A stretch of 40,627 bases of DNA, taken from the NCBI GenBank assembly GCA_023480665.1, contig JAMCWR010000018.1, forward strand, positions 1-40,627. Direction: 5' to 3'. Shown piece after piece: positions 1 to 40,627 of the stretch. Each line of letters starts with the position of its first letter. Position 1 is the first letter of the stretch. A program made the translations under genes and the position numbers. Source of the DNA: Gammaproteobacteria bacterium. GTDB lineage: Bacteria; Pseudomonadota; Gammaproteobacteria; UBA9339. The notes under the pieces are model-generated. The model ran no database searches, was not told the origin of the DNA, and saw only the letters and a list, made by a program, of their open reading frames with translations.

Positions 1-1466
1 TTCCAAAAGGTTTCTCGAAACGCTTTTCTGAGCAAGCTAATTTCACTTTCAAGCGGGTGTTTTACTGAATCTAGCATGTTATTAGCAAGATACACCATAA
101 AACACAGCATGTTATACCATAGTGCATTTACTTCCACTTGCAAGCCATGCCTTGAAGTTACTGGCACTCCATCAATTTTAGCATCCATCCAAGTAATATT
201 GATATCTTTATTGCCAGCGTACAATAGTCCATTACTTAGCATTTTAATATTATGCAAAGTACCATTTTTATAGTTCAGATAGATATTTTTTAAGGTCGGC
301 CATAAGTATTGAGCTATCGCCTTAATGTTTTTGGTTTTAATATAATATTGCTGCACTGCCCAGGCAAACCAAAGGCTAGTATCAACAGAATTATAGGAAT
401 TCTGCTCAGGTGTTAAACCTAGCATATTAGGCAATACACCCTGCATTTCATGTTTACTAAATTCCTTTAAAATCTCTAAACATAGGTCTTCCTTTCCAGA
501 ATATCTATCTGAACTAGGCAAGGAGATCATCGCATCTCGCCCCCATTCTAAAAACCAATGATATCCAGCAACAATAGACGGATGTTGAGATGGAGTAGTT
601 ACAATAAAAGATTGCGCAGTTTTTTGCAGCGCTTTTTGCAATAAGGTTCCTGTAAAAGTAGCTTCTAAATTGTCTCGCCTTTCAATTTCTTGTTGCCAAA
701 TTTGTGTTAGTTCCTGCTTGTTTTCATTTAGCGAGCAAGAAAAATAGATCTCTTGAACTGGTAAATTAGCGCTTAACTCAAAAGTAAAAATACCTGGGGT
801 AAAAAGATCTTCTTGAAACTCATAACCGCGTTCCTTTTCTTTAGGATAAGTAAAATTACGATACCAAAGCGGTTCCGACAAAAAATTAAATTTTGTGTTC
901 GCTTGAAAAAAGAGTGTTGGCATTCCACGGTAAGGTGTAAAACTAATGCCCTGTTTGCAATCTACCGTCTTAGTTTCAATATCACTATTTTCGCGACATA
1001 AAGTATGAAAGTTTCGCACAGCAACTAAAGGCCGAATAGTAACTTTACATGCGACAGGAGCGCCTTTAATACTATATTTAATTAAAATAGTATTGGTATT
1101 AAAAGGCATGAGAATTTCTTTGCTTACTTCAATATCTTCAAATTGATAATTAAAGTACGGATGAGTAGTTACAGAAAATTCTTCGAGGTTCGCAAAGCTT
1201 CCATCTTGCAAAAAATTTGGATAATCGTGTGCCGTAAGATAATAAGGATCGGAGTTACAAAAGAAAATATCTTCTAGTTTTGATAATAAAACATATCTAT
1301 CAGGCAACCCTTCTAATTTACTTACCAACAACCCATGATATTTGCGCGTATGGCAGTTAATTCCACTACTTGAAGCATAGCCGCCTAACCCATTTGTTTC
1401 GAGCCATTCCAAGGAAATTGCTTGTGGCAAAGAAAATCCAGAACTTTTTTTGAAAGAAAAATCCAT
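1..1466 (-). CDS. Glycogen debranching enzyme / amylo-alpha-1,6-glucosidase-like protein, C-terminus cut by window edge
   Basis: The frame is open without a stop from an ATG at 1466 to the window edge and gives 488 residues. Near the N-terminus it reads WLETNGLGGYASSS followed by TRKYHGLLV, the hallmark of the N-terminal domain of bacterial amylo-alpha-1,6-glucosidases. Further on come GYHWFLEWGRDAMISLP and WMDAKIDGVPVTSR with VEVNALWYNM, matching the GH133-type (alpha/alpha)6 catalytic domain and its acidic active-site residues. The family hydrolyses alpha-1,6 branch points of glycogen or related glucans in the cytoplasm. A GAGGAG ribosome-binding site lies just upstream of the chosen start. 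The remaining C-terminus lies outside the window. No other glycogen gene is visible, so the substrate is inferred from family only. Assignment is confident; the exact specificity is not. Confidence 0.88.
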   Translation of the reverse strand, partial: MDFSFKKSSGFSLPQAISLEWLETNGLGGYASSSGINCHTRKYHGLLVSKLEGLPDRYVLLSKLEDIFFCNSDPYYLTAHDYPNFLQDGSFANLEEFSVTTHPYFNYQFEDIEVSKEILMPFNTNTILIKYSIKGAPVACKVTIRPLVAVRNFHTLCRENSDIETKTVDCKQGISFTPYRGMPTLFFQANTKFNFLSEPLWYRNFTYPKEKERGYEFQEDLFTPGIFTFELSANLPVQEIYFSCSLNENKQELTQIWQQEIERRDNLEATFTGTLLQKALQKTAQSFIVTTPSQHPSIVAGYHWFLEWGRDAMISLPSSDRYSGKEDLCLEILKEFSKHEMQGVLPNMLGLTPEQNSYNSVDTSLWFAWAVQQYYIKTKNIKAIAQYLWPTLKNIYLNYKNGTLHNIKMLSNGLLYAGNKDINITWMDAKIDGVPVTSRHGLQVEVNALWYNMLCFMVYLANNMLDSVKHPLESEISLLRKAFRETFW

Positions 1467-1575
1467 ATACTCCTCGTGAATCATTCACAAGTATTATAAT
1501 AAAATAAGCCGACTAGAGCGCAATTAAGTGTAACACAAGAAAAACAAAAATGATAATAGTTTTGGAATTCAAAAA

Positions 1576-1676
1576 TGTAGAGGCAGGTTTCTGATGACAC
1601 TAATAGATCACAATGAATTTTACAAATTAGAAATTCTATTAAACCGCGGTATTTCAAACACAAACACGCCCCTACA
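1576..1676. repeat. Half copy of the TGTAGGGGCGGG palindromic repeat family
   Basis: This 101-bp stretch starts with TGTAGAGGCAGGTTTCTG and ends with CACAAACACGCCCCTACA. It matches only the right half of the 213-bp elements at 2611, 33621 and 39291, sharing the internal GAATTTTAC and TTCTATTAAA blocks. It is either a deletion derivative or a free half-unit. Its right end overlaps the era stop codon: the terminal TGTAG read on the minus strand supplies the TAG at 1672-1674. Confidence 0.75.
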
Positions 1677-2601
1677 TTGCGAACCCAAAACTTTTGAGCG
1701 CACGTTCATCATCAGCCCAGTTACTTTTAACTTTCACCCAGAGCTGTAAAAATACTTTCTGACCAAATTCATGTTCCATATCTTTACGTGCCATAGTTCC
1801 AATTTTTTTTAGTACTGCACCATCCTTGCCAATTACAATGGCTTTTTGCCCGGGTTTTTCAACAATAATATTCGCAATTATGTGGAGAAGTTTTGCTTCG
1901 CTTTTAAACTGCTCAATTACTACTGATATTGCATAAGGTAACTCTTCACCCAAATTACGCGTAAGTTTTTCACGAATAATTTCTGCAGCTAAAAACCTGT
2001 CACTCCTATCTGTAATTTGTTCCTCTGGAAACAAAAAAGATCCCTCAGGTAAAAATTTTTCAATAACATGTTCTAACTCTAAGACATTATAACCACTAGT
2101 TGCTGCAAGTGGAATAATCGCAGCAAATGCGTGCTTTTCAGCTACTTTTTCGATAAAAGATAACAAGTCAGTTTTTTTGATAACTTTATCAACTTTATTG
2201 ATTGCTAAAATTATCGGGCAGTTTAATTTCGCTATTTTTTTTAGTACCAAATCATCATCAGCTTTCCAGTTGGTGCCTTCGACTACAAAAATAATAACAT
2301 CAACGTCAGCTAAAACTCCGAGCACAGCTTTATTCATATAGCGATTCAATAAACGCTGCTCTTTTTGCTGCAAGCCTGGGGTATCAACATAAATCGCCTG
2401 ATAACTTGCGTGAGTTTTTATCCCCAAAATATTATAACGTGTAGTTTGTGGTTTATCAGCAGTAATCGAAATTTTATGACCAAGAATACAATTTAATAGG
2501 GTTGATTTTCCAACATTCGGACGGCCAATAATCGCCACGTAACCACAGTGGATTGGCTGCTTCATATTTTTTTCAAAATCTATATCGGATTGTTTAACCA
2601 T
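1672..2601 (-). CDS. era: GTPase Era, 16S rRNA/30S assembly factor
   Basis: Era is a GTP-dependent factor that binds the 3' end of 16S rRNA during 30S maturation. The 309 residues are close to the usual ~300. They show G1 GRPNVGKS (26-33), switch I PQTTRYN (51-57), G3 DTPG (73-76) and G4 NKVD (about 136). A C-terminal KH domain follows, with VIGKDG as its GXXG loop. rnc lies upstream on the same strand, the usual rnc-era order, but here a 235-bp repeat element fills the gap between them. The annotated start lies only 9 bp from that repeat and has no good Shine-Dalgarno sequence; Met13 (2565) is an alternative start that still keeps the whole G domain. The stop codon lies within the terminus of the repeat at 1576-1676, so the last codons are probably repeat-derived. 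Confidence 0.97.
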   Translation of the reverse strand: MVKQSDIDFEKNMKQPIHCGYVAIIGRPNVGKSTLLNCILGHKISITADKPQTTRYNILGIKTHASYQAIYVDTPGLQQKEQRLLNRYMNKAVLGVLADVDVIIFVVEGTNWKADDDLVLKKIAKLNCPIILAINKVDKVIKKTDLLSFIEKVAEKHAFAAIIPLAATSGYNVLELEHVIEKFLPEGSFLFPEEQITDRSDRFLAAEIIREKLTRNLGEELPYAISVVIEQFKSEAKLLHIIANIIVEKPGQKAIVIGKDGAVLKKIGTMARKDMEHEFGQKVFLQLWVKVKSNWADDERALKSFGFAM

Positions 2602-2610
2602 AATTTACAC

Positions 2611-2845
2611 CGTAGGGGCGGGTTTGTGATTGAAATTCTACAGATTTTATAAAATCTCAATTTGTATAATTATCCACGATTTCTTAAATGCCATCTGAAA
2701 CCCGCCCGCGTAGTGGTACAAATTTAAATGGGCGGGTTTCTGCAGTATTTAACAAATCGAAATGAATTATACTAATCTAGATTCTATTATACCTCCGTAC
2801 TTACAACACAAACCCGCGCCCTACAAACACAAACCTGCCCCTACA
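2611..2845. repeat. Full palindromic MITE-like element, right terminus duplicated
   Basis: The element starts GTAGGGGCGGGTTTGTG and carries a central inverted pair, CTGAAACCCGCCCG (about 2695) and ATGGGCGGGTTTCTGCAG (about 2730). It ends with CACAAACCCGCGCCCTACA at 2825, immediately followed by a second terminus-like copy (AAACCTGCCCCTACA) ending at 2845. It fills nearly all the rnc-era gap, so any era promoter or ribosome-binding site must lie in or next to it. There is no coding potential. Confidence 0.85.
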
Positions 2846-2863
2846 CTTTTAAAAAAATATTAA

Positions 2864-3526
2864 TTACACCATCAAAGCAAGAAACTTTTCTGCTGCATCT
2901 TGCTGAGCGCGCCGTTTATTAGCGCCTACACCAACAGCAGCAAGTTCTAATCCAGGCACTTTACATTCAACATAAAATGTTTGAGCGTGTGCAGCTCCCT
3001 GAATAGAAGCTACACTATAAACTGGTAATGGTTGTTTACGCATCTGTAACAACTCTTGCAGTCGAGTTTTTGGATCTTTTTGCGTAACAAAAACTACTTC
3101 TTTCAAGCGTTGGTCAAACCAGTGCAAAATACGTTCCCGACATACTTCAAAACCACCATCCAAATAAATTGCACCAATAATCGCTTCCATAGCATCAGCA
3201 ACAATTGATTTACGTTGTGCACCACCGCTTTTCAACTCACCAGAACCAAATTGTAAATAATCACCAATTTGTAGCTCGCAGGCTAACTCAGCTAACGCAT
3301 CACCATTAACAAGATTTGCACGCAAGCGGCTAAGTTCACCCTCTTTCATATTTGGATAATAGTGAAATAAGGCAGCCGCAATAACAAAGTTAAGCACTGC
3401 GTCGCCAAGAAATTCTAAACGTTCATTACTTTGCTTACCCATGCTACGATGGCGCAAAGCATCTTTGAGATTTTTATTATCTTTAAATTGGTAGCCTAAA
3501 GTTTGGTTTAGCTTATTTAATGGCAT
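2864..3526 (-). CDS. rnc: Ribonuclease III
   Basis: Ribonuclease III cleaves double-stranded RNA during rRNA and mRNA processing. The 220 residues match the normal length. The RNase III signature ERLEFLGDAVL is at 35-45, and the second catalytic acidic pair lies in DAMEAIIGAIYLDGG (about 110-124). A C-terminal double-stranded-RNA-binding domain runs from about 152, starting DPKTRLQELLQ and ending in the basic helix ANKRRAQQDAAEKF. It follows lepB on the same strand after a 67-bp spacer that is itself a repeat half-copy, so this is probably still the lepA-lepB-rnc-era operon. No anomaly is seen in the protein. Confidence 0.97.
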   Translation of the reverse strand: MPLNKLNQTLGYQFKDNKNLKDALRHRSMGKQSNERLEFLGDAVLNFVIAAALFHYYPNMKEGELSRLRANLVNGDALAELACELQIGDYLQFGSGELKSGGAQRKSIVADAMEAIIGAIYLDGGFEVCRERILHWFDQRLKEVVFVTQKDPKTRLQELLQMRKQPLPVYSVASIQGAAHAQTFYVECKVPGLELAAVGVGANKRRAQQDAAEKFLALMV

Positions 3527-3530
3527 AAAA

Positions 3531-3592
3531 ATACGTCACGTTTTGTGTGACACTATCATTCTTAATTCTTCATTCTTAATTATTAATTGTTT
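3531..3592. repeat. CGTCACG hairpin plus TTCTTAATTC repeat, half copy
   Basis: A short hairpin, GTCAC-GTTTTGT-GTGAC, is followed by tandem ATTCTTAATTCTT-type units. The same sequence recurs almost unchanged at 36284-36340, where it forms the right half of an inverted repeat. Here it fills the lepB-rnc spacer. Shorter versions of the AATTAAGAATGAAGAAT unit also occur next to the atpD stop (about 10000) and before atpC (about 10330). Confidence 0.65.
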
Positions 3593-3593
3593 T

Positions 3594-4364
3594 TTATTTA
3601 ATTCTCTTTCCAATTCTTTGCCAACGCACAGAATTTTTATCACTATTCCAACTCATCCACACGCCAAAAACTTTGCCAATAAAATTCTTCTCCGGTACAA
3701 ACCCCCAGTCGCGGCTATCATCACTATCATCGCGATTATCTCCCATCATAAAATAGCTATTCTCTGGCACAATTAGATCAACATTTTCACCAATTTTATA
3801 ACCTGGCTTAGTGTAGATTAGATGAGAAACCTCTGGCAGCTGTTCCATACTTACATTTACCGGAATAGCGAAGCCATTTTCGATATCTAAATCCATTCCA
3901 ACTGGAGTTTGCCAAGCGCGATCACCATTAATAGTTAAAGTTTTATTGCGATAAACGATGTGGTCTCCTGGCAAACCAATAACGCGCTTAACATAAATAG
4001 TTTCATTATCTTTGGTAGAATAAAATAGCGCAATATCACCGCGTTTTGGTTCACCTATCGAGTAAATTTTGTTACGCAACACTGGTAAACGAAGCCCATA
4101 AGCAAACTGATTAACAACAATAAAATCACCAGGTAAAATTGTTGGTTCTAATGAACCGGAGGGGACGCGATATGGTTGAATTAAAAAAGAACGCACCAAT
4201 AAAACTAATAATAATACTGGAAAAAACGAGCGTGGATATTCGATCCAAATTGGACGCTTAGTCCCCTCTGGACGCTTCTTGGCTAAAAAAACCATATCGA
4301 TCAATGCAATTAATCCGCAAATGATTACCAAGGATGTTAAAATAAATGGGACATCAAATGACAT
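3594..4364 (-). CDS. lepB: Signal peptidase I
   Basis: Membrane-bound Ser/Lys protease that removes signal peptides from exported proteins. The N-terminus has two hydrophobic segments (about 6-27 and 46-63) around a basic cytoplasmic loop. The catalytic Ser71 lies in VPSGSLEPTILPGD, with Leu where many family members have Met after the serine. The catalytic Lys126 lies in TIYVKRVIGLPGD. Box E, GDNRDDSDDSR, is near residue 210. The length (256) is shorter than the 324 of the E. coli protein but usual for the family. It lies between lepA (18 bp upstream) and rnc, the classic order. Confidence 0.96.
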   Translation of the reverse strand: MSFDVPFILTSLVIICGLIALIDMVFLAKKRPEGTKRPIWIEYPRSFFPVLLLVLLVRSFLIQPYRVPSGSLEPTILPGDFIVVNQFAYGLRLPVLRNKIYSIGEPKRGDIALFYSTKDNETIYVKRVIGLPGDHIVYRNKTLTINGDRAWQTPVGMDLDIENGFAIPVNVSMEQLPEVSHLIYTKPGYKIGENVDLIVPENSYFMMGDNRDDSDDSRDWGFVPEKNFIGKVFGVWMSWNSDKNSVRWQRIGKRIK

Positions 4365-4382
4365 ATAATCTCCAAATTAAAA

Positions 4383-6182
4383 TTAAACCCGTAATACAGC
4401 CACAAAGGCTTCTTGTGGGATGTCAACCTTGCCTACGCGTTTCATGCGTTTTTTTCCGGCTTTTTGTTTCTCTAAAAGTTTACGTTTGCGTGTAATATCA
4501 CCACCATAGCATTTTGCCAACACATTTTTGCGTAATGCTTTTACCGTTTGGCGCGTAATAATCTTCGAACCAATAGCAGCTTGCAAAGCCACCTCAAACA
4601 TCTGCTGTGGAATAATTTCTTTCAACTTTTCCACCAGAAGCCTGCCACGTTCCATAACCTTATCGCGATGTACAATCGAAGCAAGTGCATCTACTTTATC
4701 ACCATTAACTAAAATATCCAATTTAACTAAATCAGCTGGCGAGAAATGATCAAAAGCATAATCAAGCGATGCATAGCCACGGCTTATCGACTTTAAGCGA
4801 TCAAAAAAATCTAAAATCACTTCGCTCATTGGCAACAAATAGCTCAAAGAAACTTGATTGCCTACATACTGCATGTTTTTTTGTATGCCTCGACGCTCCA
4901 TGCATAAGGTAATAATATTTCCCACATACTCTTTTGGCGTCAAAATATTTGCTCTAACAATTGGCTCACGCATTTCTAAAACATCAATTGGTGAAGGTAA
5001 TAACGCAGGATTAGAAATATAAACTACGGTTGCATCTTTCAAGACAACTTCATAGATAACTGTAGGAGCAGAAGTGATTAAGTTTAAATTATATTCTCGT
5101 TCTAAGCGTTCTTGCACAATCTCCATATGTAGCATGCCTAAAAAGCCACAACGGAAACCAAATCCTAAGGCTTCTGAAGTTTCTGGTTCATAAGATAACG
5201 CAGCATCATTCAATCTTAATTTTGATAAAGCTTCGCGAAAAGCTTCAAAGTCATCAGCACTTACAGGATAAAGTCCAGCATATACTTGAGGCTTGGCACG
5301 TTTAAATCCAGCTAAAGCAGTTGCGGCTGGTTTATGGCTATGCGTAAGAGTATCACCAACTGGCGCACCAAAAATATCCTTAATATTCGCCACCACAAAA
5401 CCAACTTCACCTGCATTTAGCACTTCGGTTAATTGGCGTTTTGGTGTGAAAACTCCAATTGCATCGATAGAATAATCTTTGCCGGTAGAAAAAACCCGGA
5501 TTTTTTCCCCAGTTTTGATTGCCCCATTCATCACCCGCACTAATGAAACCACTCCTAGATAATTATCAAACCAGGAATCTATAATCAAAGCTTGAAGCGG
5601 TAAATTCTTATCGCCACGTGGTGGTGGAATACGGTGCACAATCTCTTCTAATAATTCTGCTACACCAAGACCACTTTTTGCGCTAATACATTTTGCATCA
5701 TGCGCTTCAATGCCAATAATATCTTCAATCTCTTGCATCACGCGAGCCGGATCTGCTTGCGGTAAATCAATTTTATTAATTACTGGAATAATCTCTAATC
5801 CCTGCTCTACTGCCATATAACATACGGCTAAAGTTTGCGCTTCTACTCCTTGTGCCGCATCAACCAAAAGCAACGCGCCTTCGCATGCAGCTAAAGATCG
5901 AGAAACTTCATAAGAGAAATCCACATGCCCAGGCGTATCAATAAAATTTAATTGGAAAACTTCACCATTTTTTGCTTGATAGTGCAAAGTAACGCTTTGT
6001 GCTTTAATCGTAATGCCACGCTCACGCTCGATATCCATACTATCAAGCACTTGATTTTGCATTTCACGCTCACTTAAGCCACCACATATCTGAATAAAAC
6101 GATCAGCCAAGGTTGATTTGCCATGATCGATGTGGGCGATAATACAAAAATTGCGAATGTTGTGTTGTGTAATTGCTGTCAT
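4383..6182 (-). CDS. lepA: Elongation factor 4 (LepA), ribosomal back-translocation GTPase
   Basis: Translational GTPase that acts on stalled or misassembled ribosomes. The 599 residues equal the family norm. The G domain begins with [18 protein letters not shown] (11-28), followed by [21 protein letters not shown] and NKIDLP. The C-terminal LepA-specific domain is present with [19 protein letters not shown] near the end. It is the first gene of the minus-strand lepA-lepB-rnc-era block and is divergent from nadB across a 270-bp gap. It contains no N-X-S/T motif in 599 residues, a useful baseline for the sequon enrichment of the pilins. Confidence 0.98.
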
Positions 6183-6274
6183 TTTTTGCTACATACAATA
6201 ATTTATTCTACAAATTACTAAATCGTCATTTCATACTCCATCACCAATTTGCACATCTGCCAAATTATAGTTCA

Positions 6275-6367
6275 CCCAGGGTTTGCCAAGCTCACCTCGC
6301 AAAAAACGCGAGGGGTTCGCTTTGGCTACACCCTGGGCTGGTGAAGCATAGGGCACCTTCGGCGCCC
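6275..6367. repeat. Hairpin-rich stretch between divergent lepA and nadB
   Basis: Two adjacent stem-loops are visible. The first pairs CCCAGGGTTTGCCAAGC (6275) with GCTTTGGCTACACCCTGGG (6319-6337) and has an inner CCTCGC/GCGAGG stem. The second is GGGCACC-TTC-GGCGCCC (6351-6367). The GC content is clearly above that of the surroundings. Neither is followed by a U-tract, so they are not intrinsic terminators. I read them as a repeat remnant; promoters for lepA and nadB must lie on either side. Confidence 0.5.
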
Positions 6368-6452
6368 CAGCTGTGTAAAGAATTTTTTAAATTTTTAAGG
6401 AAGCATGTTATGCTATATTCTTACAATTAGGAACAATGTAACAAATTATTTT

Positions 6453-7988
6453 ATGAAAAAACACCATATTTTTGATGTATTAATCATTGGCAGTGGAGCC
6501 GCTGGTTTAACTGTCGCGCTCCATTTAGCTAACATTTGCAAAGTTGCAGTAATATCTAAAGGACCGCTTGATGAAGGCAACACTATGCATGCTCAAGGCG
6601 GTATTGCTGCAGTTATGGCAAATGAAGACAGTCTTGAATCTCACATCCAAGATACTATTCGCGCGGGAGATGGGTTATGTGATCCAGATGTAGTACGTTA
6701 TGTGATCAGTAGCGCACAAGATGCTATCAGTTGGCTGGTTAGTCAAGGAGTAGAGTTCACTACTACTAAAACTAAAGACGGACGCTTGGATTATCATCTA
6801 ACTCGCGAAGGAGGTCATAGCCACAGAAGAGTCTTGCATGCTGAAGATGCTACTGGCCATGAAATCGAATGTAAACTAGTAGCCAAAACTGCTAAAGCCC
6901 CAATTACAACTTTTACTGAACACACTGTAATTGACTTAATCAAACAACAAAATCGTTGCACTGGTGCATATATTTTTAATAATTTGACGCACCAAGTTGA
7001 AGTTTTCCAAGCCAAATTTGTTGTGCTTGCAACTGGTGGAGCAAGCAAAGTATATCTTTACACTAGCAATCCAGATTGTTCTAGTGGTGATGGTTTTGCT
7101 ATTGCAAAGCGCGCCGGATGTACTTTGTTAAACATGGAATTTAACCAGTTTCACCCAACTTGTTTATATCATCCAAAAGCTAAATCATTTTTAATAACTG
7201 AAGCAGTGCGTGGCGAAGGCGGAAAATTAAAATTACCTAATGGCGAGTGCTTCATGCATCAATTTGATCCACGCGGCGATTTAGCACCGCGCGATATTGT
7301 TGCCCGCGCCATTGACTTCCAAATGAAAAGACTTGGTATTGACTGTGTTTATCTTGATATCAGCCATAAAGGAACAAAATTTATTCGCGACCATTTTCCT
7401 AATGTATACAAAAAATGTCTAGAATTTGGCTTTGATATAACTAAAGAGCCAATACCTGTTGTTCCTGCTGCTCATTATACTTGCGGCGGTGTGGTAGTAG
7501 ATAAAAATGCTCGCACTGATTTAACTGGTTTAATTCTTCATTATTTTTATTTAAGCACCGGTCTTCATGGAGCTAATCGTATGGCAAGCAATTCTCTACT
7601 CGAATGCATTGTTTATGGCAAAGCAGCAAGCCTCGATATTCGGGAACATTTAGATTTAGTTGCATACCCAACCGAAGCTCCTGCTTGGGATGAAAGCCAA
7701 GTAACTAACTCTGACGAAGAAATTGTTGTTACTCACAACTGGAGTGAAATTCGTTCCTTAATGTGGGACTATGTTGGCATTGTGCGTACTAACAAACGAC
7801 TTGAACGCGCTCATCGGCGGATTGAACTTTTGAAAAATGAAGTACAAGAATATTACGGCAATTTTCGCGTTACAAAAAATCTGCTTGAGCTGCGCAATCT
7901 TGTCGTAGTTGCAGATATAATTATCCAAGCCGCCATGCAACGTAAAGAAAATATTGGCCTACACTATAATTTAGACAACGTTAAATAA
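6453..7988 (+). CDS. nadB: L-aspartate oxidase
   Basis: FAD-dependent enzyme that oxidises L-aspartate to iminoaspartate, the first step of de novo NAD synthesis. I start at MKKHHIF (6453), because the 16 codons upstream add nothing known in the family; no strong ribosome-binding site is seen. The FAD-binding motif [12 protein letters not shown] is near residue 12. Other signatures are [30 protein letters not shown] with [21 protein letters not shown] and [16 protein letters not shown], all strongly NadB-like. The 511 residues are slightly short of the E. coli enzyme (540), mainly at the C-terminus. The enzymes for the next steps, NadA and NadC, are not in the window. Confidence 0.95.
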
Positions 7989-8010
7989 AAATAATGAAGA
8001 ATTAAAAATA

Positions 8011-8445
8011 TTATTTCAACACAAACAGATGCTCACGCAATGCTTGAGTCAGTTTTGGTAATGCATATTTAGTATAATCTTTTGCAATATGCACAACATT
8101 GTTAGTAACTCGCAAATGTTTGGCTAATAAAGCATGGAAGTGCGCTGGCATAACTAATACTAAATCTTGATATTTATTTTGTTCATGCTCTGTTTTTAAT
8201 TCTTTCGCAAGCATAATAGCAAAATGTTCTGCCTCATTTTCTTTTGGATCACCTTTGCTAAACGCTCCCCTACTTCCGGTATCGCTTTTATAATGTCCCA
8301 GATGGTCGGAAATTAATTCAGAAATTTTTTTCCGCCCTTCAGGATGAGGTAATTCTTTAATTAAATTTAAATTATCAACACGTAAATTTTCTGACTGATA
8401 AATACGTGCTCCGGCAGTGTTTGCTACTAAGACCCATGTTGTCAT
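8011..8445 (-). CDS. Host attachment protein family (baeRF-type)
   Basis: A 144-residue protein starting MTTWVLVANTAGARIYQSE, with an ISELISDHLGHYKSDTGSRGAF segment, HFAIMLAKEL, and VLVMPAHFHALLAKHL near the C-terminus. This matches the family annotated as required for attachment to host cells, which is structurally related to the bacterial-archaeal eRF1-like (baeRF) proteins. It has no signal peptide or membrane segment, so a direct adhesin role is doubtful, and the molecular function is unknown. It is convergent with nadB across 22 bp. It has its own start region with GGGAAATTTCT just upstream, giving only a weak ribosome-binding site. Confidence 0.8.
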   Translation of the reverse strand: MTTWVLVANTAGARIYQSENLRVDNLNLIKELPHPEGRKKISELISDHLGHYKSDTGSRGAFSKGDPKENEAEHFAIMLAKELKTEHEQNKYQDLVLVMPAHFHALLAKHLRVTNNVVHIAKDYTKYALPKLTQALREHLFVLK

Positions 8446-8517
8446 AGAAATTTCCCTTTAATGAAATAAGTTTGTTAATCATAACAAACCCATCCCCTAC
8501 AATGCAACAAACAAAAA

Positions 8518-8545
8518 TTTACCATCAAGATAAATTGCCTATACT
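8518..8545 (+). promoter_or_regulatory. Candidate sigma-70 promoter for the atp operon
   Basis: TTTACC (8518-8523) and TATACT (8540-8545) are spaced by 16 bp, about 55 bp upstream of the atpD start. The match to consensus is moderate (4/6 and 5/6). No other promoter is obvious between the divergent neighbour and atpD. This is pattern matching only. Confidence 0.35.
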
Positions 8546-8579
8546 AAAAACAATTTACTCCTTAACGTATTTCCTTTAA

Positions 8580-9995
<1,416 letters not shown>

Positions 9996-10028
9996 AAACA
10001 ATTAAGAATGAAGAATGGCATTGTTGCA

Positions 10029-10312
10029 AATTATTTGAATGTTTCCGCTTTGCCAGCATTGTAGAGCGATAATACTCGGTATTTTTAAATTGCTTCACCA
10101 GCCTAGGTCGAAGAGCTACGCAGTAGCGATGAGACCTAGGGGAAATAGGCCACACAAAAAATCCAGCTGCAACGCAGCGACATGCCGTATCAAAATTCAT
10201 TAAAACTGCATGTCGCTACGTTGTAGCTCGTCACCATAGGCTATTAAAGCAATTAAAAATACTGAGTTTTATCGTAACACAAACCGGCAAAACGGAAGCA
10301 AATAAGTTAATT
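10029..10312. repeat. Nested inverted-repeat element inside the atp operon
   Basis: This gene-less 284 bp lies within the 367 bp between atpD and atpC. The outer arms (10029-10095 and 10246-10312) are about 66 bp each and imperfectly inverted, sharing CCGCTTTGCC/GGCAAAACGG and GGTATTTTTAAATTGCTT/AAGCAATTAAAAATACTG. Inside are two hairpins: CCTAGGTC/GACCTAGG (10102-10140) and the 21-bp arms at 10165-10185 and 10208-10228, which have two mismatches. Short AATTAAGAATGAAGAAT-type repeats lie on both flanks. The structure resembles a MITE or a large structured RNA. There is no credible gene in it on either strand. Confidence 0.75.
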
Positions 10313-10362
10313 ATGCACCAATGTCATAAAGAATTAAGAATTTTGGCCGCAAGATAAAATTT

Positions 10363-10758
10363 ATGAAAACATTTAAAATTTTTCTACAAAGTTCCACCAA
10401 AAGTGAAATCATAGACAAAGTTATTAGTTTTGTTAGCGAAGATGCCTCGGGTAGTTTTGGCATATTGGCTCACCACGCAAGATTTATGACTTGCTTGCAA
10501 TATAGTCTTGCTTGGTTTCGCTATGATAATGATGAAGTTGAGTACCTGGCTTTGCCTGGAGGCGTGTTATATTTTGTGGCTAATAATTTAACCATCAATA
10601 CTCGTCAATACTTACGTAGCAAAAATTATCAAGAAATTGACAAAGCTTTGGGACAACTTTTTCAGGATGAGGAAGATAAAATCACTGACCTGAAAAAAAT
10701 TCTCCACAATTTAGATACTGGTATTTTAAAACAGTTGCGAGAAATGCAACAAGGTTAA
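10363..10758 (+). CDS. atpC: N-ATPase F1 subunit epsilon
   Basis: A 131-residue F1 epsilon subunit, the central-stalk subunit that couples and inhibits F1. The N-terminal beta-sandwich is recognisable by SFGILAHHARFMTCLQ, the counterpart of the family's GxLGILPxHAP, and by LALPGGVLYF. The C-terminal helix includes ALGQLFQDEEDKITDLKK. It precedes the AtpQ-like gene by 5 bp. Its separation from atpD by a structured repeat may affect relative beta:epsilon expression; no dedicated promoter is evident. Confidence 0.85.
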   Translation: MKTFKIFLQSSTKSEIIDKVISFVSEDASGSFGILAHHARFMTCLQYSLAWFRYDNDEVEYLALPGGVLYFVANNLTINTRQYLRSKNYQEIDKALGQLFQDEEDKITDLKKILHNLDTGILKQLREMQQG

Positions 10759-10763
10759 ATTTT

Positions 10764-11048
10764 ATGCAAAACATCGATAATGAAAGCAACCAAAAGTTGC
10801 AAGAAAAAATGCGTAAAAGCATCAAAAAACTCGATGCAGAAAAAAAAGATCGGCAAACTATTTTTGCGCAAACCATTTATTTAGGAACTATCGGTATAAT
10901 TTTTATTTTACCAATAATTACTGGCGCTTATTTAGGAGTATGGCTTGATAATAAATTGCATGGCTATTCTGTTTCCTGGACTATTAGCTTAATTTTTTTA
11001 GGTATTATTATCGGAGCTGTCAATATTTATCTATTCATCAGAGAATAA
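10764..11048 (+). CDS. AtpQ/AtpI-like small membrane subunit of N-ATPase
   Basis: A 94-residue protein with a charged N-terminus (to about residue 35) and two membrane segments (about 38-60 and 68-92). The core GAYLGVWLDNKLHGYSVSWT matches the AtpI/gene-1 family (G-x-x-G-x-W-L-D), which in N-ATPase clusters is called AtpQ. Family members are thought to help c-ring assembly or Mg2+ supply. In N-ATPase clusters a second small membrane gene, atpR, normally follows; here atpB starts after only 3 bp, so atpR is absent. Confidence 0.8.
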   Translation: MQNIDNESNQKLQEKMRKSIKKLDAEKKDRQTIFAQTIYLGTIGIIFILPIITGAYLGVWLDNKLHGYSVSWTISLIFLGIIIGAVNIYLFIRE

Positions 11049-11051
11049 TTT

Positions 11052-11744
11052 ATGGAGCCGACAGGAATTATTAAAAATATAGTCTGGAGTTTAGGGCCAT
11101 TGCAAATTGCTGGCAGCGTGGTAATCACTTGGACTATTATTTTCGCTTTGTGCGGTGCGGCAAAGCTCTTCACGCGTAAGCTCTCACTTTCTCCCGGGAA
11201 AATACAAACGCTTATCGAAGGCGTATTTCTAGCAGCAGAAGATACGATACAAGCAATTTTGCCAAATCATGCTCAACTTATATTTCCATTTGTGGCTACG
11301 CTCTGGTTGTTTATCTTAATCACAAATCTTGTGGGGTTACTGCCAGGAATAGACTCTCCCACCTCTGATCTCTCAGTCACCTCAGGATTAGCCATACTAG
11401 TTTTTTTATCTGTGCACTGGTTTGGGATTAAGACTCAAGGATTAAAAAATTATTTACGCCATTATTTTACCCCGAGCCCAATAATGTTTCCATTTCATAT
11501 TATTAGTGAAATATCGCGTACTTTAGCTTTAGCTTTACGCCTTTTTGGTAATATTGTAAGTCTACAGCTTGGTGCTTTTATCGTGTTAATGATCGCTGGC
11601 TTTTTAGTGCCAATTCCCTTATTGATGTTACATATTGTTGAAGCTGTAATCCAAGCTTATATCTTTGGGATGTTAGCACTGATCTACATAGCTAGCGGTA
11701 TTCAATATCATGAACTTAGAATTCAAAAAGAACAAGGAGAATAA
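11052..11744 (+). CDS. atpB: N-ATPase Fo subunit a
   Basis: Membrane stator subunit that forms the ion half-channels. The 230 residues have about five hydrophobic helices. The essential arginine is Arg163 in SRTLALALRLFGNIVS, and the last helix contains EAVIQAYIFGMLALIYI, the family's glutamine/glutamate-lined helix. The protein is shorter than a typical E. coli-type subunit a (271), as is usual in N-ATPases. It is tightly packed between the AtpQ-like gene and atpE (2 bp). Confidence 0.93.
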   Translation: MEPTGIIKNIVWSLGPLQIAGSVVITWTIIFALCGAAKLFTRKLSLSPGKIQTLIEGVFLAAEDTIQAILPNHAQLIFPFVATLWLFILITNLVGLLPGIDSPTSDLSVTSGLAILVFLSVHWFGIKTQGLKNYLRHYFTPSPIMFPFHIISEISRTLALALRLFGNIVSLQLGAFIVLMIAGFLVPIPLLMLHIVEAVIQAYIFGMLALIYIASGIQYHELRIQKEQGE

Positions 11745-11746
11745 TT

Positions 11747-12013
11747 ATGCAAGAAATGACTTGGATTGTTTTAGCTTCAACTGTAATTGTGGCTTTGGGA
11801 ATTGCACTAGGCACAATGCTACCCGCACTGGCAATGGGAAAAGCAATTGGCCATGCACTTGATGCCTTAGCAAGGCAGCCTGAGGCAGAAAAATCAGTAA
11901 TGCGAATTCTATTTATAGGGCTTGCAATGATAGAATCATTAGCTATCTACTGTTTGGTAATAATGTTAGTAATTTTATTTAGAAATCCATTATTAACTTA
12001 TTTGCTCCATTAA
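11747..12013 (+). CDS. atpE: N-ATPase Fo subunit c (rotor ring)
   Basis: An 88-residue two-helix hairpin with the conserved polar loop ARQPEA (42-47). The ion-carrying carboxylate is Glu63 in AMIESLAIY. Aligned to the Ilyobacter-type Na+ ring, Pro26, Glu63, Ser64 and Tyr68 correspond to P28, E65, S66 and Y70. The position of the Na+ ligand Q32 is Met30, and T67 is Leu65. Part of the Na+ site is therefore present and part is missing. Ion specificity cannot be decided from this. A ribosome-binding site, AAGGAGAA, is visible before the start. Confidence 0.93.
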   Translation: MQEMTWIVLASTVIVALGIALGTMLPALAMGKAIGHALDALARQPEAEKSVMRILFIGLAMIESLAIYCLVIMLVILFRNPLLTYLLH

Positions 12014-12029
12014 AAAAACTGAGATTAAT

Positions 12030-12779
12030 ATGCATCTAAATTGGTCAACCTTTATTTTAGAAATAATTAATTTCTTGGTTCTGGTATGGATTTTGCAAAG
12101 AATTTTTTATCTTCCTATAAAAAATGCTATCGAAAATCGCAAAAAAACTATTCAACAATCTTTATCTGATGCCAAGCAAATTCAGCATGAAGCCGAAGAT
12201 CTAAAACTTCAATATCAAAACCGTTTGATTGAGTGGGAAAAAGAAAAAGAGCAAAAAAATGCTTCACTGCAGCAGGAAATCGCCAAAAAGCAATCTGAGG
12301 CATTGGAAGATTTAAAAGCTGAGATCGCTAAAGAAAGAGAAAAAAATAAATTTCAAGATAAACAAAAGCTTGAGGAACGCATTACAAAAATCGAGCAACA
12401 AACCTTTACTAATGCAGCAAAATTTGCTGCAAAACTTTTAACAAAGTTTGCATCACCTCAGCTTGAGGAACAAATAATCCAACTCTTTCTCGAGCAATTG
12501 CCTTTAATTCCAGCAGAAAAAGCCAATCTAATAAAAAATGAAATTGCTAAAGATAATAATAAAACCATCATGGTATCTTCTGCATTTGTCTTATCTAGCA
12601 AGCTGCAAGAAGTTATTACAGCTACTTTGAAAAAACAATTTGCAAGCGATGTAGCAGTAAGCTTTAAAATCGAACCAAAGATTTTGGCTGGCTTGTATTT
12701 AGTAATAGGCTCGATGATTATCCATGCTAATTTACGTGATGAGCTAAAATTCTTTTCTGAGATCCCATTGCATGAGTAA
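12030..12779 (+). CDS. atpF: N-ATPase subunit b, long form
   Basis: A 249-residue peripheral-stalk subunit with one N-terminal membrane helix (about 7-25, [20 protein letters not shown]) and a long, highly charged coiled coil (about 35-140). A C-terminal region of about 100 residues follows, including [21 protein letters not shown]. The cluster has no separate delta gene, and the extended C-terminus plausibly replaces it, as described for N-ATPases. The gene overlaps atpA by 8 bp, suggesting translational coupling. Confidence 0.88.
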
Positions 12780-14214
12780 CAGACTTAACAAAATCGATGA
12801 GTATCATTTTCAGTTGCGTTTCTCTGAGCAAGGAAATGTAGTAGCAGTTGGTGATGGCATTGTCTGGGTCGAAGGATTACCATCAGCAGCAGTCGACGAA
12901 CTGCTTTTTCTTGAAGATGGAAGCAAAGCCATGGTTTCCTATTTAATTGAAAATCTAATTGGCGCCATCTTGCTTGAAGAAACTGACCAGCTAACTTCTG
13001 GGACCTTAGTTTATCATTCTGGGTTATATTTAAGTACTCCAGTTGGGGATGAACTGCTAGGCAGAGTAATCGATCCATTTGGTGTACCTCTTGATGGCAA
13101 ATCCAGCCCAACTTGCGAAAAAAGAAGACTCATCGATGTTAAGTCGCCTCCAATTATCGATCGTGATTTTGTTAATAAGCCACTATATACTGGCAATAAA
13201 ATTTTAGATTGTTTAATTCCTATCGGCAAAGGTCAACGCCAACTTATTATTGGCGATGCAGGCCTTGGTAAAAGCTCAATTGCAATTGATACAGTTATTA
13301 ACCAAAAAGATAAAAATGTACGCTGCATTTATGTATTGATTGGACAAAAAAGGATTAATACTTTAACTACTATTCAAACTTTAACTGCAAGCGGAGCAAT
13401 GGAATACACAACAATAGTTGTTGCCGAAGCAACTAATCTACCTGGATTACAATACCTTGCACCATTTGCCGGTTGTGCAATAGCAGAAGAATGGATGTTT
13501 CTCGGTTATGATACTTTGATAATTTACGACGATCTAACTAAGCATGCAGAATGTTATCGTGAATTATCACTGTTATTACGCCGCCCACCTGGCAGGGAAG
13601 CTTTTCCTGCCGATATTTTTTTCTTGCATTCGCGTTTGCTCGAGCGATCAACTTGCCTCGCTTCTCGACTTGGCGGTGGAAGCATGACTGCTTTGCCAAT
13701 TATTGAAACCAAAGAAGGGGAAATCGCCGCTTATATCCCAACCAATTTGATTTCGATAACTGATGGACAAATCTACTTTGACGCGAAATTATTTGTGGCA
13801 GGTTTTTTCCCCGCAATCGATATTACCAAATCAGTTTCACGAATTGGTGGCAAAGCGCAAACAGAGCAAATCAAGAATGAGTCAGCTAGAATAAAATTAG
13901 ATTATCTGCAGTTTCTTGAACTTGAAGCATTTACTCATTTTGGCACGAAACTTGAAGCTTCAATGCAAAAAAAAATCCAACGCGGCAGAATTTTGCGCGA
14001 ATTATTAAAACAAGATCAATTAGCACCTTTACCAATTGAAGCAGAAATGGCTTGGTTAGTTGCATATAATGATGGATTATTTGATGAAATTAGCCCTGAT
14101 GAAATCTCCCAGCACTTTGCTGCACTTATTCAGCTAGTTCAACAAAACCAGTTGAAGCTAACTGACAGCAGAGAAAAGTGGCACAATATATTCGCTCATG
14201 ACAAAACAATCTAA
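12772..14214 (+). CDS. atpA: N-ATPase F1 subunit alpha
   Basis: Non-catalytic nucleotide-binding subunit, 480 residues. The P-loop reads GDAGLGKSS (161-169) instead of the usual GDRxTGKT, which makes it look like a beta-type loop. Other alpha hallmarks are conserved: [24 protein letters not shown] and the arginine-finger segment [10 protein letters not shown]. The N-terminus lacks the long delta-binding extension of standard alpha subunits, consistent with the absence of delta. The gene overlaps atpF by 8 bp and atpG by 17 bp. Confidence 0.93.
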
Positions 14215-15034
14215 AATAACCTCACACTTAAACAGCTTACGCAATATTCGCGTTATTATTACAGCGATGAAAAATTTAGCACTGATAGAGACAGCTAAAA
14301 TCTCAAGATTTTTACCTCTGCAAACAAAATTAGTAAGTAATATAGAGAGTGTCGCTACCGATTTTTTTAGTTTTTATCCGCAATACCTAGCTAATATTAA
14401 GCAAGAAAAAACCGCCGTTTATATTTTGCTTGGCTCAGAGCGGGGCTTTTGCGGTGAATTTAATGAAGTACTGTTAAAAACATGGCAGAAAAATCTTAAT
14501 ACCAATACCTCTTCCCCAGCTAAAGCAATCGGAATTGGCACCAAATTAACTGCCAAAATAGGAAACGGCATTAATTTTTTTAAACAGCTCGCGGGTCCAA
14601 GCACAGTTGAAGAAATACCTAGTATTATCTTAACTCTAGTAAAAAATCTGGCAAATATTAATCCAACACGCTGGACCATTATTTGCAATAGTGAGCAAAA
14701 CAACATCTTAACAACACAATTGTTTCGCCCTTTTGCTCAAATTAATTTTAAGCAACAAGCTACTTTTGCTTCTCCTCCCGTCCTAAATCTGCAGCCTGAA
14801 GATTTTTTCACAAAATTATTTGATGAATATCTTTTAGCAGTGCTTTATAAAGTTTTTTATCATTCGTTTTTAATTGAAAACACCCTGCGCTCCCAACATA
14901 TGGATGGCGCATTACAGTGGCTCGATAAATCAGCAGATAAACTAACTCTTGCCATGAATGCTTCGCGGCAGGAAGAAATCACCGAAGGCATTGAAGAAAT
15001 TATGTTAAATGTAGAATTTCTTAGCAAACTTTAA
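14198..15034 (+). CDS. atpG: N-ATPase F1 subunit gamma
   Basis: Central rotor-shaft subunit, 278 residues. The N-terminal helix begins [19 protein letters not shown], matching the family's I-x-x-I-x-x-T-x-x-M-x-x-V pattern. It has [17 protein letters not shown], equivalent to the usual GLCGxxN segment, and a C-terminal long helix with [30 protein letters not shown]. It is the last gene of the operon. About 100 bp of AT-rich sequence separates it from the msh cluster. Confidence 0.9.
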
Positions 15035-15083
15035 ACTTTGATAAATTATTAAAGTCCCTATTCCCTTTAGATGATATTATCTA

Positions 15084-15089
15084 TATAAT
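15084..15089 (+). promoter_or_regulatory. Candidate -10 box upstream of mshI
   Basis: A perfect TATAAT lies 45 bp before the mshI start in an AT-rich gap. No good -35 hexamer is found at 16-18 bp upstream, so this is a weak prediction. The gap marks the boundary between the atp and msh transcription units. Confidence 0.25.
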
Positions 15090-15133
15090 ATATTTGATAA
15101 TACATTGAGTTAAATAAAAATAAGGAAAGAAAT

Positions 15134-16042
15134 TTGAAAGCATTCTTTTTGCGAGGTGGCTCCAAAGGTTTGTGTTCGATTGAATTTGGCCCGGATGGTC
15201 TGGTTTTTGTGTTTTCTACCTCAAAAATTAAACCACTAATTCAAATCTGTGATTTTTACCCTGTTATTTCTTCTTCGCAACGTGACAAAGTATTAACTAA
15301 TCTGATTACGCAAAATAATCTACAGCGTACTGATTGCAACATAGTGTTACATCCTAACAACTATCGGCTCCTGATGGTAAATGCACCCAATGTTCCGGAA
15401 AATGAGATAAAAAATGCCGTTAAGTGGCAAATAAAGGATATGATCAATTTTTCTTTAGACGACACTGTTATCGATATTTTTACCCCAGAAGAAGTACAAA
15501 AACATGTAAAAAAAATCTATGTGATTGCCGCGCAAAAGAGCTTTCTCGAGGATATTCAACTCGCAGTGCATAATGCTGGATTAAAACCAGTTGCAATAGA
15601 TATACGTGAATTTGCTGCACGCAATATTATTTCGCGTTTAGCGCCTTTAAATGAAACCTCAACATTTATTGGTATTGAACCTGAAAACACCTTAATGCTT
15701 ACTACAAAATATAATAGCATACAATTCGTAAGAAGTATCCCGATCGGATTTAAAATTTGCAAAGCCAATAATAGCTGTACCCCATTAATTACCGAAATGC
15801 AACGTTCCTTACACTATTGCGATTCAGAGCTAAAATTACAACCTCCGAAGCAGTTTTTTATTGCCCCTAACAAGGACGTAGATGAGTTAACCTTACAAAG
15901 CTTCGCTAAGGAATTGGGGAAAGAAGTAAAGTTAATTGATACCAACACGGCAGTTTCATTTACCAAACCATTATCTACTGAACTTCAAAGTTTGTGTTGG
16001 AGTGCCGTTGGCGGTGTGTTACGCAAAATGGAGGACAGTTAA
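15134..16042 (+). CDS. mshI: MSHA biogenesis protein MshI (PilM-like)
   Basis: The actin-like cytoplasmic PilM counterpart of the MSHA pilus inner-membrane platform, 302 residues. The start is a TTG codon preceded by AAGGAAAG, which decides the start. Recognisable features are SIEFGPDGLVFVF near the N-terminus, NAVKWQIKDMINFSLDDTVIDIF (the PilM-type substrate segment) and YVIAAQKSFLEDI. It is the first of nine consecutive msh genes. Its stop overlaps the next start by one base (TAATG). Confidence 0.85.
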   Translation: MKAFFLRGGSKGLCSIEFGPDGLVFVFSTSKIKPLIQICDFYPVISSSQRDKVLTNLITQNNLQRTDCNIVLHPNNYRLLMVNAPNVPENEIKNAVKWQIKDMINFSLDDTVIDIFTPEEVQKHVKKIYVIAAQKSFLEDIQLAVHNAGLKPVAIDIREFAARNIISRLAPLNETSTFIGIEPENTLMLTTKYNSIQFVRSIPIGFKICKANNSCTPLITEMQRSLHYCDSELKLQPPKQFFIAPNKDVDELTLQSFAKELGKEVKLIDTNTAVSFTKPLSTELQSLCWSAVGGVLRKMEDS

Positions 16043-16650
16043 TGGATCAGAATATCAATCTTTTAGCTGAACTATCCACTCCCAAAAGCACCCTATTGTA
16101 TGCTCGATCTATTGTAGCAATCAGCCTTACCTTGCTTTTTATTCTGCTCGCAATTTCTGGAATTAAATGGATTGAACTAAAAAGTGACCAAAGCAAATTA
16201 CAGCCATTGCAAACCAAGAAACAAAATCTGCTTAGCCAGATTGATGTTGTAACAAAAGAATTAAACAGCACAAAGCAAGAAGTCCCAGTTTTGCATAATT
16301 TAATTTCTATTGACCCATCTCAACTTTTGGGATTTTCACGCTATTTAGATGATTTAGCGGAGTTTACTCCAGAAGGTATTTGGCTTGAAGAGTTAACCTT
16401 TGGTCAACCGGCAGATTATATCACCATTAAAGGAACTTCTTTATCTGCTTCACTGGTTCCAACTTTTTTAAAAGCCTTAAATAAATCCGATGACCTGGGT
16501 AAAAAACCATTTACGACCTTACAACTACAAAAAATGGAGAACACTAATTACATTAAGTTTACTTTAAGCACCATAACGGAAACTGCTGCACCGATAGCTA
16601 ATGCTACCGCAACTACTACAACCCCTATTAGTAAAGCAGGAAAACATTAA
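16042..16650 (+). CDS. PilN-like MSHA platform protein (MshI2-type)
   Basis: A 202-residue bitopic protein. I start at MDQNINLLAEL (16042), since this is the conserved PilN-like N-terminus; a longer in-frame ATG upstream overlaps mshI. A short cytoplasmic segment precedes one membrane helix (about 25-47), then a coiled coil (about 50-85) and a ferredoxin-like domain with LAEFTPEGIWLEELTF. PilN proteins bind PilM through the N-terminal NLL motif, seen here as NINLLAEL. The C-terminus is rich in Ala and Thr. Confidence 0.82.
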   Translation: MDQNINLLAELSTPKSTLLYARSIVAISLTLLFILLAISGIKWIELKSDQSKLQPLQTKKQNLLSQIDVVTKELNSTKQEVPVLHNLISIDPSQLLGFSRYLDDLAEFTPEGIWLEELTFGQPADYITIKGTSLSASLVPTFLKALNKSDDLGKKPFTTLQLQKMENTNYIKFTLSTITETAAPIANATATTTTPISKAGKH

Positions 16651-17259
16651 ATGCAATATCATATAACACCATATGCTTCAGCAGTAAACAAGCTGCCTTT
16701 GGCCGCTCGGATAGTAATTTTGCTGCTATTGATGCTCGTAATCTATCTTGTCTGGTACTATACAATTTGGGCAAATTTACAATTAGCATCTGGACAAACT
16801 AATGCTGCAATCACTACTGTAAATTCTGACGTAGATATGTTGCAAAAACAGTTGGACCAATTAAAAGTGACTTTAAAATATAATAAAGAGCACCCAGTTA
16901 TTGCGCCAAAACATGAAATTTCTCCTGAACAAATACAACTAATTTCACCTGGTGATATGCGGCAACTATTGGGAAGCATCCTTACAAATAAACATAGGTT
17001 AGTGCTAATTAAATTTCAAAATCTGCCGATGCATGTAATCGAAGCGCCCCAATCAGGTAGTAAAATATTTGAATATAGAATTGTGTTACAGTTCCAAGGA
17101 GACTTTTTTGCCACCTATAAATATCTGCGTGAAATTGAAAACCTAAAATGGCGCTTATTTTGGGACAAATTTAATTACAAAGTGATCAAATATCCATTGG
17201 CAGAAGTCACTTTGCAAATTCATACCTTAAGTGATCAGGAGGTATGGTTAAATGCTTAA
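16651..17259 (+). CDS. mshJ: MSHA biogenesis protein MshJ (PilO-like)
   Basis: A 202-residue bitopic inner-membrane protein with one N-terminal helix (about 19-40), a coiled coil with VDMLQKQLDQLKVTL, and a periplasmic domain including RIVLQFQGDFFATYKYLREIENLKWRLF cut here as QFQGDFFATYKYLREIE and LKWRLFWD, the PilO/MshJ hallmark. It pairs with the PilN-like protein in the platform. It starts directly after the previous stop and overlaps mshK by 8 bp. Confidence 0.85.
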   Translation: MQYHITPYASAVNKLPLAARIVILLLLMLVIYLVWYYTIWANLQLASGQTNAAITTVNSDVDMLQKQLDQLKVTLKYNKEHPVIAPKHEISPEQIQLISPGDMRQLLGSILTNKHRLVLIKFQNLPMHVIEAPQSGSKIFEYRIVLQFQGDFFATYKYLREIENLKWRLFWDKFNYKVIKYPLAEVTLQIHTLSDQEVWLNA

Positions 17260-17605
17260 ACAACTCTTACCCCTTGCATTGTTTGCTATGATAATTTCGG
17301 TTCAGGCTGTTACGCCACCCAGTAATGCTAAACTACGAGATCCTACTGTGCCTTTTGGCACAACGTCTACAAGAGCCTTAGAAAACAATTTTCAAATTGA
17401 TGGAATTTTTATTGGCCCAAATAACCGTATTGTTTTAATTAATGGCCAACGCTTTTCTGTCGGTGACGTAATTATGGGGGCAAAAATAATTGCAATCAAT
17501 ACCCGTGAAATACGCTTGCAAGATGATACCGGGGAATATACAGTCTTAATGTCAAATGTTAGTGTAAAACACCCAACAACAAGTAAAGTTGAGAGAAACC
17601 CATGA
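17252..17605 (+). CDS. mshK: MSHA biogenesis protein MshK (PilP-like)
   Basis: A 117-residue protein with an N-terminal signal peptide (about 1-19, ending VQA). It has a short LRDPTVPFG linker typical of this family and a C-terminal beta domain: IDGIFIGPNNRIVLINGQ, then VGDVIMGAKI. In MSHA systems it links the MshJ platform to the secretin. A 4-bp ATGA overlap couples it to mshL. Confidence 0.82.
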   Translation: MLKQLLPLALFAMIISVQAVTPPSNAKLRDPTVPFGTTSTRALENNFQIDGIFIGPNNRIVLINGQRFSVGDVIMGAKIIAINTREIRLQDDTGEYTVLMSNVSVKHPTTSKVERNP

Positions 17606-19257
17606 GAGTATTAAAAACTTTTTGCATTGCAACAATTATATTTTTGCTAAATGCCTGCTCTGTAACGCATGAAGGAATAGATGCCGATCAAGAAATTAAA
17701 GACGCTCTTGGCGATAGCATGGCAATAAACCAGCATCAAGCAAGGAAAAATTCTCACTACGTCCCCAGATCAGTACGTAATGCATTGATGCCTTACCAAG
17801 ACCAGGTTGGGAAAGCTACTGGGCAAACAGCAACAGCTGAAGAACCAAAATTTGATATTTCAGTGAACAATGTTCCTGCAAAAGATTTTTTTATGGGGTT
17901 GGTTGATGGAACTAAATATAACATGACAGTCAGCCCACAAGTTTCAGGAAGTATTTCTCTAGAATTAAAAAATGTTACCATTCCTCAAGCTATGGAAGCA
18001 GCCCGCAATACTTATGGTTATGAATATGAAAAAACTTCATACGGATATCAAATTTCGCCAAAACGGTTACAAACGCGCATCTTTACCGTTAATTTTATAG
18101 ATCTCAGCCGTACTGGTAAAACTGCGACCAGCGTTGGTTCTGGCCAAATTACTGACGTAATTGGAACTAGTGGCTCCACCACTTCGACTGTTGCTACTAC
18201 TCCTTCAAGTGGTAGCATTGAAACAAATACAAAATCCAACATGTGGGATGCTTTAAAAACAAACTTAGAAGCTATTGTCGGCAAAGCGGAAGGACGCTCA
18301 GTAGTTATTAACTCTCAGTCAGGAGTTGTAATCGTAAAAGCCTACCCTGATGAATTACGTGGTGTGGCGCAATATCTAGATGATATCCAAGATGTTATGG
18401 GCCGACAGGTAATTCTTGAGGCAAAAATTCTTGAGGTCCAATTAAAAACTAGCTATCAAGCAGGCATTAACTGGAAAATTTTTGGCTTACAACAAGGTAG
18501 TGCAACACCTTTTACTACTGCATCATCAACGGATGTCCCTACATTTACTTCTGCATTTACTCTTAGCATAACTGATGGCAGCCCCTTTAATTCCATCATC
18601 CAATTGCTAAATACCCAAGGCAAAGTAAATGTTTTATCTAGCCCAAGAATTTCTACTTTAAATAATCAAACTGCTGTAATTAAGGTTGGTAATGACAGAT
18701 TTTTTGTCACTAACGTTACTAGCAACATTGCAGCTACAACAACTAACCCGATAACTTCTCAAAATATTACTCTAACTCCATTCTTTTCTGGTATTTCTCT
18801 CGATGTAACCCCACAAATAGATCAAGAAGGTGTAGTGACACTGCACATTCACCCAATCGTTAGCCAAGTAACTCAGGACACACAAAAATTTGTTGTCAAT
18901 GGCCAACCGCAGGATTTACCACTTGCTCAAAGTACAGTAAGAGAATCTGATAGCATTGTTAGCGCAAAAAATGGCCAAATAATTGTAATTGGTGGATTAA
19001 TGGAAAATGGCAGCACAGAAAGCCAAACATCTACCCCTGGATTTGATAGACTTCCTGATCTCAAAGGCTTATTCAAAAATACTAATAATCAAGCGCGTAA
19101 ATTTGAATTAATAATTTTATTAAGACCTATTGTTGTTGATGGAACTCGTACCTGGCAAAAACGCTTACAAGAAGCAGGAGATACTGTAAGGGAAATGCAA
19201 TGTGGAGAGTATCGTTATGAAATCGAAAGGAAAAAACAGGACCAACAGGACCCCTAG
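17602..19257 (+). CDS. mshL: MSHA secretin MshL
   Basis: Outer-membrane secretin through which the pilus exits, 551 residues. The N-terminus is a lipoprotein signal with lipobox LNAC (Cys19). An STN-like domain follows (about 80-150, with NVPAKDFFMGLVDGTKYNM), then an N domain with VVINSQSGVVIVKAYPDEL. The C-terminal secretin core (about 260-530) has VNVLSSPRISTLNNQTAVIKVG and VIGGLMENGSTE. A low-complexity Ser/Thr/Gly linker at about 170-215 is normal for the family. A ribosome-binding site, GAGAGAAACCC, lies within mshK. Confidence 0.93.
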   Translation: MRVLKTFCIATIIFLLNACSVTHEGIDADQEIKDALGDSMAINQHQARKNSHYVPRSVRNALMPYQDQVGKATGQTATAEEPKFDISVNNVPAKDFFMGLVDGTKYNMTVSPQVSGSISLELKNVTIPQAMEAARNTYGYEYEKTSYGYQISPKRLQTRIFTVNFIDLSRTGKTATSVGSGQITDVIGTSGSTTSTVATTPSSGSIETNTKSNMWDALKTNLEAIVGKAEGRSVVINSQSGVVIVKAYPDELRGVAQYLDDIQDVMGRQVILEAKILEVQLKTSYQAGINWKIFGLQQGSATPFTTASSTDVPTFTSAFTLSITDGSPFNSIIQLLNTQGKVNVLSSPRISTLNNQTAVIKVGNDRFFVTNVTSNIAATTTNPITSQNITLTPFFSGISLDVTPQIDQEGVVTLHIHPIVSQVTQDTQKFVVNGQPQDLPLAQSTVRESDSIVSAKNGQIIVIGGLMENGSTESQTSTPGFDRLPDLKGLFKNTNNQARKFELIILLRPIVVDGTRTWQKRLQEAGDTVREMQCGEYRYEIERKKQDQQDP

Positions 19258-19304
19258 TGTTTTGGCTTAAGATGTTTTAGAATAGATTTGGGAGTGTTTA
19301 ATCC

Positions 19305-20240
19305 ATGTACTTACAACATTTTGGATTTAATGAGTTTCCTTTTACTCTAACACCTAACTTACATTATTTTTGTGAATTGGATGCTTATCGAGAAGCATTA
19401 GATTTACTATTGGTTAGTTTGGCAAATGGTGAAGGATTCATAAAAATTACTGGCGAAGTTGGCACAGGGAAAACTTTACTCTGCCGCAAACTCTTAGATA
19501 ATTTGGGCGAAGAATACCTTACTGCTTACATCTCAAACCCAAATCTAGATTACTTTAACTTACAAAAAGCCATCGCAAAAGAACTGGAAATACCATTTGC
19601 AGAAACTACTGACCAATACGGGTTGTTAACAATTCTCAATGAACATTTAATCAAGTTTTGTCATGAAAAAAAACATGTAGTTATAATTATTGATGAAGCT
19701 CATATTCTATCTGACCAAGCGCTTGATGGCTTACGCTTACTCGGCAATCTTGAAACAGAATCTACTAAGTTAATCCAGATTGTTCTCGTTGGGCAACCAG
19801 AACTTGATAAACGCTTAAATAATACTAATATGCGCCAACTAAAACAGCGCATATCTTTTTCTTATAAATTACCCACATTATCTTCGAGCGAGTTAGATAT
19901 TTATTTGTATCACCGCTTAGCCAAAGCAGGTTATGAAAAACCGCATCATACTTTGTTTTCAAAAAAAGGTGTACGAATGATTTTAAAAGCAAGCCGCGGG
20001 GTTCCGCGCTTAGTAAATATACTTTGCCATAAAGCGCTGCTACTTTCTTATGGCCACAACAAAGACAAGGTCAATCCAGCCATGGTAAAAATGGCAATCC
20101 ATGACACAGAGAGCGTCGAAAAAACTCCTCGCGAACGAACTATTAACCTTGTGGAAACTATTGGCTTTATTTGTTTATTAGCTTTACTTGGGGTTGGAAG
20201 TTATTTCATTGGCAGTCAAATAGCATTAAGGTTTTTATAA
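19305..20240 (+). CDS. mshM: MSHA accessory ATPase MshM (ExeA-like)
   Basis: AAA+ ATPase, 311 residues, starting YLQHFGFNEFPFTLTPNLHYF as the family does. Walker A is GEVGTGKTLLCRKLL (about 49-63), Walker B is VVIIIDEAHILSDQALDGLRLL, and sensor/arginine segments include LKQRISFSYKLP. A C-terminal hydrophobic helix (about 284-306) suggests membrane anchoring. A GGAG ribosome-binding site precedes the start, after a 47-bp gap from mshL. ExeA-type proteins act on peptidoglycan and secretin placement. Confidence 0.9.
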   Translation: MYLQHFGFNEFPFTLTPNLHYFCELDAYREALDLLLVSLANGEGFIKITGEVGTGKTLLCRKLLDNLGEEYLTAYISNPNLDYFNLQKAIAKELEIPFAETTDQYGLLTILNEHLIKFCHEKKHVVIIIDEAHILSDQALDGLRLLGNLETESTKLIQIVLVGQPELDKRLNNTNMRQLKQRISFSYKLPTLSSSELDIYLYHRLAKAGYEKPHHTLFSKKGVRMILKASRGVPRLVNILCHKALLLSYGHNKDKVNPAMVKMAIHDTESVEKTPRERTINLVETIGFICLLALLGVGSYFIGSQIALRFL

Positions 20241-20241
20241 T

Positions 20242-21498
20242 ATGAGCCTAATCAATAAAATGCTAGCTGAGCTAGAAAAACATCGTAAAAAACTTAGTCC
20301 TGAGCAAAAAACTGTGCTTTCAGGCTTGGGCGTAAGCCAAAAAAAATATGCTGCTGCAACAAAACCATTAGCGCTAATTAAGCTACTTGTGGTTTTAGTA
20401 GTTTGCGCAGGTATTGTTTATTTTATTTTCCAGCATAAAACAACTTTAGAAAAATTTCTTCCCCATAAGCCACTACAAGCTGCAAATGAAACTAAACCTG
20501 TTACATCTACTCCTGCTCCACCCGTAACAATAAAAACTCCATCACTGCACAAAAATATTCCGCATCCTGCTATTAAACTAGAAAATTTAGCCATTACAAC
20601 CGAAAATGGTAAAACTATCCTCGATGCTTTTGTAAGCTCTCGCCCTTACTACTACATCGAGCGCAGCCCTGATATGCGTAAACTTACTATTAATTTAGGC
20701 AATACTGCAATACAGAATAATTACCCATTAAAACTTGATAATACGCCTATTCAAGCGATCAGTTACAAACAAAACAACATTAATGCCGAGCTCGTTATTG
20801 AACTAAAAACCAACGCGCAAATAGACACATTGCAATTTTATGACACTCCTCCGTTACGGCTAGAATTAGTACTTTCAACTCAAGAGCCCGTGCAACAAAA
20901 AATAACAAAAATAGCCATACCGGAATCTCCGGAACATCAAGCTCAGGTACAATATAATTATGCTATACAATTAATTGAGCAAAATCGTACGCAAGCAGCG
21001 ATAACACAGCTCCAACAACTACTGTTAGATTTTTCTAATCATGTTCAAGCAAGACAACTTCTAGTTGATCTGTTAGTAAAAAATGGCAAACAGCAAAAAG
21101 CTCTTGATATATTAAATACCGGGTTAAAAAAATCTCCAGGCTATGTTCCATTTGTAAAATCCAAAGCACGGATTTTAATTAACTTGGGGAAAAATTATCA
21201 GGCATTGCGAGTTTTGCAAAGTATCGTGCCAGACAACATCGTTGATGATCCTGAATATTACTCTTTGCTGGCAACAATTTATCACGACCAAGGTAAATAT
21301 ATTGCTGCAGCGCAAATTTATTATCAATTAACCAATGTTCAACCAGATAAATCCGCATGGTGGATTGGCTTAGGCATCTCCTTAGAAGCTGCCAATAAAA
21401 ACAATGCTGCTATTGATGCTTATCAACAAGCAATGCAAAGTGGAGATTTAACACCTGAGCTTCGCGCCTTTTTGGCAACAAAAATTAAACAATCCTAA
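20242..21498 (+). CDS. mshN: MSHA biogenesis protein MshN (TPR)
   Basis: A 418-residue bitopic protein. The N-terminus MSLINKMLAELEKHRKKL is a short cytoplasmic segment typical of MshN. It is followed by one membrane helix (about 45-63) and a Pro-rich linker. A domain with FVSSRPYYYIERSPDMRKL comes next, then about four TPR-like repeats from residue 230 to the end (YNYAIQLIEQNRTQAAITQL and similar). It probably organises assembly proteins in the periplasm. It starts one base after mshM. Confidence 0.85.
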   Translation: MSLINKMLAELEKHRKKLSPEQKTVLSGLGVSQKKYAAATKPLALIKLLVVLVVCAGIVYFIFQHKTTLEKFLPHKPLQAANETKPVTSTPAPPVTIKTPSLHKNIPHPAIKLENLAITTENGKTILDAFVSSRPYYYIERSPDMRKLTINLGNTAIQNNYPLKLDNTPIQAISYKQNNINAELVIELKTNAQIDTLQFYDTPPLRLELVLSTQEPVQQKITKIAIPESPEHQAQVQYNYAIQLIEQNRTQAAITQLQQLLLDFSNHVQARQLLVDLLVKNGKQQKALDILNTGLKKSPGYVPFVKSKARILINLGKNYQALRVLQSIVPDNIVDDPEYYSLLATIYHDQGKYIAAAQIYYQLTNVQPDKSAWWIGLGISLEAANKNNAAIDAYQQAMQSGDLTPELRAFLATKIKQS

Positions 21499-21507
21499 GG
21501 TAAAATT

Positions 21508-23202
21508 ATGGAACAGCCACGACGCATAGGAGATTTGCTAGTAAGTAGCAACCTTATCAAGGAAGAAGAATTAGAAAAAGCGTTAACCAAACAAAAAGAT
21601 TTAGGAAGAAAAATTGGTGATCTTTTGATTGAGGCAGGAGTGATTGATGAAAAAACTTTTTTAGAGACTCTATCACAACAAATTAACGTACCCTATATTG
21701 ATCTCCCCCACTATCAGCTAGATGAAAATGTAGCGCGCAAACTACCGGAAGCTTTTGCACGACGTTTTAAAGCTATTGTTCTTAGCGAAGAAAAAACTGG
21801 CGAATTATTGGTTGGTATGGTTGACCCACAAGATATTTTTTCTACTGATGAATTATATCGTCAATTACAAAAACCGTTAAAATTTGCTCTGGTTAGTGAA
21901 AAAAATTTAAATCAAACTCTGGATAGGGTCTATCGCCGCGCTGGAGAAATTAAAACTTTAGCTGTAACTCTTGCCTCTGAATTAAAACAGATCACCAAAG
22001 CGCCAGAAAGTGACCGACTAATGAAGCAAGCAGAACCAGCGGTCTTAAAGCTTATCAATTCATTATTTGAAGATGCAGTTCAAGTTAATGCTTCCGATAT
22101 TCATATTGAACCAGCTGGTGATAAAATCCGCGTACGCCTACGTGTTGATGGTTTTCTACAAGAACAGATCATCCCTCTTACTGATGATCATATTTCTCTT
22201 GCTTTAAACCAGCGTTTAAAATTAATGTCTGGATTGAATATTGCCGAAAAACGCTTACCTCAAGACGGACGTTTTGATATTGTAGTACGAGATATTGCAA
22301 TTGATGTGCGTTTATCGACCATGCCTAACCAATATGGTGAAAGCATTGTCATGCGCTTGTTGCGCAAATCATCTAAAGCCTTAAACCTTGATCAAACTGG
22401 CATGCCAAAAGAAATCTTGGAACCATTTCGCCAATTCATTAGATTGCCACATGGAATAGTTTTAGTAACCGGTCCAACTGGTAGTGGAAAAACTACTACT
22501 CTTTATGGAGCTCTTACTGAAATAAATGATGTATCACAAAATATCATTACAATTGAAGACCCTATTGAATATCGTTTAGAAAGAGCCAATCAAGTTCAAG
22601 TAAATGCACAACTTGGCTTGAGTTTTGCAAGAATTCTCCGCGCTGCGCTACGCCAAGATCCAAATATTATCTTAGTTGGTGAAATCCGTGATCAAGAAAC
22701 TGCATCGATAGCACTACGAGCTGCTCTAACTGGACATTTGGTTTTCGCTACTTTGCACACTAATGACGCAGCAAGTACGGCGTTACGTTTAATCGATATT
22801 GGAGTTGAAGGTTATTTAGTTGCGGCAACGCTTCGAGTAATTTTAGCACAACGTTTGGTACGCTCCATTTGCCCTTACTGCAGTAAACAATATAAACCCA
22901 ACGAACTTGAACAAGCTTTTTTTCTCTCTTTCTTTGGCGACGCCATAAACCAAAGCACTTTCCACAAAGGCGAAGGCTGTAGTTACTGCAATAAAACAGG
23001 CTTTAAAGGCCGCACCGGAGTTTTTGAGATATTGGCTCTAGATAACGAATCAAGAGATGCTCTACGGCGTAATAGTTCGGAAGAATTTAACAAAGTTGTG
23101 GGGCGGAATAGAAAAACACCAACTCTGCTTGCGAATGCTTTTGCCCTAGCACAACAGGGTGTAACCACTTTAAGTGAAGTGTTGCGAGTAGCAGGGGAAT
23201 AA
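21508..23202 (+). CDS. mshE: MSHA pilus extension ATPase MshE
   Basis: The PilB-type hexameric motor, 564 residues. The N-terminus carries two MshEN repeats, RIGDLLVSSNLIKEEELEKA-LTKQ (6-29) and KIGDLLIEAGVIDEKTFLET-LSQQ (35-58). They fit the R/K-x-G-x-x-L...L-x-x-x-L-x-x-Q c-di-GMP-binding pattern, with Lys in place of Arg in the second. Walker A is GPTGSGKTTTL (322-332), with an Asp box IEDPIEYRL and Walker B ILVGEIRDQETA. A zinc tetracysteine CPYC...CSYC precedes the C-terminus. Activation by c-di-GMP is therefore predicted. Confidence 0.95.
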   Translation: MEQPRRIGDLLVSSNLIKEEELEKALTKQKDLGRKIGDLLIEAGVIDEKTFLETLSQQINVPYIDLPHYQLDENVARKLPEAFARRFKAIVLSEEKTGELLVGMVDPQDIFSTDELYRQLQKPLKFALVSEKNLNQTLDRVYRRAGEIKTLAVTLASELKQITKAPESDRLMKQAEPAVLKLINSLFEDAVQVNASDIHIEPAGDKIRVRLRVDGFLQEQIIPLTDDHISLALNQRLKLMSGLNIAEKRLPQDGRFDIVVRDIAIDVRLSTMPNQYGESIVMRLLRKSSKALNLDQTGMPKEILEPFRQFIRLPHGIVLVTGPTGSGKTTTLYGALTEINDVSQNIITIEDPIEYRLERANQVQVNAQLGLSFARILRAALRQDPNIILVGEIRDQETASIALRAALTGHLVFATLHTNDAASTALRLIDIGVEGYLVAATLRVILAQRLVRSICPYCSKQYKPNELEQAFFLSFFGDAINQSTFHKGEGCSYCNKTGFKGRTGVFEILALDNESRDALRRNSSEEFNKVVGRNRKTPTLLANAFALAQQGVTTLSEVLRVAGE

Positions 23203-23206
23203 TAAA

Positions 23207-24433
23207 ATGCCGATGTTTCAATATCAAGGCCGTGATCCAAGCGGTGCCCCTATCAAGAAAATCTTGAAAGCCAGCTCAGTTGACGAAGTCGTAATGTACC
23301 TCGAAAAACGTAACATTACGCCAATTAAAATTGATGAAATCGAGCTTGGCACCGATGCAACCGCTACTATTGAAAATTTTCTTGGTATAAATAACATTAC
23401 AACTGAAGAAATCATGAACTTCTGCCGGCAGTTAAGCACTCTCATTGCAGCTGGCGTACCTATTATCAAAGCATTAAATCAATTAGCCCAATCAACAACC
23501 TCACATCGTTTTTCTCAGGCTTTGTCCAATATTGCAGATAGTGTTGCCGCTGGCCAAACATTTTCTGATGCATTAGCCAAATATCCAGCAATTTTTTCTA
23601 CAATTGTAACAAATCTGATCGAGGTTGGTGAAAACACTGGTCATCTAAACGAAACTCTGATGCAAATTAGCATGTACCTAGAAAAGTACTTAGCTAACCG
23701 CCGCCGCTTAATTTCAACTGCACGTTACCCAATAATGGTTTTTTTTGGCACATTAGTTGCTATGGTGGTTATGAATATGTTCGTCATACCAAAATTTACC
23801 ATGATATTTAGCCGCTTCCATTTAGAACTACCACTTGCCACTAGAGTAATAATTGACATATCGAATTTCATGCTTAATCACTGGCTAGCTTTACTTATTG
23901 CAGCATTATCAATTATTTTTGGTGTCCCACGTCTTATGTCCATTTTTCCAATTTTACGCTATTATTGGGATAAATATAAATTGCGCATTCCAGTTACTGG
24001 TAACATTCAAAAACGCATCATTATTTCGCAGTTTTGTTGGACATTTGCGCTGATTCTACGCTCAGGAATTCCAGTGGTACAAGGTATTCAGCTTGCAGGC
24101 AATTCCACTGGTAATGCATATTTTACGAAACAAATTAACAAAATGAAAGAAGGGATAGAACATGGCCAAAGTTTTTCTCAAGGCGCCATGAATACCGATC
24201 TATTTTTCCCCACCATTATTCAAATGATTGAAGTCGGGGAAGAAACTGGACGCTTAGATGAAATTTTAACTGAAGTATCACAGTTCTATGATGGTGAGAT
24301 CGAATTTGATATCAGACGCTTAAATGAACTCCTTGAACCAGTTTTGCTGTGTATGGTTGGTAGCGTAATTTTAGTAATGGCTATTGGAATATACTTCCCA
24401 ATGTGGGATCTAATTAAGATCGCACAATTCTAA
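23207..24433 (+). CDS. mshG: MSHA platform protein MshG (PilC/GspF-like)
   Basis: Polytopic inner-membrane platform protein, 408 residues. Two GspF domains each show the family pattern FCRQLSTLIAAGVPIIKALNQL (about 68) and FCWTFALILRSGIPVVQGIQLA (about 272), abbreviated here as RQLSTLIAAGVPI and WTFALILRSGIPVV, and VGEETGRLDEIL. Three membrane helices lie at about 170, 220 and 380. It is the last gene of this operon; mshF and mshB, often found next, are missing. It is convergent with the minor-pilin operon across a palindrome. Confidence 0.93.
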   Translation: MPMFQYQGRDPSGAPIKKILKASSVDEVVMYLEKRNITPIKIDEIELGTDATATIENFLGINNITTEEIMNFCRQLSTLIAAGVPIIKALNQLAQSTTSHRFSQALSNIADSVAAGQTFSDALAKYPAIFSTIVTNLIEVGENTGHLNETLMQISMYLEKYLANRRRLISTARYPIMVFFGTLVAMVVMNMFVIPKFTMIFSRFHLELPLATRVIIDISNFMLNHWLALLIAALSIIFGVPRLMSIFPILRYYWDKYKLRIPVTGNIQKRIIISQFCWTFALILRSGIPVVQGIQLAGNSTGNAYFTKQINKMKEGIEHGQSFSQGAMNTDLFFPTIIQMIEVGEETGRLDEILTEVSQFYDGEIEFDIRRLNELLEPVLLCMVGSVILVMAIGIYFPMWDLIKIAQF

Positions 24434-24437
24434 TGGA

Positions 24438-24561
24438 CCAATGGGGTCAAATCTTGACAACCGACAACGTTATAAGAAAAATAGAATGTCGTTGTCTGAT
24501 GTCAAGATTTGACCCCATTGGTTTCATTTGCATCGTTGTCGGTTGTCAAGATTTGACCCCA
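24438..24561. repeat. GGGGTCAAATCTTGACA palindrome between convergent genes
   Basis: Three copies of a 28-32-bp unit are seen. The first (24438-24469) and second (24490-24521) are inverted with two mismatches and form a hairpin with a 20-nt loop. The third (24534-24561) is an exact 28-bp inverted match to the first. The cluster begins 4 bp after the mshG stop and ends 1 bp before the stop codon of the convergent gene, so either hairpin may stop transcription from both sides. The pattern resembles REP/IS200-type repeats, but no transposase is present. Confidence 0.8.
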
Positions 24562-24562
24562 T

Positions 24563-26293
24563 CTACGGTGTATATGGACCAACCAAATTGTTTACGGTCG
24601 CGTTTGCGCCTGTTGCATTACCTAACCAAACCGCTTCATAATCTGGCCCAAAAGGTGGGTTTTGTGGACCAGTAGCACTTTGCCACGTGGCTCCATTCCA
24701 AAATGAAAGTATCGCTCCTTCTGCAGATATTGAAGCATAAGATGAGGAAACAACATTAATGTTTTCACCTCCATTTATACCATGCCCACTAGCATCAGAC
24801 CAATTTCCATTCTGATAGCGCTCAATAAAGGTGGGGTAACCAATAACCCATCCATCAACTACTTGGTTAGTTTCATTAGTTAATAATCCCATATTCCCAT
24901 ATTCAATTACACTAGTACCAAAATTATGATATATAGAAGAGGTAATTCTTGTTGCTTTCCATCTGCCAGACTGAGCGCTAGGAGTAATTTCAAATACATA
25001 ATTACCATTGATCCAAATCTTAGTATCTGAAATAACTTTTACAGCAGTTAAAGGCGCATAAGATCTTAAACTAGATAATGGCGAATCCCATCCCCACCTT
25101 ATATTAGACCAAGTATTCCCAGAATTAGTAGTTACTAATACATTGCCATAATCATCTACTGCCATGCCCATAGTTCCATCACTACTCATAGATACACCAA
25201 GCAAATTAGCCCTATAAGTGTTTGAAGGACGACTTGGCTTTGAAAGTGTACAACTTGTATCAGTGCAGACAATTTTAACAATATTATAACTATAATCAGG
25301 GTTATACAAACCAACGGCAAAGGAAACACGAGAATTGCCAACGGTTGTAACAGATGCTAAATCACCAGTATTAGATAAGCTAAAATAGTGCCAAGTTTCT
25401 GATCCAGAAGCAGGAGTTCCTCGCGGACTAAACCCCCATAAATTTAAATTTGAATACCAAATACGCCCTCCATCACCGCACACCCAACCATAAACTCCAT
25501 TGTCAGATCTAGTTATGCTGTATATACCTACACCAGTTACTCCAGAATTTTCACTTGCAGCTTGCCAATTACCGGTGGAATATTTATAAGCGAGGAATGG
25601 AATACTTGATGAGTTAGCATTATCACCAACCATTTCTATGGTTCCATTGCCAAGCAACGCGCTATCCATAACACTCACGCCTTCGGTTCGCCTGCCAAGC
25701 AAGGCAGCGACGCCTGGCAAGTTCGGCACACGACCAACGGCACTGATTGAGCACTGTTCTTGTTTCGCCACACTCGAGGTAGTATGGGTTGTAGAAGTTG
25801 TTCCCGCTTGAGCACGTATCACATTTTTTAAAGTATTGCCACTAATACCATTATAATCAAAAGCCTCACCATCAATTAGCACTCTCCCACTTGGAGCATA
25901 ACCAGTAACATTAGCTAATTGAATCTGAGTTATTGAAACATTTGCATCAATAGAAGCAGTCAAGTTCGCTGCAGTTGGAAAATAATAATTTGTACTAAGA
26001 TCAAATGCACCATCAGCAAAAGTTACATTATTAACGGGTAAAGCGTCGCAACATTGCTCTCCGGTCATACTACTTGTACAGGGGTTAATCCGTTTAACAT
26101 ATTGATATATTGCTCGATCCACACCAGACTCAGCGATATAAAAAGATTTTTTCGCATCGATATAAGCTATTTTTGCATCAGTACTTCTAACATACATATA
26201 AGCTAAGGCAGCACTCATTAGCGAAACAATTACAATAATCATGATAGCAACAACCGCAAGAAATCCCCGCTGCGATTTAATATTGTTGGTCAT
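24563..26293 (-). CDS. MshP/PilX-like minor pilin fused to a beta-propeller-like domain
   Basis: A 576-residue pilin-like protein. I start at MTNNIKSQRGF (26293): its ATG overlaps the upstream TGA (ATGA) and AAGGAG lies just before it. Residues 9-32 are a PilX/MshP-type helix (RGFLAVVAIMIIVIVSLMSA) and YIAESGVDRA follows as in PilX proteins. From about residue 190 the protein has BNR/Ycf48-like repeats (WVCGDGGRIWYSN, AVDDYGNVLVTTNSGNTW, WVIGYPTFIERYQNGNWSDA). It has a Cys-rich patch (QCCDA) and about ten N-X-S/T sequons. It probably sits at the pilus tip; the ligand is unknown. It occupies the mshP/mshQ position but is not a standard MshQ. Confidence 0.8.
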   Translation of the reverse strand: MTNNIKSQRGFLAVVAIMIIVIVSLMSAALAYMYVRSTDAKIAYIDAKKSFYIAESGVDRAIYQYVKRINPCTSSMTGEQCCDALPVNNVTFADGAFDLSTNYYFPTAANLTASIDANVSITQIQLANVTGYAPSGRVLIDGEAFDYNGISGNTLKNVIRAQAGTTSTTHTTSSVAKQEQCSISAVGRVPNLPGVAALLGRRTEGVSVMDSALLGNGTIEMVGDNANSSSIPFLAYKYSTGNWQAASENSGVTGVGIYSITRSDNGVYGWVCGDGGRIWYSNLNLWGFSPRGTPASGSETWHYFSLSNTGDLASVTTVGNSRVSFAVGLYNPDYSYNIVKIVCTDTSCTLSKPSRPSNTYRANLLGVSMSSDGTMGMAVDDYGNVLVTTNSGNTWSNIRWGWDSPLSSLRSYAPLTAVKVISDTKIWINGNYVFEITPSAQSGRWKATRITSSIYHNFGTSVIEYGNMGLLTNETNQVVDGWVIGYPTFIERYQNGNWSDASGHGINGGENINVVSSSYASISAEGAILSFWNGATWQSATGPQNPPFGPDYEAVWLGNATGANATVNNLVGPYTP

Positions 26294-26769
26294 TGTAATC
26301 TCCTTGGACACACAATAGTTTGAAGCGGCAACACACCATGACTTGATTCTCCCGGCGGCATAGTAACATTAGCAAAAATATAAATACACATAACTTGGCT
26401 CATATTACTTGTGTAATTAAAGCTACTATCAACATAATTAAAATTTAAATTATTAATGTAGTTAGCAACGCTAGTTCCATTACGCAATATAGAACCACCT
26501 GAAAGTGTATAACTATCAGTACTACCATTTACATCAGTAAAATTAATCATTGACGTGCTAGAAGTATTACTAAAACTAGATAGAAACAGCAGATCATTAG
26601 CAATGCGCTGTAGCGCCAAACGAGCATGCCAGCTTCTTTCCACAATATTGGTGCTAACTGCACCAGCAAGCAATCCTTTATCTAACCAAGCAGCCGCAAC
26701 TCCAGCAACTATTCCTAAAATTAAAATAGCAATAATAAATTCGATTAAAGTTAGTCCTTTGGCACGCAT
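26290..26769 (-). CDS. MshO-like minor pilin
   Basis: A 159-residue type IV pilin-like protein. I start at MRAKGLTLIEF (26769), because an upstream in-frame ATG would bury the prepilin leader. The leader is cut after Gly4, with Leu instead of Phe at +1 and Glu at +5 (G-LTLIEF). Residues 60-75 (ALQRIANDLLFLS) resemble MshO/PilW. It has seven N-X-S/T sequons in 159 residues. It follows the MshD-like gene by 11 bp and overlaps the propeller gene by 4 bp. Confidence 0.78.
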   Translation of the reverse strand: MRAKGLTLIEFIIAILILGIVAGVAAAWLDKGLLAGAVSTNIVERSWHARLALQRIANDLLFLSSFSNTSSTSMINFTDVNGSTDSYTLSGGSILRNGTSVANYINNLNFNYVDSSFNYTSNMSQVMCIYIFANVTMPPGESSHGVLPLQTIVCPRRLQ

Positions 26770-26780
26770 TTGAACCCTAT

Positions 26781-27248
26781 TTAAGTATGATTGGTAACTC
26801 CACGAGTTAAATTTACAAGCTGATAACCATTCTTCGTATAATAAACATATACGTGAACAAGTCGGCAATCTGTAGTTGGATTAAACACTGCGCTACCGTT
26901 AAAATTAATATACTGGCTTTCATTACTGCAAGTATTTTCAATAGTAACATTCAAATAATAACCAGGAATTTTTGAGGTATTACACACATTAATATTACTA
27001 GGACATAAATCTACGAGCTGGCTTAAATTGGCAGGAGATAAGCGAATAGCTGGGTTATTAACAATAATCTCCATACGTTGTTGTGCTAGCTCTAACGCTT
27101 GGGTGCCTTCATCGATGTAATGTGTCCCCACTAATGGAGTGGTAAAACTTGCTACTATAGAAAAGGTTATGCCAAGGACCACCACAAAAATAAGTAACTC
27201 AATTAAAGTAAACCCTTCAAACTTAGACTTCTTGCGAATATTTCTCAT
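26781..27248 (-). CDS. MshD/PilV-like minor pilin
   Basis: A 155-residue prepilin with leader MRNIRKKSKFEG, cut before FTLIELLIFVVVLG, and Glu at +5. The stretch EGTQALELAQQRMEIIVNNP matches the MshD/PilV pattern after the helix. It has four cysteines in the distal half. Seven N-X-S/T sequons lie in the last 85 residues, plus one N-T-C. It overlaps the upstream mshC-like gene by 4 bp (ATGA). Assignment to MshD rests on position and on the helix-proximal motif. Confidence 0.78.
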   Translation of the reverse strand: MRNIRKKSKFEGFTLIELLIFVVVLGITFSIVASFTTPLVGTHYIDEGTQALELAQQRMEIIVNNPAIRLSPANLSQLVDLCPSNINVCNTSKIPGYYLNVTIENTCSNESQYINFNGSAVFNPTTDCRLVHVYVYYTKNGYQLVNLTRGVTNHT

Positions 27249-27754
27249 GGCACACTAACTCCCCCAGCTTGATTTACTCGAACAACTTTTGTAACTAGCG
27301 GACCACTTACACATAAAGTAATATCAAAATTACTGGTAAGACTTGAAAAAACTCCAGAGCTATTTGCTGTATATGGCAACCCATTAACATCAAACATAAC
27401 ATAGCAAGTGCCAGAACCATAACTACCACAACCACACATGCTAATTCCGGTTGGATAGATAATATTGTCAGAAGCAATGGTAAAATTAGTTATGTCGCTA
27501 GAATAATAAATTTGATACCCAATGGCTGTTAAAGTAATCCGCAATTGCGTAGCACGAGACATAGCATATTGCTCAGTAGCACGAATATAATTAGCAAGCT
27601 GATTTGCCTCATAAGCAGCATTAATCGTTCCACCAGGCCAGCGAAAAAGCAAATAAAAGATAGTGACAGCAATAATAGCAAAAACAACTATCAGTTCTAC
27701 CAAACTGAATCCTTTGCATTTTGATTTTCTACTCGCATCTCTACAAACGGTCAT
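27245..27754 (-). CDS. MshC/GspH-like minor pilin
   Basis: A 169-residue prepilin with a basic leader ending KCKG, cut before FSLVELIVVFAIIAV. FRWPGGTINAAYEANQLANYIR after the helix is typical of MshC/GspH-type pilins; the FRWP motif can be read directly as LLFRWPGG. It has several cysteines (CGCG and two more) and only two sequons. It overlaps the pilT end by 14 bp, so it is translationally coupled to the motor gene. Confidence 0.8.
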   Translation of the reverse strand: MTVCRDASRKSKCKGFSLVELIVVFAIIAVTIFYLLFRWPGGTINAAYEANQLANYIRATEQYAMSRATQLRITLTAIGYQIYYSSDITNFTIASDNIIYPTGISMCGCGSYGSGTCYVMFDVNGLPYTANSSGVFSSLTSNFDITLCVSGPLVTKVVRVNQAGGVSVP

Positions 27755-28775
27755 ACATTAAATCTCTGTAGAGTTCAGGATCAATTAATTTTTTAGCAAC
27801 TAAATCTTGCAAATTTTGTGACAAAGTTTGCATACCTTTTTCTTGCCCAGTTTGAATTGCAGAATAAAGCTGTTGAATTTTGTTTTCACGGATCATATTA
27901 CTAATGGCTGGAGTACAAACCATAACTTCTTGTGCTGCCATACGCCCACCGCCAATCTTGCGTACTAAAACTTGGCAAATAACTGCACGTAAAGAATTGG
28001 CTAACATGCCTCGAATTAAAGATTTTTCATGCGTTGGGAAAACATCAACAATACGATCAATACTTTCAGCAGCAGAATTAGTATGTAAGGTAGCAAATAC
28101 CAAATGTCCTGTTTCGGCAGCAGTTAAGGCTAACCTAACTGTCTCAAGATCTCTCATTTCACCTACTAAAATATAATCTGGGTCCTCACGCAATGCCGCA
28201 CGCAAAGCATCATCAAAAGAAGCAGTATGTTTCCCCACTTCGCGCTGTTGAATTAAACATTTTTTACACTCATGCAAATATTCAACTGGATCTTCAATGG
28301 TTAAAATATGTGAATTCTGTGAATTGTTAATGTGATCAATCAATGCTGCAAGCGTTGTGCTTTTACCAGAACCGGTAACTCCAGTTATTAATATCAAGCC
28401 ATTTTGAATGTCACAAAGTTTATAATAGATTTTTGGCAAGCCTAATTCAGCGATAGATGGAATGCGAACTGGAATAGAACGAAAAGCAGCACTAATACCG
28501 CGAAACTGATGAAACACATTAACACGAAAACGGCTGGCAAGCCCAAAAACACTAATTGCCAAATCCAAATCCATTTTTGAACCTAACTGGGCAGATACTT
28601 CAGGTGGCAACACTGAATACAGCATCTCCCTAATTGTCACTTCGTCCAAAGCAACCGAATTTGGTACTTGGCGTAACTCATCATCAATGCGTACTAGTGG
28701 CGCCACGCCACAAGACAAATGCAAATCCGATGCATTTTGTGCGACAGTATAAGTTAATAGCTCCATGATATCCAT
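27741..28775 (-). CDS. pilT: PilT-type pilus retraction ATPase
   Basis: A 344-residue hexameric motor for pilus retraction. It contains SDLHLSCG near residue 16, Walker A GVTGSGKSTTLAAL (about 128-141), the Asp box IEDPVEYLH, Walker B ILVGEMRDLETV, the His box TGHLVFATLHTNSA, and the PilT signature AISNMIREN (family AIRNLIRE). It is shorter at the N-terminus than MshE and lacks the tetracysteine, as PilT does. It heads a five-gene operon with four minor pilins. A retraction motor at the head of an msh minor-pilin operon is not the usual arrangement. Confidence 0.93.
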   Translation of the reverse strand: MDIMELLTYTVAQNASDLHLSCGVAPLVRIDDELRQVPNSVALDEVTIREMLYSVLPPEVSAQLGSKMDLDLAISVFGLASRFRVNVFHQFRGISAAFRSIPVRIPSIAELGLPKIYYKLCDIQNGLILITGVTGSGKSTTLAALIDHINNSQNSHILTIEDPVEYLHECKKCLIQQREVGKHTASFDDALRAALREDPDYILVGEMRDLETVRLALTAAETGHLVFATLHTNSAAESIDRIVDVFPTHEKSLIRGMLANSLRAVICQVLVRKIGGGRMAAQEVMVCTPAISNMIRENKIQQLYSAIQTGQEKGMQTLSQNLQDLVAKKLIDPELYRDLMYDRL

Positions 28776-28864
28776 ATAGTAGCATTATACAAATTCCAAA
28801 TTGTTTTTTAAAGGTAAATTTGTTATATTTTAGTTCTATATATGCAATTTTGGCTAAATGTAAA

Positions 28865-29079
28865 TGTAGGGGCGGGTTTGTCCTTGAACATTCGTGATGT
28901 TTATAGAAACTAATTGTGTTTAATAATCGCGATACAATTAATGCCATCTGAAACCCGCCCGCGAAGTGCCACAAATCAGTATGGGCGGGTTTCTGATGGC
29001 ATTATTAACATCGAGGAATATCAAACCCATTTGGTTTCCATAAAAGCCGTACTAATTCATGCACAAACCCGCCCCTACG
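28865..29079. repeat. Full palindromic MITE-like element between pilT and the major pilins
   Basis: About 215 bp, bounded by TGTAGGGGCGGGTTTGTC and GCACAAACCCGCCCCTAC. Central inverted arms are CATCTGAAACCCGCCCG and ATGGGCGGGTTTCTGATG. The left half shares ATGTTTATAGAA-CTA with the copy at 33621; the right half is diverged from the other copies. It fills most of the 369-bp gap between the divergent pilT and pilin genes, so promoters of both lie in the short flanks. Confidence 0.85.
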
Positions 29080-29144
29080 ATACACTGTACGAAAAATTTT
29101 ATGTGTACAGAGATATTTTAATTAAAAAAGTTTCTGGAGCGAGT

Positions 29145-29600
29145 ATGAAAAAGGAATATAGCTTCTCTTTGTTAGAAATGCTCATCGTGATAGTAATAAT
29201 TGGTTTTCTAATAAGATATGCCCTACCTAAATTTGAAAATCTAGAACGTTCAGCCCGTGTTGTATCTGTTATGGGAACTGCTAACAGTTTTCGCTCTATA
29301 GCTGCGTTAGTACATGGCCTTTGTCTGAGCAACCTACAACTTTGCCAAGAAGGAAATATAACTATTGAAAATAGTAGCGTCGCAGTTGATAGTCAAAATT
29401 TTTATCCATTAGCAACAACTAGTGGTGTTATTGCAGCCATTGCTAACGCTGCTGAAAACAGCACAATTTATGATAAGGAAGGTAATATTTCTATTGCTAT
29501 TAATTTGCTTACTCATGGTGCTGCATGTAATGCTACTTATAAATATGCTAACGCAACTATGGTTACTCCAACCGTTATAGTTAGCCTTGGAGAGTGTTAA
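29145..29600 (+). CDS. MshA-like pilin paralogue with non-canonical processing site
   Basis: A 151-residue pilin. I start at MKKEYSFSLLEM (29145), after a GGAG site; longer in-frame starts run back into the repeat. The residue before the expected cleavage is Ser6, not the Gly required by most prepilin peptidases; Phe7 and Glu11 (+1, +5) are kept. Arg24 lies within the hydrophobic helix where its neighbour has Ala. The rest parallels the next pilin: VHGLCLSN, a Cys pair, NISIAINLLTHGAACNATY and a C-terminal Cys. It has six N-X-S/T sequons (N71, N76, N105, N114, N129, N136); N71 and N114 also have Glu at -2. It may be a minor or poorly processed form. Confidence 0.85.
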   Translation: MKKEYSFSLLEMLIVIVIIGFLIRYALPKFENLERSARVVSVMGTANSFRSIAALVHGLCLSNLQLCQEGNITIENSSVAVDSQNFYPLATTSGVIAAIANAAENSTIYDKEGNISIAINLLTHGAACNATYKYANATMVTPTVIVSLGEC

Positions 29601-29681
29601 TTTATTTGTGTTTTACTATGAAACTTGTTACACTATTTTTGTTTTGAATCGATTCTAAAACAATAACATAAGGAGATTTAA

Positions 29682-30143
29682 ATGAAAAAAGAAAAGGGCT
29701 TTACGTTGATCGAGTTGGTCATCGTAATTATCATTCTAGGTATTTTAGCTGCATACGCCATACCAAAATTCATCAATTTGGAAAAAGCAGCACGTATTGC
29801 TACTGTCCAAGGGATTTCTGGCACTTTCCGATCAACTGCTGCCATGGTCCATGGAGTCTGTATGAGCAATATATCACAGTGCACAGGTGGTAACGTAACT
29901 GTAGAAGGTGTAAACGTTGCTGTTGACACCACTAACTACTACCCACTTGCTACACAGTCTGGAATTATTAATGCTTTAGCTAATATTACTGGTGGCACCA
30001 CAGTTTATGATACCAATGGTAACATTTCTATTGCTATTAACTTGCTTACCCAAGGTTCTGCATGTAATTCCACTTATGCATATAATGGATCAATAGCAGC
30101 ATCTCAATCGCCAATTGTTTATAGCTACATTGGTGGATGTTAA
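29682..30143 (+). CDS. mshA: Major MSHA-type pilin
   Basis: A 153-residue type IVa pilin with leader MKKEKG, cut before FTLIELVIVIIILG, and Glu at +5, fully canonical. AAYAIPKFINLEKAAR follows, with the Pro22 kink. Distal cysteines (C60, C67, C128, C153) suggest two disulfides. Six sequons are at N63, N71, N101, N114, N129 and N135; N71, N114 and N129 coincide with those of the upstream paralogue. None has an acidic residue at -2. A strong AAGGAG site and an efficient terminator fit a highly expressed major subunit. The gene symbol rests on context and on similarity to MSHA pilins. Confidence 0.88.
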   Translation: MKKEKGFTLIELVIVIIILGILAAYAIPKFINLEKAARIATVQGISGTFRSTAAMVHGVCMSNISQCTGGNVTVEGVNVAVDTTNYYPLATQSGIINALANITGGTTVYDTNGNISIAINLLTQGSACNSTYAYNGSIAASQSPIVYSYIGGC

Positions 30144-30160
30144 AGTAGTAATAAATTAAA

Positions 30161-30197
30161 AAACCCACAAATTCTTGAGATTTGTGGGTTTTTTTTT
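30161..30197 (+). terminator. Rho-independent terminator after the major pilin
   Basis: A 12-bp stem, AAACCCACAAAT / ATTTGTGGGTTT, with a TCTTGAG loop is followed by a run of T. It lies 18 bp after the pilin stop and 17 bp before the STT3 gene. It should limit read-through, so the transferase would be made at a much lower level than the pilin or from its own promoter. Confidence 0.9.
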
Positions 30198-30213
30198 AAC
30201 TAAATAATTTTTT

Positions 30214-32790
30214 ATGAATCAAGATCAACTGCAAACCAAATTTTCAATCATTCCCGATAGTAATCTACGCCACGGAATTATGCTGTTTATACTAGCTGTG
30301 GTGATGTTTGCGATAAGAACAATTCCACTTCATGCGCTTATTTTTACTTCTTGGCCTGGCCCAGATGGCAATTACGTAAATTTTGCAGCTGATGACGCTG
30401 TATATCATATGCGATTAATACATAACACTTTACACCACTTACCAATACGAATTTTTTATGATCCTTTCACCTATTTCCCTTATGGCAGTATAAATCATTT
30501 TGGACCATTATTTACTTTAATCATCGCATACTCTGCACTGCTTATTGGCTTAGGTCACCCAAGTGCAGAATTAGTAAATCATGTAGCAGCTTATATCCCG
30601 CCAATTATGGGAGCTTTATGTATTCTTCCAACTTACTTTATTAGCAGAAAACTTTTTGGTAAACCGTGCGGAATTTTATCTGCATTTGTGTTAACTATTT
30701 TACCAAGTGAATTTTTATCGCGCTCAACTTTAGGTTATGTAGATCACCACATCGCAGAAACCTTATTTTCAGCTATAACCTGCGCACTCTTTATTTATGC
30801 ATTAAGCAATACCCAAGCTACCGAGCAAAAAAAACTAAATCTATTTCCGATATTAGCTGGCTTGGCATACGGCTTATATTTGCTCTGTTGGAAAAATGCC
30901 GTTTATTTTGGCTTCATTTTTCTTATTTTTTTTATTATTCAGCTCACCATTAATCATTTGCGGCAAATTTCTAATCTGCCACTTAAAAAAATTGCTCTGC
31001 CATTTTTCACGCTTCCAGCCTTGATGGTTTTGCCTTACGCGCTAGCTAATCTTTCGCTCAAACAGCTAGATTATTCATTAACAATACCAACAATTTTGTT
31101 AGCTATGCTTCTTATCGTTTACCTATGCTATTACCTAGAGAGCATCCTAAATCGCAACCATATCAACAAAAAAATATTTCCTCTGCTATTGATCTTACTA
31201 GTACTTGCTACAGTAATTATAGTTAAACTTTTTATCCCACAGCTCTATGAAGTTGTTTTCCAAAATTTTAAGTCACTACTTGATCCCTTTGCTCCGATGA
31301 AAACAGTGAGTGAGCTAAGATCCGCTTATACTTACGATCCAGTCACAGGAAAAATATCATTTCAACTTTTGTGGCTACAGTTTTTTTGGGCACTGCCACT
31401 AGCAATCTGCGCTTTAATCTTGCTGGTTTATAGAATTATTAAATATCATCAAAGCTACGAGATATTCTTTTTCATTTGGAGTGTGGGTATTTTTATCGCT
31501 ACACTTTCAGAGTTACGTTTTTCTTATTACTTGGCTGTGAATATAGCAATTTTAGCTGGTTACTTTGTCTATGCGACACTCGAATTTCTAGCGACGCTTA
31601 ATCCCAAAATACCGCTACTACAATCAGCGCAAAAAATTAGCGTTACCGTACTAACAATAGTAGTTATGTCAGCACTCTTTTTCCCTATGTTATCTCTGTT
31701 ACTTTTTAGAGGAATACCATCAGGTGCGCATATTACTGAGGACTGGTATAACACTTTAATCTGGCTTCGAACTCACACTCCTGACCCACAAGGTAAACCT
31801 ATTCAGAAAAATTTTGACTATGCGGCAGGAATCTACCATATCCCCAAAATTACTCATACTAAATTTAGTTATCCCTCAAGCGCCTACGGCATAATGTCAT
31901 GGTGGGATTATGGACATCAAATCACCTACATTGCCCATCGCATACCTAATGCTAGCCCATTTCAAGATGGTATTGTTGAACCTGATAGAATTTCCGGTGC
32001 TGCACCATTTTTTACTGCTACGAATGAAACATCAGCGATTCACAATTTAAATAATATGGGATCACGCTATGTTTTAATTGATCTAAGAATGCCAACCTCA
32101 ATTTTTGGAGCTATTGCAACTTGGAATAATGACGCTTATGGTTGGCGCATAGCAAAAACTATAACCGCGAATAACCACAAGCCATCAAAAAGAATGGTTT
32201 ATGTCGACGCACCAAAATTTGAAAATTCGGTAATAAACCGACTTTTCTATCATGATGGTAATGGGTTGCATTATTTCCGGCTTATTTACGAATCAGACGG
32301 TAACTATACAGTCACTGGCAAAGGACTTAATCTACAAAGTAACCAAGAATTTAGCCTATCAGCAACATTTAAAAACTATGCCCAAGCTATAACTTATCTT
32401 AACCATCTCAAGCAAAGACCTTTTCTTGATAAGGCGAAAAATCTTTTGCTATTTGAAACACGAGCTCCAGAAAAGAACGCCAAAATCTTTGAAAAAGTCA
32501 GAGGCGCAACCATATCTGGCCGTGCAGCAGATGGCAGTAACATAAGTTTATCTCTACAATTAGAGACTAAATATGGACGAAAGTTTATTTATGCAGAAAC
32601 TGTAATCGCTAAAAATGGGCACTATAATTTTATCGTCCCCTATCCGACGGAAAAAATGTATGGCGATGGTTATGAGTATGATATAATGCCTATAACTAAA
32701 TACAGCTTAAATACTGGCAATAAAGTTATCGAGGTATCTGTGCCAGAAAAAGCTGTTATGCAAGGATCAGTGATTAATATCGAGGAATAA
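30214..32790 (+). CDS. STT3/PglB/AglB-type oligosaccharyltransferase
   Basis: An 858-residue membrane enzyme that transfers a lipid-linked glycan to Asn in N-X-S/T. The first external loop has the metal-binding segment AADDAVYHMRL (D60/D61). GYVDHHIAETL gives the second motif (D177, H178, H179). TVSE (364-367) matches the external-loop-5 TIxE/SVSE motif that recognises the acceptor. The catalytic WWDYG is at 563-567 within SYPSSAYGIMSWWDYGHQ. About 11-13 membrane helices occupy residues 1-510. NLNNMGSRYVLIDLRM after WWDYG resembles archaeal AglB. It lies 70 bp after the major pilin and 7 bp before the DUF155 gene. No glycan-assembly genes are in the window. Confidence 0.93.
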   Translation: MNQDQLQTKFSIIPDSNLRHGIMLFILAVVMFAIRTIPLHALIFTSWPGPDGNYVNFAADDAVYHMRLIHNTLHHLPIRIFYDPFTYFPYGSINHFGPLFTLIIAYSALLIGLGHPSAELVNHVAAYIPPIMGALCILPTYFISRKLFGKPCGILSAFVLTILPSEFLSRSTLGYVDHHIAETLFSAITCALFIYALSNTQATEQKKLNLFPILAGLAYGLYLLCWKNAVYFGFIFLIFFIIQLTINHLRQISNLPLKKIALPFFTLPALMVLPYALANLSLKQLDYSLTIPTILLAMLLIVYLCYYLESILNRNHINKKIFPLLLILLVLATVIIVKLFIPQLYEVVFQNFKSLLDPFAPMKTVSELRSAYTYDPVTGKISFQLLWLQFFWALPLAICALILLVYRIIKYHQSYEIFFFIWSVGIFIATLSELRFSYYLAVNIAILAGYFVYATLEFLATLNPKIPLLQSAQKISVTVLTIVVMSALFFPMLSLLLFRGIPSGAHITEDWYNTLIWLRTHTPDPQGKPIQKNFDYAAGIYHIPKITHTKFSYPSSAYGIMSWWDYGHQITYIAHRIPNASPFQDGIVEPDRISGAAPFFTATNETSAIHNLNNMGSRYVLIDLRMPTSIFGAIATWNNDAYGWRIAKTITANNHKPSKRMVYVDAPKFENSVINRLFYHDGNGLHYFRLIYESDGNYTVTGKGLNLQSNQEFSLSATFKNYAQAITYLNHLKQRPFLDKAKNLLLFETRAPEKNAKIFEKVRGATISGRAADGSNISLSLQLETKYGRKFIYAETVIAKNGHYNFIVPYPTEKMYGDGYEYDIMPITKYSLNTGNKVIEVSVPEKAVMQGSVINIEE

Positions 32791-32797
32791 ATAACTT

Positions 32798-33595
32798 ATG
32801 CGTTGTGTTGCCATATGCCCTACCGAAAGTTATAAGTTAACCGCACTAAGCAATTTTTTTCGTAATCAAGGCTACCTGGTCAAACAATTTCGTAAAGTTT
32901 TACATCTGTCTCACCCTAAAAAATCCGGTGACATTTTTATTTTCTCTTATGGTTGCCTCGTGACCTGGGGATTGAAAAAATTTGAAGAAAATAAACTACT
33001 CAAACAATTAGAACCATTTTCTATTAACCTATTACCGCAAATAGAAATGGCAACGGCTATCTTTCGTTATGATAATTATACCGAAATGGCATTCCACGAA
33101 AGATTTAACGTTGATGTCATCGTTTTAGAATCAGACAGCATGCAGCTAAAGCTAGCACTTTCTTATGGGCTTGCCCAATCCATTCAGTTAGAATCCTACG
33201 AGTCCGCGATTCAAAAAACTATCGAATCAAACGCACACTTCCCTGAACAATTAGCAAAACAAGGGAAAATTGATTTGCCGCAGCGGGAGATTTCCAAACG
33301 TATGGGGCAAATTTTTTTAGCACGTAGTTATATAAATTTAAACAGTGAGTATTTAGCCGAGCCAGAATTTTTTTGGGAGCATCCTGCCTTAGTAGATTAT
33401 TATAACATGAGCGAAAAGTTTCTAGATATTCCGCGCCGCGTCTCTGCTCTTAATCAAAAGCTCGATGTCTTAAACGAATTATTTCAGATGCTCAATGGAC
33501 AATTGCAGCATCGTCATTCCAACATGTTGGAAATGACAATTATTATTTTAATTTTAATCGAAATTTTTATTAGTTTAATAACCATGTGGCATTGA
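32798..33595 (+). CDS. DUF155 / RMD1-RMND1 family protein
   Basis: A 265-residue protein. DIFIFSYGCLVTWGL near residue 45, then EFFWEHPALVDYYNMSEKFL, IPRRVSALNQKLDVLNELFQ, and LQHRHSNMLEMTIIILILIE with a C-terminal membrane helix (about 243-262) are the core of DUF155. Eukaryotic members (RMD1, RMND1) are organellar proteins linked to mitochondrial translation; bacterial members have no settled role. It starts 7 bp after the oligosaccharyltransferase and is probably co-transcribed, but I see no functional link. The downstream flank is a MITE-like repeat. Confidence 0.85.
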   Translation: MRCVAICPTESYKLTALSNFFRNQGYLVKQFRKVLHLSHPKKSGDIFIFSYGCLVTWGLKKFEENKLLKQLEPFSINLLPQIEMATAIFRYDNYTEMAFHERFNVDVIVLESDSMQLKLALSYGLAQSIQLESYESAIQKTIESNAHFPEQLAKQGKIDLPQREISKRMGQIFLARSYINLNSEYLAEPEFFWEHPALVDYYNMSEKFLDIPRRVSALNQKLDVLNELFQMLNGQLQHRHSNMLEMTIIILILIEIFISLITMWH

Positions 33596-33620
33596 AAATA
33601 ATATTTTGCCTCGATATTCA

Positions 33621-33832
33621 TGTAGGGGCGGGTTTGTCATAAACATAGCACAATGTTTATAGAAGCTAAATTTTATTTTAACCTACAATGCACTATAGGA
33701 CATCTGAAACCCGCCCGATAGATTTGTGGCAATTTGCGGGCGGGTTTCTGCAGTGTTTAATAAACCGCAGTAAATTTTTCATATCTAGATTCTATCAAAC
33801 CGTGTTATTTACAACACAAACCCGCCCCTACA
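33621..33832. repeat. Full palindromic MITE-like element
   Basis: This 212-bp copy is bounded by TGTAGGGGCGGGTTTGTC and CACAAACCCGCCCCTACA. The central arms are CATCTGAAACCCGCCCG and GCGGGCGGGTTTCTGCAG. The right half (GTTTAATAAACCGCAG, ATCTAGATTCTATCAAA) matches the copies at 2611 and 39291 in the same orientation. It fills most of the 294-bp gap between the convergent DUF155 and YgfX-like genes. Confidence 0.88.
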
Positions 33833-33889
33833 ATACACAACGCATGGGCAAAATTAATTAAATATTGTACTAGGTCGAACTACATTTTG

Positions 33890-34303
33890 CTAATTTAATA
33901 ACACCCTCAACCGACGAAAGTCATCAGTACTCATGCTATCTTTACTAATCACAACATGCTTACACCGTTTAGGCGCAGTTTCTTGCTTGATGTGCAAAAT
34001 TAGCAAATAACGTGTAGAAAAAACCCGAAGTAATTTCCCTGACGTAAGCACAGCGCCAACATTATTTAAGAATTGCCAAACACCGTTTACATAATATGTT
34101 ACATAAGCTACACGCTTAGGGTTTTTACCATAGCTATAGCAATATAAATTGTAAGCCAAACTGCAACTTGCGCAAACTATCGTCCCTGCTTTGATCAGAG
34201 CTAAAAATGGCAAGTAAATTACACACACCACAGCACCAACATGGTTAGCAATTAATAGCCAAAAAAGTAATTTTGAGGTATGAACAGTATATTTAGCTTG
34301 CAT
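33890..34303 (-). CDS. YgfX/CptA-like small membrane protein
   Basis: A 137-residue protein with two adjacent membrane helices (about 11-32 and 36-56) and a soluble C-terminal part ending HVVISKDSMSTDDFRRLRVLLN. That ending matches YgfX-type proteins (S-x-D-x-x-x-x-x-x-F/L-R-R-L-R-V-x-L). YgfX in E. coli is paired with SdhE (YgfY) and was first described as a cytoskeleton-targeting toxin. No SdhE-like gene is adjacent here. The identification rests mainly on the C-terminal motif and topology. Confidence 0.62.
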   Translation of the reverse strand: MQAKYTVHTSKLLFWLLIANHVGAVVCVIYLPFLALIKAGTIVCASCSLAYNLYCYSYGKNPKRVAYVTYYVNGVWQFLNNVGAVLTSGKLLRVFSTRYLLILHIKQETAPKRCKHVVISKDSMSTDDFRRLRVLLN

Positions 34304-34371
34304 ATTATTACTTTAAGTAGTTTTTGTGGTACAATCGCTCAGTCAACTAATCTTAATTAAAGGAAACAATT

Positions 34372-34677
34372 ATGAATACCGAACTCAAACAAAAAATGCT
34401 AGAAAAAAACAAATGGCTCCGCGGACTTTTTATGTTGTTATTTCTTTTTGCTGAATACTTAGTTTCATGGATTATTCTTTTCTGCGCAGTTTTTCAATTT
34501 GTTTGGAATCTTTGCACCGATAAACACAATGAAAAACTTGTTGCTTTTACTAAAAATCTAAATGTTTACCAATATCAAATCATAAATTTCTTAACTTACA
34601 ATACCGGGGTTAAACCTTTTCCATTTGCTCACTGGCCAAGTTGCAGTCACGACACAACTGATCTTGAGCCAAAATAA
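34372..34677 (+). CDS. DUF4389 family membrane protein
   Basis: A 101-residue protein with KNKWLRGLFMLLFLFAEYLV (membrane segment about 15-50), AVFQFVWNLCTDKHNEKLVAF, YQYQIINFLTYNTG and the closing PFPFAHWP. This fits the DUF4389 pattern: W-x-R-x-x-F-M, Q-F-x-x-x-L-x-x-x-x-N, I-x-x-F-L-T-Y and P-F-P-F-x-x-W-P. The function is unknown. An AAAGGAAA ribosome-binding site precedes it. It is divergent from the YgfX-like gene across a 68-bp gap that probably holds both promoters. Confidence 0.82.
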   Translation: MNTELKQKMLEKNKWLRGLFMLLFLFAEYLVSWIILFCAVFQFVWNLCTDKHNEKLVAFTKNLNVYQYQIINFLTYNTGVKPFPFAHWPSCSHDTTDLEPK

Positions 34678-34678
34678 C

Positions 34679-35059
34679 CACCTTTTGCCAAAATGCTATT
34701 GGATCGAGGGTGTTGTTTTTCGGGAACGTACTTCCATGTACTCGCGTTCCTTACTATCCTGTATCGCACGTCCCTCAAAACAACACCCTCGATCCTTAGC
34801 TTTTTGGCCGTGCCAAAAAAATTAATGAAATACTATATCAATCATTTTGCCTAACACGGCCAAAGCGGCGTAGGGGGGGATGTTGCTCTTTGCGAGCCGG
34901 AGAGTCACTTTTGTATGGGGTTCTCGTGGCACTTAACGACAAATTGGCTATTATGTCATTGGTACACATTATAGAAACATCATCCTATTTTGACTCAGAA
35001 ATCTACGCAGTGAGACAAAGAGCTACGTCCCAGCCTAAAGTTAGCTTTGGCAAAAGGTG
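34679..35059. repeat. 381-bp element with 14-bp terminal inverted repeats and an internal palindrome
   Basis: The gap between the DUF4389 gene and alr is bounded by CACCTTTTGCCAAA (34679-34692) and TTTGGCAAAAGGTG (35046-35059), with GCTA also shared just inside. Within it, GGATCGAGGGTGTTGTTTT (34701-34719) and AAAACAACACCCTCGATCC (34777-34795) form a perfect 19-bp inverted repeat around further small stems (GGAACG/CGTTCC). The rest, about 34875-35045, has no gene that I can recognise. It looks like a non-autonomous mobile element or a structured RNA locus. Confidence 0.65.
34855..34873. repeat. 19-bp repeat flanking alr, left copy
   Basis: CACGGCCAAAGCGGCGTAG lies here and its exact reverse complement is at 36349-36367. 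The pair brackets alr and its flanks (1.5 kb). It could be a scattered repeat or the ends of a mobilised segment; the housekeeping synteny of dnaB-alr argues against recent mobility. Confidence 0.6.
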
Positions 35060-35086
35060 AATTAACTATTGAGGTGGGAATACGCT

Positions 35087-36169
35087 TTATACAGTGTATT
35101 CGTAATGCACACGTTGTGTCATGCGACAAAAAAGTTCATAGGCAATCGAACCAGAACATTGAGCTACCTCTTCAATAGGCAGCTTATTGCCCCACATCGT
35201 AGCAATATCGCCAACTTTGGCATTAGGCAAAGGTCTTAAATCAACAGCGGTCATATCCATAGCAACTCGCCCAATTGAATTACAGCGTAACCCATTAATT
35301 AAAATCGGTGTTCCAGATCGAGTATTTCGAGGATAACCATCACCATAACCAATAGAAATAATTCCGACTGGCATATCTTCAGGGCAAGCCCAAGTACTGC
35401 CATAGCCTACAGTTTCACCTTTTTTTAATTGATGCACTGCAATTAGCCTTGAGGTAAGTGTCATAACAGGTTTAAGCCCAAAATCAGCGCCAATTTTGTC
35501 AGCAATAGGCGAGACTCCATACATGGTAATTCCAGGACGAACCCATTCAGAATATGCTTCTGGCCATTGCAATATTGCTGACGAATTCGGCAAACATTTA
35601 ATACCGACTAAATCTTTAGTTACGCTAGTAAAACAAGCGAGTTGTTTTAAAGTTTTAGCGTGCGTAATTTCATCGGCATCAGAAAAATGGGTCATGAGAT
35701 GTAGAGGTTTTTCGACTTGCGGATTATCTTGTAAAAGTTGATAGGCTCGTAAAACTTCGTGAGGCTGAAATCCTAAACGATGCATCCCTGTGTCAATTTT
35801 GAACCAAACCTGAAGTGGTTTATTTAGCTTAGTTTTAGCTAAAATTTCAAGCTGTTCAAAATTGTGAACTACCGTGCTAAAACCTAACTCATTGATTGTG
35901 GTTAGTTCTTCGCTATCAAAAAATCCAGTTAAAACTACAATGGTTTTTTTAATGCCTGCAGCATGCAAAGCTAAAGCCTCTTTTACAAAAATCACACCAA
36001 AAGCATTAATGCTATTTTCTAAAGATTTAGCAATTGGCACTGCACCATGTCCATACGCATTGCTCTTAACCATAGCTAAAATTTTCGCTTGTGGCGTAAG
36101 TTTTTTTATTTGCGCTAAATTATAATGCAAAGCTTGTAAATCAATATGTGCGGTTGCTGGGTTACTCAT
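35087..36169 (-). CDS. alr: Alanine racemase
   Basis: PLP enzyme that makes D-alanine for peptidoglycan, 360 residues. The PLP lysine is Lys35 in AMVKSNAYGHG. MHRLGF, SNSAAIL-like NSSAILQWP, RPGITMYGVSP and the catalytic tyrosine in ETVGYGSTW are all present, as is GDGYPRN and RVAMDMTAVDL. The order dnaB-alr downstream of rplI is typical of Gammaproteobacteria. The gene lies 229 bp after dnaB; a palindromic repeat fills that gap. Confidence 0.96.
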   Translation of the reverse strand: MSNPATAHIDLQALHYNLAQIKKLTPQAKILAMVKSNAYGHGAVPIAKSLENSINAFGVIFVKEALALHAAGIKKTIVVLTGFFDSEELTTINELGFSTVVHNFEQLEILAKTKLNKPLQVWFKIDTGMHRLGFQPHEVLRAYQLLQDNPQVEKPLHLMTHFSDADEITHAKTLKQLACFTSVTKDLVGIKCLPNSSAILQWPEAYSEWVRPGITMYGVSPIADKIGADFGLKPVMTLTSRLIAVHQLKKGETVGYGSTWACPEDMPVGIISIGYGDGYPRNTRSGTPILINGLRCNSIGRVAMDMTAVDLRPLPNAKVGDIATMWGNKLPIEEVAQCSGSIAYELFCRMTQRVHYEYTV

Positions 36170-36221
36170 ACGATCGTCCTCAATAACTAATTCGCTAATT
36201 CATATACGTGACATAAAACAA

Positions 36222-36342
36222 TGAATAATTAAGAATGAAGAATTAAGAATTGTTGTCGCTTTGCGTTTCTTATATAAAAAACGTCACGTTTTGTGTGACA
36301 CTAGCATTCTTAATTCTTAATTTTTAATTCTTCATTGTTTTT
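36222..36342. repeat. AATTAAGAATGAAGAAT inverted repeat in the dnaB-alr gap
   Basis: The left arm AACAATGAATAATTAAGAAT (about 36222) and right arm ATTCTTCATTG (to about 36339) are imperfectly inverted over about 35 bp. Between them is the GTCAC/GTGAC mini-hairpin seen also at 3534. The right half is almost identical to the lepB-rnc spacer. No gene or promoter is evident. The adjoining 36349-36367 carries the right copy of the 19-bp repeat. Confidence 0.65.
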
Positions 36343-36398
36343 TTCACTCTACGCCGCTTTGGCCGTGCTAGAACAAGATTAAGTCAACAACGTGCTAG

Positions 36399-37787
36399 TT
36401 ACTCCATAGGATAATTCGCTGCAGCAAAATTTTCAAAGCGGGTATATTGCCCCAAAAATGTTAATTTTACTTTGCCAATTGGCCCATTACGTTGCTTAGC
36501 GATAATTATTTCTGCAATTCCTTTATCGGGACTATCCTCATGATAAACTTCATCACGATAAATAAAAATTATCACATCCGCATCTTGTTCAATAGCACCA
36601 GACTCGCGTAGGTCAGACATTACTGGACGGCGGTCGCTGCGTTGTTCAAGGCCGCGATTAAGTTGTGATAGCGCTAAAACTGGAACATTCATCTCTTTAG
36701 CTAGGGCTTTTAAAGAACGGGAAATTTCGGTAATTTCAGCTACTCTACCCTCTTTAAATCCTGGAACATGCATAAGTTGTAAATAATCAATCACAATTAA
36801 GCCCAATTGCCCTTTGCTTCTGGATAGTCTCCGTGCACGTGCCCGTAAATCAGCAGGACTCATTGAAGGAGTATCATCAACATATAACGCAGTTTCTGAA
36901 AGCATGCTGATTGCCGAAGTTAACCGCGGCCAATCCGCATCACCAAGTTTTCCTGAACGAACTTTATGCTGATCGATATGCCCAAGCGAAGACATCATAC
37001 GCATAGCTAAAGACTCTCCGGGCATTTCCATGCTAAACACTAAAACGGGTTTCGTGCCTTTTATCGCAGCATTTTCAGCAATATTCATCGCCAAGGTAGT
37101 TTTACCCATCGAGGGCCTACCTGCAACAATAACTAAATCTCCATTTTGCAAACCGGAGGTCATCTCATCTAAATCACTAAAGCTGGTAGTTAACCCAGTT
37201 ATTGCATCCTCAGAATGATATAACACATCAATACGTTCAGCAGCTTTGGTTACAAGTGAACTGATGGAAACTGGTCCTTGTCCACGAGAGCGCTGTTCAG
37301 CAATTTTAAAAATTTTGCTTTCAGCATGATCTAAAATCTCTTTGCTTTCGCGACCATCTGGAGCATAAGCATTAGCAACAATATCATGTGAAACTTCAAT
37401 TAATTGGCGCAAAATTGAGCGTTCCCGCACGATTTCTGCATAAGCCGCAATATTGGCAACTGTTGGTGTATTTTTAGCCAGCTCAAACAGAAATAACTCA
37501 CCACCAGCATCTTCCAATTGATTTAACTCTTTTAGTGATTCGGTCAAAGTCAATACATCAAATGGCTGACTTTTACGCACTAGATTATTGATGGCGGAAA
37601 AAATAATGCGGTGATTAGGCCGATAAAAATCATCTTCGCGAATTAATTCAGATACTTTATCCCAAGCAGAGTTATCCAGCATCAAACCGCCAAGCACAGA
37701 CTGTTCTGCTTCAATTGAATGAGGCAAAACTTTTATTTCAGCCAATTTAGGATCGAGTTGTTTGGGTTTTGGTGCCATAACATGCAA
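36399..37787 (-). CDS. dnaB: Replicative DNA helicase DnaB
   Basis: Hexameric 5'-3' replication-fork helicase, 462 residues. The N-terminal domain begins LPHSIEAEQSVLGGLMLD. The RecA-like domain has Walker A GRPSMGKTTLAMNIAE, Walker B LIVIDYLQLM, and the C-terminal LALSQLNRGLEQRSDRRPVMSDLRESGAIEQDAD, quoted as SQLNRGLEQRSDRRP. No intein is present. Start at 37787 or at MAPKPK (37778); no clear Shine-Dalgarno is visible, because a MITE-like element ends 7 bp upstream. Confidence 0.97.
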   Translation of the reverse strand: MHVMAPKPKQLDPKLAEIKVLPHSIEAEQSVLGGLMLDNSAWDKVSELIREDDFYRPNHRIIFSAINNLVRKSQPFDVLTLTESLKELNQLEDAGGELFLFELAKNTPTVANIAAYAEIVRERSILRQLIEVSHDIVANAYAPDGRESKEILDHAESKIFKIAEQRSRGQGPVSISSLVTKAAERIDVLYHSEDAITGLTTSFSDLDEMTSGLQNGDLVIVAGRPSMGKTTLAMNIAENAAIKGTKPVLVFSMEMPGESLAMRMMSSLGHIDQHKVRSGKLGDADWPRLTSAISMLSETALYVDDTPSMSPADLRARARRLSRSKGQLGLIVIDYLQLMHVPGFKEGRVAEITEISRSLKALAKEMNVPVLALSQLNRGLEQRSDRRPVMSDLRESGAIEQDADVIIFIYRDEVYHEDSPDKGIAEIIIAKQRNGPIGKVKLTFLGQYTRFENFAAANYPME

Positions 37788-37794
37788 TATTTAT

Positions 37795-38007
37795 TGTAGG
37801 GGCGGGTTTGTGCTGTAAGTATGGAGGCTTAATAGAATCTAGATTCGTAAAATTTGTCTCAGTTTATTAAATTCTACAGAAACCCGCCCGTTTAAATTTA
37901 TGCCACAACATGGGCGGGTTTCAGATGACGCTTCATAAAATCGCGGTAGTCTTGCCGAATTTAGATTTTATTTAACCGCAGCATTCCTAACACAAACCCG
38001 TCCTACA
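37795..38007. repeat. Full palindromic MITE-like element, inverted relative to other copies
   Basis: This 213-bp copy runs from TGTAGGGGCGGGTTTGTG to CACAAACCCGTCCTACA. Its left half (TTAATAGAATCTAGATTC, CAGTTTATTAAATTCTACAG) is the reverse complement of the right half of the copies at 33621 and 39291, so it sits in the opposite orientation. It fills the whole gap between rplI and dnaB. Confidence 0.88.
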
Positions 38008-38010
38008 ATT

Positions 38011-38466
38011 TTATTTTTCTTCCGCAGGAACAATCTTGACTTTTATTGTCACCGAAACATCAGAGTGCAGCAACAATGCAACATCATATTCGCCAACCAA
38101 GCGCATCGGTCCTTGCGGTAAACTAATTTCACTCTTTTTTACCTCAAAACCGGCGTCTTTAATCGCTTTAGCAATTACGCTTGTTCCAACTGAACCGAAT
38201 AATTTACCATCTTCAGTTGCTTTTACTGGTATGCTGATTTCTAACTTGGCAAGTTTTGCCGCACGCTCTTCTGCTTGGCGCAATGCTTCTTTAGCAGCCA
38301 AAGCTAATTCCTCTTTCATCTTGGCATATTTTTCAACATTAGCCAAAGTTGCGGATATTGCTTTACCTTGAGGGATAAGATAATTTCTGCCGTAACCAGT
38401 TTTAACTTTTACTTTATCACCAATATTGCCAAAATTTCTAATTTTTTCTAATAGTATAACTTCCAT
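38011..38466 (-). CDS. rplI: 50S ribosomal protein L9
   Basis: A 151-residue L9. The N-terminal domain starts MEVILLEKIRNFGNIGDKVKVKTGYGRNYLIPQGKA, of which GDKVKVKTGYGRNYLIP is the family signature. A long connecting helix rich in Ala/Glu follows, then the C-terminal domain (KLFGSVGTSVIAKAI). It lies 22 bp after rpsR, in the usual rpsF-rpsR-rplI order. Its stop lies 4 bp from the end of the repeat element. Confidence 0.98.
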   Translation of the reverse strand: MEVILLEKIRNFGNIGDKVKVKTGYGRNYLIPQGKAISATLANVEKYAKMKEELALAAKEALRQAEERAAKLAKLEISIPVKATEDGKLFGSVGTSVIAKAIKDAGFEVKKSEISLPQGPMRLVGEYDVALLLHSDVSVTIKVKIVPAEEK

Positions 38467-38488
38467 CGTAGTAGACCTCGCAACTTAA

Positions 38489-38713
38489 TTAATGTTGATC
38501 TGTATAGGGTAAAAGCGCCAAAAAACGTGCTATTTTAATTGCTCGAGAAATTTGTCGCTGTTGGCTTGGAGCAGTTCCCGTAATACGACCAGGAATGATT
38601 CTTCCACTCTCAAGAATATACATTTTCAAAGTATCGACATCTTTATAATCAATCTCTACGTTACCATTGGCCGATACAACTAAAACTTTGTTATGACGAA
38701 AATAATGTGACAT
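38489..38713 (-). CDS. rpsR: 30S ribosomal protein S18
   Basis: A 74-residue S18. The segment [27 protein letters not shown] and the following [24 protein letters not shown] are highly conserved; the readable key parts are [11 protein letters not shown] and [14 protein letters not shown]. It forms a heterodimer with S6 on the 30S platform. A strong AGGAGA site precedes it, 20 bp after rpsF. Confidence 0.98.
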
Positions 38714-38733
38714 TTGTATTCTCCTCTTCCCAA

Positions 38734-39177
38734 TTACTTATCTGTTTCAGTTGACGCAGTATCGCCAACTTCTGAAACTGTCTCGGCATTTGGACCTACG
38801 ACAGTTGTAAATTCAACAAAGTCATCACCAGAAGATGCTTCTTTGGTTTTCTTGTCTTTAGTAGAACGCATCATTGGTGAAGGTGTAGTAATTGCCTCTT
38901 TACAGGCAAGCACTAAACTGCGGATTATTGCATCATTAAAACGAAAATTATTATTAATTTCTTTAAGCGTGTTGTTGTCGCATTCAACATTCATCAACAC
39001 GTAATGAGCTTTGTGGACTTTGTTAATAGGATAAGCTAGTTGACGTCGCCCCCAATCTTCAAGACGGTGAATCTGCCCACCACCGCTTTTGACCAACGCC
39101 TCATAGCGCTGAATCATTGATGGCACCTGTTCGCTCTGGTCAGGATGAACCAAAAACACTATTTCATAATGTCTCAT
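38734..39177 (-). CDS. rpsF: 30S ribosomal protein S6
   Basis: A 147-residue S6. [37 protein letters not shown] and [13 protein letters not shown] are family hallmarks. The C-terminus carries an acidic, Ser/Thr-rich tail of about 40 residues beyond the folded domain; E. coli S6 also has a tail, which is glutamylated by RimK, but this one lacks a run of Glu at its end. It is the first gene of the operon with an AAGGAG site and a structured leader (39205-39226). Confidence 0.97.
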
Positions 39178-39204
39178 AAAAGAACTCCTTATGGGTTAAT
39201 AAAA

Positions 39205-39226
39205 GCCTCTGCATTAGCACGGAGGC
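39205..39226 (-). promoter_or_regulatory. Candidate S6:S18 leader autoregulatory hairpin
   Basis: Read on the minus strand, GCCTCCGTGCTAATGCAGAGGC folds into an outer stem GCCTC/GAGGC, a one-sided bulge giving CCG, an inner stem TGC/GCA and a TAAT loop, about 28 nt upstream of the rpsF start. A CCG bulge in a hairpin in the rpsF leader is the known S6:S18 complex binding motif, which lets the pair repress its own operon. The match is by eye only. Confidence 0.5.
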
Positions 39227-39290
39227 AAGAAGTTAAAAAAGTAAAAGCGATTGTAGGGGAGATAAGTGCAGTGGTCAAGGAAATTAAAAA

Positions 39291-39505
39291 TGTAGGGGCG
39301 GGTTTGTGTTAGAGTTGTTGTGATTAAAATAGAACCTAAATTGGGAAAGGTTAGCATGATTTTATAAATGCCATCTGAAACCCGCCCGGATAGATTTGTG
39401 GCAATTCGCGGGCGGGTTTCTGCAGTATTTAATAAACTGCAGATGAATTTTACGAACTTAGATTCTATTAAAACTCCATACTCCAACCACAAACCCGCCC
39501 CTACA
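39291..39505. repeat. Full palindromic MITE-like element
   Basis: A 215-bp copy with intact ends, TGTAGGGGCGGGTTTGTG and CACAAACCCGCCCCTACA. The central arms are CCATCTGAAACCCGCCCG and GCGGGCGGGTTTCTGCAG. It is the best-preserved copy and lies between the rpsF leader and the 3' end of the PP-loop gene. Its right terminus provides that gene's TAG stop. Confidence 0.9.
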
Positions 39506-40451
39506 ATATTTTCACATTACAACAAGCCACTTCAATATTTTCCGCCCCCTTCCCCTTGCTATAAAAAACGGCAATTTGCTTAATTTTTTCTAGCTCTTCA
39601 CTATTTGGATTACCATCAACAACTACTAAAGCTCCAGGATGACTTTTAGTTTGTAAAGTAATTTTATCTGGACAAAGTTCGGCTAAAATTCGATTTTCAT
39701 TTTCGTTTCTCCCAACAATCAACCGAATTTGAGGAGTAAAATAAATGTGTCTACCAATTTTAAGAAGTTCTATATCTTGCAAAGAATAATCGCGCGTACC
39801 ACGGAATTGCCAAAATTCCTCTAAACGTTTACAAAAATTAGCTTCAGTTAAAAGACAACCGCCAGCAGGCTGCGGATAATCTTTAAATCCAAACTGTTCT
39901 GCAAGTTCAATCTGCTTTTTACGGCCACGTCCACTAATAGCACATAATAATTCTCGTTTTACCCAACCCTCGCGTTCAGGTAAGGTTATGGCTAAAAGTT
40001 TTGCTGAAAGTGGTCGCAAAATCAGATCATCAGTAAGTTTTACTGCAAGCGGTAAAGTATCTTTACGCTGCGACATGGGCCTTTGCGCTAAAACTTCTCC
40101 TGTAACTAAAAAATCAAAGCCATGCTCTATAGCCCACCCTTTAGCTTTTAGGATCATAAATAATTTACAATCAAGACACGGGTTAAGATTTGCACCATAG
40201 CCATACTTTGGATTGAATAATACTGGTTTGAATTCATCAACGATATTAATAATGTTCAGCTTAATCTTAAGTTGCTTGGCAACCCATGCGGCATTTTTCG
40301 TATTATCCGGTGATAAAACATGATTTGGATTATCTCCAGTAAATCCCGTAAAAAAATTGATACCTTCGACATAAATGCCTTGATCAATAATTAGTTTTGC
40401 GGCAAGTAAAGAATCCAACCCGCCAGAAATTAACGCGATAGCTTTACGCAT
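39501..40451 (-). CDS. PP-loop ATPase, MnmA/ThiI-like tRNA thiolation family
   Basis: A 316-residue cytoplasmic enzyme. The start at MRKAIALISGG (40451) is preferred over an ATG 18 bp upstream. The PP-loop SGGLDS (9-14) binds ATP. Cysteines in NPCLDC (C92, C95) and PAGGCLLTE (C199) match the catalytic pair of MnmA/ThiI-type enzymes. The C-terminal part (about 205-316) differs from MnmA's and resembles the small NFACT-R-like domain found on a thiouridylase-like family. It probably thiolates a tRNA; the target is not clear. It overlaps lptG by 22 bp. The stop codon is supplied by the repeat element. Confidence 0.75.
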   Translation of the reverse strand: MRKAIALISGGLDSLLAAKLIIDQGIYVEGINFFTGFTGDNPNHVLSPDNTKNAAWVAKQLKIKLNIINIVDEFKPVLFNPKYGYGANLNPCLDCKLFMILKAKGWAIEHGFDFLVTGEVLAQRPMSQRKDTLPLAVKLTDDLILRPLSAKLLAITLPEREGWVKRELLCAISGRGRKKQIELAEQFGFKDYPQPAGGCLLTEANFCKRLEEFWQFRGTRDYSLQDIELLKIGRHIYFTPQIRLIVGRNENENRILAELCPDKITLQTKSHPGALVVVDGNPNSEELEKIKQIAVFYSKGKGAENIEVACCNVKIL

Positions 40452-40627
40452 AAAACTCCACCAATACAAACAAATACTAGAGTCGGCAGAATCGCAGCGA
40501 TAGATGGAGAAAACTGCAACACGGTGCTCATAGGACCTGCAAATTGATTTAGAATATAAAACCCAAATCCGACCATCACGCCTGCCAACATCCGAAGCCC
40601 CATCGATGCGATTCTGCCGACTCTAGA
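40430..40627 (-). CDS. lptG: LPS export permease LptG, C-terminal fragment
   Basis: The last 65 codons plus stop of a gene entering from the window edge. The frame reads SRVGRIASMGLRMLAGVMVG then FGFYILNQFAGPMSTVLQF and PSIAAILPTLVFVCIGGVL, the C-terminal two membrane helices of LptG (YjgQ). With LptF and LptB it pulls lipopolysaccharide from the inner membrane, so the cell should have an LPS outer membrane. Its end overlaps the start of the PP-loop gene by 22 bp, implying translational coupling. Confidence 0.88.
   Translation of the reverse strand, partial: SRVGRIASMGLRMLAGVMVGFGFYILNQFAGPMSTVLQFSPSIAAILPTLVFVCIGGVLCVKLSR

Follow-up and report, generated by a model that had tools for sequence, protein, structure and literature searches.

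Judged by its sequence family, predicted fold and position in trees, the open reading frame at 30214-32790 of the window analysed here (40.6 kb, the entire contig C38 of a 1.9-Mb gammaproteobacterial MAG, G000) is a complete archaeal-type oligosaccharyltransferase of the AglB-long class, and the available sequences indicate that it is the product of lateral transfer from a Methanocella-like archaeon into one gammaproteobacterial family. We consider it probable that this STT3 protein is a functional N-oligosaccharyltransferase (N-OST) that N-glycosylates the pilins encoded beside it, using an undecaprenyl-linked glycan. No 16S gene was found in the MAG, and similarity of DnaB and bL9 supports its placement at class level only. 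The contig carries lepA, rnc, dnaB, the genes for ribosomal proteins S6 and bL9, alr, and an MSHA-like pilus locus in which the following features are found.

15134..24433, + strand: MSHA-like pilus assembly genes (PilM-like, PilN, MshL-like secretin, AAA, TPR, MshE-type ATPase, PilC/T2SSF)
24563..26311, - strand: large pilus-locus protein with a hydrophobic N-terminal segment; 10 sequons vs 9.1 expected, no excess
26290..26868, - strand: minor pilin with 7 N-X-S/T (3.1 expected, p=0.011)
26781..27248, - strand: minor pilin with 7 N-X-S/T (2.2 expected, p=0.0017)
27245..27754, - strand: minor pilin without sequon excess (2 vs 1.8 expected)
27741..28775, - strand: PilT/T2SSE-type ATPase (PF00437), by synteny a conserved flank of the pilin-STT3 unit
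29145..29600, + strand: pilin 1, major, 151 aa, 6 N-X-S/T (PF07963)
29682..30143, + strand: pilin 2, major, 153 aa, 6 N-X-S/T (PF07963)
30214..32790, + strand: AglB-long type STT3 oligosaccharyltransferase, 858 aa, ATG start (TIGR04154, Pfam, 3waj, AF2 model)
32798..33595, + strand: DUF155 (RMND1/Sif2) protein, 7 bases after STT3 (PF02582, 158 bits; linkage kept)

The MshL-like secretin scores 249.7 bits, just below the cut-off of 250.2. Pilin 1 lies in an open reading frame of 28914-29600 and probably begins at 29145 (MKKEYSFSLLEM...), with Ser, not Gly, preceding the cleavage site. Elsewhere in the window, an ATP synthase cluster (8601-15034) encodes an alpha subunit with good scores to models of ordinary as well as alternate F1F0 ATPases and has a Host_attach/baeRF family 12 protein beside it (8011-8445), and at 39501-40469 a ThiI/tRNA methyltransferase-type HUP domain is fused to an NFACT-R RNA-binding domain.

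A sequence-only reading of this DNA had already proposed that the STT3 protein resembles archaeal AglB more than Campylobacter PglB. The frame is as described there, with every quoted motif at the residues given, and the proposed affinity is borne out at several levels. Residues 22-851 score 655 bits with the NCBIfam model TIGR04154 (archaeo_STT3), for which the cut-off is 450, and Pfam recognizes the STT3 GT-C membrane domain (PF02516, 98.7 bits), the AglB core (PF22627, 81.4 bits) and AglB_L1 (PF18079, 77.2 bits). Among solved structures, that of Archaeoglobus fulgidus AglB-L (3waj) is the closest in sequence, with a match over the full length (E=1.7e-93); no PglB appears in the PDB sequence matches up to E=0.01. 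An AlphaFold2 (AF2) model (pLDDT 81, pTM 0.84), with Foldseek matches to AglB, STT3 and PglB, superimposes on Archaeoglobus AglB 7e9s with a TM score of 0.81 at 27% identity, vs 0.46 and 14% for Campylobacter PglB 5ogl. A PglB-like bacterial lineage is ruled out by these TM scores and the PDB sequence matches. A GT-C protein that is not an oligosaccharyltransferase, which would have refuted the earlier proposal, is excluded by the AglB core, the fold and the WWDYG motif. The catalytic motifs are located as follows.

30391..30414, + strand: first acidic motif and metal site, D60 D61 ... YHMR 64-67 (sequence and alignment)
30742..30750, + strand: second acidic motif, DHH 177-179, with D177 and H179 invariant
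31303..31314, + strand: TVSE 364-367 (TIXE/SVSE motif), with T364 and E367 invariant
31900..31914, + strand: WWDYG 563-567, Ser/Thr pocket, invariant
32101..32103, + strand: Ile630, at the alignment position of Archaeoglobus AglB-L Lys618 (variant DK motif)

Invariance refers to an alignment of 32 sequences, the window STT3 and 31 archaeal ones, in which D61 is likewise invariant. The stretch GSRYVLID starts at residue 616, and the DK/MI pocket segment reads DLRMPTSIFGAI. The assignment of Ile630 to the Lys position of the variant DK motif, as defined in PMC3703281, comes from alignment only, without pocket geometry. By the same alignment, the relatives G004 and G007-G009 also have Ile at this position, and most copies from Methanocella have Lys. 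This Ile corresponds to the residue of the PglB type, but the Lys is missing from several archaeal sequences too, so convergence on PglB is not claimed.

In the trees that were calculated, the STT3 proteins of the family form one clade (100/100) that is sister to Methanocella AglB (100/100), and trees of the N- and C-terminal parts agree with that of the full protein. The phylogeny suggested as a check in the sequence-only reading has thereby been obtained in part: the grouping with archaeal AglB is clear, and PglB and eukaryotic STT3 are not included in the tree. The direction of transfer, from archaeon to bacterium, is inferred from the distribution of the protein and from rooting on Archaeoglobi. 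Since the clade of the family branches beside Methanocella and not within it, the donor is best called Methanocella-like. Four genomes from the order to which Methanocella PtaU1.Bin125 belongs have this AglB type, at 41-49% identity (41-45% in the three further genomes), and on L011 its neighbours are archaeal glycosyltransferases.

Old vertical inheritance in the Gammaproteobacteria or Pseudomonadota, for which we see hardly any room, could appeal to the presence of STT3 in 6 of the 11 genomes of the family (the own genome counted), as a result of which the gene must be old within the family. However, only one genome outside the family, G309, gave a match over the cut-off among 369 sampled genomes of the same class, and that protein sits on a distinct long branch; there was no strong match except in the own genome among 398 sampled Pseudomonadota genomes, and Methanocella AglB is the sister group of the family clade. 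This sparse distribution in the genomes sampled rules out vertical inheritance from gammaproteobacterial ancestors, which would have contradicted the earlier reading, and the lateral transfer that had there been called possible is well supported by it and by the Methanocella sister clade. The STT3 of G309, a member of a different gammaproteobacterial family, is a lone AglB-type protein with an intact WWDYG in a 757-aa frame beside a glycosyltransferase cluster (contig C5, L119:10142-12415), and perhaps represents an independent transfer. The AglB proteins on two contigs titled Ratteibacteria and Tenericutes (L082, L083) group with the Methanoperedens type, and these contigs were treated as probably misbinned archaeal ones.

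A contamination estimate of 7.8% for the MAG raises the question of whether an archaeal contig was misassembled or binned into a bacterial genome, but practically nothing speaks for this in the case of the window. The STT3 gene lies inside 40.6 kb of bacterial DNA with the housekeeping and pilus genes mentioned above, its G+C content matches (36.6% vs 37.5%), the gene is found at this position in four further MAGs of the family, and the orthologues, at 46-48% identity, form a separate clade of their own; the contig content and the synteny together rule contamination out. In G004, G007, G008 and G009, STT3 is located directly 3' of a pilin gene. DUF155 comes next after STT3 in G004, G007 and G008, with no DUF155 frame called at that place in G009, and kbl follows in G004, G008 and G009. 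In G003, the gene directly ahead of STT3 encodes not a pilin but a TIG-domain surface protein. No STT3 was found in G002, where the locus is otherwise the same (ATPase - pilin - DUF155 - kbl - tdh) and where the pilin has zero sequons. The fixed place in relatives, together with the G002 locus that is without STT3, shows STT3 to be a module that was gained or lost at a fixed position. DUF155 itself is tightly linked to pilin and STT3 genes across the family and is also kept where STT3 is missing. Behind DUF155, G002 has a multi-spanning protein of 565 aa without a Pfam match and a GT2 glycosyltransferase (C157, L230:6433-9047), an arrangement that looks as if the locus exchanges glycosylation modules.

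The pilins of the window are observed to be rich in potential acceptor sites. Expected sequon numbers were obtained by shuffling, with the mirror pattern S/T-X-N as a second control. The two major pilins together have 12 N-X-S/T sites vs 4.4 expected and 3 mirror sites (permutation p=2e-4), and the five window pilins have 28 vs 11.5 expected and 10 mirror sites (p<1e-4; binomial vs mirror p=0.0025), with an excess in four separate pilins. Since the sequence-only reading had singled out the major pilins, the two sequon-rich minor pilins provide a fresher test. An Asp or Glu at position -2 is present at 2 of the 12 major-pilin sites, so that the earlier count of 10 sites without one is correct, and at 3 of the 28 sites over five pilins, although the true acceptor sites have not been established. 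For the relaxed acceptor rule that had been expected from this count, the sequon statistics give indirect support only, and there is no direct evidence. No enrichment was detected in the rest of the sampled secretome, outside the pilins and one TIG adhesin (115 vs 117), which indicates that the enrichment in pilins is not an effect of genome composition. The major pilins of G004, G007, G008 and G009 have 5 sequons vs 6.3 expected.

Pfam scans of the larger open reading frames in the window found no glycosyltransferase, flippase or polyprenyl-phosphate gene, in agreement with the earlier reading, in which it was concluded that the glycan donor must be made elsewhere. Candidate genes for a lipid-linked glycan pathway, the absence of which would have told against a glycosylating enzyme, are indeed present in the genome. 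Contig C28 encodes a PglC-like transferase (231 bits to PglC 8g1n, a diNAcBac-1-phosphate transferase, and 120 to WbaP), a PglF-like dehydratase (299 bits to 5bju WlaL, which is C. jejuni PglF), a PglE-like aminotransferase and a NeuD/PglD-type acetyltransferase. Contig C32 has an initiating sugar-phosphate transferase, glycosyltransferases and a Wzx-like membrane protein, the latter judged from sequence without a Pfam match, and NeuB-type and Polysacc_synt_2 genes are located on C47 and C9. In G007, pglC-D-E-F-like genes are contiguous (C33). With PglC/D/E/F-like genes in the genome, a bacillosamine-type undecaprenyl-linked donor is plausible. The C28 genes are, however, unlinked to STT3 and nothing ties them to it, and the candidates could serve O-antigen, capsule or O-glycosylation instead. 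A search with PF02397 found no PglC-type genes in G004, G008, G003 and G009, so the donor may differ between members of the family. The survey consisted of searches and sampled stretches of the genome, and the set may be incomplete.

In the explanation that we favour, the STT3 gene was built into the MSHA-like pilus locus, where it immediately follows the pilin genes, and a glycan would be made in the cytoplasm on undecaprenyl phosphate by the products of bacterial genes at other places in the genome and then flipped. The inner-membrane STT3 would then bind the lipid-linked glycan and, on the periplasmic side, a pilin loop that contains N-X-S/T, and transfer the glycan en bloc to the Asn, without a need for an acidic residue at -2. 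The major pilins and two minor pilins would be the targets, and the glycosylated pilins would be assembled by the MSHA-like machine. Catalytic activity with transfer to Asn is inferred, and so are the identity of the glycan, its carrier, the donor pathway that feeds the enzyme and the role of the pilins as substrate. Points against this explanation are the absence of any experiment, the unlinked donor genes, the replacement of the pocket Lys by Ile, and the archaeal carrier: in euryarchaea for which it is known (Methanococcus, Haloferax), AglB uses dolichol phosphate, not undecaprenyl diphosphate (PMC5131992).

Since relatives keep STT3 beside pilins that have no sequon excess, linkage alone is no proof that pilins are the substrate. 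It is conceivable, even if unlikely, that STT3 is an active N-OST acting mainly on other surface proteins such as TIG-domain adhesins, with the pilin sequons being incidental. A TIG-repeat surface protein of 1422 aa encoded by the same genome (C34, L133:2947-7215) has 51 sequons vs 23 expected, and STT3 lies directly behind such a gene in G003. However, the repeats in the C34 protein may inflate the count, the TIG repeats may share N-x-T by common descent, a related adhesin on C3 has no excess (20 sequons vs 25 mirror sites) and the partial TIG protein of G003 is not enriched, whereas STT3 is linked to pilins in other members and the excess extends over four separate pilins. Still less probable is that STT3 no longer makes N-glycoproteins and is drifting to, for example, hydrolysis of lipid-linked oligosaccharides or a different acceptor motif. 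The sequences that could suggest this are those at the WWDYG position, which read WWDMG in G004, WWDVG in G003, WWEIG in G007-G009 and WGSNG in a second copy on contig C17 of the own genome, in view of the loss of activity that C. jejuni PglB shows when WWDYG is altered, for example by Y460N or G461D (PMC3527161); the Lys to Ile change in the pocket and the relatives' pilins without sequon excess point the same way. The window copy retains WWDYG and all catalytic acids and is accompanied by sequon-rich pilins, so that drift is a better description of the relatives and the C17 paralogue than of the window enzyme. That paralogue (L091:2657-5227, - strand) is an AglB-type STT3 of 856 aa, 38% identical, amid purine-catabolism-like genes, and because of the 7.8% contamination of the MAG it could belong to a contaminant.

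Where sequence is available, the relatives and the C17 copy all retain the acidic, DHH and Glu motifs, and in G004, G007, G008 and G009 second-position differences (0.16-0.21) are far below those at saturated fourfold sites (0.65-0.68), which means that the STT3 proteins of the relatives are still constrained. A tentative suggestion, which may well fail, is that the acceptor pocket changed after the transfer, at WWDYG and at the Lys position, with the relatives glycosylating another motif while the lineage of the window retained N-X-S/T and came to have sequon-dense pilins. If true, this would amount to a naturally occurring set of N-OSTs that differ in sequon specificity. What connects motif and sequon excess is a correlation with few independent points, one genome with an intact motif and four altered ones that share ancestry.

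Bacterial lipid-linked N-glycosylation has been placed in delta- and epsilon-proteobacteria (PMC4973528), and both N-OSTs and archaeal-to-bacterial transfer are already known. No report of an archaeal-type oligosaccharyltransferase or AglB in Gammaproteobacteria was found in the literature searched, most subscription journals being outside its scope. What is described here seems to be another such transfer, in which the donor lineage can be identified (Methanocella), the recipients are Gammaproteobacteria and the gene has a defined place in a pilus locus, and the G002 locus without STT3 and the relatives with a drifted acceptor motif provide a comparison set. It offers a testable case of a bacterium adopting an archaeal protein-modification enzyme, with its substrates responding. 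If an AglB works on undecaprenyl-linked glycans without the acidic -2 rule, it would also be a useful tool for glycoengineering.

Among known systems, archaeal AglB-long (3waj/7e9s, Methanocella AglB) is closest, as it shares the full-length sequence similarity, the fold, the AglB core and AglB_L1, the acidic and TIXE-type motifs and WWDYG, and archaeal AglBs also modify pilins and archaellins (PMC5131992). Unlike these enzymes, the window STT3 occurs in a gammaproteobacterium, in an MSHA-type pilus locus, with Ile for the pocket Lys, and is expected to use the bacterial undecaprenyl carrier instead of dolichol phosphate. With bacterial PglB of the Campylobacter and Desulfovibrio type it has in common that it is an N-OST in a bacterium, with PglC/D/E/F-like genes elsewhere in the genome and Ile at the second pocket position. 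It differs from PglB in the low structural and sequence similarity (TM 0.46, 14%), in having Methanocella AglB as sister (in a tree without PglB), in the 10 of 12 major-pilin sites that lack an acidic -2 residue, and in the lack of a surrounding pgl cluster. The association with type IV pilins resembles O-linked pilin glycosylation by PglL/PilO and TfpO. These belong to a different enzyme family and form an O-linkage, and no gene of the PglL/PilO/TfpO type was found in the window. The locus itself is like that of the MSHA-type (mannose-sensitive haemagglutinin) pilus with respect to the MshL-like secretin, the MshE-type ATPase, PilC, PilM/PilN and the minor pilins, but differs from it in the oligosaccharyltransferase gene that immediately follows those of the major pilins.
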